Part shown: piece by piece, positions 1 to 64,000 of the stretch
Position numbering within the stretch: position 1 is the first letter of the stretch
Layout: each line of letters opens with the position of its first letter
Assembly: GCF_022898935.1 (NCBI RefSeq)
Contig: NZ_JALIRP010000002.1
Location: 558,001 to 622,000, forward strand
Direction: 5' to 3'
DNA from: Paenibacillus mangrovi
Lineage (GTDB): Bacteria; Bacillota; Bacilli; Paenibacillales; Paenibacillaceae
DNA: 64,000 nt
Translations under genes and position numbers: made by a program
The notes under the pieces: model-generated
What the model was told of the DNA's origin: nothing
Database searches by the model: none
What the model saw: only the letters and a program-made list of their open reading frames with translations

Positions 1-303
1 GATAAAAACATACAAAATAAGCCCATGCTTAGCTGCATGGACCTGGAAGAGACATGATTTTGCTGAGGTGGCAGAGAAAGTACTAGCTCAAGCTATTCCC
101 AATTATAAATTTAAGCTGTGTTACATATGACTACGATCCATATGGTGCCGTACAAACCGTTCAACGGTTTGCTTGCCATCCGGGCCAGGCTTGAGCCAGT
201 GAACAATACAATCCGCCGATTCGCGGAAAAAGTCGTCTGAGCTGAAGGTGGTCGTGCATAACCCCATTTTTTCGAAATCCCCGCTCGGAACGGAAGTTCA
301 GAA

Positions 304-465
304 GTGACGATAGCTTTTGCGCTATTGGGAATATTGAACGGTTGCAGCTCGAAAGAAGAAGGTGGCTTGGCCAAAACAAGTAGCTCATTGGATATGATTT
401 CTATACACTTCAATTCCGACTTCAACGATCTCGAGAAAGAAATGATGGCACGATGGATTTGTTAA
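304..465 (+). pseudogene. N-terminal remnant of an ABC solute-binding lipoprotein
   Basis: Reading this frame gives a hydrophobic stretch (TIAFALLGILNGCSS) with a lipobox-like LNGC, then a serine/lysine-rich linker and FNDLEKEMMARWIC before a TAA. That is the arrangement of the first ~50 residues of CUT1 sugar-binding lipoproteins: signal peptide, lipidated Cys, flexible linker, first helix of the mature domain. No ribosome binding site is evident before the GTG at 304, and the remaining ~400 residues are missing, so this is read as a decayed gene start. The 3' side runs into the end of the convergent AraC gene. The family assignment is inference from pattern only. Confidence 0.5.
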
Positions 466-478
466 AGGTGATAAGCCG

Positions 479-1384
479 CTAAGGCTCTATTTTGATTTCC
501 AGGGAACGTTGTATAGGGATCGAATCATAAGAATCTCTGAATTCGCTTGGACTTTGCCCGGCAAATTTACGAAATATTCTGGAGAAATAATGAACAGTAG
601 AAAATTGATGCTTCTCAGCAATCTCCGTAATGCTCAATTGGGAAAACCGCAAGTCGTACTTGGCTCGGCTAAGCCGGAAATGAAGGATATATTGATTAGG
701 AGAGAATCCAGTTGCTTTCTTAAACATTTCGAAGAAATACCCCCGGCTGATTCGCAATTCATGATAATAGACCTCGAGCGGGTGCAAGCATCCGTTCAAT
801 ATGTCATGCTCCATTTGTTCAAGCGTCTTGTAGATTCGAGGGTCGGGTACATTGTCTTCATGAAGAGCGAATGTGAGAAAATATTCGATAAAGCCCTGAA
901 AATTTCTTTGGATCTGTATGTTGCGCATGAATGTTTTTTCTGACGTGAACTCATTGGATGTATAGAAACTTTGGAACCAATCAATCCACACTCGCAGGGA
1001 CTCCACTTTGGAGTATTCGCTAATCGGATACGGAAAACTCGGACCTATTAAAGCAGGCTTCAGCTGCAGGGGATTATAGCAGATGATGCTGGGAAACTCA
1101 AACACCGATTGTCTGTCTATATAGTGCCAATCAAAGTAGCAGCAGATATGCACCATCGGAGAATGATCATCAGCGATCCAATCGTGCAATTGTCCCGATG
1201 GGATGTAGAATAGCGAGCCGGGGAGTGCTTCATAACTGCGTCCATTGGTATGAAGAATCCCTTTTCCTTCACTAATTAGATATAACGAGCTCGCATAACA
1301 AATTCGAGAAATGCTGGTTTGGCTCTTAGAAAAAGGATAAGCCGTCGCATAGTAAACATAAGGGTGAAACTGCGCAAAGTTCAA
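479..1384 (-). CDS. AraC-family transcriptional regulator
   Basis: Cytoplasmic regulator of about 301 residues. The N-terminal half is a cupin-like AraC sensing domain (EGKGILHTNGRSYEALPGSLFYIP, with residues typical of the beta-barrel turn). The C-terminal ~95 residues form the paired helix-turn-helix of the AraC/XylS family: RGYFFEMFKKATGFSPNQYI, then the second helix pair ending IFRKFAGQSPSEFR. The TTG start at 1384 was chosen because a G-rich stretch lies 11 bases upstream; a GTG at 1414 gives ten extra residues but no good ribosome binding site. It is divergent from the PhyH-HEAT gene across about 145 bp, so that gene is its likely target. The inducer is unknown; this family usually senses sugars in such loci. 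Confidence 0.9.
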   Translation of the reverse strand: MNFAQFHPYVYYATAYPFSKSQTSISRICYASSLYLISEGKGILHTNGRSYEALPGSLFYIPSGQLHDWIADDHSPMVHICCYFDWHYIDRQSVFEFPSIICYNPLQLKPALIGPSFPYPISEYSKVESLRVWIDWFQSFYTSNEFTSEKTFMRNIQIQRNFQGFIEYFLTFALHEDNVPDPRIYKTLEQMEHDILNGCLHPLEVYYHELRISRGYFFEMFKKATGFSPNQYILHFRLSRAKYDLRFSQLSITEIAEKHQFSTVHYFSRIFRKFAGQSPSEFRDSYDSIPIQRSLEIKIEP

Positions 1385-1530
1385 GAGTACTACTACCCCC
1401 GATATATAGATCACTATTTCAAGAAAACACCTGACGATTGTGCAAAAAACGGATTCAATTCTAAATACAAGAATGGAATGTAAAGCTATATTCTTATTGT
1501 AACATACATCAAATCTAGGAGTGAATGCTC

Positions 1531-2991
1531 ATGCTGGATGTCAAACATTTGTTATCGGATGAACAAATAGTTCAATTCATTACGAAAGGTTATGTTGTGC
1601 TACAGAATGAGGTGCCACAAGAGTTACATCAAGAAGTGTTGAATAAAATCAATTATGTCATGCATTCGGAAGGTAATCCTGGAAATAATATTTTACCGCG
1701 TGTGCCAGAGATTGAGCAGTTCTTTGAGACCCCCGTAGTGAAAGGCGCTTTAACCAGTGTGCTTGGCCCGGACTATCACATGCATCCTCATCGTCATTGC
1801 CATTATAATCAGCCGGGCAATCCAGTACCTGGAGGTGGCAATTGGCATAAGGACGGTTATTGGTCTTCCATGAGAAGTCACAGACCATGGTGGGCGATGA
1901 TTTTCTACTATATACAGGATATTACGGAAGAAATGGGCCCAACAGCGATAATGCCCGGCACACAGTACTACGAAAAGTTTCTTGGAGATAAGGGTGAAAC
2001 GCTCCTTCCGACAGGAAAAGCAGGAACGATGGTTTTGGTCCATTTTGACCTTTGGCATAAGGCGTCAATTAATAGCTCTACGCTGGACCGTTACATGCTT
2101 AAGTTTCAATTTGTTCGGCTAAGCACTCCGAAATACCCAACATGGAATCACTCAAATGCGAATTATGTTATCCCTCAAGACGTCCCCGTTCAGCATGAGG
2201 ATCTGTGGCTTGATGTATGGCACTGGCTACTCGGGCAGGAACCTCGTAGCGTTGTAAATTTAGTTGCTGAGGATTCACGCATTCAAGAGCTTGGACGATT
2301 ACTCCAGGATGAGGAGGTTTCTGCTCTGAATGCCGCCTATGGCCTCAGTACGATGGGCTATAAGGGAGCGGATGAACTGCTGAAGCATCTGCAGGAAGGA
2401 ACTAATCTGGTTTCGACCCGTGCAGCGTATGGTCTGCAAGGCTCTGGGACTGCTGCGGTTCCCGGATTAATTAAGGCACTCGGTCATCCTGAGGAGAATC
2501 GAAGGGCACTTGCGGCTTTTGTACTGGGGATGTTGGGCTGCAATGCGAGTGACGCGGTTCCTACTCTAATCGCTGCAACCAAAGATGGCAGTGAGTGGGT
2601 TCGTCGTAATGCAATTGAAGCTCTGGGCATGATGGTTCAACCTGCGGATCTGATCGTACCAGCACTTGCGGAGGCTTTGGAGACTTCTCTGGAAGATGAG
2701 ACTGTCGCGGCAGCAGTGCCGACCGACCAGTATGCTAGCAATCAAAAATATATCATCAATAAAATTGGTTATACGGCGTGCCTTTCGCTCCTTCGCGCAG
2801 GTCGTGAGGGCGACCCGGCCATTGTTCTCCATGCACTCAAGAAGGCACTGTCCAGTAAGGATCGGTATGTACGAGCCTACGCCTTTGAAGCTTTGGGCCA
2901 CCTCCGTACTGAAGAAGCAATCGAAGTAATAATCCAATATTTCCGATCGGCAAGATGGTGCCCGGATACACATAAGGCAAGTTCATTCTGA
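1531..2991 (+). CDS. Phytanoyl-CoA dioxygenase (PhyH) family protein fused to HEAT repeats
   Basis: The N-terminal ~210 residues form a PhyH-type Fe(II)/2-oxoglutarate oxygenase domain. The iron ligands are visible as HKD (His106, Asp108) and a distal His176 in FDLWHKAS, with Arg187 (DRYML) placed to bind 2-oxoglutarate. From about residue 235 to the end the protein is built of ~35-residue helical repeats (for example AVPGLIKALGHPEENRRALA and AVPTLIAATKDGSEWVRRNA), which are HEAT/PBS-lyase type repeats used as protein-binding scaffolds. The second ATG (1531) has AGGAG at a 9-base distance; the ATG at 1525 is only 3 bases from it. The fusion is unusual and the substrate cannot be read from sequence. 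The divergent AraC gene is the likely regulator. Confidence 0.88.
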   Translation: MLDVKHLLSDEQIVQFITKGYVVLQNEVPQELHQEVLNKINYVMHSEGNPGNNILPRVPEIEQFFETPVVKGALTSVLGPDYHMHPHRHCHYNQPGNPVPGGGNWHKDGYWSSMRSHRPWWAMIFYYIQDITEEMGPTAIMPGTQYYEKFLGDKGETLLPTGKAGTMVLVHFDLWHKASINSSTLDRYMLKFQFVRLSTPKYPTWNHSNANYVIPQDVPVQHEDLWLDVWHWLLGQEPRSVVNLVAEDSRIQELGRLLQDEEVSALNAAYGLSTMGYKGADELLKHLQEGTNLVSTRAAYGLQGSGTAAVPGLIKALGHPEENRRALAAFVLGMLGCNASDAVPTLIAATKDGSEWVRRNAIEALGMMVQPADLIVPALAEALETSLEDETVAAAVPTDQYASNQKYIINKIGYTACLSLLRAGREGDPAIVLHALKKALSSKDRYVRAYAFEALGHLRTEEAIEVIIQYFRSARWCPDTHKASSF

Positions 2992-3075
2992 GTTAATCGA
3001 GAATGGTACGTAGATATCATTATTCACAGTTGATTGAACAGACAGGATAGTTGAACCTCTGTAACATAATGTAAC

Positions 3076-3116
3076 AAAAAAAGTGCCCCTCAAATAAATC
3101 TTGAGGCACTTTTTTT
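3076..3116. terminator. Bidirectional rho-independent terminator
   Basis: A stem pairs AAGTGCC..TCAA with TTGAGGCACTT (two bulged C on the left arm) around a short A/T loop. It has seven A before and seven T after, so it can work on both strands. It sits between the convergent PhyH-HEAT gene and the epimerase-like pseudogene. Confidence 0.85.
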
Positions 3117-3241
3117 GTTGATAGCGCTCTCAGTTGTCTAAACTCTCGATCCGGAAGTCAAAATTACAGCGTCACTGCACAAAGAGGCCCGGGCAAGCGC
3201 TGACTGAGCAATAGCTTACTCCGAATCCCTCCCAATCAGAT

Positions 3242-4288
3242 TCAAATCTGATATGGCGTAGCTTTTAACCAAAAACGCTTATTCTCCCCCGCTTCGATCG
3301 TCGCAGCGCTACCGTTTCGTATCGCTTCCTCAAGCCCCAAAGTCGGGTAGCTGGAAAATGGCTCAAGACCGATATTATAGTGCCGACCGAACCAGGGATA
3401 CCCTTCGGTTGCCCCAAATTCTTGCCAGTACCACAAATATGGCATTTCCACTCCGTCCCATTCTACTTTCATTCCCATTCCTACAGTCGAATTCTCGACT
3501 TTATACCAGGCCTCTCTGTCAAAGCCCTTTTAATAGAAGATATCCGAAGGCGTGTTTCGATCCGGCAGAACGGAAAGATCAATAGTCCGCCCCGCTTCGG
3601 TTACACCATATGGCCAATCGTAGACAGCACCCCTGACCACTCTCCCAGAAGGAGCATCGGACGATTCCGAAGACTCGGTCACGACTGTTACCTTGTCCGG
3701 CACGGAAATTGTGCACCCTGGATGCAAAAACGGCTTACCATAAGCAATATGCTGTCCCCACATATACCTGAGTGGTATATTGCTTCCATTTTCCAACTGT
3801 TCTTCAATGAGGAGAGTAGAAGAGCCGCTTTCAAGTGTCAGCGTTTTGGTCAGTTGAAAAGGAACCTTCTTCGTTCTGACCGTAAAACGGACAGAAATAC
3901 GCTCTGGCACATCCTGTGTCACTTCATAATCCCAAGGCATATGCGCCACTTCACCATGCTGACCAAACTGTGCGCCGAGGTAAGTACTTGTCGGCCCTCC
4001 ATTAGGGAACACTTCCTGCCACCCGCCGGAATAATAATCGATAAATGTCGAAATCGGATCAGGAGATGTCGGCAAATAATCGCGCGGATTACTCACGCCA
4101 TTTTCGGTAAGCCACATGAAATCAAGGTCTTTCGATTTGTATAGAAACTCAATTATCTCCGTCCCTTTATCTACTAATAGGGTTATACGAACCAACTCAT
4201 TTTCAAGTACAACCGTACGTAAGCCGAAATACGTATATTGATCATGGATTCTGCAGCCATAATTGCGCTGAGGTCTATAACGAAACAA
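3242..4288 (-). pseudogene. Aldose-1-epimerase-like (galactose-mutarotase-fold) gene interrupted by one in-frame TAA
   Basis: The frame opens at a TTG with AGGAGG 8 bases upstream and reads 252 codons of a galactose-mutarotase-like protein (HDQYTYFGLRTVVLEN, SGGWQEVFPNGGP, MWGQHIAYGKPFL). It then hits TAA at 3530-3532. The same frame continues directly with KGFDREAWYKVEN and 78 further codons (MGMKVEWDGVEMPYLWYWQE, EAGENKRFWLKATPYQI) to a TGA. No shift of frame is needed, so a single base substitution explains the break. It is the last gene of the uxuA operon, and its start signal overlaps the dehydrogenase stop codon. Such proteins bind sugars or sugar acids. A sequencing error cannot be excluded. 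Confidence 0.8.
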
Positions 4289-4300
4289 GTCTCCTTCCTC

Positions 4301-5104
<804 letters not shown>

Positions 5105-5111
5105 TTAATCC

Positions 5112-6179
5112 TTATTCTTGATTAACGAACGCCAGAGCTGCCTTCATATACCCGAGTGCATATGCCATCCCCGCATGCCAAGGCGCTTTGCACGTCATTT
5201 GAGGCGTATGATCCGGAATGAATACTCCGTCAAAGCCATTTTTCTTGAACACGCGCAGCGCCTGAATCATATCAATATCGCCCTCATCGACGAATACTTC
5301 CTGGTAATGAGGCACTTTCCCTCTCACATTGCGAAAATGGACGTAGCCGACCGCATTTTGTTTCGTATACTGCTCAATCGTCTCGTAAATATTGCCTTCC
5401 GTCATTTCCTGCAGCGTTCCCAGGCAGAACTCGAGAGCATTACTCGGACTTGGTGCAATATCAAGCAACTTTTGATATAAATGCGGTTGATTGACCAATC
5501 GTCCATATCCTCTAATGGTCGGCATCGGAGGATCGTCAGGATGGGCTGCCAGTCTCACGCCGGCTTCCTCCGCAACGGGAACGAGTTCCTGAAGAAACCG
5601 TTCCAGCCTCTCCCAAAGCTCTTCAGAGGAAATAGGCGGAATAAACCCTTCCTTTGCGTTGAAATCATAGGTCATGTTCCAGATTTGTCCGTTTGGAATC
5701 GGCGTTTCTTCCGGTCCCTCCTGAAGGTTGAAGGTAGCGGTCATCGCTCCGCCACGAGCAACCGGTCGGTTCACATGCCCCCAAACGCCGGCGATGCTGA
5801 AATTGTACCCGATAATGGGGATACCCGCTTTGCCTACGTTACGGACAATCTGCTTCAAATGCTCCATCTGCTCATTTCGTTTCGGGCCATCCATCAAGAT
5901 GTCGTACCAGTCGGCCGGGCTGAAATTTTCAATTGCCTCAAACTCCAAGCCCTCTTCGTTCATTGACTTCTTTAAAGAGACCAAGCTCTCATAAGACCAA
6001 ATTTCATCATTCGGTTTCGCGATGCCCATATTCCGGTTTTTGTCCGTGGATGGAAGCCCTTCGATGCCGTTGTAATAATCAACCAGATGAGCGACGATAT
6101 GGGTGCATCCGGCTTGCTTCGCGAAACGGAAATTGTCTTTAGTCAGTCGATCACGGTATAATCCAAGCCCAAGCTTCAA
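5112..6179 (-). CDS. uxuA: Mannonate dehydratase
   Basis: A 355-residue TIM-barrel protein matching the UxuA family in length and features: N-terminal KLGLGLYRDRLTKDNFRFAKQ, RLAAHPDDPP, GNIYETIEQ, VHFRNVRGKVPHYQEVFVDEGD and IPDHTPQM carry the His/Asp/Cys residues that hold the metal. It dehydrates D-mannonate to 2-keto-3-deoxygluconate in hexuronate catabolism. The start is TTG at 6179 with AGGGG 9 bases upstream. It follows the RraA-like gene by 36 bases. The pathway assignment is supported by the SDR and GntR neighbours; the KDG kinase and aldolase are not in this window. Confidence 0.9.
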   Translation of the reverse strand: MKLGLGLYRDRLTKDNFRFAKQAGCTHIVAHLVDYYNGIEGLPSTDKNRNMGIAKPNDEIWSYESLVSLKKSMNEEGLEFEAIENFSPADWYDILMDGPKRNEQMEHLKQIVRNVGKAGIPIIGYNFSIAGVWGHVNRPVARGGAMTATFNLQEGPEETPIPNGQIWNMTYDFNAKEGFIPPISSEELWERLERFLQELVPVAEEAGVRLAAHPDDPPMPTIRGYGRLVNQPHLYQKLLDIAPSPSNALEFCLGTLQEMTEGNIYETIEQYTKQNAVGYVHFRNVRGKVPHYQEVFVDEGDIDMIQALRVFKKNGFDGVFIPDHTPQMTCKAPWHAGMAYALGYMKAALAFVNQE

Positions 6180-6215
6180 GCTATCAACCCCTATATGAAA
6201 GAATGAATGATACCA

Positions 6216-6887
6216 CTACAAAATGCCAAAGGTTTTGAACGCTTCCGTGCACAGCATGCCTTCCTTCAGCGCCTCTCTCACTGTATTTTCCCCCTGTGCC
6301 TTCTCAAGCGACTTTCTGATCGTTTCTTCTTCCGCTTCCTGGGGGATGACAACAATCCCGTCCATATCCGCGAATACATAGTCGCCGGGCTGAATGCGAA
6401 CACCGTCAATTTCAATCGGCCGTTGATAAGCAATCAAATCTATGCGCCCCTTTGAATCTGTCGGCACCTGCCCTCTGGAAGCGAGCGGAAACTTCATTTC
6501 CATAATTTTTGCTGTATCGCGGTTCAAGCCGTCCACAATCGCGCCTCTTCCTCCACGAGCCCTGCAAGCTGTTGCAATCAATTCACCCCAGAACGCAGCC
6601 TCGTCCGGTGCTCCGGTAGAGACAACGAACACTTCCCCTGGAGACACGGAATCTATCGCTTCCATTTGTAGTTTGTAAGGCTCCGAAGGAATATTGAAAA
6701 CTTTGGTCGCTTGGGCCGTGAACGCACGCCCGCTGATTTTCAAGCTGGAATCTACCAAACGAATTCCAAGCCCGAATGTTTGGTTCCTAAACCCAAGATC
6801 ATCAAGAATGTCTGCAATGACTGCGCTGTACAGATTTTGTTCTAAGTAATCAATCTCGAATCCTGCAATCTTATGTGCATTTGTCAT
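6216..6887 (-). CDS. RraA-like aldolase/decarboxylase family protein
   Basis: A ~223-residue protein of the RraA/HMG-aldolase superfamily (class II pyruvate aldolase or oxaloacetate decarboxylase type). The signature GRGAIVDGLNRD carries the Arg and Asp that bind substrate and divalent metal; DYVFADMDGIVVIP is the second conserved block. The ATG at 6887 is preceded by AAGGAG at 9 bases, which favours it over the GTG 21 bases upstream. A palindromic operator lies directly upstream and uxuA directly downstream, so it is the first gene of the structural operon. In this context it may cleave or decarboxylate a keto acid of sugar-acid breakdown, but the substrate is inferred only. Confidence 0.85.
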   Translation of the reverse strand: MTNAHKIAGFEIDYLEQNLYSAVIADILDDLGFRNQTFGLGIRLVDSSLKISGRAFTAQATKVFNIPSEPYKLQMEAIDSVSPGEVFVVSTGAPDEAAFWGELIATACRARGGRGAIVDGLNRDTAKIMEMKFPLASRGQVPTDSKGRIDLIAYQRPIEIDGVRIQPGDYVFADMDGIVVIPQEAEEETIRKSLEKAQGENTVREALKEGMLCTEAFKTFGIL

Positions 6888-6928
6888 ATTTTTACGCTCC
6901 TTCACCAAATGAAATTATTGAATCTAAA

Positions 6929-6944
6929 ATCTGATATTTCAGAT
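6929..6944. promoter_or_regulatory. Probable GntR operator upstream of the rraA-like/uxuA operon
   Basis: ATCTGATATTTCAGAT is a near-perfect inverted repeat embedded in a wider palindrome (TCTAAAATCTGA..TCAGATTTTAGA). It differs by one base from the perfect palindrome upstream of the gntR gene. It lies between the gntR stop and the rraA-like start, where a repressor would block the operon. Confidence 0.7.
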
Positions 6945-6963
6945 TTTAGAAAAAAAAGTACTT

Positions 6964-7635
6964 TTAAAGCACGCCCCCACTATTTTTCAAAATTTCGATC
7001 ATGATGGATTGGCTTTTCAAAATATGTTCTTCCAGTTTTGTGGACGCCTCCTGCAGATCGAAGCGCTTAATCGCATCAACAATGTTCTTGTGCTCCACGT
7101 GACCCGCATCAGATCGATCGGAGCTTTGAAAGAAGAAGACTCTGGCCGCATGCAAAAAACTGTTTAACGATTTGTAATGCTCCAGCATCCGCGGATTGCC
7201 GCCAATCTTAACGATTTCAATGTGAAATTTGACATCAAGCTCCAGAAAGCCCTGGAAATCGAATGGATCAGCCGTTAATGGAGCATCTGCGTTTTCAAGA
7301 ATACGTTCCAATGTCATAGCAAGTTCTTGCGCTTTCGGCGGCGTTAAATGGGACACGCACCACTTCTCTATCATGAGCCTGATTTCTGTAACTTGATCGA
7401 TATCAGTAATAGCCAATGTAGTGACAAAAGTCCCTGACCGTGGCTTCACTTCCATTAATCCCTCGAGCACAAGCCGGTTTACGGCTTCTTTGAGCGGTGT
7501 ACGGCTTATATTCATTTTTAGAGCCAAATCCCGAAGATCGAGCCTTTGTCCTCCGACAAACTCCCGGTTCAAAATCATTTTCTTCAGAAGTTGGTATACC
7601 TTCTCTGATAGCTCGGTGTGCTCAAGTTCAAACAC
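6964..7635 (-). CDS. GntR-family (FadR/FCD subfamily) transcriptional regulator
   Basis: About 223 residues. The N-terminal winged helix-turn-helix (LRDLALKMNISRTPLKEAVNRLVLEGLMEVKPRSGTFV, residues ~30-70) is followed by an all-helical FCD effector domain with the metal-type residues Asp (ELDVKFH) and His (HVEHKNIVDAI). The GTG start at 7635 follows a very strong purine-rich site (GGAAGGGAGGGGGGAAAC); the upstream ATGs lack one. FCD regulators sense small organic acids and often control uronate genes. Two matching palindromes, one upstream of this gene and one upstream of the operon it precedes, suggest autoregulation and repression of the uxuA operon. Confidence 0.9.
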   Translation of the reverse strand: MFELEHTELSEKVYQLLKKMILNREFVGGQRLDLRDLALKMNISRTPLKEAVNRLVLEGLMEVKPRSGTFVTTLAITDIDQVTEIRLMIEKWCVSHLTPPKAQELAMTLERILENADAPLTADPFDFQGFLELDVKFHIEIVKIGGNPRMLEHYKSLNSFLHAARVFFFQSSDRSDAGHVEHKNIVDAIKRFDLQEASTKLEEHILKSQSIMIEILKNSGGVL

Positions 7636-7678
7636 GTTTCCCCCCTCCCTTCCATACTTCATCGCCATTCATTCTGGT

Positions 7679-7694
7679 ATCTGAAATTTCAGAT
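7679..7694. promoter_or_regulatory. Probable GntR autoregulatory operator
   Basis: ATCTGAAATTTCAGAT is a perfect 16-bp palindrome about 45 bp upstream of the gntR start. The only other near-copy noticed in the window is the one-mismatch copy before the rraA-like gene. Confidence 0.7.
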
Positions 7695-7767
7695 GTGAGT
7701 TTATCATACCCTGGATATGAATTTATGGCAATGGCAAGTCCCGATATGACGCGTTTTTTCCGTAAAT

Positions 7768-7812
7768 AAAATCACCTGCTCGCGCTTGCCGCCACGATCA
7801 GGTGATTTTTTT
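7768..7812 (-). terminator. Terminator downstream of sigK
   Basis: AAAATCACCTG pairs with CAGGTGATTTT around a ~20-base loop. The T run is stronger on the plus strand (seven T) and weaker on the minus strand (TTTTATTT), but the only gene ending towards it is sigK on the minus strand. Confidence 0.65.
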
Positions 7813-7881
7813 GTTCTGCGTTTATCAATTCGACCATGCCTCATCAATAAGCCTCTTTTAAGATATTCAATCCTTTTGATT

Positions 7882-8583
7882 TTATCTTTTTGCCTTATAA
7901 AACTCATGATACAGCTTCATAAGCGCCCTTTTCTCAATTCGTGAAACATAGCTGCGGCTGATCCCAAGCTCCTTCGCGATCTCCCGCTGCGTTCGCTCCT
8001 CCCCGCCAAACTCAAGCCCGAAGCGCCCTTTAATCACTTCCTGCTCACGTTCATCTAATATGTCCAGGTTACGGTATATTTTGCTTTTTTCGATTTTCAG
8101 CTGCACCATATCCGCTACATCTTCGGCTTCGCTTCCAAGGATATCGATCAAAGTGATTTCATTACCTTCCTTGTCTGTTCCGATCGGATCATGCAGAGAA
8201 ACGTCTTTTCTAGTCTTCTTCAGGGAGCGGAGGTGCATAAGTATCTCGTTCTCTATACACCTCGCGGCGAACGTAGCCAGCTTGGTGCCTTTATTAGGCT
8301 GAAAGCTTTCAATCGCCTTGATCAAGCCGATCGTGCCGATTGAGATCAGATCCTCCAGATCCTCTCCAGTGTTGTCGAATTTCTTGACGATATGGGCCAC
8401 CAGCCGTAAGTTATGCTCAATCAGCATGTTGCGGGCGTAGGCATCTCCTTCCGCCATCAATTGAAGGTACTTGCTCTCCTCTTTTTCTGTGAGCGGTTGA
8501 GGGAACGCGTTATTTTTGACATACGAGACCAGCAGCGTTAGTTCTTTGATAAACAAGGCAATAAAGCTGAATAATCCAGGCAC
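7882..8583 (-). CDS. sigK: RNA polymerase sporulation sigma factor, pro-sigma-K (mother cell)
   Basis: A 233-residue sigma-70 family protein with a hydrophobic N-terminal pro-sequence ([19 protein letters not shown]) followed by [12 protein letters not shown], the conserved region near the SpoIVFB processing site of Bacillus pro-sigma-K. Region 2 ([48 protein letters not shown]) and region 4 ([23 protein letters not shown]) are complete. The GTG at 8583 has AGGAGG 7 bases upstream. The factor directs late mother-cell transcription (coat, cortex, lysis). The gene is continuous, so it is not split by a skin-type prophage as in Bacillus subtilis. It marks the host as an endospore former. Confidence 0.96.
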
Positions 8584-8658
8584 GATGACACCTCCTGCTG
8601 AATGACTAGAAAGCCGCATCTTCCTCCGGGTGACTTATGCTCACAAGTGCGGTTTGTT

Positions 8659-8686
8659 CATTCTATGTAGGCGAAGACCCAACTGT
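8659..8686 (-). promoter_or_regulatory. sigK: Possible sigma-K/sigma-E type promoter for sigK
   Basis: On the minus strand, AC (in GGCACAG) is followed 17 bases later by CATAGAATG, close to the sigma-K pattern AC-N16/17-CATANNNTA with a G in the last place. It lies about 75 bp upstream of the sigK start. sigK is known to be transcribed by sigma-E and sigma-K in Bacillus. This is a weak, by-eye match. Confidence 0.3.
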
Positions 8687-8858
8687 GCCTGTACGGATAA
8701 TTTTTAGCCCATGACGGCAATTACGCAGTAGGCATGATTACCTTTTTTAAAAAGGAATCAGAACCACCCGTTAGATGAACTGCCTCCATGGGAGTGATGG
8801 ATAATGTCTAATGTCCACTTTCGGGACGGCTTCTTCATATGCGGTGTCGACTCCTTCT

Positions 8859-9743
8859 CTATTCCTTCACGCTTCCCATTACCAGGCCGGTCATGAAATA
8901 TTTTTGCAAAAACGGATAGACGGCCATGATCGGCAATGCGCCTATAAAGATTTGCGCCGCACGTGTAGTCCGATCCGAGATCTCCGACAAGGTTTTAACA
9001 TCCTCTGCGCGCATGTTGGCGAAATCTTGTTGAATGATAGCAGTCTGCAAATAAGTGGCGAGCGGGTAATGACTTGGTGAATTCACGAGCATGAGGCCAT
9101 CGAACCAGGAATTCCAGTGCCCGACGATTGTGAACAGCGTGACCGTCGCAATAGCGGGCATGGACAGCGGGAGATAAATTCTCCAAAGTGTTATCCAATG
9201 ATTTGCTCCATCGATGAAGCTCGATTCCTCCAGCTCTTTGGGCAATCCCCGAAAAAAATTGAGCAGCAGAATGACATTAAACACGGTCACCGCCCCCGGA
9301 ATGACTAGCGCCCAAATCGTATCCATTAAATGCGTGTATTTGATCGTCAAGTACCATGGAATTAATCCGCCGCTGAATAAGATAGTAATTACAAAATACC
9401 AGGCATAAACGGACCTCATCCGGAAATCCTTCACTTCTTTGGAAAGCGCGTATCCCAGCGTTACGGTTAAAAACATACTAATACCAGTACCCAATACTAC
9501 CCGCTGAATGGAAATCAGGAATGACCCCAGAAAATCTTTCTTCTTCAAAATGAATTCATATGATTTCAGTGAGAATTCGACCGGCCATAGCTTGACTAGC
9601 CCTGCCGCTGCAGCGCTGCTGGAGCTGAATGAGACGGCGATGACCTGGATGACGGGAAGGATGCAGAGCAGCGAGAGCGCGATCAAAAATATAAGATTGC
9701 AAATATTGAATAGGCTCCGCGTTACGGAGGCGCGTTGAATCAT
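8859..9743 (-). CDS. Carbohydrate ABC transporter permease, LplC/YtcP type
   Basis: A 294-residue membrane protein with six predicted hydrophobic segments and the cytoplasmic EAA loop (LEESSFIDGANHWITLWRIYLPLS), where the ATPase docks. The ending YPFLQKYFMTGLVMGSVKE is characteristic of LplC/YtcP-type CUT1 permeases. The ATG follows GGGGGG by 7 bases. It is the last gene of the kinase-regulator-lipoprotein-permease-permease set and pairs with the LplB-type permease 21 bases upstream. No ATPase gene lies nearby; a shared MsmK-type ATPase elsewhere in the genome is the usual solution. The substrate is likely an oligosaccharide, unspecified. Confidence 0.92.
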   Translation of the reverse strand: MIQRASVTRSLFNICNLIFLIALSLLCILPVIQVIAVSFSSSSAAAAGLVKLWPVEFSLKSYEFILKKKDFLGSFLISIQRVVLGTGISMFLTVTLGYALSKEVKDFRMRSVYAWYFVITILFSGGLIPWYLTIKYTHLMDTIWALVIPGAVTVFNVILLLNFFRGLPKELEESSFIDGANHWITLWRIYLPLSMPAIATVTLFTIVGHWNSWFDGLMLVNSPSHYPLATYLQTAIIQQDFANMRAEDVKTLSEISDRTTRAAQIFIGALPIMAVYPFLQKYFMTGLVMGSVKE

Positions 9744-9764
9744 TGTGTTACCCCCCTATTCCAG

Positions 9765-10664
9765 TTAAAAAATTCGGTAATTCGCAAACCGGTACGCCAA
9801 CCAATAAGACACCGAGATCAGCAGAAAGGAAACGAACGATTTCAGTAATCCAATAGCGGTTGCCGGACCATATTGGGCATCTGAGACACCAATGCGGTAA
9901 ATCAATGTATCCAAAATATCTCCGCTTTCGTAAACTTGAGGACTGTATAAATTAAACACTTGGTCGAATCCAGCATTTAACACATTACCTAAACTTAACG
10001 TAGTCATCAGAATAACGATCGGTAAAATTCCCGGCAGTGTGATATGAAGAGTTTGCTTCCAACGGTTGGCACCGTCAATGATGGCCGCTTCATACAGGGA
10101 GGGGTTAATGCTTGTCAGTGCAGCCAGAAATACGATGGTATTAAAGCCAAAATTTTTCCATGTATCCGTTAGAACGAGTGTAATGGGAAACCACTTGTTA
10201 TCGCCAAGGAAGTATATAGGATCGATGCCGAACCAACCCAAAGCCTGATTAACAATACCGTTCTGAATAGATAGGATATCGATGAAGATACCGGCAAGAA
10301 TGACCCATGACAGGAAATAAGGAAAGTAGATTAACGTTTGAATGCTGCGCTTCACAGCCTTTTTTCGGATTTCATTCAACAGTAAAGCGATGATGATCGG
10401 TACGATATTTCCCAAAATGATTTTCATAGAAGCAATGTAGATGGTGTTCCATATAATGCGGTACGTGTTCGGCATTTCCAGAACGTATTCCAGATTCGTG
10501 AGTCCAGTCCACGTCGAGCCAAAAACTCCTTTGATAGGATTGAAATCCTGAAACGCTATAATGTTACCGAACATAGGAATATATGAGTAAATAAAAACAA
10601 TAACTATGCTAGGAAATACTAGGATATGCAACGGTAGCTCACGGCGCCATTTACCGGTTTTCAT
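9765..10664 (-). CDS. Carbohydrate ABC transporter permease, LplB type
   Basis: A 299-residue polytopic membrane protein of the CUT1 family. It begins with a short cytoplasmic tail and a first membrane segment (ILVFPSIVIVFIYSYIPMFG), then the PxxGxxxAFQDFNP motif typical of LplB/YteP, and an EAA loop (LYEAAIIDGANRWKQTLHITLPG). It forms the heterodimeric channel with the downstream LplC-type permease and receives substrate from the lipoprotein encoded 89 bases upstream. Confidence 0.92.
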   Translation of the reverse strand: MKTGKWRRELPLHILVFPSIVIVFIYSYIPMFGNIIAFQDFNPIKGVFGSTWTGLTNLEYVLEMPNTYRIIWNTIYIASMKIILGNIVPIIIALLLNEIRKKAVKRSIQTLIYFPYFLSWVILAGIFIDILSIQNGIVNQALGWFGIDPIYFLGDNKWFPITLVLTDTWKNFGFNTIVFLAALTSINPSLYEAAIIDGANRWKQTLHITLPGILPIVILMTTLSLGNVLNAGFDQVFNLYSPQVYESGDILDTLIYRIGVSDAQYGPATAIGLLKSFVSFLLISVSYWLAYRFANYRIF

Positions 10665-10753
10665 CTGTCATCCCACCTTCCGGTTGTGAAATAAAGAAAG
10701 GAAAAAAAAGCCAATCTCTTTCTCCATGTTTCCTTTTCATTATTTGTACCTTT

Positions 10754-12457
10754 TTATTTGTTTTGAGTTGCAGCCCATTCATTTACTTCTTTCGTAATTT
10801 GGTCGCCTCCGGATTTTTTCCAGTTATCCACGAATTTGTCGAATTCATCTAACGGCGCGCCAACGATGATCTTCGTGATCATTTCTTTCTCTAAATTGAG
10901 CAGTGTCGACCATTTGAGCGTCATGGTTTGGGTCTGCACGCTAGTGCGATATTCATTTGTATACAGAAGATCGTTTTCCTTATAGTGATTCAGGACGGCG
11001 AAGGAGGAATTTTCTGGACCTGCCTGACGTACCGTCGACCAAAACGTTTGATCGCCATTCATGAACGCCTGATAAGCATCGTAGTCCGCCTTTTGCTCTC
11101 CGTTCATTGCCGATGGATCATTGGATGCCACAGCATTCTTCAATGCCTCGTAACGTCCGGGAACATCCTTATTGGGCGGAAAGCCATACACGAACGGCCA
11201 CTTGAATGCTTCAAGACGGTCCTTCGTCACTCCCCATGTGTTCCAATCGCCTGTTTCTCCGAAAAATTTCTCAAAGTTCATGTTAAACATCTTTACTATG
11301 ACTTCGGGATGCTTATAGTTTTTATTCACAACATAGTATGTTCCGATCGGGAAGCCTACGGAAGGACGAGCTGGTTTATCATCGATAGAAGGAATCGGAT
11401 ACGCTTTCCAATCCATATTCGGATTCAGCTTGCGCGCATCGTCAAATGGATAGTAGGGATTGGAGTTTGCCCCAAACGTAATGCCTAATTTATTTTGTCC
11501 GAGAAGCTCCGCCTCCTTGGCAGCGTCCTTCGCTCCGAATTCCTTATCGATTAATCCGGATTTGTACAGCTCCTGCAGCTTCGCAAGGGCAGGCTTCATT
11601 TCCGGCTGGATCGCCCCATACGTCAACTGACCAGAAGCATCCTTGATCCATGTCCCGCTCGGATTAGCATGATATGCATTGAAGAAACTCTCCAAATCGG
11701 CAAAACCATCATAAATGTTCTTGTTCGCTGCCAATCCTACAACACCTTTGCCGCCATCACCATTCGGATCCTTGGTAGCGAAGGCTTCCATGATGTTGAA
11801 TACATCCTGCATATTTTCGGGGTCAGGCAAGTTTAACTTCTTCATCCAGTCCGAACGAATCCAAAGAACGTTAGCATCTGTAATATTCCCATTAAATCCG
11901 GGTATCCCCAAAAGCTTTCCATCGATCGTAGCGGAAGTCATAGCCATACCGCCATCCTGCTTGGCCACATCCTTCGTATAAGGGGATGCGTATTTCTCGA
12001 ACACCTCTGTAAGGTCAGCTAACTGTCCGTTCTCCGCCAGTTGCTTGAACTGCTTGGCATTCACAGCCACAATATCCGGTAGCTCGCCGGAAGCGATCAT
12101 GAGGTTCAACTTTTTGCTAAAGGCACTATCACTTCCGCCGGAGTTGTCTGCAACCCAATCATAGATCAGATTAATGCCAAGCTCGTCCTTGTAAGCCCTT
12201 GTCCAGAGGTTATTGCCGATATCCTCTCCCTGCGGGAATTTATAGCTTCCGTTAATCCCGCGTACCGCATGGACATCAATAGGGGTCTCGTATTTCCCAA
12301 GTGGCCCCGCAGCATCTGCTGTCGTTGGTGTGTTCTTGCCGCCGGCAGGGGACTGACTGCTTGCTGCTTGATTGTCTGAATTGCTGCATGCCGTAGTTAG
12401 CAGGGCGACACTTATGAAGCAAGCCATAGCCGTAGATATAACCTTTCGTCTGTTCAA
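10754..12457 (-). CDS. Extracellular solute-binding lipoprotein, LplA/YtcQ type
   Basis: 567 residues, longer than classic maltose-binding proteins and typical of the Paenibacillus LplA/YtcQ group. The signal peptide ends in a lipobox (LTTAC, Cys24) followed by a Ser/Asn/Gln-rich linker. The mature domain carries family features such as DLTEVFEKYASPYTKD, GKLLGIPGFNG, LWIRSDWMKKLNLPDPE and DPNGDGGKGVVGLAA. The start is TTG at 12457 with GGGGGA 7 bases upstream; a TATAAT element at 12506-12511 lies about 50 bp upstream on the same strand. It binds an oligosaccharide at the outer membrane face and hands it to the two permeases downstream. Confidence 0.93.
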   Translation of the reverse strand: MNRRKVISTAMACFISVALLTTACSNSDNQAASSQSPAGGKNTPTTADAAGPLGKYETPIDVHAVRGINGSYKFPQGEDIGNNLWTRAYKDELGINLIYDWVADNSGGSDSAFSKKLNLMIASGELPDIVAVNAKQFKQLAENGQLADLTEVFEKYASPYTKDVAKQDGGMAMTSATIDGKLLGIPGFNGNITDANVLWIRSDWMKKLNLPDPENMQDVFNIMEAFATKDPNGDGGKGVVGLAANKNIYDGFADLESFFNAYHANPSGTWIKDASGQLTYGAIQPEMKPALAKLQELYKSGLIDKEFGAKDAAKEAELLGQNKLGITFGANSNPYYPFDDARKLNPNMDWKAYPIPSIDDKPARPSVGFPIGTYYVVNKNYKHPEVIVKMFNMNFEKFFGETGDWNTWGVTKDRLEAFKWPFVYGFPPNKDVPGRYEALKNAVASNDPSAMNGEQKADYDAYQAFMNGDQTFWSTVRQAGPENSSFAVLNHYKENDLLYTNEYRTSVQTQTMTLKWSTLLNLEKEMITKIIVGAPLDEFDKFVDNWKKSGGDQITKEVNEWAATQNK

Positions 12458-12566
12458 ACCAACTTCCCCCTCATCGTATAGTGTTGTATTACTCTCTTCC
12501 TCTGTATTATAGGAGGGTGGTTTGTGCGCTATCTACTGACGCATCTATACCTTTTGTAACCAATAT

Positions 12567-14201
12567 TTACTTCTGCAGTTCGCGATATTCCTGCGGTGTA
12601 AGTTTGGTGATCGATTTGAAGAACCGGTAAAAGGACCGTTCGGACAGGAACCCGACACGCTCCGAAATATCGCTCATCCGAATGCCGGGATTTCTAAGGA
12701 GCTCCTTGGACTTCTGCAGCCTGACTTGTTTGATCGTCTCTGTAACCGACTCCCCTGTATGATGCTTGTATAATCTCGACAAGTACGATGGGTTGAGCGA
12801 CACGAAATCGCTTAAACGAGTCAAGGAAAGGTCTCCGTTCAAATACTCATGTATATATTTCTTGATCTTCGTGATGACGTCGTTCTCGGAGTTCGTATAT
12901 CCCTCAGATCGATGATTAAAAATCAACTCCGCTAATTCTCGCAAATAATCAAACGCCGAGTTCCATGTCTTATGGGCTTGCATCATCGTCAGCTTATCTA
13001 GGTCCATCTGTTCGGCAGCCAGGCGGAGGACAGAGCTGTAATTCAGAATGGAGATGTAAATGACGACTAGCATATAGTACCACTCCGTTCTGGCTTTCTC
13101 AGTCTGCGCATCCTGGGCAGCAAGCAAAGCGGTTATCCGATCAAATGCAGCCAAGTAGGCTTCACGTCGTCCGGCTTCCAAATCATTTTTTAAGTCGATC
13201 CATAAATGAGTCTGTAAGGGACTTTTTACAGGTTCGAATCGGCCGTGATCCGTACCATAGGCTTGGTCGGTCAATAATAGCTCTTGACCCAAGCCAAGCC
13301 CATATCCGAATAAACGTTTAATCGTTATAAAGCGGATAGGCAGCTCCTCCCACCCGCAAGGCTTGCTGGCTACTATAATGGAGAGTTTGATCTTGAGCAA
13401 TTGCCTGCTTGTATGTTGGATTTGCTCCAAAGTACCTTGGACAAACCTAAGGATTTGATCCCACGAATCTACAGCATCTGATTTCGGTTGGATGAACCAA
13501 ACCATGCGGAAGCGTTCGTAATCCGTGAAAGTGACACGAGTCGAAACACCTAGCAATTCTTCTGAAATATTTTGCACCGCATATATGATCAAGGCCCGGT
13601 CGAATGTGCTTAGGCCCTCCCGCCATTCATCTACGCGGCCTACAACTAAAAGAACGGGTTGGGAAGGGTGGAGTGAAATGGACAGCTGAGTAAACTGATT
13701 GTGAAGGTTGCCGAGCGCATAGGATTCTCCTTGAAGAATATCGCGAAGGTAATCTTTCTGAATATAAGGTAGCGCCCGCTGCAGCAAAATCGTTGTTTTC
13801 TGAAGCGTGCTATGCATGTCCATCTCTTCGTCCAGCTTCGCGATTGCTTTCTTGACGGATCCGATAATGGTTTCGTCGGTCTCCGTTTTAAGCACGAAAT
13901 CGAACGATCCGTTTCGCATCGCTTCGTGGATATAGGTAAATTCGTTATAGCCTGTCAGGAAAATGACCTTGCAACGTGGCCAAAGCTCCATAATTCGCTG
14001 CTGTAGTTGGAGTCCGGTTATTCCAGGCATCTGAATATCGGACAGAACAATGTCAATCTTCGTTTGCTTGAGCCAATCGATCGCCTCTAGCACATTGTAG
14101 GCACGATACACCTCCAGCTCCATGTCTGTTTGCTCTTGAAATAGATCGGCCATCCCGTCCACAATCACATCTTCGTCGTCAATAATCAACAATCGGTACA
14201 T
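12567..14201 (-). CDS. Two-component response regulator, YesN type (receiver plus AraC DNA-binding domain)
   Basis: 544 residues. The N-terminal receiver domain shows the acidic pair (LLIIDDED), the phosphoacceptor Asp in VLSDIQMPG and a downstream Lys (FVLKTE). A long middle region of unassigned fold follows, then a C-terminal AraC-type double helix-turn-helix (NPSYLSRLYKHHTGESVTETI, RMSDISERVGFLSERSFYRFFK). The ATG at 14201 has GGGAGG at 6 bases and overlaps the end of the kinase gene by 23 bases, so the two are translationally coupled. It likely activates the downstream importer operon in response to the partner kinase. Confidence 0.94.
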   Translation of the reverse strand: MYRLLIIDDEDVIVDGMADLFQEQTDMELEVYRAYNVLEAIDWLKQTKIDIVLSDIQMPGITGLQLQQRIMELWPRCKVIFLTGYNEFTYIHEAMRNGSFDFVLKTETDETIIGSVKKAIAKLDEEMDMHSTLQKTTILLQRALPYIQKDYLRDILQGESYALGNLHNQFTQLSISLHPSQPVLLVVGRVDEWREGLSTFDRALIIYAVQNISEELLGVSTRVTFTDYERFRMVWFIQPKSDAVDSWDQILRFVQGTLEQIQHTSRQLLKIKLSIIVASKPCGWEELPIRFITIKRLFGYGLGLGQELLLTDQAYGTDHGRFEPVKSPLQTHLWIDLKNDLEAGRREAYLAAFDRITALLAAQDAQTEKARTEWYYMLVVIYISILNYSSVLRLAAEQMDLDKLTMMQAHKTWNSAFDYLRELAELIFNHRSEGYTNSENDVITKIKKYIHEYLNGDLSLTRLSDFVSLNPSYLSRLYKHHTGESVTETIKQVRLQKSKELLRNPGIRMSDISERVGFLSERSFYRFFKSITKLTPQEYRELQK

Positions 14202-15948
14202 TCGGTACCTCCCTAATCGGAATGCATATCTCGGTTCGCAACCCGCCAAGGAAGCTGCGCTTTACAAGGACACCGGCATCGGTCCCGAACTTCAATTGCA
14301 GACGCCGATGCACATTGATTAATCCCGTCGTTTCCATATGTTCATTATGAGAATTCAGTTTGGCTTCAAGAATACTCAATTGCTCGTCAGTCAATTCTTC
14401 TCCATTGTCCTCAACAGCAATACAAATCAGTTCCATCTTTACTTCACAAGAAACGCGGATGATTCCGTTCGTAATCTTGTTCTGCAGTCCGTACTGGTAG
14501 GCGTTCTCCAGAAGAGGCTGAATGATAAGCCTTGGTACATTCAGAGAAGCATACGTGCACGGCATATCAACAAAATCGGTCCGCAGTCTCTTGCGGAAAC
14601 GAGCCATCTGGATGTCCGCATAGGTACGGGCGTGTAACCACTCCGCTTCCAGCGTTACCTCATCATCCGCATTTCTCGTAATATATTGAAAATAATTACC
14701 GAGGTGTTCAACAAAGCTAATTGCGTTTTTATTGTCATCCGCCGCTATCATGCGCTTCAGGACAAAAAAGCTGTTATACAAAAAGTGCGGATTGATTTGC
14801 GACTGCAGCTGCTTCAGCTCCGCGCGCTGGCTATGAATCTTTTGTTCGTACACTTCCTGGATCAACGTGTTCAGTCGGCTGATCATAGCATTAAACTGCC
14901 GATACAGATAACCGAATTCAAAGGCCGTTTTGTAGGGGATCGAAATGTCCATATTGCCGCTCTCCACGCGGCGAAAAGCGGATACAAGTGAACGCAGAGG
15001 CTTATGGATCATCCGATAAATCCAATAAGAGAAAAAGATGATTACTGCTACTGATAATACGGACAGCACTAACAGCATCACGAAATAATGACTAAGGGGA
15101 TCGAGAATTTGTTTCTCCGGCACATACACGAGCAGGGTTGCATCCAGCATCTCGGATGGTTCGTACGTGACGAGGTAGAACTGATTGTCAATCTTGAGAC
15201 GTTCGCTTCCCGCTTTATGATCGTTGGGTTTGTTCTCCCATAGCTTCTTCAAGGTTTGAATAAGCGCAGCTTCTCGGGCTTCTTGGGTGGAAGTGATATA
15301 CCAATCTTGCTCTCTCGCAAATAATACGGCCCCCCCTTCCGCTGTATTGGGAATTTGCTTAAGCACGTCTCTCAGGCTTCTCAAAGAAATCTCAACCTTA
15401 ATGATCGAAGTCGGCGCCTGCGCTGCGGTTAGACCTAAGGGGAATAAGCTGCCCATGAAGAGGCGGGCGTCCAGCATGGTAAAAGGCGACAGCGTTTTAT
15501 ATTGCACAGAGCGAATCTCGCTTATTTCTTTAGCCGGAATGGCCGCCTCGTCATAGCCGCTCCCATGAATCGTAATTCCCATCGAGGGGATGTACAACTT
15601 CGAACTTGAAATATACTGGCTAGAATTATTCAATAGAAAGAGTTTGCTCTCCAACCGATTCAACATTTTAAACCGTTCAAAGGTGGGGATATTCGGGTAC
15701 AAATTGCTTAAAGTAGACAAGTCGCCGTCATTAATGAAATCCCGCATGGATTTGGTCACCCGACTCAATTCGGCTTCATACGAGGATAAGTAGAAATGAA
15801 CCCGGGATTGCATCGAATTCGTAATTTCCTGACGGACGCTTGCCGCACCTGACATGTTGATGTATAGACTTAAGGTATACATTGGAATAATCGACAATAA
15901 AAAGGTTAATACCAGGTTGAGATAAATAGATGATTGCCGTAGACGCAT
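14179..15948 (-). CDS. Sensor histidine kinase, YesM type
   Basis: About 589 residues. A first membrane helix (LNLVLTFLLSIIPMYTLSLYI) is followed by a ~270-residue extracellular sensor, a second membrane helix (FVMLLVLSVLSVAVIIFFSYWIY), a HAMP linker (FRRVESGNMDISIPYKTAFE), and the short His_kinase domain of this family with the phosphoacceptor His in QINPHFLYNSF. The ATP-binding module shows IQPLLENAYQYGL and VEDNG. The ATG at 15948 with AGGAGG 11 bases upstream is preferred to the overlapping GTG. It is transcribed just downstream of direct-repeat copy A, which carries a candidate promoter. Confidence 0.94.
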   Translation of the reverse strand: MRLRQSSIYLNLVLTFLLSIIPMYTLSLYINMSGAASVRQEITNSMQSRVHFYLSSYEAELSRVTKSMRDFINDGDLSTLSNLYPNIPTFERFKMLNRLESKLFLLNNSSQYISSSKLYIPSMGITIHGSGYDEAAIPAKEISEIRSVQYKTLSPFTMLDARLFMGSLFPLGLTAAQAPTSIIKVEISLRSLRDVLKQIPNTAEGGAVLFAREQDWYITSTQEAREAALIQTLKKLWENKPNDHKAGSERLKIDNQFYLVTYEPSEMLDATLLVYVPEKQILDPLSHYFVMLLVLSVLSVAVIIFFSYWIYRMIHKPLRSLVSAFRRVESGNMDISIPYKTAFEFGYLYRQFNAMISRLNTLIQEVYEQKIHSQRAELKQLQSQINPHFLYNSFFVLKRMIAADDNKNAISFVEHLGNYFQYITRNADDEVTLEAEWLHARTYADIQMARFRKRLRTDFVDMPCTYASLNVPRLIIQPLLENAYQYGLQNKITNGIIRVSCEVKMELICIAVEDNGEELTDEQLSILEAKLNSHNEHMETTGLINVHRRLQLKFGTDAGVLVKRSFLGGLRTEICIPIREVPNVPIVDY

Positions 15949-15981
15949 TTGTTTCCCCACCTCCTAATATCCCATGAAAGA

Positions 15982-16098
15982 AATAAAGCAACCGACGGAA
16001 TCCCGTAAGCTGCCTTATTAACCTATTATAAGTCTAATCAACATAATCTTCCACTTACTATTTTTGATTTATTATGACCAATTTTTATGTGACAGGCT
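15982..16098. repeat. Direct repeat copy A (~117 bp) containing promoter-like and hairpin sequence
   Basis: About 85% identical by eye to 17211-17330 in the same orientation. Both copies start AATAAAGCAACCGAC, end near GACCAATTTTTAYGTGA, and contain on the minus strand a TATAAT box followed by a hairpin. The inner stem is ACGG/CCGT here and ACAG/CTGT in copy B, a compensatory change. This copy lies immediately before the YesM-type kinase gene. Confidence 0.85.
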
Positions 16099-16126
16099 GC
16101 CGACTCAGCCGGCAGCCTGTTTTTTA
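16092..16126. terminator. Strong hairpin with T run, probable terminator
   Basis: ACAGGCTGCCG pairs with CGGCAGCCTGT, followed on the plus strand by six T. On the minus strand the tail is A-rich rather than T-rich. It lies downstream of the secreted peptidase gene and a short coding remnant, which probably owned it originally. Confidence 0.6.
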
Positions 16127-16158
16127 CAATCCTTTATCCCGTTGATTCCATTCGCCTG

Positions 16159-16260
16159 TTACTCGATTGACATTCCAAGCTTTTTATCCCCGAACGACAC
16201 GGACTCCATGCCCGCTTCTTTCCAGTACCGAACGCTTTTGATTACTGACAGGTTCTTTCT
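16159..16260 (-). pseudogene. C-terminal coding remnant in frame with the preceding peptidase gene
   Basis: Directly after the peptidase stop codon the same frame stays open for 33 codons (ending RYWKEAGMESVSFGDKKLG and a TAA at 16159-16161). The composition looks like protein and it sits just before a terminator hairpin. It has no start or ribosome binding site of its own. It is either the tail of an unrelated gene deleted when the peptidase segment arrived, or an extension lost by a nonsense change. The family is not recognised. Confidence 0.45.
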
Positions 16261-17010
16261 TTACTCTGATTTAATTTTATATTTGGTTTTCACATCAGGA
16301 TTGTTAATATATTCCGCCCACAAATCTTCAACTGATTGCCCTGTTATTTCTTTAAAATCATTAATATGGAAAGTATTCTGTTGCATTTGTTTGTTTAATA
16401 TATCTACTACTTTATTATTCTTGTTTTGTTCGATCCATAAGAGAAAGCGTGCAGTCTCTCCATAACCACTATTATAATTATCAGTTTCTTTGGGTTCTCT
16501 AAATTTCCAATCATCATGGTGAGGTCCGTATACATATCTAACATAATCTGCTATTCCTTCTGTAATCCACCATGTCTCATCGTCATACCTTGGATACGCT
16601 TGTACAATGTGTGTTAATTCATGTGTAAATAGCCCTAAATCCCATGGATGATTAAGGATCCATTTAGAGCTTACAACAATCAACCCATCATCTGCATATG
16701 CTACTCCATCGTATGTAGGATCGAATTTTAAAATCACTTTTTTGGTTGCAGTTTTTGGGTCAGCAGCATACTTTGTTAATAATTTTGGATAGACATCAAA
16801 ATATAGTTCAACAAAATCACTAATAATAGGCTTGATTGCTGGATTATCCACCTCATTAATCACTTCTAAGATATATCCACGTTTTTCATATTGTCCCCCA
16901 GATTCAACAACATGAGATTTATTAGCGCTTTCATTTGCCAAAACATGATGGGTACTTAAAGTACTTAAAAGTATAACTGCACAGACTACACTACTTAACA
17001 GCTTTTTCAT
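16261..17010 (-). CDS. Secreted zinc metallopeptidase of the basic secretory protein (BSP) family
   Basis: 249 residues with a Sec signal peptide (about residues 1-25, cleavage near LA|NES) and no lipobox. HELTH at 130-134 is the zinc-binding HExxH helix and Glu151 in WWITEGIADYVRY is the typical downstream acidic ligand region of the plant basic secretory protein family, also found in bacteria. VPI-like architecture VILKFDPTYDGVAYADDGLIVVSSKWI precedes it. It is presumed to act outside the cell on proteins or peptides. The gene lies between two ~118-bp direct repeats, and copy B supplies a candidate promoter 5' to it. It looks like a later insertion between fdhA and the kinase gene. Confidence 0.85.
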   Translation of the reverse strand: MKKLLSSVVCAVILLSTLSTHHVLANESANKSHVVESGGQYEKRGYILEVINEVDNPAIKPIISDFVELYFDVYPKLLTKYAADPKTATKKVILKFDPTYDGVAYADDGLIVVSSKWILNHPWDLGLFTHELTHIVQAYPRYDDETWWITEGIADYVRYVYGPHHDDWKFREPKETDNYNSGYGETARFLLWIEQNKNNKVVDILNKQMQQNTFHINDFKEITGQSVEDLWAEYINNPDVKTKYKIKSE

Positions 17011-17210
17011 GAAAGATCGATCCTCCTAGATCTATTATTCAGATTTGATAGATAGAATATAAGATTCTAGATGACTATACTTTTAAGCGGTATGACCTTT
17101 AATCAGCATGAAATCATGTTAACTATTAAAAAACTATATCCCTCCTTCCTTTGTATGTTAATTTCTCATGACTCATTGATCACTTTGTCTTGACGATCCT
17201 ATCATCCTGT

Positions 17211-17330
17211 AATAAAGCAACCGACAGAATCCTGTAAGCTGCTTTATTAAACCGATTATAAGTCTAACCGACACAATCCTCCACTGACTATTATTGATTT
17301 TATTATGACCAATTTTTACGTGAAACGGCA
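17211..17330. repeat. Direct repeat copy B (~120 bp) containing promoter-like and hairpin sequence
   Basis: Second copy of the 15982-16098 element. On the minus strand it carries TATAAT followed by a hairpin whose outer arms AATAAAGCA/TGCTTTATT and inner arms ACAG/CTGT pair completely. It points towards the BSP peptidase gene about 200 bp downstream, so it may supply that gene's promoter and leader. Confidence 0.85.
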
Positions 17331-17333
17331 TCC

Positions 17334-17590
17334 TCAATTTCCATCAACCTCGAACCGGTAAACACCAATCTTTCCATCGATTTTGTCCAGTAGTTCTATT
17401 CCTACATAGCTTCTTTTGGCGGCCAGCAATTCGAACAGATTCTCCGCACTCTGCTCTACGGTGAACCAGTAAGCGTGAAAATCCATTGGATTCACCTGGC
17501 TTGTTCTTGGGATCAAATACTGTACGGGCAGGACGCCGTCGGAAATTCGAAACGCTTCATTGGAAGGGGGGGAGCAAATCTAATGCGTTT
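17334..17590 (-). pseudogene. C-terminal gene remnant, unknown family
   Basis: An open frame of about 80 codons without a credible start ends in a TGA right beside repeat copy B. The translation (ISDGVLPVQYLIPRTSQVN, FHAYWFTVEQSAENLFELL, VGIELLDKIDGKIGVYRFEV) has the composition of a real protein. It starts inside or next to the fdhA terminator, so the front of the gene is lost. Not recognised; probably the truncated 3' end of a gene left by the rearrangement that created the repeats. Confidence 0.45.
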
Positions 17591-17604
17591 TGAGTAGGCC
17601 TAAG

Positions 17605-17657
17605 AAAAATGCAAAAAAGGATAACCGTAGGTTGCGGTTGTCCTTTTTTGCATTTTT
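17605..17657. terminator. Long bidirectional terminator after the formaldehyde dehydrogenase gene
   Basis: AAAAATGCAAAAAAGGA pairs with TCCTTTTTTGCATTTTT, with an inner AACCG/CGGTT stem. It begins two bases after the fdhA stop and has T runs in both directions. Confidence 0.9.
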
Positions 17658-17659
17658 AT

Positions 17660-18877
17660 TCACGCTTTTACTAAACCGTGAGGGTCGATAACAAACTTCT
17701 TCGAGGCTCCCCTATCAAATTCCGAATAAGCAGCAGGAGCTTGATCCAGCGAAATCTTAGTGGCATTGACGGCTTTAGCGATTTGCGCTTTGCCTTTCAG
17801 GATGGCCGTCATCAAATCGCGGTGATACTGCATGACCGGCGTCTGTCCGGTTACAAACGTGTGGGATTTAGCCCAGCCTAAACCCAAACGGATTTTCAAA
17901 GTTCCGATCTTGGCATCATCGTCGATCGCTCCCGGGTCTCCCGTTACATACAGTCCCGGGATACCGAGTCTTCCTCCAGCCCGGGTGACTTGCATGATCG
18001 AGTTCAATACCGTAGCCGGCGCTTCGCTATGATTATTACCATGGGCATGTGCCTCGAAGCCGACGCAGTCAATTGCGCAATCGACTTCCGGGACACCCAA
18101 GATCTGTTCAATTTGCTCGGATAAATTCGGATGCTCCGACAAGTTGACGGTTTCACAGCCAAAGCTTCTCGCTTGTGCCAATCTTGCGCTGTTCAAATCC
18201 CCAACGATCACAATCGAAGCTCCAAGCAGTTGTGCGGAATGCGCCGCAGCCAGACCTACCGGACCTGCACCAGCAACATACACGGTAGCGCCCGGCTTCA
18301 CACCAGCACTAACCGCACCATGGTAACCTGTTGGGAAAATATCCGAGAGCATCGTGAGATCAAGAATTTTCTCCATCGCCTGCTCTTTATCCGGAAATTT
18401 CAGCAGCTGAAAATCGGCGTAAGGCACCATTACATATTCCGATTGGCCACCTACCCAGCCGCCCATATCGACGTAACCATAAGCAGAACCGGGTCGATCC
18501 GGGTTTACATTGAGGCATACGTGGGTATTGCGCTCTTTGCAGTTCCGGCAGCGTCCACAGGCGATATTGAAAGGTACGGACACAAGATCGCCTTTTTTGA
18601 TAAACTCTACATCACGACCTACCTCGATCACTTCGCCGGTAATTTCGTGACCTAATACAAGTCCGCTTGGAGCAGTTGTACGCCCCCGCACCATATGCTG
18701 ATCGCTGCCGCATATATTGGTCGTTACTACTTTCAGAATTACCCCGTGATCACATTTTCTGCCGACATTAAGCGAATTAACGCCTGGCCCATCCCGCAGA
18801 ACCAAATCCGGATATTGAATATCCCGTACCTCCACTTTCCCAGGTTCAACATAAACTACAGCCCGATTTTCAGCCAT
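17660..18877 (-). CDS. fdhA: Glutathione-independent formaldehyde dehydrogenase (zinc-dependent)
   Basis: 405 residues, the length of Pseudomonas-type FdhA. It has the zinc-alcohol-dehydrogenase layout: catalytic zinc Cys in NICGSDQH and His in GHEITGEV, structural zinc cysteines in CGRCRNCKERNTHVC, and the Rossmann motif VYVAGAGPVGLAAAHSAQ. The N-terminal VVYVEPGKVEVRDI and the insert DPRPGSAYGY-like NPDRPGSAYGYVDMGGWVGG are hallmarks of this dismutating formaldehyde dehydrogenase group with tightly bound NAD. The likely role is formaldehyde or aldehyde detoxification. A good ribosome binding site (GTGAGGAGC) precedes the ATG. It stands alone with its own terminator. Confidence 0.88.
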   Translation of the reverse strand: MAENRAVVYVEPGKVEVRDIQYPDLVLRDGPGVNSLNVGRKCDHGVILKVVTTNICGSDQHMVRGRTTAPSGLVLGHEITGEVIEVGRDVEFIKKGDLVSVPFNIACGRCRNCKERNTHVCLNVNPDRPGSAYGYVDMGGWVGGQSEYVMVPYADFQLLKFPDKEQAMEKILDLTMLSDIFPTGYHGAVSAGVKPGATVYVAGAGPVGLAAAHSAQLLGASIVIVGDLNSARLAQARSFGCETVNLSEHPNLSEQIEQILGVPEVDCAIDCVGFEAHAHGNNHSEAPATVLNSIMQVTRAGGRLGIPGLYVTGDPGAIDDDAKIGTLKIRLGLGWAKSHTFVTGQTPVMQYHRDLMTAILKGKAQIAKAVNATKISLDQAPAAYSEFDRGASKKFVIDPHGLVKA

Positions 18878-19029
18878 TGCTCCTCACTCCCATCAAATAT
18901 TTCCGGTTTGAACTTTTAGAGCATTCTTCCAGGCTTCTTGCAGTAATTTTTTTAACAGCAAAGCCTGATTCCAGCGATTTGAGTTGAATATCTAAAGTAA
19001 TCTCCGTCAAAACAATGACCTCATATCAG

Positions 19030-19914
19030 TTATCCCTTTAAAGATCCGGCTGTCAAGCCATCGACAAAATATTTATGACCCACAATGCTCAGGATAATTA
19101 AGACTGGAATGGACATTAAACAAGCACCGGTAATTGGCGACGCATAATCGATCTCGTACGGGTTGTTCATCAATGTAATGCCGACAGCAAGAGTCATCTT
19201 CGTATCCGACGTCAGGTAGATTAATGGTCCTAAATAATCATTCCAAGAGCCCATGAACGTCAAAAGAGCGACAATGCCTGTTGCACTTTTGCTGAGAGGT
19301 AAAGCAATCCGTACGAAGGTTCCTAATTCCGAACAACCATCAATACGGGCGCTGTCGTAAATTTCTTCAGGAATCGATACCATCACTTGGCGAATGAGGA
19401 ACACACCAAATGCGCCAACAATGCCAGGAAGAATTAATGGATTGAAAGTATCCAGCCAGCCAAAGGAACGGAACATAATAAACGATGGTACGAGCGTTAG
19501 CTGTCCAGGAATCATAATGGTAGCGAGCATTGCAGTAAAAAGAACACTTTTATACTTAAACTGATAGCGGGCAAAGCCAAACGCCACTAAGGAATTAAAT
19601 AAAATGGACAACAAAGTAACTGATACGGAAATCGTTAAACTGTTGACTAGCTGCGTACCAACAGGAAGCTTTTCTAACAGGTGCGTAAAATTTTCTAAAG
19701 TGGGATGCATCGGGAACGGATTCAAGGGTTGGCCTACAATGTCATTATATGGTTTAAAGGATGTTCCTATCATAAACAAAAACGGAGCAACAAACAGGAG
19801 GCTGATTACAATAAGCACCAAATAGGAGCTCCCACGTACTACCTGTTTCCTGATAGCAACGAATCTTGCTTCTTCTTGAACCTTAACGCTCCGTGTAACT
19901 GTCACCTCATTCAA
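19030..19914 (-). CDS. Carbohydrate ABC transporter permease, MalG type
   Basis: About 294 residues of a CUT1 permease: first membrane segment (SYLVLIVISLLFVAPFLFMIGTSF), then PFPMHPTLENF periplasmic loop, and the EAA loop (IYDSARIDGCSELGTFVRIALPLS). It ends HKYFVDGLTAGSLKG as in MalG/LacG-like proteins. The TTG at 19914 has AAGGAGG 8 bases upstream and overlaps the end of the partner permease. It is the last gene of a three-gene importer operon (lipoprotein, MalF type, MalG type) with no ATPase. Confidence 0.92.
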   Translation of the reverse strand: MNEVTVTRSVKVQEEARFVAIRKQVVRGSSYLVLIVISLLFVAPFLFMIGTSFKPYNDIVGQPLNPFPMHPTLENFTHLLEKLPVGTQLVNSLTISVSVTLLSILFNSLVAFGFARYQFKYKSVLFTAMLATIMIPGQLTLVPSFIMFRSFGWLDTFNPLILPGIVGAFGVFLIRQVMVSIPEEIYDSARIDGCSELGTFVRIALPLSKSATGIVALLTFMGSWNDYLGPLIYLTSDTKMTLAVGITLMNNPYEIDYASPITGACLMSIPVLIILSIVGHKYFVDGLTAGSLKG

Positions 19915-19927
19915 GCTTTTACCCTCC

Positions 19928-20815
19928 TTAACCCTCACCTTGATTTCTCACATTAAAGAATTTTAATTGAATTAATCCGATGATGAGCATCAGTATGGTA
20001 AAGACGTAGCCTAAGGCTGCAGAATAAGGGAAATCATTTCCCCGGAAAGCCGTATCATACATATAGCTGGTCGGGAAAATAAGCGATTGCTCTGGGCCAA
20101 AACCTTTCCCTGCCAATATAAATACTTCGCCAAACATGCTGTAAGAACCAAGAATCGCTTGAAATACAATAAAAGTCATGATCGGGCGCAGCATGGGTAT
20201 TGTAATATGCCACAAGCGCTGAAAAGGGTTAGCTCCATCGATTTTAGCAGCTTCAATTAAATCGGCGGGCACGTTTTGCAACCCCGCCATAAAGTATAAA
20301 ATATTTATACCTAAATATCGCCAAGTACAAAGAAGAATAAGCGACGGCATCGTCCATAACGGGTCATCTAGCCACGATATTTTCTCAATGCCGAACAATC
20401 CGAGAAACATGTTGAGTACGCCGCTTTCATGGTTAAAAATAAATCCAAACATGATCCCTACAGCTACCGCGGAAGTAATGTTCGGCGAGAAGAAAAAAGT
20501 GGCGAAATAACCTTTTCGTTTAGCTATATGAGGTCTATTAATTAAGAGCGCGATCCCCAGAGCAAAAGGCAAAATAAAAAACAGGCTCCCAATCGTGAGT
20601 TTGGTACCGTTCCACATAGATTTCCAAAATAATTGATCCTTCAAAACGAGGATGTAATTCTGCAACCCGGCAAAATTATACGTATCCATCCCTTGATGGA
20701 AGCTGAGCCATAAACCGTATAATGAGGGATATAAACCAAAAATCGCATAGGCGATAAAGAACGGACAAATAAAAAGAAATGGCGCCATCTTAAAGCGAAA
20801 TACCGAGTTAAACAA
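19928..20815 (-). CDS. Carbohydrate ABC transporter permease, MalF type
   Basis: About 296 residues with six membrane segments, beginning FRFKMAPFLFICPFFIAYAIFG. The EAA loop reads LIEAAKIDGANPFQRLWHITIPML. The TTG start at 20815 has GAGGGGGA just upstream; an in-frame ATG at 20878 close to the lipoprotein stop would add 21 residues with a poorer context and is the alternative. It forms the channel with the downstream MalG-type permease. Confidence 0.9.
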   Translation of the reverse strand: MFNSVFRFKMAPFLFICPFFIAYAIFGLYPSLYGLWLSFHQGMDTYNFAGLQNYILVLKDQLFWKSMWNGTKLTIGSLFFILPFALGIALLINRPHIAKRKGYFATFFFSPNITSAVAVGIMFGFIFNHESGVLNMFLGLFGIEKISWLDDPLWTMPSLILLCTWRYLGINILYFMAGLQNVPADLIEAAKIDGANPFQRLWHITIPMLRPIMTFIVFQAILGSYSMFGEVFILAGKGFGPEQSLIFPTSYMYDTAFRGNDFPYSAALGYVFTILMLIIGLIQLKFFNVRNQGEG

Positions 20816-20884
20816 AAAAATCCCCCTCACTTCAAGGTTGGAAGAAGAGATACGTAAAACCTGCATCTCTTCTTCCATTACCCC

Positions 20885-22252
20885 TTAATTTTGCCTACTT
20901 GCTTCCGCGTCAATCGAGCTTTGTGTTTCTTTTGCCACGTTCGTCAGGAATTCTTCCGAAGTCATTCTCCCCTTCTGATAGTCAGGCTCAAATTTATCCC
21001 ATGCTTTAGTGACAAGCGGACGCCACCAAGCTTGGTTTTGATTTGGCGCTTTTGGAATCAGGTTTCCATATAGATTGGCGAGATCTTGGCCGCCGAAATA
21101 TTCCGTCATTTTACTTTGCGCATGCAGTGTCGGATCTTTGGATGCGCTCTCAAGAGCAGGGAACAAGTTGATGATTTGGAATCCTTTAACAACCATCTTC
21201 GTATTCAAATGCGTAAGCTTCAAATATTCCCATGCCAGGTCTTTGTTCTTGCTGAATTTGGAGATCGCCATTCCTGTACCGCCCGCTACAGTTGTCGGTA
21301 AGGAATTCGGTCCTCCTTGAGGCATCGGCACAGCCGCCCATTTACCGCTTAATTCAGGAGCGTTTTGAAGCAAAAAGCCTGCCCACCAATCGGCGCCAAA
21401 TCCCGCTACATATTTGCCTTTTTTAAAGGCTGCCCAAAGTTGCGGTCCATCTGGGCTGTTTTTATCCATAATTCCGGCATCTTTCCAAGCGCGAATCCGT
21501 TTCAACACCGCTGCAGCTTCCGGCGTATTAAAGCCAATTTTACCGTCCGCTGTTACGATATCGCCTCCTTCTTGCCGGAGCAACATCTCAAAGCTTCCTT
21601 GATCTTTGATTGTTCCTGGGAAAATAAATTTATCTTTACCAAGCAATTTTTTGGATATGCCTACAAATTCATCCCAGGTTTTGATTTTGGAGACGTCAAT
21701 GCCTGCCTGATCGTAAATATCTTTACGGTAATATAATGCCGAAACGCACGCGGCAATTTCAATTCCATAAGGCTTTCCGTCAACGGAATACAGCGCCTGG
21801 CGCCCTTTCGGAATCGCATCTGTTAATTTATCCCTTTGCATGTAGATGTCCAACGGTTCAAAAGGTATATTACCTTTGATATACCTTGGAAACGCGGATT
21901 GCTCTACATCGATTAGATCGGGAGCATCCTTGCCTCCAGACTTTGCCACAATCGTATATTTGTCATTAAGTGCACTATTTTCCAATAGCTTAATGTCAAC
22001 CGTCACTTCCGGATGTGCACTTTCGAATTCTTTTTTTGCTTCCTGATAATATTTATTGTGTGTATCGACAAAGGTCCAAACGACCAATTTTTTCTTTTCA
22101 CCTTTGCTGGTTTTATTACTTTCCTGGTCTTCTTTTGGGGATTCTTTTACAGTATCCCTAGAACTGGATGCAGCACTGTTACTGCCGCTGCTGCATCCAG
22201 CCAAGCTTACACTAATTAAAAGTGCAGAAGCATAAAGAAGCAATTTCTTCAT
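20885..22252 (-). CDS. Sugar-binding lipoprotein of a CUT1 ABC importer
   Basis: About 455 residues. Signal peptide with lipobox LAGC (Cys20) and a Ser/Lys/Glu-rich linker, then the two-lobed type-1 binding fold (KKLVVWTFVDTHNKYYQEAKKEFE, NSLPTTVAGGTGMAISKFSKNKDLAWEYLK, the standard hinge region of this family). The ATG at 22252 has AAGGGG 7 bases upstream; longer in-frame starts would destroy the signal peptide. A weak CcpA cre-like sequence (around 22281-22297) lies just before the start, so glucose repression is possible. It delivers sugar to the two permeases downstream. Confidence 0.93.
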   Translation of the reverse strand: MKKLLLYASALLISVSLAGCSSGSNSAASSSRDTVKESPKEDQESNKTSKGEKKKLVVWTFVDTHNKYYQEAKKEFESAHPEVTVDIKLLENSALNDKYTIVAKSGGKDAPDLIDVEQSAFPRYIKGNIPFEPLDIYMQRDKLTDAIPKGRQALYSVDGKPYGIEIAACVSALYYRKDIYDQAGIDVSKIKTWDEFVGISKKLLGKDKFIFPGTIKDQGSFEMLLRQEGGDIVTADGKIGFNTPEAAAVLKRIRAWKDAGIMDKNSPDGPQLWAAFKKGKYVAGFGADWWAGFLLQNAPELSGKWAAVPMPQGGPNSLPTTVAGGTGMAISKFSKNKDLAWEYLKLTHLNTKMVVKGFQIINLFPALESASKDPTLHAQSKMTEYFGGQDLANLYGNLIPKAPNQNQAWWRPLVTKAWDKFEPDYQKGRMTSEEFLTNVAKETQSSIDAEASRQN

Positions 22253-22485
22253 ACATACACCCCTTAAGATTAAAAGTGTTTTGAAAGCGCCTTCGAAATT
22301 GCATACTTCACGTCTCTCTTGGCAGGTAGTTATCACTTCCTCTCAACTACTCGCACTATTTGTCTGAATACTCTCTACAAACATACTTGCTTGAACTGAG
22401 ATTTAGCATACATGAAATTGATCTTTATTTGTCTGAGTTTGATCTTCTTTCCTTTACCTAATCACGATGTGCATTGATCGACGTC

Positions 22486-22513
22486 TTGTTGCAAATCAAC
22501 CGGTGGATACAAT
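22486..22513 (+). promoter_or_regulatory. Candidate sigma-A promoter for the SLH protein gene
   Basis: TTGTTG and TACAAT are separated by 16 bases, about 140 bp before the SLH-protein ATG. The rest of the ~400-bp divergent intergenic region (22253-22651) shows no further gene. Confidence 0.4.
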
Positions 22514-22651
22514 GATCAATATATGGAATACCTCCCTTTAAGTAACAGTTGCGTCGACTAGGTATTAAGCCCCATAATGTAACTCGTGTTGTCTGGCTAT
22601 TTGTTCAGAATACATAACTACGAGCTCAGGTTTTGGGAGGTAATACTAGAA

Positions 22652-23941
22652 ATGAAAAAAATGTTTACAAGTGTATTAATTGCAGCTACGGTTGCTGTGG
22701 CAGCTATTCCGGCCGCATATGCGGATGGTGGAACGAACTCCTTCGTTGATATTGAGAATTCCTATGCAAAGGATGCCATTCAAGACTTGTTTAACAAGGG
22801 TATCGTGACAGGTATGGATAATAAAGGCCACTTTAGCCCTAAAGGAACTTTGACTCGTGCTCAGTTCGTTACGATGATGGTGAAATCATTGGGCTTGAAA
22901 GCTGACGCTACGACATCTTCGTTCACAGATGTAAGCGGATGGTCTCTCCCTTATGTGGAAGCTGCATATCAAGCAGGTATCATTAACGGTGTAGGCAAAG
23001 ACAAGTTTGACCCTAATGCTCCTGTAACAAGAGAAATGTCAGCGACGATTTTGGTGAAATCGCTGGAAACGAAAAGTGATCTTGATGAGCAGGATGCAGA
23101 CCTCACTTTTAAAGATGCAGGCAAAGTTTCAACATGGGCAGCTCCTTTCATTGGCCTTGCACAAAAATATAAGCTAGTCAATGGCTTCCCGGATGGAACA
23201 TTCGATCCAAAAGGAATTTCTAACAGAGAGATGGGCGCAGCTATGGCCTCCAACCTGTTGAAAGCAATTGATGCGGTGACTAATGAAACTCCAACGGCAC
23301 CAGTAATCAGCAATGTCAGCATTAAATCCAGCAATGAACATCCTTCACTAGCAAAGATCGGTGATACGATCACGCTAACATTCACAACGACTGAGCAAGT
23401 TACGAAACTAAGCGGCTTCAAAATTAACGGCAGCAACCCGACTTCTTTTAAATCTGAGGGGTCAGAAAACAATTGGACTAATACTGCAACTTATGTGCTG
23501 GAAGAAACTGATCCTGTTGGTCCGGTAAACTTCCAAATTAATGTGAAGAACGCAGCTGGGCTTTACTCCATTACTACAGAAGCAACGAGTGATGGAAGCT
23601 CTGTAACTGTTCTAGCCGCTCCTGTCATCAGTGATGTAACAATCGTTTCGAGCAACGAAGATCCGACTAAAGCGACTGTCGGTGACACTGTCACGTTGAA
23701 GTTTACAACGGATCAAGAGGTTGCTAAGCTTAGTAACTTTAAAATTAACGGAGGCAATCCTACTTCATTCACTTCTACCGAGCAAGCGAATCATATATGG
23801 GTTAACAAAGCAACTTATGTTATTGATCCTTCGGACCCTACCGGTCCAATGAATTTCCAGATCAATGTAAAAAATTTGGTAGGTTCGTACTCGATCACAA
23901 CCGAAGCAACAACGGATAAGAGTGCTGTAACTGTGTATTAA
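22652..23941 (+). CDS. SLH-domain surface protein with two Ig-like repeats
   Basis: About 429 residues. Signal peptide (KKMFTSVLIAATVAVAAIPAAYA), then three S-layer homology domains over roughly residues 28-205 (FVDIENSYAKDAIQDLFNKG, FTDVSGWSLPYVEAAYQAG, FKDAGKVSTWAAPFIGLAQ) that anchor proteins to pyruvylated cell-wall polymer. The rest is a tandem pair of ~100-residue beta-sandwich-like repeats (each starts PVIS-V-I-SSNE and ends FQINVKN..G.YSITTEAT). The ATG has GGGAGG 10 bases upstream. With a terminator directly behind, it is monocistronic. No catalytic domain is present, so a structural or adhesive surface role is inferred. Confidence 0.92.
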   Translation: MKKMFTSVLIAATVAVAAIPAAYADGGTNSFVDIENSYAKDAIQDLFNKGIVTGMDNKGHFSPKGTLTRAQFVTMMVKSLGLKADATTSSFTDVSGWSLPYVEAAYQAGIINGVGKDKFDPNAPVTREMSATILVKSLETKSDLDEQDADLTFKDAGKVSTWAAPFIGLAQKYKLVNGFPDGTFDPKGISNREMGAAMASNLLKAIDAVTNETPTAPVISNVSIKSSNEHPSLAKIGDTITLTFTTTEQVTKLSGFKINGSNPTSFKSEGSENNWTNTATYVLEETDPVGPVNFQINVKNAAGLYSITTEATSDGSSVTVLAAPVISDVTIVSSNEDPTKATVGDTVTLKFTTDQEVAKLSNFKINGGNPTSFTSTEQANHIWVNKATYVIDPSDPTGPMNFQINVKNLVGSYSITTEATTDKSAVTVY

Positions 23942-23951
23942 TTAATCTCGC

Positions 23952-23990
23952 ATAAACAGCCATGACATTTAAGTCATGGCTGTTTATTAA
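23952..23990 (+). terminator. Terminator of the SLH protein gene
   Basis: ATAAACAGCCATGAC pairs with GTCATGGCTGTTTAT around a six-base loop, about 10 bp after the stop codon. Confidence 0.9.
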
Positions 23991-24057
23991 TTCATCGAGT
24001 TCGTACCCTTTAGCGGAACACTAAGCAAAGATTCAACCCTCGATTAATCCCAAATAT

Positions 24058-24206
24058 CTAATTTTCGTCTTCAAAATTAAGACCATCTTTATATTTCTTT
24101 GTAATCATTCCAACCTTCTCCCCAGCTGTTAACTTTTCTTGTTGTACCCATTCAATATTACTTGCATAAGCTGTTATAGAGTGGAAAGTTTCATTTTTGG
24201 GAAATG
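24058..24206 (-). pseudogene. C-terminal gene remnant, unknown family
   Basis: A frame of about 48 codons ends with TAG and gives a protein-like sequence (ETFHSITAYASNIEWVQQEK, LTAGEKVGMITKKYKDGLN). There is no upstream start and a stop precedes it, so only the tail of a gene is left. It lies in the ~290-bp gap between the SLH terminator and the ribokinase terminator. The family was not recognised. Confidence 0.4.
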
Positions 24207-24276
24207 CACTAAACTCCCTCTATGTTCTTTAGATCGACATAGTATCCCTTCCACCAAAACTGTCGATTTCTTCCTT

Positions 24277-24317
24277 ATAAAAAATAAGCCGCCTTCCCGA
24301 ATGGAAAGACGGCTCAA
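24277..24317 (-). terminator. Terminator of the ribosyl-compound gene cluster
   Basis: On the minus strand AGCCGTCTTTCC pairs with GGAAGGCGGCT (one mismatch), followed by TTATTTTTTAT. It lies 18 bp after the ribokinase stop and closes the nine-gene cluster. Confidence 0.85.
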
Positions 24318-24334
24318 ATATCTCTTGCAGCTGC

Positions 24335-25225
24335 TTACGACAACTCACTAATCGCTGGAATCGAAGGCTGCGCACCTGAACGCGTAACCGCAATGGATGC
24401 AGCCTGCTGGGCCAAATCCACCGCTTCGTCCATTCCTTTACCCGAGCAAATCATGGCGGCCAGCGTGCCCGCAAACGTGTCGCCAGCTGCCGTTGTATCG
24501 ACGACATTCACCTTGCGTCCTTCTTTATGGACATTGCAGGTGCCGTTATAATACGCGACCCCTTTGTCCCCAAGCGTGATCAGCGGATAGCGGATGCCCT
24601 TCGCCCGCAGCAGATCCAGCGCAGCCAAAGCGTCAGCAACGTCATGAATCTCGCGCCCCGTGTAAAACGCAACTTCATGCTCATTCGGTACAAAGTAATC
24701 CAATCCCTGTAGAATATCTTCGTCGATCGGCATCGCTGGAGCAGGATTCAGAAAAAACGGAACCTTGCCTTTCACCAGCCGAACGGCTTCATAAACGGAT
24801 TCGAGCGGAATCTCCAGCTGAAGCAGCACCGCATCGGCCGACAACAGATCTACCTCAAATTGCCGGATATACGCAGGCGTCACCTTCTTATTGGCCCCAC
24901 CGTCGAGAATGATCGCATTATCCCCTTCACAGACGGTAATCACGGCAACACCAGAGGTGGTGTCAGGTTCAATCGCGATAAAATCGGATTTTACGCCATA
25001 GCCGGTCAAGCTTTCAACCAGCGACTTGCCAAACAGATCATCTCCCACTTTACCTAGCAGCCAGGTATCCGTGCCCATTTTGGCGCACGCTACCGCCTGA
25101 TTGGCTCCCTTGCCACCAGATGACAAAAAGAATTTCTCCCCGTGCATTGTTTCTCCTCTATTTGGAATACGGCTAGTCTCCATCACCATATCCATATTTG
25201 CACTGCCTATCACAATAATTTTCAT
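24335..25225 (-). CDS. rbsK: Ribokinase
   Basis: A 296-residue PfkB-family kinase of ribokinase length. The N-terminal substrate-binding motif GSANMDMVMETSRIP and GGKGANQAVA match RbsK. The C-terminal signature DTTAAGDTFAGTLAA contains the anion hole and the catalytic Asp249. It phosphorylates D-ribose to ribose 5-phosphate with ATP in the cytoplasm. It is the last gene of the cluster, directly after two ADP-ribosylglycohydrolase-fold genes, so it probably uses ribose they release. A second ribokinase domain is fused to the LacI regulator of the same cluster. Confidence 0.94.
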   Translation of the reverse strand: MKIIVIGSANMDMVMETSRIPNRGETMHGEKFFLSSGGKGANQAVACAKMGTDTWLLGKVGDDLFGKSLVESLTGYGVKSDFIAIEPDTTSGVAVITVCEGDNAIILDGGANKKVTPAYIRQFEVDLLSADAVLLQLEIPLESVYEAVRLVKGKVPFFLNPAPAMPIDEDILQGLDYFVPNEHEVAFYTGREIHDVADALAALDLLRAKGIRYPLITLGDKGVAYYNGTCNVHKEGRKVNVVDTTAAGDTFAGTLAAMICSGKGMDEAVDLAQQAASIAVTRSGAQPSIPAISELS

Positions 25226-25254
25226 ATATATCCTCGATTCAGATTTTTTGGATG

Positions 25255-27363
25255 TTATACTCGCTCTGTCAACCGAATATCGCGGAAATACGTTCTTGCT
25301 GCGCCCAAGGTGGTGACGCCGTACATACCGTAAGCAAATGTGTCGTCTTGATGCTTGATCAATTCTTCGCCATCGATTGCGAGCGTAATTGTGGAACCCT
25401 GCGCCGTTACCCTCACATCATACTCGCGATCCAGCTCCCAGACGAACTTGCTCCCAGCCAGCTTTTTATAACCGAAATTGTTGATATACAGGGACACCTC
25501 ACCGTCTTCGTCCAGGCCGGCATGATACCCGCGCATCGCGCCCTGCGCCCGGACGGCAACCAAATGCGAGAAACCATACTGCGGATTGACCCGGATCGAT
25601 ACCGAATAATCTTTGGCAAAATAATTCCCTGTATAAGCCTCAGCCGGATCGGCCGTCATCAGATACATCGCATCCTGCTCCAGCGACCATGCCCCATGAT
25701 TATGCGAAAATGGCGTTACGCATCCAAAATTGATCTGCTGTTTAGCAAAATCGATATGGTATTCCGATGGGCCGCTGATGCGGAACTCATCAATAAAAAT
25801 GCGCCCCATGCTTTTGAACTTGGCCGGCGAATAGGCTTCGAGCACGATCCCGACTTCATCGATCAGTTCGCCTTCGGCATCCGGTATCGTAAATTCGACA
25901 TGCAACCATTCCTTGTCAACGAGCTTGATATATCCCTGTACCAGCTCCTTTTTGCTTGTAGCGAGCCGGATATACGGAGCAATGCCCATCGCTTCGTTGC
26001 CGGACCATTGATCCAGGTAAACCTGCATAGAGACCTTTTGTCCCGGATATGCTTTGGGTGCAAACGTCGGCGAATAACGTTCGTCATTAAATTCATCCCT
26101 TGTGTAAAAGGGTTTGTAATACACTTTGGCATTCTGAGGGCGTGCCATCCGGTCAAAAACGATCTCAAGCGAGCCCTTGCCCTGATAGGCCATCTCCTCG
26201 GAATGCTTCACCAGGCAGAGAAATGGATCCGAAACCCGGATATTATGCGTTGAGCCCGGCAGTTCAAAATCAAAGTAGATCTCATCTTCCTTATAACTGT
26301 CCGTCAACCACTGCGGGCATGGCTCCTTTGCAATGCGGTATCCGAGAATGGAAAGCTCTTTGGCGTATGTCGGGATATCGAGAATGTTCAAAAAACCAGA
26401 AATGCCCGACATAACGATCGAATCATTAATCGGCTGGCGGTAATGGTCCGCAATTCCGTCCAGACCGCACGCTACGCCCAGAACCGTTCCTACGTTCCCG
26501 GCATTGCAGTCCGTATCCCAACTGCACATTGTCGCAATTTCAACAGTCCGGTTGAAATCACCTTGCCCATAAATCATAGCAAGCACGCAAACACCTGCGT
26601 TCGGAATGATATGGCATACGCCTGTATATTTGTCGTAGCCCCAATCGCGCTCCAGCATTTCCCGGCAGGCACGAAAATCATCCGGATGTTCTTTATGGAA
26701 ATCCAGCACGGCATGCGCCACTTTCGAATACGTAGATTCCGCCGGAATTTGCGCTAGTCCTTCCGCAATGATCTCTTTGATATTACTTGTTTCAAATGCT
26801 TTGGATATCGCCGCACAGAAAAACCGTGCCCCCAGCACACCTTCCCCGTCATGGGAAACCCGGGCTGCCGCCTCGCCCAGATCAGCCGCCTTTTTCGGGT
26901 TCCCAGGGGTGATCAGTCCCCATGTATCGATAAAAATCTGACCTCCGATCTGCTCTGCTACGATTAATCCGTTTTGCGGAATGGAGCCGGACTGCGGCGC
27001 TGGAATGCCATGCTTCAAATTGATGTATACGGTATGTTCCGTACTTACGCCATATCCGCCCCACCAGAACATCCCGATGCCTTCCCGGGAATAGTTAAGC
27101 CAAGCACGCGCCACATCATTTGGCGTGATGTCTCGGTCTTTCGCATCATCATACAACGCTCTCAGAAAATAATACGGTCCATTGGCGTCATCATCCGCCG
27201 CAAAATTTTTGAACGGTTTGACATAGTCCTTAATATCGCCGTACGTTTGATATATTCTTTCATACGTCCAGTGAGTCGGTTCCACCGGAGCCCCCAGACG
27301 GATGCCCACATTCATACCCAAATAACCGGCGTACACTTTTTCTACATAATTAGAAGGAATCAT
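25255..27363 (-). CDS. ADP-ribosylglycohydrolase-family enzyme with C-terminal beta-sandwich region
   Basis: 702 residues. The N-terminal ~350 residues match the all-helical ADP-ribosylglycohydrolase (DraG/ARH) fold: acidic metal motif ADDD at 56-59 and SWDTDCNAGN with Asp283/Asp285, the paired sites of the dinuclear metal centre. From about residue 390 the sequence turns beta-rich and ends in a LamG/3-keto-disaccharide-hydrolase-like module (YFAKDYSVSIRVNPQYGFSH, LAGSKFVWELDREYDVRVTA, AYGMYGVTTLGAARTYFRDI). There is no signal peptide, so it acts in the cytoplasm. It starts 5 bases after the sister enzyme and is followed by ribokinase. Cleavage of an imported riboside is inferred; a protein ADP-ribose substrate is less likely here. 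Confidence 0.85.
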   Translation of the reverse strand: MIPSNYVEKVYAGYLGMNVGIRLGAPVEPTHWTYERIYQTYGDIKDYVKPFKNFAADDDANGPYYFLRALYDDAKDRDITPNDVARAWLNYSREGIGMFWWGGYGVSTEHTVYINLKHGIPAPQSGSIPQNGLIVAEQIGGQIFIDTWGLITPGNPKKAADLGEAAARVSHDGEGVLGARFFCAAISKAFETSNIKEIIAEGLAQIPAESTYSKVAHAVLDFHKEHPDDFRACREMLERDWGYDKYTGVCHIIPNAGVCVLAMIYGQGDFNRTVEIATMCSWDTDCNAGNVGTVLGVACGLDGIADHYRQPINDSIVMSGISGFLNILDIPTYAKELSILGYRIAKEPCPQWLTDSYKEDEIYFDFELPGSTHNIRVSDPFLCLVKHSEEMAYQGKGSLEIVFDRMARPQNAKVYYKPFYTRDEFNDERYSPTFAPKAYPGQKVSMQVYLDQWSGNEAMGIAPYIRLATSKKELVQGYIKLVDKEWLHVEFTIPDAEGELIDEVGIVLEAYSPAKFKSMGRIFIDEFRISGPSEYHIDFAKQQINFGCVTPFSHNHGAWSLEQDAMYLMTADPAEAYTGNYFAKDYSVSIRVNPQYGFSHLVAVRAQGAMRGYHAGLDEDGEVSLYINNFGYKKLAGSKFVWELDREYDVRVTAQGSTITLAIDGEELIKHQDDTFAYGMYGVTTLGAARTYFRDIRLTERV

Positions 27364-27368
27364 CGCTG

Positions 27369-28541
27369 TTATGCACCACCTAATTGAATATTGTTCATAT
27401 ATTCCCTACGTGCTTCCTGTTCTTTCAGATCCTTACGGATCATAGAGGCGGCCGTTTCCGTAAAAATGCCGCACTGCTTGTCGATCTCCTGCTTGTTGAT
27501 TTCTTCAATGGCCCGGATTTCATCGGCCGGTATCGCCTGTACGCCATGCATCGCGCCCAGAATCGCGCCGATCATGACCCCGATGGAATCGGTATCCCTT
27601 CCCGAACTGACGCCATCCTTAACCGCCTCCGTCAAATCTCCTTCATGCAATACGATATAGGCTAACGCCAGCGGCAGCTCTTCAATCGCAAACAGCCGGC
27701 TTGGCGTATAGTGATTCGAAGGGATGCCGACCTTGTCGATACTGCGGTTGACGTCATCTCCCATGGGAGAATATTTCTTGATCATTTCATGGAAATACCG
27801 TACGACCGTATCGCGGTCCTGTTTCATAGGACGAAGAACTTTGGCGGCCGCGCATATATCGGTTATCGCCTCTTTCGTGCCATCTTTCGCATATACCAGC
27901 GCCGTCTCCACGATCTCCTCCACCGTGACTCCCGGCTCGAACGCTTTGGCCACACAGCAGGCCATGACCGCTGCCGCTTCCAGCCCATAGCTGACCTGAT
28001 GTCCGGATGCGAATAAAATCGCTTCGTCATAGGCCGCTTTCGGATTGCAGGCATTGACGATGCCCACCGGTGCAATATACATCGCCGCCCCGCAGTTGAC
28101 CATATTGCCGTATCCGCCTTCGCGCGGTTCGCAGTTCGCCAGTACATGCCGGGTAAATATATGTTTTTCGGGATAAAACAGCCTGTCTATAATGAGGGCT
28201 TCCTTGCCGAACTCTGGAATATAACGCGGCCGGAAGGCAATTTCCTTCACGAATTCATTAGCCAGATCATATGCGTCCAAATGGCGCTTTTCCGTATCGT
28301 ATACCTTCATGAGTGCCAGCGTCATGAGCGTATCGTCGGTGACGATGCCAAACCCTCTCATACGCCCGAGTCTCGTTGTTTCCGGAAGTTCCGACTTCCA
28401 CCACCTCTGCTGCGTGGTTTCTACTCTGCCATATTTCTCTTGAATGTCCTTGTATGTCAGCTTCTCAACAACCGCGCCCATCGCATCGCCATATGCGGTT
28501 CCGAAAACGACGCCTTTGACCCGGTCTGCAAAAGAAATCAC
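27369..28541 (-). CDS. ADP-ribosylglycohydrolase-family enzyme
   Basis: 390 residues, a single ARH-type domain. GTAYGDAMGA at 14-23, the metal motif TDDT at 68-71 and SGRDTDSIG with Asp316/Asp318 supply the two halves of the dinuclear metal site. The start is GTG with AAAGGAG 10 bases upstream. It differs strongly from the adjoining 702-residue enzyme and lacks its C-terminal extension, so the two probably act on different linkages or successive steps. E. coli YegU is a comparable case next to a PfkB kinase (YegV) and a nucleoside transporter (YegT). The actual substrate is not known. Confidence 0.88.
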   Translation of the reverse strand: MISFADRVKGVVFGTAYGDAMGAVVEKLTYKDIQEKYGRVETTQQRWWKSELPETTRLGRMRGFGIVTDDTLMTLALMKVYDTEKRHLDAYDLANEFVKEIAFRPRYIPEFGKEALIIDRLFYPEKHIFTRHVLANCEPREGGYGNMVNCGAAMYIAPVGIVNACNPKAAYDEAILFASGHQVSYGLEAAAVMACCVAKAFEPGVTVEEIVETALVYAKDGTKEAITDICAAAKVLRPMKQDRDTVVRYFHEMIKKYSPMGDDVNRSIDKVGIPSNHYTPSRLFAIEELPLALAYIVLHEGDLTEAVKDGVSSGRDTDSIGVMIGAILGAMHGVQAIPADEIRAIEEINKQEIDKQCGIFTETAASMIRKDLKEQEARREYMNNIQLGGA

Positions 28542-28582
28542 CTGGCTTTCACTCCTTTATACGAAAAATGCAGAAATTTGGC

Positions 28583-28618
28583 GGGGGCTTTATATGGCTC
28601 TTCGCCAGCCTAAGCCCC
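28583..28618 (-). other. Intercistronic hairpin between lipoprotein and hydrolase genes
   Basis: GGGGCTT pairs with AAGCCCC with an inner GGC/GCC stem, in the 93-bp gap between the binding-lipoprotein stop and the next gene. No T run follows, so it may stabilise the highly expressed lipoprotein message or attenuate read-through, as in other binding-protein operons. Confidence 0.4.
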
Positions 28619-28634
28619 GCGCCTGACAGTTCAA

Positions 28635-30098
28635 TTATTTGATGATTTCATTCGCTTTGGCGGTCAAATCACCACCGCCCGCAGCGTTCCAGTCCTGAAC
28701 GAATTGGTCAAACTTGTCGATGGATATTTTGCCTGTCACCACATTCGCAGCAAATTCTTTGTATACGGACATTGCCGCGTCAGATTTGGCCTGCATATCT
28801 TCCGGAATAATAAATGCGTTATCCTTGGTCGATTTGGACGCTACCAGGTCCAGCGATTTCGTAGCCGCTTCGGACAGGAATGGCGTCGATGGGTCGAATT
28901 CATGGTCCGGCTTGAAGCTTACGTTGTTGCCTACGAAACGTGCATACCACTCGGCGTATTTATCCGTAAATTTGATTTTGTCGTTTTCAATGTTGTAATG
29001 CTCGCCTTCAATCCCCAGCTTCTCCAGCATTTGTCCTTTTGGACTGGCCAGAAATTCCAAGACGGCAAAGGCCATGTCTTTGTTCTTGGACACGCTGGAA
29101 ATTGCGATGCCGCGGCTTTCTTTGCTGACATCGATCGGAAGGTAACCTTCACCTACACCTTTAGCCGGCGGCAGCGGCATCACGGTAGCGTCTTTTCCGT
29201 TCTGCGAAACCGATTTGCTGTTATACATGTCGATAACTTTGCCCTGCGTTCCAGCGATCACGGCCGCTTGTCCGTCATAAAACGCTTTTTCCTTCGTATC
29301 CCATTTCTTGGTCAGAAACTCCGGATCAAGCAGCCCTTCTTTATACAGCTTCGCATAAAATTCCAATTTGTCTTTTTCGAATTTCGTCGTTCTGCCAAAT
29401 ACGTATTTGCCGTCATCTCCCTTAAGCCAGGTTGAGGTGAGGCCAAACGCCTGGGCGAATACGGCATCCAACTCGTCCAGATCCCCAGGTACCGTGTAAG
29501 CAAACTTGGCGCCGTTTTTCTCTTTCGCTTCTTTGAAGAAATTGTAGTAGTTATCAATGCTCGGATTTTCCAGAAGCGTCTTGCCAGAAGACGTTTTAAT
29601 GAAAAAGTCCTGGCGTACGACCGGTACCTTGGTTGTTGTCGGCGACAACCATACCAGGTACGGATAATTTTTGGTACGCTCCTGATTGTAAGGGTCCATC
29701 GCCGCCTTCACATAAGTCGATTTTTCAATGTACGGCGTCAGATCCTCCAAAATCTTCTGTGTGATAGCAAACTGGTAATCGCCGCCCTGGAAGTAGATCA
29801 AATCCGGAATTGTGCCGCTTTGCAGCAGGAGTCCCAATTTCTCGGAGTACGTACCGCTTTGCACGGGAACGAATTCCAGCTTTACGTTTTTGCCTTCCGC
29901 CTTCATCCCCTCTTCAACGGCTTTGATCCATGGATCGTCCGCAGTCATATCTTTATAAACAATGCTGATTGTAACCGGTTCCCCATTTCCCGAATCTGAG
30001 CTTCCCGGCGTCTCTGCCGCGGTTTCTTTTCCTCCTGAACCGCAAGCCGTCGTAAGAATCATAAGTACCGCCATAACCATGACCAACATTTTTTTCAC
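28635..30098 (-). CDS. Solute-binding lipoprotein of the ribosyl-compound importer
   Basis: 487 residues. The signal peptide ends in lipobox LTTAC (Cys19) and a Gly/Ser/Glu linker. Mature features match CUT1-type binding proteins: VTISIVYKDMTADDPWIKAV, LLLQSGTIPDLIYFQGGDYQ, VSKNKDMAFAVLEFLASPKG. The start is GTG with GGGGAGG 8 bases upstream. Immediately upstream are two permeases and downstream two ARH-fold hydrolases and ribokinase. The ligand is inferred to be a ribose-containing conjugate, but nothing in the binding site can be read directly. Confidence 0.92.
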   Translation of the reverse strand: MKKMLVMVMAVLMILTTACGSGGKETAAETPGSSDSGNGEPVTISIVYKDMTADDPWIKAVEEGMKAEGKNVKLEFVPVQSGTYSEKLGLLLQSGTIPDLIYFQGGDYQFAITQKILEDLTPYIEKSTYVKAAMDPYNQERTKNYPYLVWLSPTTTKVPVVRQDFFIKTSSGKTLLENPSIDNYYNFFKEAKEKNGAKFAYTVPGDLDELDAVFAQAFGLTSTWLKGDDGKYVFGRTTKFEKDKLEFYAKLYKEGLLDPEFLTKKWDTKEKAFYDGQAAVIAGTQGKVIDMYNSKSVSQNGKDATVMPLPPAKGVGEGYLPIDVSKESRGIAISSVSKNKDMAFAVLEFLASPKGQMLEKLGIEGEHYNIENDKIKFTDKYAEWYARFVGNNVSFKPDHEFDPSTPFLSEAATKSLDLVASKSTKDNAFIIPEDMQAKSDAAMSVYKEFAANVVTGKISIDKFDQFVQDWNAAGGGDLTAKANEIIK

Positions 30099-30131
30099 GA
30101 CTTCAACCTCCCCTTTTTAATAGCCTATCTA

Positions 30132-31016
30132 TTATTCTTTGACGCCGCCTTCCATCACTCCGCTGGTATAGTACTTGAGAATAATGGGATACAGCAAAAG
30201 AATCGGAACCATGGCGACCACGATGGTAGCCGCTTTTAATGCATTGAAATCCAGCTGCGCCACATTGCTGTTCTTGAGCAGCTCTGTAATCCCCACAAGG
30301 GTTGAGGTGTCCCGCTCGACGACAAATTGTCTTAGCAGCACCTGCAGCACCGTCTTGTTTGGACTGGACAGGAAAATGCTCGATTTGAAAAACTCATTCC
30401 ATTTGGCAATGGCATAAAACATGCCGATGGTAAGCAGCGGTATCCGGGACAAGGGCAGCACGATTCGGACAAATACGCGCAAATGCCCTGCTCCGTCGAT
30501 TTTGGCGGCTTCCATTAATGATTCCGGAATTTCCTCGATAAAACGCATCATAATGACGAGATAAAATACGTTGATCATCCGGTACAAGACCATAGACCAC
30601 AGGCTGTCGAGCAGATGCAGATCCTTCATAACGAAATATTCCTGCACGTAACCGGGTTCAAAAATCATAATGATGATCAGAAAAATCATGATCGGCGTTT
30701 TGCCGACTAGATTTTTTCGGGTCAGCACATAGGCGGTAATCGTAGTAAGAAACAGACTGAAGCAGGTGCCGACGATCGTAATAAACAGCGAATTGCCAAT
30801 GGCTTGTCCGACAATCGGGTTGCTCAGCACCACCTGGAAGTTAATCAGCGAGAATCCTTTTGGAATGACGCCAAGTCCGGTCAACTCATGCACCTTGTCA
30901 GGATGGGAAAAGGCTCTGGCGAAAATATTGATAACCGGGATAAACATCACCAGCGTAATCAAACTGAGCACCAGTCCGATAGCCAGCTTGGGCAGCGTGA
31001 ATTTTTTACCTACCAC
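30132..31016 (-). CDS. ABC transporter permease, LplC type
   Basis: 294 residues with six membrane segments, EAA loop LMEAAKIDGAGHLRVFVRIVLPLS, and the LplC-type ending YPIILKYYTSGVMEGGVKE. GTG start with GGGAGG 7 bases upstream. It pairs with the LplB-type permease 13 bp upstream and takes substrate from the lipoprotein encoded 33 bp downstream. Confidence 0.92.
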   Translation of the reverse strand: MVGKKFTLPKLAIGLVLSLITLVMFIPVINIFARAFSHPDKVHELTGLGVIPKGFSLINFQVVLSNPIVGQAIGNSLFITIVGTCFSLFLTTITAYVLTRKNLVGKTPIMIFLIIIMIFEPGYVQEYFVMKDLHLLDSLWSMVLYRMINVFYLVIMMRFIEEIPESLMEAAKIDGAGHLRVFVRIVLPLSRIPLLTIGMFYAIAKWNEFFKSSIFLSSPNKTVLQVLLRQFVVERDTSTLVGITELLKNSNVAQLDFNALKAATIVVAMVPILLLYPIILKYYTSGVMEGGVKE

Positions 31017-31029
31017 TTGATTACCTCCC

Positions 31030-31959
31030 CTACCAAGCGCCTTTGCCGGTCATTTTTTTCGATAAGAAATGAGTGGACAGAACCAAAATCACGCCGATGA
31101 CGCTCTTGAACAAATTCGCGGCGGTAGCCAAGGAATATTGGCCGTTCAAGAGACCCATGCGATACACGAAGGTATCGATAATATCGATGTGACTGGCGAC
31201 GGAATCGTTCGTAAAGTTCAGGATTTGATCCAGTCCCGCGTTCATGATAAAGCCGATATTCAAGATAAAAATCGTTACCATTGGAATAAACAGATGCGGC
31301 AGAACAATCCGAGTCACGATATGCCAGCGTCCGGCGCCATCCACGCGCGCCGCTTCATACAGCGTAGGGCTGATGCCAATGATCGCCGCCAAATAAATGA
31401 TGGAATCCCATCCCATGCTGCGCCATGCTTCACTCGCAACAAGCACCCAGCGGATGCTGCTCTTCTCTGTCAGAAAATCATGAGGCTGGAATCCGAAAAA
31501 CGTCAGAATTTGGTTAATGGCTCCGGTCGAAGGCGACAAAAATTCATACCATACACCGGCGATGACAACCCAGGAAAGAAAGTGTGGAAGATAGGATACG
31601 ACCTGAACCGTTTTCCGGAAACCGCCGTTCATAAACTCATTCAGAGCCAGGGCGAATAAAATCGGAAGCGGGAACAGCAAAAACATCTTCATCGCGCTGA
31701 TGACCAGCGTATTCACGATAACCTGGGTGAAAATAGGCGTATTAAACAGCTCCTTGAAATGCTTGAAGCCAACAAAAGCATCGTCACCAATAATACGGTA
31801 ATCGTAAAAAGCAAGCTTCATCTCATAAATCGGCCAAATATGAAAAAGGGTATAAAATACGATGGCCGGCAGCAGCATCAGATACAGGATTTTATCGGCC
31901 CGGATTTGCTTGAGCTTGGAAGGCCTTGGGTCAGCGGGCAGCGTTCTCACCCTGCTCAT
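31030..31959 (-). CDS. ABC transporter permease, LplB type
   Basis: 309 residues, CUT1 LplB group. First membrane segment LMLLPAIVFYTLFHIWPIYEM, EAA loop LYEAARVDGAGRWHIVTRIVLPHL and FIMNAGLDQILNF near the end are family features. The ATG overlaps the DUF4387 stop by 4 bases, tying the transporter translationally to the DUF4387/AtuA pair. No ATPase is encoded in the cluster. Confidence 0.92.
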   Translation of the reverse strand: MSRVRTLPADPRPSKLKQIRADKILYLMLLPAIVFYTLFHIWPIYEMKLAFYDYRIIGDDAFVGFKHFKELFNTPIFTQVIVNTLVISAMKMFLLFPLPILFALALNEFMNGGFRKTVQVVSYLPHFLSWVVIAGVWYEFLSPSTGAINQILTFFGFQPHDFLTEKSSIRWVLVASEAWRSMGWDSIIYLAAIIGISPTLYEAARVDGAGRWHIVTRIVLPHLFIPMVTIFILNIGFIMNAGLDQILNFTNDSVASHIDIIDTFVYRMGLLNGQYSLATAANLFKSVIGVILVLSTHFLSKKMTGKGAW

Positions 31960-32267
31960 ACCTCCACCTCCAGCTCCATTAGCGGCGCATGCTGCTGCGC
32001 TCCATAAACGTCGCGGTCCAGGAATGAACCGGAAGACACGCCACGGGCAAAGGTAACTTTAAACCCCAAGGCTTGATCGAAAAAAACGATTTGCGTAATC
32101 TCCTCAGGCGCAATATTGTACAGCTCGGAAATCGTTTCTTTGTTGATGACCCCGGACTGTTTGATCTTGTTGTACGTTACGGCATTGTCAAACAGGGTAT
32201 CTACCGTGATTTCGAAAGGGCCGCTGTTTTTGCTGCGCAGCACGGCGGCAGCATCGTATAACTTCAT
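31956..32267 (-). CDS. DUF4387 family protein
   Basis: A 103-residue soluble protein starting KLYDAAAVLRSKNSGPFEIT, with FDNAVTYNKIKQSG and GSFLDRDVYGAQQHAPLMEL, the recognisable pattern of DUF4387. Members normally follow an AtuA-like (DUF1446) gene, as here with a 4-base overlap, and in some proteins the two are fused, so they probably form one enzyme. The function is unknown. Its place between AtuA and the transporter is conserved logic for uptake and processing of an acid or conjugate, but that is inference. Confidence 0.85.
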   Translation of the reverse strand: MKLYDAAAVLRSKNSGPFEITVDTLFDNAVTYNKIKQSGVINKETISELYNIAPEEITQIVFFDQALGFKVTFARGVSSGSFLDRDVYGAQQHAPLMELEVEV

Positions 32268-33640
32268 CTCGATCCCCCCTGAATGAATTCGCAGGTGAAC
32301 ATTTCAAGCGCATCACGGGTTTCCATCAAATGATAAACGGAAAATTCATAGACGGCACCAAACGGCACATCGCTCGGGGCAAACGGAAAAGCGAGATTTC
32401 CCGCCGTTGCTTTCCGTCCCTCGTAACCGTAATGCAGGAAGGTGGAACGGGCCGAGCTGCAGATCATATCGGCCAGCTCCTGGGTTTTCGCCACGACATC
32501 GATCACGATTCCTAGCTCATGGCCTGGCGTCGGTGTAGGTTCAAGCTGTCCCATGACGCCGTTTAAGCCGTAATTGATAAAACGAATCTGGTAATCGTTT
32601 TCAGAAATATCATCGAAATACTCTTGGACCTGCTGCTTGACGAGTTCCTCCACTTCTTCGATTCTCGTAATCAGCAGAGGATCGCGGACGCCGGCGACGA
32701 CAAACGTGCGGTAAGCGGTTCTCGCCGCCCCTTCGAGCTTGATTTTATAGATCGGCGTTTCATGGACTCTACTGCCCCGAACTTCGACACTGCCGTCTCC
32801 GTGTTCCGTGAATGTGCATTTCTCTAGATCGAGTATCAATCCCGGTCCATGCAGCAAATACGGATGATCCTTTTCGTAGAACGTGTGCGCCGCTACCGAG
32901 ATGGTCGTACATTTCCGCTTGTCGTTCAGCGGCTTGACGATAAAGGAATCTTTCTTCAAAATGCCGAGCATAGAGTCCTTGGTCGTTCCGGGATCGGCAC
33001 ATAACGCTGCACATTCGAGGATTTTCCCGAGATGATAGGATAAGGCCGTATCAAAACCGTTATGGATGGCTGCCGCCGCAAACGGCGACGGATCATAGGC
33101 CCGTCCGCAAATAATGATGTCAGCCCCAGCCTCCAGCGCTTTGACGATCGGCTCATGGCCCATTTGAGCCACAATGCGGGTTGTCGCTTCAAGCCTTTCC
33201 TCCGTAAGTGGCTTAACCGTCATATTCAGCGGCTCGCATTGGCCGGCCGCCAGACTGGCCTTCACCGCCTCATGGGGAATATCCGCCCAGATGATCGCGA
33301 TGTTCAAATCGCTAAGCCCATGCTCTTTCACGATTTCCATCACGATCGACTGCGTCCATTCCACATGAATCCGGGCGCCGCTGCCGCCAGCTGAGCCGAT
33401 AATTACCGGGATCCCGGCAGCGGCTCCGGCCGTAATCATCAGCTCTAGATCTTTTTTGCAGGCCTGTCTACTGACGATGGCCGTCCCTGCACCCAGCTTA
33501 TGCGGTCCGGCATCCGTCGATCCGGCATCAACGACTATGGCGTCCGGTTTATGCTCCATGCCTTTCTGAAATGAAGCTTTCGGAAATCCATACCCGAGCA
33601 TGCCGCACGGTGCTAAAACTTTGTATTCCTCCATGTTCAT
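32264..33640 (-). CDS. AtuA-like (DUF1446) family protein
   Basis: About 458 residues. Conserved blocks of the acyclic-terpene-utilisation AtuA family: GYGFPKASFQKGM, DAIVVDAGSTDAGPHKLG, GSAGGSGARIH, ADIIICGRAYDPSPFAAAAI, KILECAALCADPG and GRKATAGNLAFPFAPSD. The ATG at 33640 has GGGAGG 5 bases upstream and is preferred to the earlier in-frame ATG. AtuA was defined in citronellol/geraniol breakdown in Pseudomonas, yet the family is much wider and biochemically unclear. Here it is coupled to DUF4387 inside a ribose-related cluster, so a terpene role is unlikely. Confidence 0.85.
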   Translation of the reverse strand: MNMEEYKVLAPCGMLGYGFPKASFQKGMEHKPDAIVVDAGSTDAGPHKLGAGTAIVSRQACKKDLELMITAGAAAGIPVIIGSAGGSGARIHVEWTQSIVMEIVKEHGLSDLNIAIIWADIPHEAVKASLAAGQCEPLNMTVKPLTEERLEATTRIVAQMGHEPIVKALEAGADIIICGRAYDPSPFAAAAIHNGFDTALSYHLGKILECAALCADPGTTKDSMLGILKKDSFIVKPLNDKRKCTTISVAAHTFYEKDHPYLLHGPGLILDLEKCTFTEHGDGSVEVRGSRVHETPIYKIKLEGAARTAYRTFVVAGVRDPLLITRIEEVEELVKQQVQEYFDDISENDYQIRFINYGLNGVMGQLEPTPTPGHELGIVIDVVAKTQELADMICSSARSTFLHYGYEGRKATAGNLAFPFAPSDVPFGAVYEFSVYHLMETRDALEMFTCEFIQGGSR

Positions 33641-33661
33641 CTGTGCCTCCCTATTATGCAT

Positions 33662-35623
33662 TTACATGTATATCCGCATCGTATCTTGATCGGGCAACGA
33701 CGGCTGCGCTCCTTCCCTGCTGACGGTAATGCCTGCCGCCAGGGAACCGTAACGGATGGCTTCGATCAAGTCCTTGCCTTCCGCCAACGCCACAATCAGT
33801 CCGCTGATAAAGGAATCGCTCGCCGCCGTTGTATCCACCGCCTGAAAATCCGCTGCATCGAAGTACTGCTTCGTATCCGCATTGACAAGCAGGCAGCCTT
33901 TTTCACCCAGCGTCACAATGACGTTTTGATAGTTCATGTTCAGCAGTTGATACGCTTTTTCCTCAATGTTTTGCCCGCCCGGTAGCATCAACGCCAGCTC
34001 AGTTTCATTGGGAACGATCAGGAAACCTTCCTCAAAGTTGTCGAAATTGAAATTATGCGCAGGTGCGGGTTTGATGATGAGTTTGACGTTTTTGCGTTTG
34101 CAGATACTCGCCACATAATGGATCGTGTCCGCCGGAATCTCCATCTGCACCAGACAGTACGACACCTCGTCAAAAATCCATTCCACGCTTTGCACTTGCT
34201 CCCGGCTTAATCTGGAATTGGCCCCGGGGTTCACGACGATGTTGTTTTCCCCTTTGTCGGACACGTGGATATAGGCATTCCCCGTCGGCAGCAGCTCGTC
34301 GAAGATAACCCCGCTTGCATCCACGCCGTTTTTGATCAAGCTATTGTACAGCTCCCGGCCGTACAGGTCGTTTCCAACCCTGCCGATCATGTACACCTTT
34401 CCCCCCAGCTTGCCCGCGCCGACCGCCTGATTCGCCCCCTTACCGCCGGCAGCGTTTTTGACATCCTGAGCCAATATCGTCTCCCCTACCTTCGGGATAT
34501 GCGGTACCCGCATGATGATGTCCATATTCAAGCTGCCTACAATGGAGATTTTCTCTTTTGGCGTCAGATCGATATGAAGCGGTGCAGCCACGCTGTCACG
34601 AAAAATGATCGAAGGCTGGAACACCTGCTTCTTTCCCTTTTCCTGGTTCCGGATTTGGTCAAGCAAGGCCATCACCGCCGCAAAACCGCTTTTATAAAAC
34701 GGGAACTGCACCGAGCTGAGCGTCGGAATGACTAGCTTGCAGATATCCGAATCGCCAAAACCGATAACCGAAAGCGCCTCCGGAATCCGAATCGCTTGCT
34801 CGGCCGCCGCCGCATAGACACCGCATGCGATTACGTCGCTGCCGGTTGCGATCGCTGTCGCCCCCATGGACAAAAGCTGCTTGGCACCTTCGTATCCACC
34901 TGACTTCTCGCTGCCGGATGCGCTTTCAAAAATAAGACTTTTATCGAAGTTGATGTGGTTTTCATACAGCGCCTTTTTATACCCTTCGAACTTGGCAAGC
35001 TCGGGCGCATGATCTAAAGGACCGCCAATAAAACCGATCCGCTCGTGCCCTTGCTCGGCCAAACACTGAACAGCCATATACATCCCCTGCTCAAAATCGA
35101 GCACCAGATGCTGCGCGTCCGGCCCACCTTCTTGATGATCCACAACCACGATCGGCCAATCCTCTCCGGCCAAGGCCATCGGCGTTTCCTGTTTACGCCC
35201 CGAACCCGAATTCGGCACAAACACGATACCTTCCGCATTGCGGTCCCGGAGCATTTTAAAATAACGTTTCTCCTTTGACTCGAGACCATCCGTATGGCAT
35301 ACAATCAGACTCATTTCTTCTTGATATGCCGCAGCTTCAGCTCCCCGGATCCACTCCTTACCGGCAACCTCGCCCGATGAAATCACAAGTCCGATCGTGT
35401 CGCTTTTCGCCCCCATCCGCTTGACGACTTTACGGTACGGGATATAGTTGTAGTCGCTGATCACCTTGTTAATCTTGGCCCTCGTCTCTTCGCTGATATC
35501 CTGATCCTTGTTGTTCAGCACTTTGGAAACGGTTGCAATTGACACCCCTGCAAGTCTCGCTATATCTTTGATCGTTACGGTGCTTGAACCCGAAGATTCT
35601 GAAGGACTATACCATTTATCCAT
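33662..35623 (-). CDS. Fusion of a LacI-family regulator with a ribokinase domain
   Basis: 653 residues. Residues ~15-62 form a LacI helix-turn-helix (TVTIKDIARLAGVSIATVSK), ~72-350 the periplasmic-binding-like sensor (RIGFIGGP, LSVIGFGDSDICKLVIPTLS), and ~358-653 a complete PfkB ribokinase (IVGSLNMDIIMRVP, AAGGKGANQAVGAG, VIVTLGEKG). The catalytic signature reads DTTAASDSF: Asp603 is kept but the glycine before it in ribokinase (AAGDTF) is Ser here. It may repress the cluster and sense or phosphorylate ribose in one molecule. It lies 21 bp upstream of the AtuA-like gene in the same direction, so it is probably cotranscribed and autoregulated. Confidence 0.93.
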   Translation of the reverse strand: MDKWYSPSESSGSSTVTIKDIARLAGVSIATVSKVLNNKDQDISEETRAKINKVISDYNYIPYRKVVKRMGAKSDTIGLVISSGEVAGKEWIRGAEAAAYQEEMSLIVCHTDGLESKEKRYFKMLRDRNAEGIVFVPNSGSGRKQETPMALAGEDWPIVVVDHQEGGPDAQHLVLDFEQGMYMAVQCLAEQGHERIGFIGGPLDHAPELAKFEGYKKALYENHINFDKSLIFESASGSEKSGGYEGAKQLLSMGATAIATGSDVIACGVYAAAAEQAIRIPEALSVIGFGDSDICKLVIPTLSSVQFPFYKSGFAAVMALLDQIRNQEKGKKQVFQPSIIFRDSVAAPLHIDLTPKEKISIVGSLNMDIIMRVPHIPKVGETILAQDVKNAAGGKGANQAVGAGKLGGKVYMIGRVGNDLYGRELYNSLIKNGVDASGVIFDELLPTGNAYIHVSDKGENNIVVNPGANSRLSREQVQSVEWIFDEVSYCLVQMEIPADTIHYVASICKRKNVKLIIKPAPAHNFNFDNFEEGFLIVPNETELALMLPGGQNIEEKAYQLLNMNYQNVIVTLGEKGCLLVNADTKQYFDAADFQAVDTTAASDSFISGLIVALAEGKDLIEAIRYGSLAAGITVSREGAQPSLPDQDTMRIYM

Positions 35624-35650
35624 CCTACGACCTCTTTTTATTCAACTGTA

Positions 35651-35677
35651 AATCAATCTCATAATGTCAAATTGATT
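35651..35677 (-). promoter_or_regulatory. Candidate promoter/operator of the LacI-ribokinase cluster
   Basis: A minus-strand TTGACA (35665-35670) lies between inverted arms AATCAAT and ATTGATT, 40 bp before the fusion gene start. A repressor bound here would cover the -35 element. No clean -10 was found at 17 bp, so the call is tentative. Confidence 0.3.
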
Positions 35678-35679
35678 CC

Positions 35680-36030
35680 TGTAAAATGATTTGCGATGAA
35701 CGGCTCAACCGGTGTAGTCTTGAAATCTAACCGATGAGCCTTATTAGATTCTTAAAGTCATCCTGCCTGCGTGTCTTGTTCTAAAGATGTGATGTTTGAG
35801 AGATGAGTTAGTCTTTTCTTGGTGGGAAGTTGTCTAAGAAGAAGTGAGTTTTGTCTTGTCTCGATGGTGAGTTTTGTCGTGAAGTGAATTTGTTGCTTTG
35901 ATGGCCAGTATGTCTAAGGCGAGGTAAGTAAATCTGAGCTGAGTTGTCGAATTGTTGGAAAAGTGGTGGCGAAACTATTTTAGTAAAATGATTTCGTGAC
36001 ACCAAATTAGCATGAAAAATATGCCGTGTC
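35680..36030. other. Gene-free intergenic stretch
   Basis: No supportable gene. The plus strand is G/T-rich with repeated GAGTTTTGTC-like words around 35840-35880, and the 12-base word GTAAAATGATTT occurs at 35681 and 35983. Function not evident. Confidence 0.4.
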
Positions 36031-36335
36031 AATCATTTTCTTTGTATAAATTCGAGTGAATCCGATGAAAAGACTAGTGGCATCATTGATAACACAGAGG
36101 ATCAAAAGGCACTGACTGACATTTTAAACAATTCACCTCTTCTTATCGGAAATGAGACTGTAGATTACTACCGCGTATTAAAGGTTACAAAAAGTACGGA
36201 AACGAATTATCTCTTGAATTTGAAGGGGACGGTAGGTTTTTTAAAGTCGTTGACACTGGAATATTCTTTAAACTCGAGCTAGAAAACAAGCATAAATCGT
36301 TGAATATACTCATTGATCGAGTTGAGAAAAAATGA
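36031..36335 (+). pseudogene. Frameshifted remnant of a small unknown protein
   Basis: The first frame reads DEKTSGIIDNTEDQKALTDI and LLIGNETVDYYRV, then one base is lost or gained near 36177. The protein-like reading continues in another frame as KGYKKYGNELSLEFEGDGRF, FKVVDTGIFFKLELENKHKS and VEKK before TGA at 36335. No start codon with a ribosome binding site is visible. The acidic, beta-rich composition suggests a small immunity-type or hypothetical protein, but the family was not recognised. Confidence 0.5.
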
Positions 36336-36350
36336 TACGAAATAAGAAAT

Positions 36351-36378
36351 AGCTCTGGGCGATATACCCCAGAGCTGT
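36351..36378 (-). terminator. Hairpin, possible terminator
   Basis: AGCTCTGGG pairs with CCCAGAGCT around a short loop. The minus-strand side is followed by a T-rich run (ATTTCTTATTT), so it may end transcription coming from the GH42 gene about 190 bp away. Confidence 0.5.
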
Positions 36379-36571
36379 CTTCCGCATCGCAGTGAAAACC
36401 GAGCCGATGTCGTAGGTCCGGTTTCTTTTAGCGGGCTGTCCGTTAAAACGAGAGTTTAAGGTTCAGTCTTTCTGCATGTTGGCCGGATCTCATAACGAGG
36501 AACGTGCGATTCTTTCACCAGGAGCGACTTTAAGGGGATCGATTTGTACGTTCATTTTTTTGTGGCGTCAT

Positions 36572-38662
36572 TCATTGGAGCATGGACCGTATTCCGTATT
36601 CCGTCTTCTGGCGCTTGAGTATAACTACCCCATATGCTTGAAGCTCAATGGACTGATGAGCAGCTACATCACCCAGTACATATGTGTACTCATGCCCATC
36701 CAGCTGAACTATTTGGTGACGGTCAGTAAAATTGAGCACGAATACGAAATCCTGTACGCCATCTGTACGAAGTTGAACAGTTACACCTTGTGGCAGCTCC
36801 GTATCAAGAACTCGCGAGATTCCTTCCTGTGCAGCCAGACTACGGTAGAAGTCATGATAAAATGGTTTTTCAGCCCGAGCTGCAAGATAATAGGCCCTTC
36901 CTTTGCCGAGACGGTTCACGGTTAAAGCAGGCCGGCCAGCATAGAAATCATGTCCATATTCGGCAATCGCCTCTGCGGTCTCCAGATGGATAAGATCGCA
37001 CATTTCGCGGACTTCGAACTCCCCCTTCAAACCTGATATGGAGCCACTTGTTATCCGGATGGTATTGGCATCACGGTCATGAAGCCCCTCCAGTTCCTCC
37101 GACCATATGCCAAGCGCTTTGCGAAGCGGTCCCGGAAATCCGCCAAGGAAACATAAGTCGTTTTCATCGACGATGCTAGACCAATAGGTGGACACGAATA
37201 TTCCGCCGTTTTCGATAAAACGTTCTATCCGCTCTCCCACGCCAGGGCGGACCATATAAAGCATCGGAGCGATAAGAAGCTTATAAGGCGAAAAATCACA
37301 GTCCATATCAATCACATTTACAGGAATACCCATGTCCCAGAACGGCTTATAGTGCATTCTTACCGTTTCTTCATAATTCACGCCGATATTGCGCGGACCT
37401 TGAGCCTGCTTAACGGCCCATCGGTTCTCAGTGTCAAAAATAATGGCAACCTGCGGGTGAACCGTCGTTCCGACAATGTCATCCAGCTGCGCCAGCACTT
37501 GACCCACCTCTGATACGTCCCGGAAAACACGGGTATGCTCATGTCCGGCATGATCGATCACTGCGCCATGGAATTTTTCGCTAGACCCCCTGCTTTTCCG
37601 CCACTGAAAATATTGCACCGAATCCGATCCATGCGCAACGGCCTGCATGGAAGAAAGCATGTGCATACCAGGTCGTTTCAGTTTGCTGACCGGCTGCCAG
37701 TTAGTCTGGCTAGGCGTGCTTTCCATTAGTAAGAAAGGTTTTCCGCCCTTGATGGAACGGAACATGTCATGGTTAAGCCCGACCCATGCCGCCAGGTCAT
37801 GTTCGTCTTTAGTCCCGTGCCAGGTTGGATATGAATCCCAGCAAACGAAGTCGATCACATCGGCGAACTTCCAATAATTGAGACCTTCGAAGGCTTCCAT
37901 AAAATTGGTCGTCACGGGAAGATGAGGGGCCAGTTCTTTAAGCGGCTTAATTTCATGCTTGTAGAAATCAAGGGTTTGATCGGTCACGAAGCGTCTCCAA
38001 TCCAGCACAAGCCCGTGAACTTGCGTTTCACCATGTGGAGCCGGAGATTCAATCTGCAGCCAATCCGTATATGTATGACTCCAGAATGTTGTCCACCATG
38101 CATGGTTCAGTGCATCAAGTGAACCGTATTTCTGCTTGAGCCAGTTCCGGAATGCGTTCTGGCAATACGCGCAGTGGCATTCTCCCCCGAATTCATTGGA
38201 GATATGCCAACCGATCACAGCAGGATGGGCACCGTAGCGTTCTGCCAGCTTTCGGTTGATGATCGCTGTTTTTTCGCGGTAAACCGGCGAGGTAAAGCAG
38301 TGATTATGCCGGAATCCATGCAAATTACGGACACGGTTGGCCTCCACACGTAGTACCTCCGGATATTTGGAGGACATCCAAGCCGGTCGTGCCCCGCTCG
38401 GTGTGGCAAGGAAAGCATAGATGCCGTTCTCTGCAAAGCTGTCCAGCAGCCGATCCATCCATTCGAACGTAAATACACCTTCTTCCGGTTCTAAACTGGA
38501 CCAGGAGAAAATTCCTACAGACATGACATTACAGACGGCATGTTTCATTAATCGGATATCTTCATGCAGTATGTCCGGATATTGCAGCCACTGTTCCGGA
38601 TTATAGTCCGCACCATGAAGCATATGAGCAATTTTTGTAACCGGTAGGTGAGAAGTCGCCAT
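36572..38662 (-). CDS. Beta-galactosidase, glycoside hydrolase family 42
   Basis: 696 residues, standard GH42 length. The N-terminal TIM barrel has HGADYNPEQW at 16-25. Acid/base Glu157 is in HISNEFGG and nucleophile Glu314 in LLMESTPSQTNW. Cys122, Cys162, Cys164 and Cys167 match the zinc cluster of characterised GH42 enzymes. A trimerisation domain (YKLLIAPMLYMVRPGVGERI) and a small C-terminal beta domain (QDFVFVLNFTDRHQ) follow. There is no signal peptide, so it hydrolyses imported galactosides. It lies 6 bp after araB as the last gene of the operon. GH42 enzymes often act on galacto-oligosaccharides from plant galactan; an alpha-L-arabinosidic side activity is also known. Confidence 0.95.
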   Translation of the reverse strand: MATSHLPVTKIAHMLHGADYNPEQWLQYPDILHEDIRLMKHAVCNVMSVGIFSWSSLEPEEGVFTFEWMDRLLDSFAENGIYAFLATPSGARPAWMSSKYPEVLRVEANRVRNLHGFRHNHCFTSPVYREKTAIINRKLAERYGAHPAVIGWHISNEFGGECHCAYCQNAFRNWLKQKYGSLDALNHAWWTTFWSHTYTDWLQIESPAPHGETQVHGLVLDWRRFVTDQTLDFYKHEIKPLKELAPHLPVTTNFMEAFEGLNYWKFADVIDFVCWDSYPTWHGTKDEHDLAAWVGLNHDMFRSIKGGKPFLLMESTPSQTNWQPVSKLKRPGMHMLSSMQAVAHGSDSVQYFQWRKSRGSSEKFHGAVIDHAGHEHTRVFRDVSEVGQVLAQLDDIVGTTVHPQVAIIFDTENRWAVKQAQGPRNIGVNYEETVRMHYKPFWDMGIPVNVIDMDCDFSPYKLLIAPMLYMVRPGVGERIERFIENGGIFVSTYWSSIVDENDLCFLGGFPGPLRKALGIWSEELEGLHDRDANTIRITSGSISGLKGEFEVREMCDLIHLETAEAIAEYGHDFYAGRPALTVNRLGKGRAYYLAARAEKPFYHDFYRSLAAQEGISRVLDTELPQGVTVQLRTDGVQDFVFVLNFTDRHQIVQLDGHEYTYVLGDVAAHQSIELQAYGVVILKRQKTEYGIRSMLQ

Positions 38663-38668
38663 ATTGAA

Positions 38669-40339
38669 TCATCCTTTTACTTTAATCTCTTTTAACTTTT
38701 TCATGACCTGGCTGCCTCCACGGCCAAAAATATCTTGCAGCTCCGAGTATTGTTTATATAACTCGTCATAGATGGCAGCATGGGCGGGATTCGGCTTAAA
38801 GGTTTCCTTGCGCAGTTGCGCCATCTTGGCGGCCGCATCCACGATCGAATCATAACCGCCCTCTTCCGAACCAGCCGCAACGGCCCCGAACATTGCTGCC
38901 CCTAATGCAGCGGTTTGCACAGAATCTGCGATCTTGATTTCCCTTCCGGTTACGTCGGCATAGATCTGCATCAATAAACGATTTCGCTGCGGCAGTCCAC
39001 CGCAGGCGTATAACTCATCGACGTCAATGCCGCTGTCAGTAAAGGCTTCGATAATTTTGCGAGTGCCGAACGCAGTCGCCTCTATCAGCGCCCGATAAAT
39101 TTCCTCAGGCTTCGTCTGTAACGTGCAGCCTAACAGCAGCCCTGACAAGTCGGCATCGGCAAGCACGGAGCGATTGCCGTTCCACCAATCAAGAGCAATT
39201 AACCCGCTTTGTCCCGGCAAATAAGCTGAAGCTTCCCGCTCTAGCCACTCATAAACCGTGATCCCTGCTTCTGTCGCTGCTTGCTTTATATACGCTGGAA
39301 CAGCATGATCTACGTACCAGGCAAAAATGTCCCCTACTGCCGCCTGTCCTGCTTCATATCCGTACAAACCAGCCACAATGCCGTCTTCAACAACGCCGCT
39401 GATTCCTTCTGCATGCACTTCTTTATCGCTCAGCATCAAATGGCAAGTCGAAGTCCCCATAGCCATGACCAGTTTGCCGGGGGTTACAACACCGCAAGCA
39501 GGGACCATCGCATGGGCATCGATATTTCCTACGGCAACAGCCGTGCCCGGGCACAAGCCCATCACCCCCGCCATTTCCCAGCTCAAGCCTCCAGCCTTAG
39601 AACCAAGAGGGGCAATGGTGCCGCGCAGCTTGGTCTCTGCCAAATCCGCCATTGCCGGGTCAAGTGACTGGAGGAAACCGCGCGAAGGGTAACCTTCCCG
39701 TTTATTCCATAATGCTTTGTAACCCGCTGCGCAACTGTTGCGTATCTGCTCGCCTGTCATCTGCATGACGATCCAATCCGCTGCTTCCATAAACATGTCG
39801 GCCGCTTCATATATATGGGGAGCCTCATTTAAAATCTGCCATATTTTTGGAATCATCCATTCCGATGACACCTTGCCTCCATAGCGGGGTAAGAAAGTTT
39901 CCCCGCGTGCCTTGGCGATTTCGTTCATTCGATTGGCTTCGGTCTGCGCCGCATGATGCTTCCACAGCTTAACCCAGCTATGCGGATCTTCCCGCCATTC
40001 TGCCTTCAAACAAAGCGGTGTTCCCGTGGAATCCAGAGGCATCATCGTACATGCCGTAAAGTCGACGCCGATACCGACGACATCCTCCATGTTTACGCTT
40101 GCAGTACGCAGCACTTCCGACACCGATCGCCGCAGTACCTCCATATAATCCCCCGGATGCTGCAGTGCCCAATCGGTTCCCAGCTTTTGACCACTCCCAG
40201 GAAGTTTCTCGCCGATAACGCCATGCGAATATACGGTTACATGAGTAGCCACTTCCTCACCGTTAGTGAGGTCGACCAGCAATGCTCTTCCCGACTCTGT
40301 ACCGAAATCGATGCCGATCGAATACCTTCGTTTCACCAC
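38669..40339 (-). CDS. araB: Ribulokinase
   Basis: A 556-residue FGGY-family kinase of AraB length. [20 protein letters not shown] starts the first actin-like lobe; [20 protein letters not shown] and [19 protein letters not shown] are AraB-type blocks; ATP-binding [17 protein letters not shown] is in lobe two. It phosphorylates L-ribulose in L-arabinose catabolism. The start is GTG GTG with AAGGAGGAGG close upstream. AraA and AraD are not in the window, so arabinose isomerase and epimerase must be elsewhere. It precedes the GH42 gene by 6 bp. Confidence 0.92.
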
Positions 40340-40357
40340 GCCTCCTCCTTCCCCTTG

Positions 40358-40555
40358 TCAATAAACAGCACCGGTTTCCCCGGTGCTGCTGTGCCTTCCG
40401 CGTTTCACACTATCATACAAACCATCGATTTCTGATTGCGTTAACGCTTTGCGATAGATCTTCAATTCATCCATTTTTCCAATAAAGTTGCTGCCGCCGC
40501 CAGGGTTCCCCCCGATGCGGTCCTCCTGGGACACGTATTTAAATGTGCTGCCGGT
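40358..40555 (-). pseudogene. C-terminal LamG-domain remnant in frame behind the sialidase-like gene
   Basis: Right after the TAA of the sialidase-like gene the same frame continues for 65 codons with the classic end of a LamG/concanavalin module (NFIGKMDELKIYRKALTQSE, IDGLYDSVKRG) to a TGA. The first ~150 residues of such a module are missing. The likely history is an internal deletion that brought a stop codon against the last blades of a former carbohydrate-binding domain. It has no start signals of its own. Confidence 0.7.
40365..40390 (-). terminator. Hairpin between the sialidase-like gene and araB
   Basis: CAGCACCGG pairs with CCGGTGCTG; on the minus strand it is followed by TTTATTG. 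It overlaps the end of the LamG remnant. It may partly terminate before araB. Confidence 0.55.
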
Positions 40556-41773
40556 TTAATACACAAGTTCACGAAAGTTGGCGACGGTATGAAAGGAAAT
40601 GAAATTGCCGTTATGGGCGCTGAATGCCTGCTCATCGCCTGATCGGCTGAGGATATGCAGATCCTCCCCGTCAACAACCATCGAGGCATAATGACGGGAA
40701 TGTCTAGCCGAAGGTCCAGCCGCAACAAGGCCTGCAAAGCACCAATCGATACAGTTTCTGGAATAATGAAGTTGTAGCCGTGATCTCTCATTGTTGGGAA
40801 GATTGTAACGGTCAGCGGGCAATCGTTCCGCTCTGGTCATACTGTCCGTTGGCTGTGTGCTAAGCAACCAATATAGCCGGGACACTTCGTCATAGATCAT
40901 GTGGAATTTCATTTGTCCCCCCGGGCAAGGTACGAATACAACCTGCTTGCCGGAAGGGACGTTCTCAAGCATTGTTATCATCGAGCCGTCATCCTGCTCG
41001 ACGACTTTGGCGATCGCGGCATAGCCGCTTCCGCCCGTATGGGTCCGCATCCACAGATGGAACGTCCGTCCGCGCGGATCATGCCAATAATGATCCGGAT
41101 CGGTGAATTGAACCACGTTGGTCTCAAGCCATCCTGCAGGAGCGCAGCCTCGGCCAGGTGCAATATCGATGTACCGCTGCGGATCGGCATGAAAGAACGG
41201 AACGCCGAAGTAATTCAGCTTCTCTGCAGGAACGGCATCGCAGAAGGCAAGTTCCGAGGCGAACGTCCAATTTTCGGTCCTGGTCAGATCTGCGTCGGTC
41301 CTGCCGCGCATAAGAATCGGTGCCAATTCGCCGACCCCCCATACCTCAATCTTGTGATAAAGATGTTTCTCCATCACCAAATATACCGATTCATTCGCAT
41401 AATGAACGTTGCACGGCGCTTGATGCCATTGTTCGCCTCTTGTAAGGACCGCCGGTTCGGTCCAGTCTTCTCCTTCATTATCAGAGCGTATAACCATGAG
41501 GTCTCCATCGTGTCCCAATACATACAACGAACGGCCGGCGACAAAAGGCCGGGCATGGACAAACGGAAAGTCTCCCCTGTGGGTCCATGATTTCCCTCGG
41601 TCATCAGACGTGAATATTTTCCCGCATGGCCCATGCACGCCTGGTCCGCCGATGTCCATCGTAACCACGAGTCGTCCCGAGGCAAGCCTGGCTATGCCAG
41701 GGCTATAACAGAAGATCGATGCGGGATCGCTGGATTCATAGATTTTGATAAACTCATCTGCAAGCGTTCTCAT
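40556..41773 (-). CDS. Sialidase-fold (BNR repeat) glycosidase-like protein
   Basis: 405 residues without signal peptide. Asp-box motifs typical of six-bladed sialidase propellers are visible: TSDDRGKSWTHRG and RSDNEGEDWTEP. The start region reads FCYSPGIARLASGRLVVTMD, as in the sialidase-like family common in glycan loci of Paenibacillus. The classical sialidase Arg-Ile-Pro and full Arg triad were not confirmed. Relatives with this fold include sialidases and GH93 exo-arabinanases; araB nearby and the lyase of the NanA superfamily upstream allow either reading. The protein ends at TAA followed by an in-frame LamG remnant, so it may be a truncated form. Confidence 0.75.
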   Translation of the reverse strand: MRTLADEFIKIYESSDPASIFCYSPGIARLASGRLVVTMDIGGPGVHGPCGKIFTSDDRGKSWTHRGDFPFVHARPFVAGRSLYVLGHDGDLMVIRSDNEGEDWTEPAVLTRGEQWHQAPCNVHYANESVYLVMEKHLYHKIEVWGVGELAPILMRGRTDADLTRTENWTFASELAFCDAVPAEKLNYFGVPFFHADPQRYIDIAPGRGCAPAGWLETNVVQFTDPDHYWHDPRGRTFHLWMRTHTGGSGYAAIAKVVEQDDGSMITMLENVPSGKQVVFVPCPGGQMKFHMIYDEVSRLYWLLSTQPTDSMTRAERLPADRYNLPNNERSRLQLHYSRNCIDWCFAGLVAAGPSARHSRHYASMVVDGEDLHILSRSGDEQAFSAHNGNFISFHTVANFRELVY

Positions 41774-41784
41774 TAATCTGCCTC

Positions 41785-42687
41785 CTAGCCTTTTAACGAA
41801 CCAATCATGACGCCTTTAACAAAATACTTTTGGGCAAACGGATAAATACAAAGGATTGGAAGGCTCGAGACGATAATAATGCCGTATTTGACGGATTCAG
41901 CCAAAAACGTTTTCTGAGCCATGTCCTGATCTCCAATGCCAAGTTCGAGCTGCTGCATCATTTGCGTTTGACTGCTCAAAATTTCCCTCAGCACTAATTG
42001 CAGCGGTATTAAATTTCTGTCGTTTAAGTAAATCAAGGCATTGAAGAATGAATTCCATTGCCCTACGGCCGAGAACACAACAAGTACGGCAATGATTGCT
42101 TTAGAGAGCGGAAGTACCACTTTGAAGAAATAGCCGATGTTTCCGCACCCGTCTATCTTCGCGGCTTCAAATAACTCTTGCGGAATGGTCGATTGAAAAA
42201 AAGTACGAGTGATGATAATATTCCACATACTGACGCACCCAAGGATGATAACGGTCAGCGGATTATCGATCATATGCAATTTCCGTACAAGCAAATAGGT
42301 TGGGATCAATCCGCCATGAATGAACATCGGAATAATGAACAGCATGACGATAAACCCTCGCCCCACCATGTCCTTGCGCGAGAACGCATAAGCGGTCATC
42401 AAGGTAAGGGAGACGCTGAGCGCGGTCCCCCCAATCGTATAAAGAACGGTGTTCCGGTAACCGATCCATAACTGCTTGTATTTAAATATCAGGTCATAAC
42501 CGTTTAAGTTAAATCCTTTCGGAAATAAAATCACCTTGCCTGTTCCGACCGCGGAAGGGTCGCTAAAAGATGCGATGACGACAAAATACAGTGGGTATAA
42601 CACGATCATTAATAACAGGGTCAGAAAGGCAATGTTTACGGTGTCGTAGACGACATCCGCCTTGCTTCTGCGCACGCCGTTCTTCAT
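41785..42687 (-). CDS. Carbohydrate ABC transporter permease, LplC type
   Basis: 300 residues, CUT1 permease with EAA loop LFEAAKIDGCGNIGYFFKVVLPLS and the ending YPFAQKYFVKGVMIGSLKG. The conserved LplC feature PFSKGFNLNGYDLIFKY-like FPKGFNLNGYDLIF follows the first membrane segment. ATG with GGAGGG 5 bases upstream. Its partner permease lies 51 bp upstream. Confidence 0.92.
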   Translation of the reverse strand: MKNGVRRSKADVVYDTVNIAFLTLLLMIVLYPLYFVVIASFSDPSAVGTGKVILFPKGFNLNGYDLIFKYKQLWIGYRNTVLYTIGGTALSVSLTLMTAYAFSRKDMVGRGFIVMLFIIPMFIHGGLIPTYLLVRKLHMIDNPLTVIILGCVSMWNIIITRTFFQSTIPQELFEAAKIDGCGNIGYFFKVVLPLSKAIIAVLVVFSAVGQWNSFFNALIYLNDRNLIPLQLVLREILSSQTQMMQQLELGIGDQDMAQKTFLAESVKYGIIIVSSLPILCIYPFAQKYFVKGVMIGSLKG

Positions 42688-42738
42688 TCTTTCCCTCCTA
42701 CAAGTTTTTGCGTAGCCAAACCGTCAAAACCATCCTGC

Positions 42739-43689
42739 TTAGAAAATTCCATTTTGGCCTAATTTCTTGGCTAATTTGTTGACAGTCAACAGCAGTACCA
42801 AATTGATAACCGAATTAAACAGCCCGACCGCCGCAGAGAAACTGAACTGGGATTGAAGTAATCCACTCTTGTAGACATAAGTCGATATCACTTCGGAGGT
42901 GCTTAAATTCAGGGAATTCTGCATCAGAAAAGCTTTCTCGAATCCGACACCGAGTATATTGCCGCAGCTGAGGATCAATAACGTTACGATGGTTGGCATG
43001 ATCGATGGCAAATCAATATACCATGCCTGCTGGAATTTGGTAGCTCCATCGACCTTCGCCGCTTCATGCAGAGAAGGATCAACCCCCGATAACGCAGCCA
43101 GGTAAATGATGCTTCCCCATCCCATACCCTGCCAGATTCCCGACCAGACGTATAAATGGCTGAAGGCGTCCGGGTTGGTCAATGTCATCAAAGGCCCTTT
43201 AGTCAAACCGATGGAATTGAGCAACTGGCTGACAACGCCCAATCTAGGGGAAAGAAAGACATTCAGCATCCCTACCAAAATAACCGTAGAAATGAAATGA
43301 GGAGCATACGTTACGGTCTGCACGACCTTTTTGAATTTCTTGCTCGTCACGCTGTTAAGCGCCAAAGCAAGGATGATGGGTATCGGAAAACCCGCAATAA
43401 GCGAGTAAAGACTTAAAGATAACGTATTTTTGATCAGCACCCAGAATACATCCAAATGTACAAACCGTGCAAAATGGTATAATCCTACCCAGTCGCTTCC
43501 CCATATCCCCTTGATCGGCTTGAAATTCTCAAACGCAATCAGCACGCCGTACAAAGGCACATAATCAAACATGATGACGTAAATCAGTGCGGGAAGAACT
43601 AAAAAGTAAAGCCCGATATTTTGTTTCACGCGATTGATGGTTATCACCCCTCTCTTAGTATCTCGAGACGGATTATTTCGCCTACTCAT
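42739..43689 (-). CDS. Carbohydrate ABC transporter permease, LplB type
   Basis: 316 residues. First membrane segment GLYFLVLPALIYVIMFDYVP, AFENFKPIKGIWGSDWVGL loop typical of LplB, and EAA loop LHEAAKVDGATKFQQAWYIDLPS. The ATG overlaps the stop region of the lipoprotein gene by 8 bases and lacks a strong ribosome binding site, so translation is probably coupled. Inner-membrane half of the importer. Confidence 0.9.
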   Translation of the reverse strand: MSRRNNPSRDTKRGVITINRVKQNIGLYFLVLPALIYVIMFDYVPLYGVLIAFENFKPIKGIWGSDWVGLYHFARFVHLDVFWVLIKNTLSLSLYSLIAGFPIPIILALALNSVTSKKFKKVVQTVTYAPHFISTVILVGMLNVFLSPRLGVVSQLLNSIGLTKGPLMTLTNPDAFSHLYVWSGIWQGMGWGSIIYLAALSGVDPSLHEAAKVDGATKFQQAWYIDLPSIMPTIVTLLILSCGNILGVGFEKAFLMQNSLNLSTSEVISTYVYKSGLLQSQFSFSAAVGLFNSVINLVLLLTVNKLAKKLGQNGIF

Positions 43690-45322
43690 GGCCTAACTTA
43701 CTTGCGGCATCCAGTTGTTTTTGATTCAACTGCATATATTCATCCAGCCCCAGATCCTTCAATTTCTTGACATAGGCATCCCATTCCGCATCGATGTCAC
43801 CCTTGCCGGATATCCAGTTGGCAATCGTGGTTTTGATGTAATCATTAAGCGATTTGCTCAAATCGGTCATTCTCTGCTTCTCTTCGTCGCTTAACAAGCC
43901 GCTAGGCATGGGAGGATAGTTCAGGTTTTTTTCCGGTAAATATTTCTTGTAAATGTTTTCATATGCCCACTCACGCGTTCCTTCTTTCTTGAAATTGTCG
44001 TTGACGATCTTGTTGTTGAACATATCTTCATCCAGAAGAGCTATGCCGTAATTGCCCAGCGCTTTATCGGCATCCGCCACTTCGGTGGTTGGACTCAATA
44101 ATTCGTACTTGCCGTCACTGCTGTTTTTCCACCATACGCCTTCGCTGCCGAAGTTCTCCGTTAAAGACCATTCCGGATCGGCTAGGAGCTCTGCCAATCT
44201 TGCTGATGCCACGGGATACTTATTGTTTTTGAAGATGACATAGTTTCGCGGCCAGATGCTTTTGGTCTGACGACGAATTAATGGATTCTTGCCGTTTGGA
44301 GACTTCAGAGGCGCTATCGGGGTCCACCATTTCCCGTCGCTCACGTTTTGTCCTTGATCTCCAAACGAAGTCATTGAACCGACTAAAGGAGGGATGGATG
44401 AAATAGCAGCCGTATATCTCCCCCAATCATCTGTAAATGCTTCCGGAACGATCAACCCGTTCTTATACAAATCGGCCAAGTATTTGATCGGTTCTTTGAG
44501 ATCGGGATTCGTGGCCTGCGATTTATACTTGCCGTCTTCTACAATAAAATAGCTGCCTGGGGTATACACGCCGAACGCGCCATATATATCGAATTGCCCG
44601 CCGATGTTGTTGCCGTACAATATGTAGTATGGGATGACGTTCTTTGGTATTGAACCTTTTCCTGCATTATTTTTGAAAGCCATTAACACGTTTTTGAATT
44701 CATCCGTCGTTGTAGGTATCTGGAGCCCCAATTCATCTAGCCATTTTTTGTTGATAAACCATTGATCCCGCAAGTTATAGGAAGTTTCATTCAATACCGC
44801 GTAAGGAAAGCCGTACAATTTGCCATCCGGCATCAGCGCCTGCTTCTTTAGCTCCGGATTCGTGTCAAAGAACTTTTTCCAGGAAGGGGTGTATTGCAGG
44901 AGATTATCGATTCCTACGATATCTCCTGCATCAATGGCATCCGACATCGCCTGATCGGAAGCATCCATCCTGAGCCCAATATCCGGATAGTCCCGACTGC
45001 TGAACATCAGGTTCGCTTTTTCGGCATCGCTGTATACTTTCAGGTTGATTTTTATGTTCGTTTTTTCCTCGATTTTCTTCCATAGGTTATATTGGGTGAC
45101 ATCTCCCATATGGGCTCCGTTTGCAATGCCTACCGTTAAAGTAATCGGCTCTTTCGTAATTGGAAAACCTGTGGCATTCGTGATTCCGCCGTCAAGCAAA
45201 TTGCCCTCCGATGATGGCATTACGCCTTCGTTTTGCTTCGCATCGGAACAAGCGATTAATGTCCCCCCGATGAGTGCAATACTCATGATACAGGATAGAA
45301 ATTTGGATACTCTGCTTTTCAT
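43682..45322 (-). CDS. Solute-binding lipoprotein, LplA/YtcQ type
   Basis: 546 residues with lipobox LIAC (Cys25). Mature motifs: ITLTVGIANGAHMGDVTQYN, LMFSSRDYPDIGLRMDASDQ, IFKNNKYPVASARLAELLAD. The orphan lipoprotein at 51.4 kb shares the same blocks (LMFASRQYPDLLLRSDASP, FKNNKYPIASARLADLLADP), so the two are paralogues. The ATG overlaps the stop of the lyase gene (ATGA) after a G-rich site. It brings oligosaccharide to the two downstream permeases. Confidence 0.93.
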   Translation of the reverse strand: MKSRVSKFLSCIMSIALIGGTLIACSDAKQNEGVMPSSEGNLLDGGITNATGFPITKEPITLTVGIANGAHMGDVTQYNLWKKIEEKTNIKINLKVYSDAEKANLMFSSRDYPDIGLRMDASDQAMSDAIDAGDIVGIDNLLQYTPSWKKFFDTNPELKKQALMPDGKLYGFPYAVLNETSYNLRDQWFINKKWLDELGLQIPTTTDEFKNVLMAFKNNAGKGSIPKNVIPYYILYGNNIGGQFDIYGAFGVYTPGSYFIVEDGKYKSQATNPDLKEPIKYLADLYKNGLIVPEAFTDDWGRYTAAISSIPPLVGSMTSFGDQGQNVSDGKWWTPIAPLKSPNGKNPLIRRQTKSIWPRNYVIFKNNKYPVASARLAELLADPEWSLTENFGSEGVWWKNSSDGKYELLSPTTEVADADKALGNYGIALLDEDMFNNKIVNDNFKKEGTREWAYENIYKKYLPEKNLNYPPMPSGLLSDEEKQRMTDLSKSLNDYIKTTIANWISGKGDIDAEWDAYVKKLKDLGLDEYMQLNQKQLDAASKLGHE

Positions 45323-46260
45323 TCGATACTCCCCCCGACTTTAAAATGTATGGGATTAAACATCTCCCGGATTTGCTGCTCCATTCCCCTAAGCTGTTCG
45401 ATCTCAAGCTTCATCGATGCACTCAGACCGGCATTGCCTCCAGAACGTCCGTGCAAACCGATTGGAAGCCCTTCCAAACCTAAATGATACTTGGCATTCA
45501 GCGGATAAGACTGACGTTCAATCACAGATGCCAGCCCTAGAAATTGCTGCAGCCGGACCGCTTCATCAGCATGATTCCGCTGCAACTGAATCAGCTTGAC
45601 ATACAGATCAGGATGGAAGTTGGCCATCACGCCGCTGTAGCCGGATGCCCCGGCTTGTAGCGACATCAGAAGAGTGGCTGCATTTGCGTTAAAAAGTTTT
45701 AGCTGGGTCCCCTGAACGGCGTTCAGTTTGGCTGTAAGCTGATCGGGATCACAACAGGTATCCTTCAAAAACAGGAACCGCTCCGTATCCGCGCACCACC
45801 GAAGCAGCTCGGGAGTTAGCAGCCGCTTATAAGGATGCGGACACTCGTAGATGCCGAAACTCGTCTCAGGGATTTGGCGCAGCAGCTGCTCGGTATGCCG
45901 CTTCCAAACGTCGTCGGATTCTTCCCTTCCGGCTAGCCGGTTGCTGACGATGACAAAAGCATCGATCCCTGCCGCCGATATGGCACCTATTTCTTTTACC
46001 TGATCCTGCAGCGAATCCGATATATGTCCCGAGGCGATGACCTGAACGCGTCCAGCCGCCCGTTCGACCACAAATCGGGCTAGCTGTACACGTTCATCCA
46101 GCGATAAATAAAACATTTCGCTCGATTGGCATACCGCGAAGAGGCCGTCGACGCCTTTGGCGATGTACCATTCGATCAGCTGCTCTAGCGCTTCATAATC
46201 GATTTCTTTCGTTTCCGTAAACGGTGTAATCATTGTAGGCCAGACGCCATTCTTCAACAT
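45319..46260 (-). CDS. Class I aldolase/lyase of the DapA/NanA superfamily
   Basis: 313 residues, a TIM-barrel Schiff-base lyase. Lys166 in FLFLKDTC is the Schiff-base residue and Tyr138 in FGIYECPHPYKR the catalytic tyrosine. The glycine-rich GxxGE carboxylate-binding motif of this superfamily is CQSSEM here, so the carboxylate pocket is altered. Known substrates in the superfamily are sialic acid, dihydrodipicolinate and 2-keto-3-deoxy sugar acids. As first gene of the operon with a sialidase-fold protein, either N-acetylneuraminate or a keto-deoxy sugar acid is possible. The ATG follows GGGGGA at 6 bases. Confidence 0.88.
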   Translation of the reverse strand: MLKNGVWPTMITPFTETKEIDYEALEQLIEWYIAKGVDGLFAVCQSSEMFYLSLDERVQLARFVVERAAGRVQVIASGHISDSLQDQVKEIGAISAAGIDAFVIVSNRLAGREESDDVWKRHTEQLLRQIPETSFGIYECPHPYKRLLTPELLRWCADTERFLFLKDTCCDPDQLTAKLNAVQGTQLKLFNANAATLLMSLQAGASGYSGVMANFHPDLYVKLIQLQRNHADEAVRLQQFLGLASVIERQSYPLNAKYHLGLEGLPIGLHGRSGGNAGLSASMKLEIEQLRGMEQQIREMFNPIHFKVGGSIE

Positions 46261-46277
46261 GTTTCGTCCCCCTTTTT

Positions 46278-46306
46278 TCTGTATTGTGTGTCAGACTCCA
46301 TTTCAA
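46278..46306 (-). promoter_or_regulatory. Candidate sigma-A promoter for the lyase-importer-GH42 operon
   Basis: Minus strand TTGAAA and TACAGA separated by 17 bases, ending 18 bp before the lyase start codon. Moderate match only; the short leader fits an operon start. Confidence 0.35.
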
Positions 46307-46413
46307 CAAAAGGCCTTATTAGATTTGTTTGATCAGGAGTGCCGTGAAATCAAATTTTATTAGAAGACGACGCTCTATCTTCTTATTGGCAAGAAGCTGG
46401 CCTTTATGCTCTA

Positions 46414-48477
46414 TCACGATGGACGGAACCGGTTGTTAAACTGCTTTCGCCCCCACTCTACTGCCATTATGATGTTTCCGGACCCTGCAGGTGTCACGGA
46501 TTTGAATGTGATCGTGATGTTGCTCTTGTCGACGGTAACCGAAGAAATTCCAGTCATATTGGCATCGGCTGATAACGCCGAAGCCATATACCACTCAGGG
46601 GCAATGCCTAGCAGGTGGGGAACATTGTAAGTGATATTACCGCCATTTACCGTAACGATAGTCCGCTGCCCAGTGAATACAATTTCATCACCTATATATG
46701 AGGACTGCGACGGGTACGAGACAGAGTCCCACACTTTGATCAAAGTAGGATCCGTCTCCGGTGATTCTACCTTATCCCAATATTCGTACGTTCCTTGAGG
46801 ATACAAGTCGTATGTGTACTCAAACACGCAGTAGTTCGTATATTTGGGACGGCGGAAATATAACCAGTAGTTAGATGCTGCGTCTGCATACACAGCAAAT
46901 TTCGCGAACAAATCCCCCGATCCGTTAAACCCGTCCCCGTCAACTGTAAATACCGGTTTAAACCCTCCGGCCTCATTGCCTCGAACTCCGAAAGCAAATT
47001 CGGCTGATGCTGTACGGTAAGATGCCTTGCCGTAATCCGTAACAGTTCTGACTCGACCGCTGAATAACGATTTATCCTTTCCAATACGACACACCCTAAA
47101 CCATTGCGCATAGTTTTGTACACCTGGCTTAGGTTCACCTATGTCCCGCAGCTTCTGGTATCGCAGATCACGCCATGTATTTTTCCAATCCTCCGCTTTG
47201 CTTAAATGAGAGGTTCTTATCGGCCCGTCGAAATTAATGATTCCGGACGTTTCCGGATCATCGATTTGAATGAATTTGCCGGTAAATCCCGCTCCTTCCG
47301 GAGGCGTCTCGCATCTGAAAATACCGCTGGAGTCACGAATAGTGCCATTTTTGCCAAATCCAATGCCAATCGATCCGCCTGATGTCCAAATATTCACTTC
47401 CAAAATTGCATTATAAATTTCATGCTGAGCGTTGTTATACGCATTGTCACCGACTAGCATCCCGATCTGACCGTCCCGAACATTTAGGGAGACATTACGG
47501 AACGTAGTATAACCATACGATGGCATGTTAGATGTTCCCGGTTGACGTTTGAATACGATATGGCGCTTACAGTTACTAATAGAGACATTTTCCAGTGTCG
47601 TTCCTTCAACCCAGAAATTACGGGTATGTAGTACAAGGCCATCGCCGCCTGTAAAACCGTACATACTAACATTGCGAAGCTTGAACCCATATGTATCCGA
47701 GATTTCAACCGCAATCGAATTTGGATTGATGCCTCCGTTTATGGATAAATCTACAATGGCATGACTGGTTCCGACAGCGCCGCTCCAGGTGGTCGAATTT
47801 CTCCAGTAACGGAATAAGTATCCGGCCCCATCCCACAGTAGATTTGTAACGCCAACCCCTTCTCCGCAAATAATTACATTTGGAGGCAAGTCTATATTAC
47901 CTCCCGATGCTGTAAAGTCGTACGTACCGGCGGGAAGCAGTACCGTCCCACCTTTCTCGGCTGCTAATTCCAGAACAGACTTGACTGCAGCAGTCGGATC
48001 CACGAGCCATAAATCGGAATCAATAATACGCCAGATCGGCTTGACGCCACCGATAAGACTTGCGCCGCTGATTTGGGCCAATGATTTTTCAAGTCCGGTT
48101 TGATATACAGCTACCCATGCATTTTCGCTAATGCCTCCGTCAGCAAGCGGGTTATCTGCGGTAGTCGTGTGTGGTCGTGCTCCGGCCCACCGGTATCCAG
48201 TTGTGACACCAGCTGGTGTAGTTAATTCCAGCACTTCCCACTCCTGCGTGATCCGCACCTGAGGTCTAAAAACGCCGCGGGCACAGATAAAACTGCCTGG
48301 TGTATGTTCCGGATTACCCTGGTTTCCATAAACGGAATCGGTGACGGAGGAAGATTCCCTGGCATTTGCTCCTCCGGCCGATACTCCATATAGAAGCGCT
48401 GCGGCTCCCGTCATGCCCATTGAAGCAAGCAGCTTTCTACGGGTTAACTTCTCCTTTGAATCTTTTTCATCGGTCAT
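46414..48477 (-). CDS. Tat-exported beta-helix protein (pectate-lyase superfamily fold)
   Basis: About 687 residues. The ATG at 48477 has GGGGAGG 8 bases upstream. The N-terminus carries a twin-arginine signal (TRRKLLASMGMTGAAALLYG), so it is exported folded. Residues ~150-430 form a right-handed beta-helix of the Pectate_lyase_3 type (VKSVLELAAEKGGTVLLPAG, GVTNLLWDGAGYLFRYWRNS, GFKLRNVSMYGFTGGDGLVL). The last ~250 residues are beta-rich, resembling a binding or sheath domain. No catalytic residues can be assigned by eye; polysaccharide lyase, epimerase or adhesin are all possible. It stands just upstream of the GH42 operon in the same direction. Confidence 0.8.
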   Translation of the reverse strand: MTDEKDSKEKLTRRKLLASMGMTGAAALLYGVSAGGANARESSSVTDSVYGNQGNPEHTPGSFICARGVFRPQVRITQEWEVLELTTPAGVTTGYRWAGARPHTTTADNPLADGGISENAWVAVYQTGLEKSLAQISGASLIGGVKPIWRIIDSDLWLVDPTAAVKSVLELAAEKGGTVLLPAGTYDFTASGGNIDLPPNVIICGEGVGVTNLLWDGAGYLFRYWRNSTTWSGAVGTSHAIVDLSINGGINPNSIAVEISDTYGFKLRNVSMYGFTGGDGLVLHTRNFWVEGTTLENVSISNCKRHIVFKRQPGTSNMPSYGYTTFRNVSLNVRDGQIGMLVGDNAYNNAQHEIYNAILEVNIWTSGGSIGIGFGKNGTIRDSSGIFRCETPPEGAGFTGKFIQIDDPETSGIINFDGPIRTSHLSKAEDWKNTWRDLRYQKLRDIGEPKPGVQNYAQWFRVCRIGKDKSLFSGRVRTVTDYGKASYRTASAEFAFGVRGNEAGGFKPVFTVDGDGFNGSGDLFAKFAVYADAASNYWLYFRRPKYTNYCVFEYTYDLYPQGTYEYWDKVESPETDPTLIKVWDSVSYPSQSSYIGDEIVFTGQRTIVTVNGGNITYNVPHLLGIAPEWYMASALSADANMTGISSVTVDKSNITITFKSVTPAGSGNIIMAVEWGRKQFNNRFRPS

Positions 48478-48801
48478 GCTCCATACCTCCCCAGCATGTT
48501 TTTTCGATGGCATCACGAGGACATATACGGGCTGTCTCTTGTCCATCCATAAGCGCGTAAAATAATTTTTGTTCCTCCTGCAGGAATATTGCTTGTGAAT
48601 TGTAATCGTTTGCACATCCATTTTACGAATCGAATCGCTTTTTCAAGTTAGCAGATGCAGGTTGAAAACGTAAATATGCCGTTAAATGACGATATGCCAT
48701 TCTTCAGCAAAGCCTGTTTGCCCAAGCAGCATAACCTCTATTTACTTTGATGAATCCTGCTTACGGATTGGCATGCCGTCTTCTGGCCATTTTCCCGGTA
48801 A
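48478..48801. other. Intergenic region upstream of the beta-helix gene
   Basis: No supportable gene. A long in-frame extension of the beta-helix gene to 48621 has no ribosome binding site and would bury the Tat signal. Presumed to hold the promoter of the beta-helix gene. Confidence 0.4.
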
Positions 48802-48857
48802 CAAAAGAACCGGCTTTCGATAAAACGCATTGATAATGCGCTATCCAAAAGCCGGTC
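48802..48857 (-). terminator. Two-tier hairpin terminator after the YesS-like regulator
   Basis: ACCGGCTTT..GATA pairs with TATC..AAAGCCGGT and encloses a second hairpin CGCATT/AATGCG. On the minus strand it is followed by TTCTTTTGTT. It lies about 45 bp after the regulator stop codon. Confidence 0.8.
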
Positions 48858-48899
48858 CATCCATTCCTATTCTATAGCAGAAGTATAATATTGTACCGT

Positions 48900-51152
48900 T
48901 TATATGCTTTTGTACTTACGAAACCCTCCCGGAGTCGTCCCGACTTCCTTCTTAAACTTCCGTACGAAACTGGATACGTCGCAGTAACCAATCTCAGAAA
49001 TAATCTCAATAAGTGGTTTCTCGGTCGAGCTTAGAAGCTGCTTGGCTTTTTCGATGCGCAGATAATTGATGTAATCGGAAATGCTTTGCCCGAAGCATTT
49101 CTTGAAATAATAGCTTAAGTTGGAAAGAGACATGTTAAAATGATCTGCCATGTTCTGGACTGTAAAATTCGTATCGTGATAATTCGTTTCTATATACGCG
49201 ACCCATTGCTGCAGCAGCTCGTCATCGTGCTTCTCGCGAGTATCTTTAATATACTTGCACAAAGTTTGACAAACATCAGTGATGCTCTGCCCAAGCTCTT
49301 TTACCGTTTCAAATTGGGCTAGGGATAGGACGTCTATATTCCCCTTGTCCAGGCCAACGAACTTTTTGTTGATCTGCTGCATCGCTTTCAGCACCGTATT
49401 GATAATATCAAAGCAGAGACAGCGGGCTTCGAACAAGGGTATGTCACACTGGGTAATTTTGTCCACCAGTTCCGCCACAATGAAGGAGATTCGATCCGTA
49501 TTACCTTCTATGATAGACAATTCCAGGGCTCTTAGTTCCTCTACCGGGTAAGGAAAATCGGATACGGCAGCGATACGGATGTCTTCAAAGTAAATGATTT
49601 GATCCGCTCCCTTCACCAATCGGTAATCAAGCGCCGTGTATGCTTCCAAGCACGATTTGCCGATCTGTCCTGCTGCATCGTACGGGTTACCTACACCAAC
49701 CGCAACCTGAGAGTGCAGCTCATTCATTAAGAGCTGCTGCATATGCGTTAAAGCATCATGCAGCGTTTTACGGTCCGATTCCCGTCCGCTGGCAAGTATG
49801 AGAATCAGCCGATTGTCGATATTTATACGGCCATAGCCTTCGATTCCGTCAGGAAGCGCCTGTTCCAATAGCGTTGAAAGCATAGAAGCCCTCTCTCTCT
49901 GCTGCGGTTCTAAGGCAGCCGCGGAAAAGATGACGACGCGAAAGAATGGCAGGCTAAAGGAAAGGCCAAAATCGCTGCCTTTTTCGTTAAACGCTTCCGC
50001 ATTCGGGAAAACCCCGCTGAGCAGATGGGTCAAAAGATAATCTTTGACGGCGCTATGATTGCTCTTGACCTGATCTTTCAATATCTTATTCGTATGATTG
50101 ATCCGGTTAATCGTCATTCGTACCGCTTCGAACTCATTTCCGGTTTCTGCTATGCTTCCTGTCTCCGATTCGGCAAACAAACGCAGCTGGCGAATGGGGC
50201 GGTAGTTTAAACGCATATTGAACAAGATAGCCGTACCACCTGCTAGTACAATAACCAGAAGTGCTTCAAGGAAAGCATTTTTGGCGGCATAGACTTGGCT
50301 CATCGCTTCTTTTACGGGCATGATCATAAAATAGCTCCAGCCGGTTTCTGGGGACTGGATGTATGAGACGAAATGGGGCGAGGAGCTGATATTTGTGATG
50401 ACAGAATGTTCAATCCGGTCAGGTTGAATGAAAGCCATTAAATCCTGTACTTGAGGACGTTTGATCTCTTTCGACGCGGCGACGATCTTGCGCTCCGGAT
50501 TTATTGCCACCACATTGCCTTTATTGCTGCTCATCATTTGTTCAAATGCATGCTGTTTGATGATAAACAATACCATGCGTTTATCGTAATTCGAGCTGTT
50601 GGGTATAAGATAGCTTACGACACGCCCCAATTCTCCTCCGCCTGTATCATCCGGTACCCATACCCCATTGCCGTCAATGTCCCGGACTGCGGTTAGAAAT
50701 TGATCCTCTGAAACCGCTCCGCCATAATAGACTGCCAAAAATTCTTTCAGCGTATAAGTCCTCGTTGAGGAAACAAATTTGTTCAATTGCTTGTAATAAA
50801 CGACGACATCGCTAATAAAGTTATTTCCGGAAATATAGCTTTTTAATTGACGAATCCCTTTGGAAGTATTATACGGGCCATCGCCGATTTGCTGCGTAGT
50901 AAGGTCCGGATTGTTATATATTTGGTAGGCAACCGTGTTCATCCCCGAGATTTGATGATCTAAGGAAGTTACGACGTGCTGGAGAATATTGTCGTTGTTC
51001 TTGATTACTTCTTCCTGCAACAAATGGAAGAAATAATTGTAAACCAGTAGGACGATAATCGAGAGAGGAATAGCCAATACCAGCATATATGACAACAAAT
51101 AGCGCAGAAACAGCTGCTTTGTCTGCAAAACGTTTCGTTGTAGCCAAAACAT
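48900..51152 (-). CDS. Membrane-bound AraC-family regulator (YesS-like)
   Basis: About 750 residues. Two membrane helices (YLLSYMLVLAIPLSIIVLLV near residues 17-40 and ALLVIVLAGGTAILF near 280-300) enclose an extracellular Cache-like sensor. A cytoplasmic middle region follows, and the C-terminus is an AraC double helix-turn-helix (MSLSNLSYYFKKCFGQSISD, EIISEIGYCDVSSFVRKFKK). The ATG at 51152 has AGGGGGG at 6 bases. Such one-component regulators sense oligosaccharides outside the cell and activate nearby transport genes. It lies divergent from the orphan lipoprotein gene and upstream of the beta-helix and GH42 operons, so it likely controls some of them. Confidence 0.92.
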   Translation of the reverse strand: MFWLQRNVLQTKQLFLRYLLSYMLVLAIPLSIIVLLVYNYFFHLLQEEVIKNNDNILQHVVTSLDHQISGMNTVAYQIYNNPDLTTQQIGDGPYNTSKGIRQLKSYISGNNFISDVVVYYKQLNKFVSSTRTYTLKEFLAVYYGGAVSEDQFLTAVRDIDGNGVWVPDDTGGGELGRVVSYLIPNSSNYDKRMVLFIIKQHAFEQMMSSNKGNVVAINPERKIVAASKEIKRPQVQDLMAFIQPDRIEHSVITNISSSPHFVSYIQSPETGWSYFMIMPVKEAMSQVYAAKNAFLEALLVIVLAGGTAILFNMRLNYRPIRQLRLFAESETGSIAETGNEFEAVRMTINRINHTNKILKDQVKSNHSAVKDYLLTHLLSGVFPNAEAFNEKGSDFGLSFSLPFFRVVIFSAAALEPQQRERASMLSTLLEQALPDGIEGYGRINIDNRLILILASGRESDRKTLHDALTHMQQLLMNELHSQVAVGVGNPYDAAGQIGKSCLEAYTALDYRLVKGADQIIYFEDIRIAAVSDFPYPVEELRALELSIIEGNTDRISFIVAELVDKITQCDIPLFEARCLCFDIINTVLKAMQQINKKFVGLDKGNIDVLSLAQFETVKELGQSITDVCQTLCKYIKDTREKHDDELLQQWVAYIETNYHDTNFTVQNMADHFNMSLSNLSYYFKKCFGQSISDYINYLRIEKAKQLLSSTEKPLIEIISEIGYCDVSSFVRKFKKEVGTTPGGFRKYKSI

Positions 51153-51445
51153 AATTACCCCCCTCTTTAGTATCCTCTTAGTCCTTGCACTCAACTATAA
51201 AACAAGCTTTCACAGAATCCTGTTCGTAAATGGGAATTGATTACGCTTTCACAATTTAGTTGCATTCAATATAGCATATCCTTCATTGATTGTATATTTT
51301 ATCCATCGTGGATATGCCCTTTTAGAACAATGAACCATGCCTCTACAATGGCATATTTACTAAGCGATCTTCTTTTTGTTATTGTTAGGATATTTAACAG
51401 TATTGAATTCAACCGATGATCCATATGTGAAAGGAGTGATTGAGT

Positions 51446-53059
51446 GTGAACAATAAAGCCGGTTTGCTTCTAATCGTTTTATTATGGAATGCCCTCTTTC
51501 TATCGGGATGCAAACAATCGGCCATTTCTAATTCCAACAATGCTTCAGGCAGCTATGTAGAAACGAACAGCAACCAGATCATAGAGAACGGCGTCGCCGT
51601 CAATTTGACCGGATATCCGATTGTCAATCAGCCCATTACACTTAAAACTGTTGTTGTTACTTCCTATAAAGGCGACTACAATCAGTCGAAGTTTTTTCAG
51701 GAGCTGGAGAAAAATAGCGGAATTAATCTCGATATTAAGCAAATCTCAGTCGATAATAGGGATAAACTGAATTTAATGTTTGCCTCCCGTCAGTATCCTG
51801 ATCTACTACTGCGTTCCGACGCGTCTCCGTATCAAATCGCCATTGCTCAAAACGCCGGGGATATCATCCCTTTTTCAAGCCTGCTGCAGTATGCACCCAA
51901 TTGGATAAAAGCACTCGAGTCAAATCCGGCGGCCCAAAAAGCGATGACTGCCGCAGACGGGAGCATTTACAGCTTAGGACTCATTCAACAAAATCCCGTT
52001 TATTTGGGCATACGCGATCAATGGTTAATCAACAAAAAATGGTTAGATCAGCTTGGCTTGGAGGTTCCGAAGACAACCGAGCAATTTGCGTATGCACTTG
52101 CGCAATTTAAAGCAAATGCCGGTAACGGAGTTATTCCAAAAGATATGATTCCCTATTATTTTCGCTGGGATCAATACGTAGGCGGTCAACTGGATTTGTA
52201 TGGCGGCTCCTTCGGCCTCTTGGTACCAGATGATAGCTATGTGGCGGTAGAGAACGGCAAAGTCCTCTTCCAAGCACTCAACCCTGAGATCAAAAAGCCC
52301 TTGGCTTATTTACATCGACTTTATAAAGATGGATTGATTCCTCCTGAAGTGTTTACGGACGACTGGGGAGCTTATTATACCAAGCTGGTAGCCAAACCGG
52401 AGATGGTCGGTTCCATTGAAGCCTACAACAATCCGAATCCAGACGTTTATGTGCCTATGCTTCCTCCCTCAGCCGAAAGCGGCCGGAAGCAGCTGTATCG
52501 GCAGCAAACATGGATTGTACGAAATAATCAGTTTACCATTTTCAAAAATAATAAGTATCCTATCGCCTCCGCCCGATTGGCCGATCTGCTGGCTGATCCC
52601 GATTGGTCCGTGCAGGAAACTTACGGATTGTTTGGAGCAGGCACGAAAAAAAATAGTGACGGTACTTATGACATTATGCCGGAAACCGCAAACGATGGTG
52701 AAGTCCCCAATGTGGATGCAGTCTCGGCGATCACGCCAGACTTAGCCTCCAAGCTCCGCTTCTTGCCGGGAAATAGCAATAATAACCGTTCTCAAGCTGT
52801 TAAGCTGTACGAGCCCATTGTCGCGCCGCTCGACAAGTTTTTCCCTAATTATGTCACCTATTCGCCAGACGACCGCGATAAACTGACGCAATTGCAGATG
52901 AACGTCAAGGACTATGTAAGACAAACATTCATTCGCTGGGTCGTTCAAGGTGGTATTGATCAGGAATGGGATGCCTATGTCGCGAAACTGAAGAGCATGC
53001 ATGTAGATGATATGATCGCGATCATGCAGAAAGGCCTGGAAGACTACAACAAGCAATAA
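51446..53059 (+). CDS. Orphan solute-binding lipoprotein, LplA/YtcQ type
   Basis: About 537 residues, lipobox LSGC (Cys22). It is a paralogue of the lipoprotein at 43.7-45.3 kb, sharing KSFFQELEKNSGI-like N-lobe, ASRQYPDLLLRSDASPYQI and FKNNKYPIASARLADLLADP blocks. The GTG at 51446 has AAGGAG 9 bases upstream, better than the TTG six bases earlier. It has no permease of its own, and lies back-to-back with the YesS-like regulator. It may feed the importer at 41.8-43.7 kb with a second ligand, or act as the ligand-binding partner of the membrane regulator; both are inference. Confidence 0.9.
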   Translation: MNNKAGLLLIVLLWNALFLSGCKQSAISNSNNASGSYVETNSNQIIENGVAVNLTGYPIVNQPITLKTVVVTSYKGDYNQSKFFQELEKNSGINLDIKQISVDNRDKLNLMFASRQYPDLLLRSDASPYQIAIAQNAGDIIPFSSLLQYAPNWIKALESNPAAQKAMTAADGSIYSLGLIQQNPVYLGIRDQWLINKKWLDQLGLEVPKTTEQFAYALAQFKANAGNGVIPKDMIPYYFRWDQYVGGQLDLYGGSFGLLVPDDSYVAVENGKVLFQALNPEIKKPLAYLHRLYKDGLIPPEVFTDDWGAYYTKLVAKPEMVGSIEAYNNPNPDVYVPMLPPSAESGRKQLYRQQTWIVRNNQFTIFKNNKYPIASARLADLLADPDWSVQETYGLFGAGTKKNSDGTYDIMPETANDGEVPNVDAVSAITPDLASKLRFLPGNSNNNRSQAVKLYEPIVAPLDKFFPNYVTYSPDDRDKLTQLQMNVKDYVRQTFIRWVVQGGIDQEWDAYVAKLKSMHVDDMIAIMQKGLEDYNKQ

Positions 53060-53185
53060 TGTTGCACTTCATGAAAATAAGCCCTTGGTATCCCTTGCAC
53101 GATACATAAAGAGTGACCTCTATTCCGGCTCCCTCCAACCTTGAAAAAATATAAATTCTTATGCTCGATTACGTTTAGAACGATA

Positions 53186-53214
53186 TTGACTCGATTACAA
53201 ACAAAATCTAAAAT
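53186..53214 (+). promoter_or_regulatory. Sigma-A promoter for the alpha/beta hydrolase gene
   Basis: TTGACT and TAAAAT separated by exactly 17 bases, about 100 bp before the hydrolase ATG. Confidence 0.6.
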
Positions 53215-53315
53215 GAACACAAAACAAATTAAATTTCATCCTGGAAGTCCAATCACCCCAATGAAGAGCTATCGCTCATTGAATTGAAACCGATTACATA
53301 GGAGGAGTTTAGACT

Positions 53316-54086
53316 ATGCTGCAGATTTGTCATCACACAGAGGGAGTTTCGAAAGCTGAGGTTTCGCCAAACACATCTCTTCTAACACTGTACCCCGTTG
53401 AAGGCAGGGATCAAGAAGCGCTTCCCTTCGTATTAGTTCTACCTGGCGGCGGATACTATTTGCTTGCTCCGCATGAAGGTGAACCTGTTGCCCGCTGGTT
53501 CAATGAGCTCGGCATTCATGCCGGCGTTCTTCATTATCAGCTTGACCAAATTACGCCTTCGGACCTGATTCGGGACGTTGAGGATGCCATTCTTTGGGTT
53601 CGGGAAACTCCTCATCAGTGGAAGGTTAACCCGCAGCAAGTCGGCATGATCGGATTCTCGGCAGGAGGCCATCTCGCTTCCATCGCTGCCGTTACGGGTA
53701 CCGTTAAACCAGATCTTCTGTTGCTTGGCTACCCGGTAATTACATTCGAGGAGCCTTATGCACATCAGGGAAGCCGTGAGCGTTTCCTGGGCGATAACCC
53801 TCATCCAGATCAAATACAGGCCTTTTCATCCAACCGACAGGCATCCTCAAGCAGCCCGCCGACCTTTATCTGGACTACCTCCGATGATGCCGTTGTTCCT
53901 GTGGAAAACAGCCTGCTGTTTGCCGGTGTATTATCCAAGGCAGCCGTTCCTTTTGAGCTGCATGTGTTTGAGGAAGGCCCGCATGGTCTGGGAATGTCTG
54001 AAGGGAACCCGCTCTGCCGGCAATGGCTCGGATGCTGCGTCAATTGGCTCCGGCATCATCATTTTGTGAAGAACACTCCTGAATGA
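53316..54086 (+). CDS. Alpha/beta hydrolase, carbohydrate-esterase-like
   Basis: 256 residues, no signal peptide. The oxyanion region PFVLVLPGGGYYLLAPHEGE and the nucleophile elbow GFSAGGHLAS are clear; acid Asp lies in TSDDAVVPVENS and His in EEGPHGLGMS, completing the catalytic triad. The pattern matches the BD-FAE/xylan-esterase-like group that removes acyl groups from sugars. ATG with AGGAGG well placed. It has its own promoter. In a glycan-degrading neighbourhood, deacetylation of imported oligosaccharides is the most likely role. Confidence 0.9.
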   Translation: MLQICHHTEGVSKAEVSPNTSLLTLYPVEGRDQEALPFVLVLPGGGYYLLAPHEGEPVARWFNELGIHAGVLHYQLDQITPSDLIRDVEDAILWVRETPHQWKVNPQQVGMIGFSAGGHLASIAAVTGTVKPDLLLLGYPVITFEEPYAHQGSRERFLGDNPHPDQIQAFSSNRQASSSSPPTFIWTTSDDAVVPVENSLLFAGVLSKAAVPFELHVFEEGPHGLGMSEGNPLCRQWLGCCVNWLRHHHFVKNTPE

Positions 54087-54143
54087 TTTTTTGATCTTTT
54101 CGGCTTTAGAAGATAGAATTAACACTTCCTGCGTAAACGGTAA

Positions 54144-54178
54144 GATCCCCTGCCGGGTACATCGCCTGGTAGGGGATT
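54144..54178 (+). terminator. Hairpin after the hydrolase gene, possible terminator
   Basis: ATCCCCTGCC pairs with GGTAGGGGAT. The tail is only weakly T-rich, so termination is uncertain. Confidence 0.45.
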
Positions 54179-54263
54179 AAATGACTGCTGTAATTCATTT
54201 TGCTCTCCTCTTTTTCCGTGAGGGGCTGAGGAAAAGCGTTCTAAACTTTGCTTTATCTCGTAT

Positions 54264-54289
54264 ACAAAAAAGGCTGCTTTTCAGCAGCC
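54264..54289 (-). terminator. Terminator of the ApbE/ferric-reductase-like operon
   Basis: On the minus strand GGCTGC-TGAAAA-GCAGCC is followed by six T. It lies about 40 bp after the DUF2231 gene, the last of the operon. Confidence 0.9.
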
Positions 54290-54330
54290 AAATTCAAAAC
54301 AGTGATCATTATTTTCAAATCTATTTAGCC

Positions 54331-54816
54331 TTAATCGTTATTTTTAGCGGTACTTGAATTGACCGTTTTGTTCCCTGATTGATACACCAATTCGCCGCCA
54401 TAATGTCCAGTTAAGAAGATCAGCGTTCCTCCTGCTAAGGATAAAACGAGCATCAACGGAATAAACACTTTGGAGAGACTGTATTTGGCATATTTCTTAA
54501 GCTGTGGAATGAGCGGGAACATTCGATACAATTTTATTGCGATCAATAAGCCGAACACAATCAATGTAAAAAATGCGAAATTCTCATGACGATGAATAGC
54601 GGATTCCGATGTTCCGAATACCTGTCTTGCAAAGCGCTCGCCACCGTCACCTGTCATATAAGCAATCACACCTGTAATGAGCCCTGTAATCAGTGTAAAA
54701 TTGGCGATGGTATCCCATATTTTCGGTCTCCACAACGCTATGATTTGGACAATAGCTCCTACAAATAATAATGCGATTGGAAAATGGACAATTAACGGAT
54801 GTAATGGTGTGCTCAT
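54331..54816 (-). CDS. DUF2231-family membrane protein
   Basis: 161 residues with four hydrophobic segments. The opening HPLIVHFPIALLFVGAIVQI with paired histidines is the DUF2231 signature, and a further His (IHRHENFAFFTL) lies in the second half. Such proteins are suspected heme or electron-transfer membrane components. It is the last gene of an operon with ApbE, a ferric-reductase-like protein and a two-component pair. ATG with AAAGGAG upstream. Confidence 0.88.
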   Translation of the reverse strand: MSTPLHPLIVHFPIALLFVGAIVQIIALWRPKIWDTIANFTLITGLITGVIAYMTGDGGERFARQVFGTSESAIHRHENFAFFTLIVFGLLIAIKLYRMFPLIPQLKKYAKYSLSKVFIPLMLVLSLAGGTLIFLTGHYGGELVYQSGNKTVNSSTAKNND

Positions 54817-54853
54817 TTTGATATCTCCTTTGACAATCTTTTTTAAAATAAAG

Positions 54854-56191
54854 TTATTTTTTCTGTTTCGTGGTTCCGATCACAATCGGAAATGTAATGA
54901 TAAATATCGTACCTTCACCAACTTCACTTTCGACCCCAATGGTACCGCGATGCGATTCGACAATCCATTTCGCAATCGATAACCCCAAACCTGCGTGACC
55001 GTGAGTACGGTTCCGTGCTTCATCAACCCTGCTAAAACGCTCGAATACTTCCTCCAATTTGTCAGCGGGAATCCCGATTCCCGTATCCTGAATCTGCAGC
55101 GTAAGTAATGTGCCTTTCACTGTAGCTCTCATCACAATTTTCCCGCCTGAAGACGTGTATTGAACCGCATTATCCAGAAGGATGACCAGTAGTTGCCTTA
55201 TTCGTTCTTGATCTGCTCGTACAATGGCTTCCGTTGCTGCCTGCATTTCAAGATCAATGTCTCTTTGCTGAGCAATAGGCTGAAAATTCCGATACACCCG
55301 CTCGAATTCCTCATCGAACGAAAATTCCTCATATGTCAGCCGAACTGCGGATGCATCAGCCCGCGCCAATGTCAGTAGATCTGCAACAAGCCGCGACATC
55401 CGTTGGACTTCCTCCTTCATATCTGCCATAACCTGTCTGCCAAAAGGGGAATTTCCTCCATCAGGCTCACTCTCCATCACTTCAAGCGAAGACTGTAGAA
55501 CCGTCAGCGGAGTACGCAATTCATGGGATGCATCTGCAGTAAACTTCTGCTGTTTAGCAAATGAGTGTATAATCGGCTTCATAGCTCGGCGCGACATCAC
55601 ATAGGCAAATGCAATAGATACGAGAAAGAATAGAACCGATATGATGATCATTGTATCTGTCATTTGTTCCAGTATTTTTCGCTGGTCGGTCATATCAATG
55701 CCTGCAATGATACTTCCCACGTAATTCCCATTCTCATAGATGGCTCTGCCTGCAAGCATCAGGTAAATATGTTTCTGTTCGACATGATAGACCCGATGTA
55801 AATTCTCTTGTTCCTGTGGAACCCAATCCCTTACATCCCGTGTTATCTCATGAGCTAAATTCGCATCTACCGCATCCGTTCGAACAATATTTCCTTGCTT
55901 GTTCAGCAGTATATAGAATGGCCGAAGCGGCAAATCTATGATTTTGTTCTCCTGATTAGCATCATCCCTCTCTTGAAAGTTCTGTTTGCCTTTATTCTGA
56001 TTTGGGCCACCAGTCAGTTCACTGGCATGTTCTTTCATTTCATGCGTTACGACGGTCTCCAGCTTCTCATTCAGATCCTTATAAATCATCGAAGACAACA
56101 CGAAATAACTCGTTATATTCATTAATAACAAGAACACAATCATTAATCCTGCATAAAAGAACGTTAGATTTCTACTCGTCCGAGCAAACAT
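54854..56191 (-). CDS. Sensor histidine kinase (OmpR-partner type)
   Basis: 445 residues. Two membrane helices (FFYAGLMIVFLLLMNITSYF and IISVLFFLVSIAFAYVMSRR) enclose a ~150-residue extracellular PAS/Cache-like sensor. The dimerisation domain carries the phosphoacceptor His in ADASHELRTPLTVLQ, and the ATP domain shows ILLDNAVQYTSSG, IQDTGIGIPADKL and GHAGLGLSIAKWI. Its start overlaps the response-regulator gene by 28 bases. The extracytoplasmic sensor plus redox neighbours suggest a signal from outside the membrane, for example redox or metal state. Confidence 0.95.
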   Translation of the reverse strand: MFARTSRNLTFFYAGLMIVFLLLMNITSYFVLSSMIYKDLNEKLETVVTHEMKEHASELTGGPNQNKGKQNFQERDDANQENKIIDLPLRPFYILLNKQGNIVRTDAVDANLAHEITRDVRDWVPQEQENLHRVYHVEQKHIYLMLAGRAIYENGNYVGSIIAGIDMTDQRKILEQMTDTMIIISVLFFLVSIAFAYVMSRRAMKPIIHSFAKQQKFTADASHELRTPLTVLQSSLEVMESEPDGGNSPFGRQVMADMKEEVQRMSRLVADLLTLARADASAVRLTYEEFSFDEEFERVYRNFQPIAQQRDIDLEMQAATEAIVRADQERIRQLLVILLDNAVQYTSSGGKIVMRATVKGTLLTLQIQDTGIGIPADKLEEVFERFSRVDEARNRTHGHAGLGLSIAKWIVESHRGTIGVESEVGEGTIFIITFPIVIGTTKQKK

Positions 56192-56865
56192 CCGGGTACC
56201 TCCAGTGTGTAGCCTGTTCCACGAACGTTATGGATCTGCAGATTCCCTTTGGAACCTTCAAGCTTCTTGCGCAGCTTCTTCACCAAGGCGTCGAGCGTAT
56301 TGCTGTTAACCTCTGAATCGTATCCCCAAATTCGATCAATCAATAATTGACGAGGCAGTACTCTTCCGTCATTCCTCATCAATAACTCGATTAATTGAAA
56401 CTCGCGGATCGTTAATGCAAGCTGTTCATCGAAGCATTCAAGCCTTCTCTCGTTTAATAGCAAGCGATATGGCGGAACCTCTATCCAATCATCCTGAATG
56501 GTCTGTGAAATACGCCGAGATAAAGATCGAATTCGAGCGAATAGCTCAGAGAACTCAAAAGGCTTTACAATATAATCATCTGCCCCTGCGTCCAAGCCGC
56601 TGATCCGATCATCCAAGGTATCTTTGGCTGTCAGCATGATGACACCTCCCGTATATCCTTCCGTTCGCAACTCTTTGCACAATGTTATACCGTCCTTGCG
56701 CGGCATCATCCAATCCAGGACCAATAGGTCATAACACGTACTATGAATATAATCCAGCGCTTCCACCCCATCCTGTACCCAATCTGTCGTGTGCCCTTCT
56801 TTATTCAGCATGTGTACAATAAGTGGTCCGAGACGCACGTCATCTTCTGCAAGCAATATTCGCAT
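56164..56865 (-). CDS. OmpR-family response regulator
   Basis: 233 residues. Receiver domain with ILLAEDDVRLG, phosphoacceptor Asp in LLVLDWMMPRKDG and Lys in YIVKPFEFSEL; C-terminal winged helix (ALTIREFQLIELLMRNDGRV, DRIWGYDSEVNSNTLDALVK). Pairs with the kinase whose gene overlaps it. It sits inside the operon rather than at its front, so it probably autoregulates the ApbE/ferric-reductase-like genes. Confidence 0.95.
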   Translation of the reverse strand: MRILLAEDDVRLGPLIVHMLNKEGHTTDWVQDGVEALDYIHSTCYDLLVLDWMMPRKDGITLCKELRTEGYTGGVIMLTAKDTLDDRISGLDAGADDYIVKPFEFSELFARIRSLSRRISQTIQDDWIEVPPYRLLLNERRLECFDEQLALTIREFQLIELLMRNDGRVLPRQLLIDRIWGYDSEVNSNTLDALVKKLRKKLEGSKGNLQIHNVRGTGYTLEVPGCLLGRVEI

Positions 56866-56900
56866 GTCATCTCTCCTTCATTTTGAAGCATGTCATCTAT

Positions 56901-57446
56901 TTAGGTTTGAAGGGTTTTCGGTCTCAGCCTCATGCGAAGAACAATAACGATGATGAATATCCCTCCTGTAATAGCATACATCATTCTCGCGGCAATAGAT
57001 GAAGAATCCGAACCTGCCAATATACCGTGCAGCAATGAGAGCAAGTAAGCAGGAAAGGGTAAATAATGCACGGTTCTCCATACTTTTTTTCCGATCCTTT
57101 TCAACAGATCCGAACTAATTTGTACAGCTAGCAGCATATATAGCGTGAGAATACCCAAACCTGTAGCGACACGCATATCATTTGTTAAGAAAGGAACCAA
57201 GATTTCGGCAACGTGAAAGGGTTTATACGAATCTATCGTCAATACGGTGCCATGTAGAATTCCGAACATTAAGCCAAACCAGCCTGTCCATTGATGTGTG
57301 GTTAATATCAATGCTCGTTTTCGAGGCACGATCCACTTACTGTGCGCAAATGTCCCCAGACATACCGAAACAAATAATAATAAATAAGAGCTTAATCCCG
57401 CTGCTTTAATAACGCCCCAAGTTGTCAAATATTCCATCATTACCAT
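56901..57446 (-). CDS. Ferric-reductase-like transmembrane protein
   Basis: 181 residues with about five to six hydrophobic helices and paired histidines (THQWTGWFG, GILHGTVL, VHYLPFPAYLLSLLHGILAG) arranged as in the heme-binding ferric reductase/MsrQ domain. No FAD or NAD domain is attached, so it would need a partner electron carrier. It starts 7 bases inside the end of apbE (translational coupling, GAGGAG upstream). Role inferred: passing electrons across the membrane to an outside flavin or metal. Confidence 0.85.
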   Translation of the reverse strand: MVMMEYLTTWGVIKAAGLSSYLLLFVSVCLGTFAHSKWIVPRKRALILTTHQWTGWFGLMFGILHGTVLTIDSYKPFHVAEILVPFLTNDMRVATGLGILTLYMLLAVQISSDLLKRIGKKVWRTVHYLPFPAYLLSLLHGILAGSDSSSIAARMMYAITGGIFIIVIVLRMRLRPKTLQT

Positions 57447-58396
57447 AGCAGCTCCTCTACAAAATCTCGTACCTCTCGATTCAGCTTAATTTCTCCGTTT
57501 CGTGTAACGAGAACATAACCATATCCCGGAAAATGACTAGCCATCCATCCATTCACTTCGTCGGCCGTAAGCATACATATGACCTTTGACGCCACCTCCG
57601 CACTTGCAACGGTAGGACCGAGCACGGTTGCTTGAACAATGTCAGAAGCGGCCGGCTTGAACGTCTGACCGTCAAGAATGTGATGCTGAACTCGTTCATG
57701 ATGCCTCCATCTTCGATACAGGACATTAGATGTTGCGATTCCCGCACGTTTAACCCAGAGCTGAATGATCTCCTGATCCTCCTCCGTCGGATGCTGAATG
57801 CCAACTTCCCAAGGAGTCTGCTCATTCCACAGCATCATATCACCGCCGGCATCAATCGCACCAGAAGAAGCATGCATCTGATCCTTTAGCAGATGATAGG
57901 TTCGATCCACCGCCCAGCCTTTTCCAATACCGCCTAGATCCACCTTAGCATCATAGTTTTTTACAACAGTATGATCATTCAGGTTCAATATCAACGCGTC
58001 AAAATCTGAAAAAACGGAATCGGCTGCGTCTGTCTCAACCGGAATACATTCGAATTCTCCGGTTACGGATTCAAGGAGCTCAAAAGAACGGTCATATCCC
58101 AATTCTTGTAATTTCGAGCCGATAAACGGATTAAATTTGAAATTTGTCGCGATAGCAAGCTCCCAAGCCTCAGCAAGCAGTTGAAACATACCCTTTGACA
58201 CAGGAAACTGAATTCCTACAGGGGACGCATTCCATCTCGACAATTCACTTTCCGGAATGAATCGTGAAGCCATCGACTCCACCTGGTAGAACTGAGCACG
58301 AACGAGATCTTCCCAATGCACATCATCATGTGAAATATCATCACTGACCTGTACCATAATCTCTGTATTCATTGCGCGAAAATTGATTTGCTTCAT
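57440..58396 (-). CDS. apbE: FAD:protein FMN transferase
   Basis: 318 residues. ApbE hallmarks are present: NFRAMNTEIMVQV start, DLGGIGKGWAVDRTYHLL (Mg-FAD pocket), AIDAGGDMMLWN, WEVGIQHP and GIATSN. The enzyme moves FMN from FAD onto a Thr/Ser of a target protein outside the membrane. A signal peptide is not evident, which is also seen in other Gram-positive members. The ATG shares one base with the stop of the upstream small gene. No protein with an FMN-binding target domain is encoded in this operon. Confidence 0.93.
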   Translation of the reverse strand: MKQINFRAMNTEIMVQVSDDISHDDVHWEDLVRAQFYQVESMASRFIPESELSRWNASPVGIQFPVSKGMFQLLAEAWELAIATNFKFNPFIGSKLQELGYDRSFELLESVTGEFECIPVETDAADSVFSDFDALILNLNDHTVVKNYDAKVDLGGIGKGWAVDRTYHLLKDQMHASSGAIDAGGDMMLWNEQTPWEVGIQHPTEEDQEIIQLWVKRAGIATSNVLYRRWRHHERVQHHILDGQTFKPAASDIVQATVLGPTVASAEVASKVICMLTADEVNGWMASHFPGYGYVLVTRNGEIKLNREVRDFVEELLW

Positions 58397-58761
58397 TAAG
58401 ATCTCCGAGTTCTTAAATGACTGCGGCGGGTTGTTGGCGAATAACTCCCGGATGGGATACTCAACTCACTCTGGTCCCCATTCAGCCCCGAGATTTTTCC
58501 GGACTGCTGATCACCAATCGAAGAGTCCTTCTGATTCGTATCCTGTTGTTCACCATTCGAAGAGTCCTTCTGATTCGTATCCTGTTGTACTTCGTTATTG
58601 GAGGGATCCACACCGTTTCCCACATTCATTGTCTGTTTATTTATCGATCCCATGGAATCGTATTGCGCTTGATCGCGGGTTACACCTTCCACATACAGCA
58701 AGCCTGTAAACAGAGCAATACTTGATAACCCAACGATCCATTTGGTCGTTTGACGTGCCAT
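58396..58761 (-). CDS. Small exported or membrane-anchored repeat protein, unknown function
   Basis: 121 residues. An N-terminal hydrophobic helix (WIVGLSSIALFTGLLYVEGV) is followed by a low-complexity, Gln/Asp/Ser/Asn-rich segment with a 13-residue unit repeated twice (QQDTNQKDSSNGE, QQDTNQKDSSIGD) and a basic tail. No known domain was recognised and no clear ApbE acceptor motif was seen. It is the first gene of the operon and its stop overlaps the apbE start. The basic C-terminal tail could be the product of an old frameshift that removed a folded domain. Confidence 0.7.
   Translation of the reverse strand: MARQTTKWIVGLSSIALFTGLLYVEGVTRDQAQYDSMGSINKQTMNVGNGVDPSNNEVQQDTNQKDSSNGEQQDTNQKDSSIGDQQSGKISGLNGDQSELSIPSGSYSPTTRRSHLRTRRS
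58511..58588. repeat. Tandem repeat, two 39-bp units
   Basis: The units at 58511-58549 and 58550-58588 differ by one base and keep the reading frame of the small exported protein (two 13-residue units). Length variation by slippage is plausible. Confidence 0.9.
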
Positions 58762-58952
58762 ATGACATCCAACCTTTCCTTATACATTCTCAGCTAGAAT
58801 GCTTGCAAAACGCATCTAGTCCATCGTCTTTCTGCAACCTAAAGTTCATAACTTCCTTGCTCATTATAGATGCCAATTCTGACGTTTACATGAGAAACAA
58901 AAACTTCTTAATACACCAAACGAGCAGGCTTCATGGCCTTTTTAAAAAGCAA

Positions 58953-58994
58953 CAAAAAAAGCGCACCTTCGCTTACGCGAAAGTCCGCTTTTGC
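58953..58994 (-). terminator. Terminator of the VOC-family gene
   Basis: AAAAGCGGACTTTCGC pairs with GCGAAGGTGCGCTTTT on the minus strand, followed by TTTTTTTGTT. It begins 8 bp after the gene's stop. Confidence 0.88.
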
Positions 58995-59001
58995 AGCTAT
59001 C

Positions 59002-59634
59002 TCATCTAAATTCCAAGATGCCATGACCTTTCACATTCAGAGATACCGGAAAAATCCCCGCATCCTTTTCGGCAAAAAACCAGCGCCGGTCCTTTTTTAC
59101 AACGATCAGTAGCCCATGCTCATCCCCAACCGGAACAAATTCTTCGCTGCCTTCTCTCCACTTGGAAAGGCCCTGACCGACCAGTTCTTCCACAAATGAC
59201 GGCACTTCATTTCTCACAATGCCGATTTCGCTCACACAGAGCAGGCTGCTAGCGCTAAAAGGCTCATCCGAAGCGTTATCCAGGTTATGCCTTGCGATTA
59301 GCTCCACGATATTGCCGGCCGGATCTTCAAAATAAACGGCGTGGGCATTCCATGACACAAAATCCGCCTCGTCTTCTCCCTCATGCTGGTTGAGTGTGAC
59401 TTTATCCGCTAGCCAGGCCTTGGCCTCCTTGAACTGGTTTTCGGGAATATTGAAGGCATAATGGTAGAAGGGCTGTCCCTCTTCCGTCTCCTCAAATGTC
59501 AGCCTAGTTTCTCCGATCCGCAGCGAGAAAAATCCGTCTCCCTCATCAATGACCGGTACCTGCAAAGTCTTCTCGTAAAAAAGCTTCAATGGGACAAGTT
59601 CTGCCGTCTTCAATTTAACGTCCATAAAGTGCAT
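59002..59634 (-). CDS. VOC-superfamily (glyoxalase/dioxygenase fold) protein
   Basis: 210 residues with two babbab VOC modules. VYFEDPAGNIVELIARHNL is the usual strand-and-metal-ligand segment of glyoxalase-like proteins (Glu in the VEL motif). The second half (GIVRNEVPSFVEELVGQGLS) repeats the fold in a degenerate form. GGGAGG precedes the ATG. Its function cannot be named from sequence; relatives include glyoxalases and antibiotic-binding proteins. It lies in tandem with the lactonase-family gene but with 63 bp between them. Confidence 0.85.
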   Translation of the reverse strand: MHFMDVKLKTAELVPLKLFYEKTLQVPVIDEGDGFFSLRIGETRLTFEETEEGQPFYHYAFNIPENQFKEAKAWLADKVTLNQHEGEDEADFVSWNAHAVYFEDPAGNIVELIARHNLDNASDEPFSASSLLCVSEIGIVRNEVPSFVEELVGQGLSKWREGSEEFVPVGDEHGLLIVVKKDRRWFFAEKDAGIFPVSLNVKGHGILEFR

Positions 59635-59697
59635 CTCTTTAACCTCCCTATCTATGCTTTTTGTAGAAGTGAAAATGCTGCGGCGGCCCTTTTTTTC

Positions 59698-60768
59698 TTA
59701 AAACCGGTCAGCCCATACGCATACAGGCTTCGAGATTTCAATCGATTTCCCCGTGTAGATCAGCTTACCGGTTTCCGAATCTCTCGTAAATACCACCAGA
59801 TTGTTGGTATCCCGGTTCACAACGAGCACATAACGTCCACCCGGTACGATGGAAAAATGCCGCGGATGCTTGCCTTCTGCCGATACATGCTGGATGGTTT
59901 CCAACTTGCCTGTTTGCTGATCCACCGCATACACAACAATGCTGTCATGGCCCCGATTCGAGCCGTACAAGAAACGACCGTCCTCCGAAATCGTAATTTC
60001 TGCGCAGCCGTTTTCCACTTGGGTATCTGCCGGCAGTGTCGAAACGGTTTCGATCTCCGTAAGAGACCCCTTATCGGCATCATAATGAAACGCTGTTACG
60101 GTCGATTGAAGTTCATTGATGACATAAGCAAACTTCCCGCTAGGATGGAATACGAGGTGACGCGGTCCGGCGCCTTCTTTGACTTTGGCTTCTCCTTGGA
60201 GGATAAGCTTCCCTTCCGACTCATCTATCCGGTATGTAAAAATGGTATCCAGGCCGAGATCGCATACGAACAAGAAACGTTGATCCGGACTATAGAAGGA
60301 GGAGTGCACATGTGATTTCTGCTCCTGCTGTTGTCCCTTATGCTCTTGAATGTCCAGCACCCTGCCGATCGTACCGTCTTCCTTCAGCTCAACGAGACTG
60401 ACGGATCCTTTATGATAGCTCGCCAGTGTCAGATAACGGTTATCGGCACTGCGCTGGATGTGGCAGGACGGACCGTTAAGTGCATTGGCGCGGCTGGTCT
60501 CTATAAGCTTGCCTTCATCCGGCAGGATCCGATAGGATACGGCGTCGCTGCGTTTGGTTCCGTCCTCTGCAACCGTCTCGCTGATAGCGTACAAGCGGCA
60601 CTGCGGCGTATCCACATTGAGGAAAGTTGGATTTTTAAGTCCAGATATCTGATTCAGGCGAGTAAGCTCTCCACTCTGTTCATCCAATTCATATACATAC
60701 ACGCCGTTCGAGGATTCTTCGGCATACGAACCCACGAATACGAGCATTCGCTGGTTTTCTACTGTCAT
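59698..60768 (-). CDS. Lactonase-family seven-bladed beta-propeller protein
   Basis: 356 residues of the cycloisomerase-2/6-phosphogluconolactonase (YbhE/Pgl) family. Repeated blades are visible: VFVGSYAEESSNGVYVYELD, GPSCHIQRSADNRYLTLASY, GAGPRHLVFHPSGKFAYVIN, GKHPRHFSIVPGGRYVLVVN. PRHL/PRHF and YVINE motifs are typical. It may hydrolyse 6-phosphogluconolactone or another sugar lactone in the cytoplasm. The gluconate-dehydrogenase-like genes 1 kb away may make lactones, but they are on a separate transcript. Confidence 0.88.
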   Translation of the reverse strand: MTVENQRMLVFVGSYAEESSNGVYVYELDEQSGELTRLNQISGLKNPTFLNVDTPQCRLYAISETVAEDGTKRSDAVSYRILPDEGKLIETSRANALNGPSCHIQRSADNRYLTLASYHKGSVSLVELKEDGTIGRVLDIQEHKGQQQEQKSHVHSSFYSPDQRFLFVCDLGLDTIFTYRIDESEGKLILQGEAKVKEGAGPRHLVFHPSGKFAYVINELQSTVTAFHYDADKGSLTEIETVSTLPADTQVENGCAEITISEDGRFLYGSNRGHDSIVVYAVDQQTGKLETIQHVSAEGKHPRHFSIVPGGRYVLVVNRDTNNLVVFTRDSETGKLIYTGKSIEISKPVCVWADRF

Positions 60769-60935
60769 ATGGTTATCGCCTCTTCACTATATTTTTTACG
60801 TTTCATTGTATCATTCTCTGCATACTTCCCGCAAAAGAAATGGAAGATTGTATTTCTCCCGCTCCTGCTATAGTATTGGTAGATACCTCTTTAAATCATC
60901 ACTCTACGGATTCTATCAGTAAGGAGTTTTAACAT

Positions 60936-61583
60936 ATGGATTTTGTGGCTATCGATTTTGAAACGGCGAACGCGAACCGCTCTAGCGCTTGCTCTTTAGG
61001 GCTTGTCGAGGTCCAGAACGGTGCTGTCGTATCGGAGCAATCCTGGCTCATCGATCCCGGTCAGCCCTTTGATTACAGGAATGTACAGATTCATGGCATA
61101 ACCGAGTCGATGGTACGGGGAATGCCCGCTTTTCACGAGCTTTGGCCTACCCTGGAGCCGCTGCTGGAAGGAAAGCATGTCGTGGCACATAACGCCTCAT
61201 TCGATATGAGCGTGCTTCGCTATTGTCTCGATCGTGCTTCCATCGATTATCCGAACTTTCAATATTACTGCACGTATTTGCTCAGCAAAAAAATGCTAAA
61301 CTGGATGCCATTGCATAAACTGAATGTACTCGCAGATTGGTACGGCATATCGCTTCAGCACCATGATGCGCTTGATGACGCCAGAGCCTGTGCACATGTA
61401 TTTCTGAATCTGATCCGTCAAGAAGAGCATAGCTCGGCTGAACAGTTGTCCTTGGCTTTAGGCTGCAAAATCGGAACGATGTATCCAGGTGGTTATAAAC
61501 CGTTCTCGGCCCCAGCGAAGAAAAAAGCGAAGCCTGCCAAATCGCGGCTGCTGCCGGGAGCAAAGAATTTCATTAGCGGATGA
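60936..61583 (+). CDS. DEDDh 3'-5' exonuclease (DnaQ/PolC epsilon type)
   Basis: 215 residues. All five DEDDh residues are in place: Asp7 and Glu9 (AIDFETAN), Asp90 (AHNASFDMSVL), His143 and Asp148 (HHDALDDARAC). The C-terminal ~45 residues are a basic Ala/Lys/Pro-rich tail (APAKKKAKPAKSRL) that could bind nucleic acid. ATG with AAGGAG upstream. It trims DNA or RNA 3' ends; a polymerase proofreading partner is not encoded here. Confidence 0.93.
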   Translation: MDFVAIDFETANANRSSACSLGLVEVQNGAVVSEQSWLIDPGQPFDYRNVQIHGITESMVRGMPAFHELWPTLEPLLEGKHVVAHNASFDMSVLRYCLDRASIDYPNFQYYCTYLLSKKMLNWMPLHKLNVLADWYGISLQHHDALDDARACAHVFLNLIRQEEHSSAEQLSLALGCKIGTMYPGGYKPFSAPAKKKAKPAKSRLLPGAKNFISG

Positions 61584-61621
61584 CCCGTCAAGAAACAGCG
61601 CAATAATAGATTTTTACACAC

Positions 61622-61721
61622 AAAAAGACCGCAGAAGCAGCTTTTGAACTGTAACCCTCAAGATGGACACTTTTTCCAATGTGCCGTCACAGTTCAATTT
61701 CTCTCTTTCGCGGTCTTTTTT
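61622..61721. terminator. Long nested-hairpin bidirectional terminator
   Basis: Outer arms AAAAAGACCGC and GCGGTCTTTTTT, inner arms TTGAACTGT (61644-61652) and ACAGTTCAA (61689-61697), with ~36 bases in the loop. It lies between the convergent exonuclease and GMC genes. The nested, unusually long form may reflect a small palindromic insertion inside an older terminator. Confidence 0.75.
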
Positions 61722-61729
61722 GTATTTTT

Positions 61730-63445
61730 CTAAACGAGACTTCCGGGCTTCTTATGGTATTTCAAAATCCCTTCGGCAGCCCGGTAGGCCAGTGCGCCTA
61801 CTGTGCCGGTAGGGTTATAACCGCTGTTGTGCGGGAAAGCCGAAGCCCCGATGACAAACAGATTTTCGGCGTCCCACATTTGCAGATAGTTGTTCACCGC
61901 CGATGTATCGGGACTGTCACCCATGATGACGCCGCCCGTGTTATGGGTTGATTGATACGTCGTGATTTCATAAGGAGCCAGTTCCGTATTGGCAACGACT
62001 TTATCCGCGCCCATCTGTTTCAGAATTTCACCGCATTTTGCTCCCATGTATTTCACCAGCTCCCGGTCCTGATCCTCAAAGTCAAACGTAATACGCATAA
62101 GCGGGTCGCCGAATTCATCTTTATAGTTTGGATCAAGATCAAGGTAATGGTGTTGGAACGGCATGCAGGATCCTTGGGCTCCCACATTCAGATGGCGGTT
62201 CGCATATTTAACCGAGGCAGCCTTGTAGTCCTTGCCCCAAGTCGGCGTACCCGGCGGAACCGTGTTGTTCTGGATCGGACGGGCTCCGGTCTGACTGTAA
62301 GAGATGTTTGCCCCGTGGATAAATTTCAAATCCTTGTGATCAAAGTTGTCTCCATTAAAGTCATCGATGCACATGCCAAGTGAGCCCGCTCCGGCAAAGA
62401 TGTTGAACTCCTTGTCCTCGTAGAACCCGATACCTGCTCCTTTGAGCACCTGGTAGGCGTAGTTCTTTCCGATCACACCCGTTCCCGTTTTGGGATCATA
62501 CGGTTTGCCGATGTCGGACATTAACAATAAGCGCACATTATTAAAGACGTAACTTGTCATCACTACGATATCCGCAGGCTGTTCGTATTCTTCACCTGTT
62601 GTGGTGTCGATGTACATTACGCCGGTGGCTTTGCCGCCTTTATGTAGGATCCGCCTCACGTTCGAGTGCGTGCGAAGCTCGAATTTACCCGTGTTTATGG
62701 CTACCGGAATCACCGTAACGACCGGATCTGCCTTAGCGCCGTATTCGCAGCCGAATCGTTCGCAGTAACCGCAGTATTGGCAGGCGGCCCGTGCGATCCC
62801 GTCCGGGTTCGTGTACTGCTCAGACAGATTTGCGGATGGCATGTGATACGGATGATAGCTCAGCCCTTTGCAGGATTCGGAGAATAATTTCATGCCCGGC
62901 GTTATTTTCATCGGTGGCGTCGGATATTTTTCCGAGCGTTTGCCGCCCAGCGGATTCTCCTCACCGGAAATCCCTGCTGTCTTCTCGAATTTGTTGAAAT
63001 ACGGCTCGAGCTGATCATATGTAATGCCCCAGTCCTGAATGACCATGCCGTCCGGAATTTTGCTTTTTCCATATCGCTCAACTGTTTTGGATTTAATCTC
63101 AAAATCATACGGCAGGAATCGGAAGGTTTGTCCATTCCAGTGGACACCCGAACCCCCAAGTCCGTCACCTAGCAAAAATGAACCGTATGAACGCATAGGC
63201 AGTGCCTTGATTTTTTCGTTGCCGCGGAACGTGATCGTTTCTTTAGATAAATCCTGGAACATTTCATATCGCAGCGCATAACGCAGTTCATCGTGAACCA
63301 TGTAGTAGTCTTCTGTTTTGCGCTCTTTGCCGCGTTCCAGGCCAACGACAGACAAGCCGTTTTTGGTCAGCTCCGACGCGATAATACCGCCGCCCCAGCC
63401 GACACCGACAATGACGACATCTGTTTTAGGCAGTTTGGTTGCCAT
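61730..63445 (-). CDS. GMC-family oxidoreductase, gluconate 2-dehydrogenase large-subunit-like
   Basis: About 571 residues. The FAD-binding Rossmann motif is GVGWGGGIIASEL near the N-terminus. HWNGQTFRF, CQYCGYCERFGCEYGAKADP (four cysteines) and the C-terminal active-site block QSTHNTGGVIMGDSPDTSAV are characteristic of the gluconate 2-dehydrogenase flavoprotein subunit group. The ATG at 63445 has GAGGTG upstream; a GTG nine bases earlier is weaker. It oxidises a sugar or sugar acid, passing electrons to a quinone or cytochrome. It directly follows its small-subunit gene. Confidence 0.92.
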   Translation of the reverse strand: MATKLPKTDVVIVGVGWGGGIIASELTKNGLSVVGLERGKERKTEDYYMVHDELRYALRYEMFQDLSKETITFRGNEKIKALPMRSYGSFLLGDGLGGSGVHWNGQTFRFLPYDFEIKSKTVERYGKSKIPDGMVIQDWGITYDQLEPYFNKFEKTAGISGEENPLGGKRSEKYPTPPMKITPGMKLFSESCKGLSYHPYHMPSANLSEQYTNPDGIARAACQYCGYCERFGCEYGAKADPVVTVIPVAINTGKFELRTHSNVRRILHKGGKATGVMYIDTTTGEEYEQPADIVVMTSYVFNNVRLLLMSDIGKPYDPKTGTGVIGKNYAYQVLKGAGIGFYEDKEFNIFAGAGSLGMCIDDFNGDNFDHKDLKFIHGANISYSQTGARPIQNNTVPPGTPTWGKDYKAASVKYANRHLNVGAQGSCMPFQHHYLDLDPNYKDEFGDPLMRITFDFEDQDRELVKYMGAKCGEILKQMGADKVVANTELAPYEITTYQSTHNTGGVIMGDSPDTSAVNNYLQMWDAENLFVIGASAFPHNSGYNPTGTVGALAYRAAEGILKYHKKPGSLV

Positions 63446-63469
63446 TGATATCACCTCTGTTTTTTTGTA

Positions 63470-64000
63470 TTAGCCATGTGGTAAATGCTCTCTCAAACTG
63501 ACAGGCGGCATTTTCTCGAATTTATCCTGCTCGATAATTTTCGTATAGGACATCTGGTTTCCCGGGAAATTTTTCAGCTTCCAGCCGGCCATATTGCCGT
63601 TTCCGCCGTACAGCGGATCCGCATAGACGCCTTCCAGCGTGCTTCCGAACAACGTTTTGAAAAAACCGCTGGCAGAAATCGTGGTAAGCTTGACCTCATC
63701 CGTTTCAAAGGCTTTCAGTACGGTATCCTGCTGCTCAGGTGTAAGATCCTTGAATTTTTTCTGGAATTTCTTATTGCTGTAGTTCTGCATTTCCTGAAGG
63801 CCAATGTCAAAAATCTCTCTGCGCTTTAGGCGCCCCTGATATCCCTGTGTGGTTTCGCCTTTAAAAAATGGACCCTGCATATATTCCTTGCCGTTGGTTC
63901 CCCACTCGCCTGCAAGCTGGTGGTCGATATAATAAGCGACCCCGATCTCTTTGGCGCCTGGTCCGTTATCATCCGCAGGGAAAAGGCGTTCTGTTGCGGC
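63470..64000 (-). CDS. Gluconate 2-dehydrogenase subunit 3 family protein (partial, start beyond window)
   Basis: The frame is open to the window edge, so the first residues are missing. Visible sequence starts ATERLFPADDNGPGAKEIGV, the conserved block of the gluconate 2-dehydrogenase small subunit, followed by AYYIDHQLAGEWG and GFFKTLFGSTLEGVYADPLY, NMAGWKLKNFPG. This subunit carries the Tat signal in most members and escorts the flavoprotein subunit to the membrane; that N-terminal part is not in the window. It is followed 25 bp later by the GMC subunit gene. Confidence 0.92.
   Translation of the reverse strand, partial: AATERLFPADDNGPGAKEIGVAYYIDHQLAGEWGTNGKEYMQGPFFKGETTQGYQGRLKRREIFDIGLQEMQNYSNKKFQKKFKDLTPEQQDTVLKAFETDEVKLTTISASGFFKTLFGSTLEGVYADPLYGGNGNMAGWKLKNFPGNQMSYTKIIEQDKFEKMPPVSLREHLPHG

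Follow-up and report, generated by a model that had tools for sequence, protein, structure and literature searches.

The window analysed here, a stretch of 64,000 nucleotides of Paenibacillus mangrovi, holds a cluster of nine genes in which an ABC importer, two ARH-fold hydrolases and a ribokinase stand together with a gene pair annotated as AtuA and DUF4387. This raises the question which compound is taken up and cleaved by the encoded proteins. We consider it fairly probable that the operon serves the breakdown of a compound in which ribose is joined to a citramalate-type (beta-hydroxy) acid.

Organisation of the gene cluster

ORF analysis confirmed nine minus-strand genes at 24335-35623, separated by short gaps or 4-base overlaps as described in the initial annotation. 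Pfam/NCBIfam searches assigned them to a LacI+Peripla_BP+PfkB fusion, AtuA, DUF4387, two BPD_transp_1 permeases, SBP_bac_1, two ADP_ribosyl_GH proteins and a ribokinase. The features are:

33662..35623, minus strand: LacI-type regulator fused to a ribokinase-like domain, 653 aa (Pfam LacI, Peripla_BP_3, PfkB; TIGR02152 304.4 bits)
32264..33661, minus strand: CmlA-like protein, likely citramalate lyase large subunit, annotated AtuA, DUF1446 (PDB 9erq_A, E 9.9e-141)
31956..32267, minus strand: CmlB-like small subunit, DUF4387 (PF14330 127.6 bits; PDB 9erq_B, E 5.4e-24)
31030..31959, minus strand: ABC importer permease (BPD_transp_1)
30132..31016, minus strand: ABC importer permease (BPD_transp_1)
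28635..30098, minus strand: solute-binding lipoprotein of the importer (SBP_bac_1; lipobox judged by eye)
28580..28623, minus strand: RNA stem-loop in the 93-bp gap 3' of the binding-protein gene (predicted fold)
27369..28541, minus strand: ARH-fold hydrolase, 390 aa, ARH390 (PF03747 154.9 bits)
25255..27363, minus strand: ARH-fold hydrolase with C-terminal beta-sandwich domains, 702 aa, ARH702 (PF03747 173 bits)
24335..25225, minus strand: ribokinase RbsK (TIGR02152 317.7 bits)
24285..24316, minus strand: intrinsic-terminator-like hairpin 3' of the last gene (14 pairs, 7 G-C, T-run)

The gap between the LacI-RbsK fusion and AtuA is 0 bp, the AtuA/DUF4387 and DUF4387/permease junctions overlap by 4 bases, and the remaining intergenic gaps measure 13, 33, 93, 5 and 29 bp in cluster order. 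A terminator had been proposed only after the last gene. The hairpin at 24316-24285 is indeed the strongest terminator-like site in the scanned stretch, but weaker minus-strand sites are also present within the cluster, and such sites overall are hardly above shuffles (21 vs mean 17.1, sd 3.8). The RNA of the 93-bp gap is predicted to form an 11-pair outer stem in a 106-nt fold (-31.9 kcal/mol), which alone is not significant (z -1.5; 19 of 200 shuffles equally good).

The two ARH-fold hydrolases

ARH390 and ARH702 both scored far above the curated PF03747 cut-off of 26.2 bits. Asp-rich metal motifs have an established role in ARH proteins. ARH390, whose solved relatives are MJ1187, DraG and ARH3, displays TDDT (68-71) and DTD (316-318), and in ARH702 the motifs DDD (57-59) and DTD (283-285) are invariant across 38 rows. 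ARH702 has Ala and Cys at positions that are Thr in ARH3. In the ARH702 structure model (pLDDT 92.0), residues 3-343 resembled MJ1187 (Z 21.9) as well as ARH3 and DraG (Z about 20-21), and residues 537-702 resembled CBM66 (Z 23.5, rmsd 1.7), a module that binds fructans. The model thus gives ARH702 the helical ARH fold, and both proteins have the two Asp-rich motifs. To our knowledge, the functionally characterised ARH enzymes act on ADP-ribose rather than on simple ribosides. That the two proteins are non-redundant is plausible, given a second ARH gene in 54 of the 56 loci with a close ARH702 relative.

The AtuA/DUF4387 pair resembles citramalate lyase

The AtuA name points to terpene degradation, and an Atu system would be expected to lie close to genes for geranyl-CoA carboxylase, a dehydrogenase and a hydratase. 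None of these was found among the nine genes or the profiled neighbours of relatives, and this function was rejected. Instead, both proteins are homologous to the two subunits of citramalate lyase CmlA/CmlB (PDB 9erq, 9evf; citramalate lyase-ADP-pyruvate complex; identity taken from PDB molecule names and title), with both subunits encoded by adjacent genes. The window CmlA showed 51.5% identical aa over 439 residues, and its model (pLDDT 87.8) had the same fold as 9evf over 443 aligned residues (Z 51.0, rmsd 2.3). The pair is better named CmlA/CmlB, and alignment and model suggest a homolog likely working like citramalate lyase.

Methylaspartate ammonia-lyase marks the known citramalate setting. 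Using a search profile whose scores lean to ARH-linked proteins because it was built from 18 ARH-linked rows, we found its gene within 12 kb of 50 of the 71 CmlA relatives at 490-650 bits (one of the 71, G472, is the genome of one such row) and of 0 of the 26 below 400 bits. The 21 other mid-scoring proteins comprised 8 with the gene elsewhere in the genome and 13 without it among the matches listed. Neither of the two CmlA proteins above 800 bits, the window's among them, lies near it, and the window's genome gave no strong match (best E 1.5e-5) in a list complete for all but weak matches. Linkage to the methylaspartate pathway is common, not universal, in the CmlA family; since the window pair does not show it, we describe the pair as a likely functional homolog with predicted activity.

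In the CmlA tree, the solved enzyme groups with the methylaspartate-ammonia-lyase-linked set, weakly supported with no starred branch there, whereas the window pair is accompanied by importer, ARH genes and ribokinase. The tree label 'noMAL' includes L233, whose genome has methylaspartate ammonia-lyase on another contig. Because the ARH-linked CmlA proteins form their own clade and share 46-52% identity with the solved enzyme (L129 39%), their specificity may have shifted; among the 93 residues invariant in the 18 ARH-linked proteins, the solved enzyme has a different residue at 8, and 2 fall outside the part of it that aligns. A second clade holds the CmlA of L129; among its other members, L242 carries two ARH genes next to CmlA, and the 10 kb read for L239 contain none.

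Conservation in related genomes

A close ARH702 relative (at least 55% identity) was detected in 36 of 296 order-level genomes, 34 of which also encode DUF4387. The other two, G098 and G057, have in that gene run a CitE-type lyase together with an ADP-forming acyl-CoA ligase. Importer, ARH390 and ARH702 occur together in the window and in 33 of 40 fetched DUF4387 neighbourhoods, three of these 33 being damaged by frameshifts or gaps. The proposed single import-and-cleavage unit, for which a neighbourhood search had been suggested as a check, thus stood up: its parts are kept together, and conservation of the unit extends across Paenibacillaceae, Bacillaceae and clostridial lineages.

Eighty named loci were fetched via ARH702, comprising 56 close relatives and 24 more distant paralogs. 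Bit thresholds were set by us at 700 against the window for ARH702, 200 for CmlA and binding protein, 100 for CitE and RbsK, and 150/100 for the second ARH gene. Gene presence was scored by tblastn in the 40 loci and in the 80 loci by an ORF picker, which at times took antisense frames. The 56 close loci carry a second ARH gene in 54 cases and RbsK in 44; CmlA is present in 49, a CitE-type lyase in 5 and neither in 2. One of these two loci is L130, whose genome encodes CmlA and CmlB next to an ARH gene at another site. A chance neighbourhood was ruled out, because none of the 24 paralog loci has CmlA or a CitE-type gene. CmlA was likewise absent from 18 further order-level ARH702-paralog loci (some genomes shared with the 80). 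A scan of the phylum matched ARH702 in 39 of 398 genomes, 8 over most of its length and the rest in the ARH domain only; among the 16 neighbourhoods fetched, only L093 and L094 have CmlA. Some clusters (L094, L043, L151) carry additional esterases, so the acid may be ester-linked.

Replacement of the lyase and nature of the acid

CitDEF and CitE-type citramalyl-CoA/malyl-CoA lyases perform the same kind of C-C cleavage as CmlA/CmlB, but belong to another protein family (HpcH/HpaI) and are CoA- or carrier-dependent. In the replaced loci the CitE partners are a CoA ligase, CoA-transferase or CitF: L148 and L208 combine CitE with CoA-transferase III, L182 with a ligase, L197 with CitF and CoA-transferase III, and L149 with CitF, CitC and CitX/CitG. 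DUF4387 was not found in the genomes of L148, L149, L182 and L208. Starred branches force the five CitE loci to five separate places of the ARH tree, which argues that different lyases for one acid type were swapped into the same setting. The ARH, ribokinase and CmlA trees were built by a quick method and have long branches (L197, L147, L148, L129), and the position of L129 is unsure, the ARH tree grouping it with paralogs despite 720 bits. The initial annotation had left the aglycone to AtuA/DUF4387; homology to citramalate lyase and the five CitE-type replacements narrow it to a citramalate-type hydroxy acid.

The same unit might handle a different beta-hydroxy acid (3-hydroxy-3-methylglutarate, malate or citrate, for instance), with shifted lyase specificity. 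The CmlA family also occurs in other acid settings, with CsiD and an FAD oxidoreductase in L060 and with MmgE/PrpD and malic enzyme in L072, and CitE-type and CitF modules equally fit citrate or malate. The CitE-like proteins have citE as their best-scoring profile, that of L110 is closest in the PDB to malyl-CoA lyase, and in L149 CitE, CitF and citrate lyase ligase all exceed their cut-offs. The L149 lyase genes follow the ARH genes at a distance of 333 bp and could be a plain citrate lyase placed by chance. However, malate and citrate reach central metabolism without such a lyase, and the main ARH-linked CmlA proteins share 46-52% of their residues with the citramalate enzyme, whereas the window CmlA is only ~34% identical to the CsiD-group CmlA. 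We regard another acid as unlikely, if worth keeping in view.

Importer, ribokinases and nature of the sugar

A binding protein and two permeases without their own ATPase characterise the importer, which we take to be of the LplABC/CUT1 subfamily. No ATPase gene was found within the nine-gene cluster; seven TOBE_2-bearing frames elsewhere in the genome are candidates. The solved chains nearest to the lipoprotein, all weak matches, are AlgQ1/AlgQ2, followed by an arabino-oligosaccharide-binding protein and others.

Both kinase domains of the window exceed the TIGR02152 equivalog cut-off of 299.65 bits (RbsK 317.7, fusion 304.4), although another ribokinase is encoded elsewhere in the genome. 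The fusion kinase has AASD in place of the GAGD motif, which is found in six fusion ORFs of relatives (four genomes). Of ten cluster kinases tested, eight were above the cut-off and two slightly below. They stem from several lineages; as the tree contains just eight kinases from outside both close clusters and fusions, it gives only a rough count of recruitments. These results bear out the idea of ribokinase as the outlet for ribose. They also speak against a sugar other than ribose, by which ARH702 and ARH390 would cut another pentofuranoside or furanose oligosaccharide and the ribokinase-like enzymes would phosphorylate that sugar. This improbable alternative draws on the oligosaccharide binders nearest to the importer, the CBM66-like domain of ARH702, the sulfatase, alpha-amylase-family protein and GFO/IDH protein near ARH702 paralogs, and the nine loci with four ARH genes.

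A nucleoside or ADP-ribose fragment, also considered initially, is very improbable: ARH membership, ribokinase and a HAD-type phosphatase at a single locus (L208) would agree with cleavage of ADP-ribosyl or nucleoside bonds beside a lyase serving an unrelated acid, but the profiled neighbours include no nucleobase gene, the binding protein is distantly nearest to alginate/oligosaccharide binders, and 54 of 56 loci either keep the lyase or have another of the same chemical type in its place.

Proposed pathway and comparison with known systems

For a ribose-citramalate-type conjugate, the lipoprotein and two permeases would import the compound, driven by an ATPase encoded elsewhere. ARH390 and ARH702, with their ARH profile and motifs, would hydrolyse ribosyl bonds in the cytoplasm, the bonds cut and the order of the two steps being putative. 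RbsK would feed the pentose phosphate pathway with ribose 5-phosphate made from ribose, and CmlA/CmlB would cleave the freed acid, most likely citramalate, to pyruvate and acetate. The LacI-RbsK fusion may sense the sugar or sugar phosphate. In some relatives a CoA-dependent lyase of the CitE type, supplied by a CoA ligase or CoA-transferase, would take over the acid step, or else a CitF-containing lyase. Many Bacillota have a conserved operon that probably imports a conjugate of ribose and a small acid (e.g. citramalate), frees the ribose and converts the acid to pyruvate and acetate.

E. coli yegTUV likewise joins a transporter, an ARH-fold protein and a PfkB kinase, but has a nucleoside transporter, a single ARH gene and no acid lyase. 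We know of no ribose-citramalate compound. Bacteroides rus reportedly shares a ribokinase and a ribose-freeing hydrolase with the window cluster, and differs in TonB/SusD uptake and a nucleoside hydrolase. The BT2804 locus, as listed in PMC10434189, includes no citramalate-type lyase. Literature searches found nothing on DUF4387, citramalate lyase together with CmlA, ADP-ribosylglycohydrolase with ribose utilization, or the 9erq structure; nothing among the matches listed joined ADP-ribosylglycohydrolase with citramalate, citrate lyase or AtuA, and combined citramalate and ribofuranosyl terms gave nothing relevant in titles and abstract starts.

Tentatively, and as a quite possible extension, ribosylated citramalate (or ribosyl-oligosaccharides bearing citramalate) may be an unrecognised common compound class with a dedicated Bacillota pathway, in which ARH proteins would act as small-molecule ribosidases and no fewer than three modules that split citramalate by different chemistry (CmlA/CmlB, CoA-activated CitE, a CitF-containing lyase) would have been swapped into the same operon. 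If true, ARH-fold enzymes would acquire a role in carbohydrate catabolism and the AtuA/DUF4387 family a testable function outside glutamate fermentation. The repeated lyase swaps would then point to an undiscovered metabolite, common enough for a dedicated uptake and degradation route to have been selected in many bacterial families.

Operon layout
As the initial annotation proposed, nine minus-strand genes lie at 24335-35623, separated by intergenic distances of 0-93 bp or joined by 4-base overlaps. Pfam and NCBIfam upheld their families: a LacI-RbsK fusion, AtuA and DUF4387 (CmlA- and CmlB-like), two permeases, a binding lipoprotein, ARH-fold hydrolases of 390 and 702 aa (ARH390, ARH702) and RbsK. 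The strongest terminator-like hairpin in the scanned stretch lies 3' of the last gene; a stem of 11 pairs in the 93-bp gap 3' of the lipoprotein gene did not differ significantly from shuffles. Neighbouring genes are:

22586-23941, plus strand, S-layer-homology protein, just past the operon's terminator
36572-40339, upstream of the operon, GH42 beta-galactosidase gene and an adjoining kinase gene, presumably a ribulokinase

AtuA/DUF4387 and citramalate lyase
Sequence searches of the PDB revealed one strong relative for each subunit: citramalate lyase subunit A (cmlA; 9erq chain A, E 9.9e-141) for the large and DUF4387/citramalate lyase subunit B (cmlB; 9erq chain B, E 5.4e-24) for the small subunit. 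The large subunit shares 51.5% identity with the solved enzyme over 439 residues, and 83 of the 93 residues invariant across 18 ARH-linked CmlA proteins are common to that enzyme. Its AlphaFold model (pLDDT 87.8) matched 9evf with Z 51.0 and rmsd 2.3 over 443 residues, the remaining rows of the structure search reaching Z 9.0 at most. ADP in 9evf, entitled 'Citramalate lyase - ADP - pyruvate complex', suggests a reaction tied to ATP or ADP.

A DUF1446 gene of no assigned function adjoining methylaspartate ammonia-lyase was noted in a passage of an older paper (PMC4682846). Among 398 phylum genomes, 50 of the 71 CmlA relatives at 490-650 bits lay within 12 kb of methylaspartate ammonia-lyase (for the other 21, it was elsewhere in the genome in 8 and without a strong match in 13), as did none of the 26 below 400 bits. 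Neither relative above 800 bits (window, genome G559) lay within 12 kb of it. ARH genes are likewise linked to a second clade of CmlA (L129, whose contig is as long as that of L094).

Conservation of the cluster
DUF4387 was found in 40 of 296 genomes of the order, at 41 places, one being the window; the 40 other neighbourhoods were fetched. By tblastn, importer, ARH390 and ARH702 adjoin AtuA/DUF4387 in 33 of these 40, with frameshifts or gaps in L048, L067 and L069. Seven neighbourhoods (L034, L052, L060, L066, L068, L071, L072) gave no tblastn match to ARH.

At L034:8826-11545 a CmlA/CmlB relative (55% identical to the solved enzyme) adjoins a YdjC-like protein and a two-component pair, with weak matches to the importer permeases further along and ARH genes absent; this set perhaps serves a second kind of citramalate conjugate. 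At L060:4761-9978 the run that includes a distant AtuA/DUF4387 pair also encodes CsiD, of the glutarate hydroxylase family, together with an FAD oxidoreductase and a transporter ATPase that has an oligo_HPY region; L066 and L068 resemble it by gene sizes only. In L071 and L072 malic-enzyme-like proteins adjoin AtuA/DUF4387, and L072 further encodes MmgE/PrpD together with an FAD-linked oxidase and an Fe-S/CCG protein, which points to another hydroxy-acid pathway.

ARH702 at 55% identity or more occurred in 36 of the 296 genomes (the G226 copy split into frames), 34 of them with DUF4387. The other two, G098 and G057, have the same importer, ARH390 and ARH702 and lack AtuA/DUF4387; their runs add genes for a CitE-like lyase and an ADP-forming acyl-CoA ligase, along with a ribokinase and a LacI-type regulator. 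The CitE-like lyase of L109 scored 206.6 bits with TIGR01588, below the citE cut-off of 443.4, and the L110 ribokinase 355.8 bits. CmlA was not found in 18 order loci of lower-identity ARH702 relatives. The window ARH702 is 75-81% identical to relatives in other families of the order and 55-58% to those detected within its genus and family, which suggests horizontal transfer of the cluster.

Scanning GTDB genomes with an ARH702 alignment yielded 415 relatives. The counts below cover the best 80 and, as all of these were found via ARH702, describe its nearest relatives, all Bacillota. Several loci end at contig ends. Our own thresholds separated 56 close relatives (including Bacillaceae, Caryophanaceae, Paenibacillaceae, Clostridiaceae, Thermotaleaceae, Fusibacteraceae and Vallitaleaceae) from 24 paralogs. 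The close loci have CmlA in 49 cases, CitE in 5 and neither in 2 (L130, L131), with a window-type binding protein in 53, a second ARH gene in 54 and RbsK in 44. None of CmlA, CitE, the window-type binding protein or a second ARH gene was found in the 24 paralog loci; RbsK was found in 8. Four ARH-family genes each are present in L136, L142, L145, L168, L178, L186, L187, L201 and L206, so the compound may contain several ribosyl bonds.

Replacement of the lyase
At five loci CitE stands in for CmlA, with the following genes:

L148 and L208: CitE and a family III CoA-transferase
L149: CitE (445.1 bits, barely above the citE cut-off), CitF (759.2), citrate lyase ligase (347.3), CitX/CitG
L197: CitE-like protein (matched to that of L110 only), CitF (568.1), family III CoA-transferase
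L182 (taken as the same genome as L109): CitE and an ADP-forming ligase

They occupy five places on the ARH702 tree, where the starred branches force five changes. DUF4387 was not found in the four CitE-locus genomes searched (L148, L149, L182, L208). L130 looks like a split cluster, because CmlA, CmlB and an ARH gene form a small group of their own in its genome (L216); CitE and CitF also occur there as a pair, on a different contig (L217). L131 sits on a 9-kb contig of a genome in which DUF4387 was absent and CitF appeared only as contig-end fragments and one weak match. Our chief reason for placing a citramalate-type acid in the substrate is that different enzymes of the same chemistry take one another's place next to an unchanged set of importer and ARH genes; that a different acid takes the place of citramalate itself we consider rather unlikely.

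Sugar, hydrolases and regulation
Eight of 10 cluster kinases, picked from 15 listed, exceeded the ribokinase cut-off, the other two falling barely under it (297.2 and 289.8 bits); a copy elsewhere in the window's genome scored 340.8 bits. The cluster ribokinases form several lineages; on a tree that includes few kinases from outside the clusters, the cluster label requires at least four changes. The L208 kinase pairs with the 340.8-bit copy of the window's genome. L208 also has a HAD-type phosphatase gene between ARH702 and RbsK. Both ARH390 and ARH702 retain the Asp motifs. The C-terminal domain that follows the ARH domain of ARH702 resembles CBM66 (Z 23.5), and the nearly equal match to galactocerebrosidase (Z 22.6) makes furanose binding only a hint. 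For the binding protein the closest relatives, all of them distant, are AlgQ1/AlgQ2 and a protein that binds arabino-oligosaccharides. A sugar other than ribose seems quite improbable to us. Further hydrolases are encoded in some clusters: L094 has an alpha/beta hydrolase, L043 and L207 have a 568-aa AXE1-like protein and L151 has an esterase. An ester may therefore be part of the natural compound.

Of the 56 close loci, 31 carry an upstream relative of the L042 regulator, which is labelled GntR-type from its sequence rather than a profile. The LacI-RbsK fusion is found in the window and four other genomes (L047, L049/L194, L067/L202, L070), and broken in L069/L179. The GAGD kinase motif of those four genomes reads AASD in the window (33662-35623), where the kinase domain may thus only sense.

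Proposed pathway
The genes present, their linkage and homology, the two modelled folds and the lyase replacement were observed; beside these we set a scheme that we regard, as a whole, as probable. The importer would take up a ribose-citramalate conjugate, which ARH390 and ARH702 would hydrolyse; ribose would then be converted to ribose 5-phosphate, and citramalate to pyruvate and acetate.
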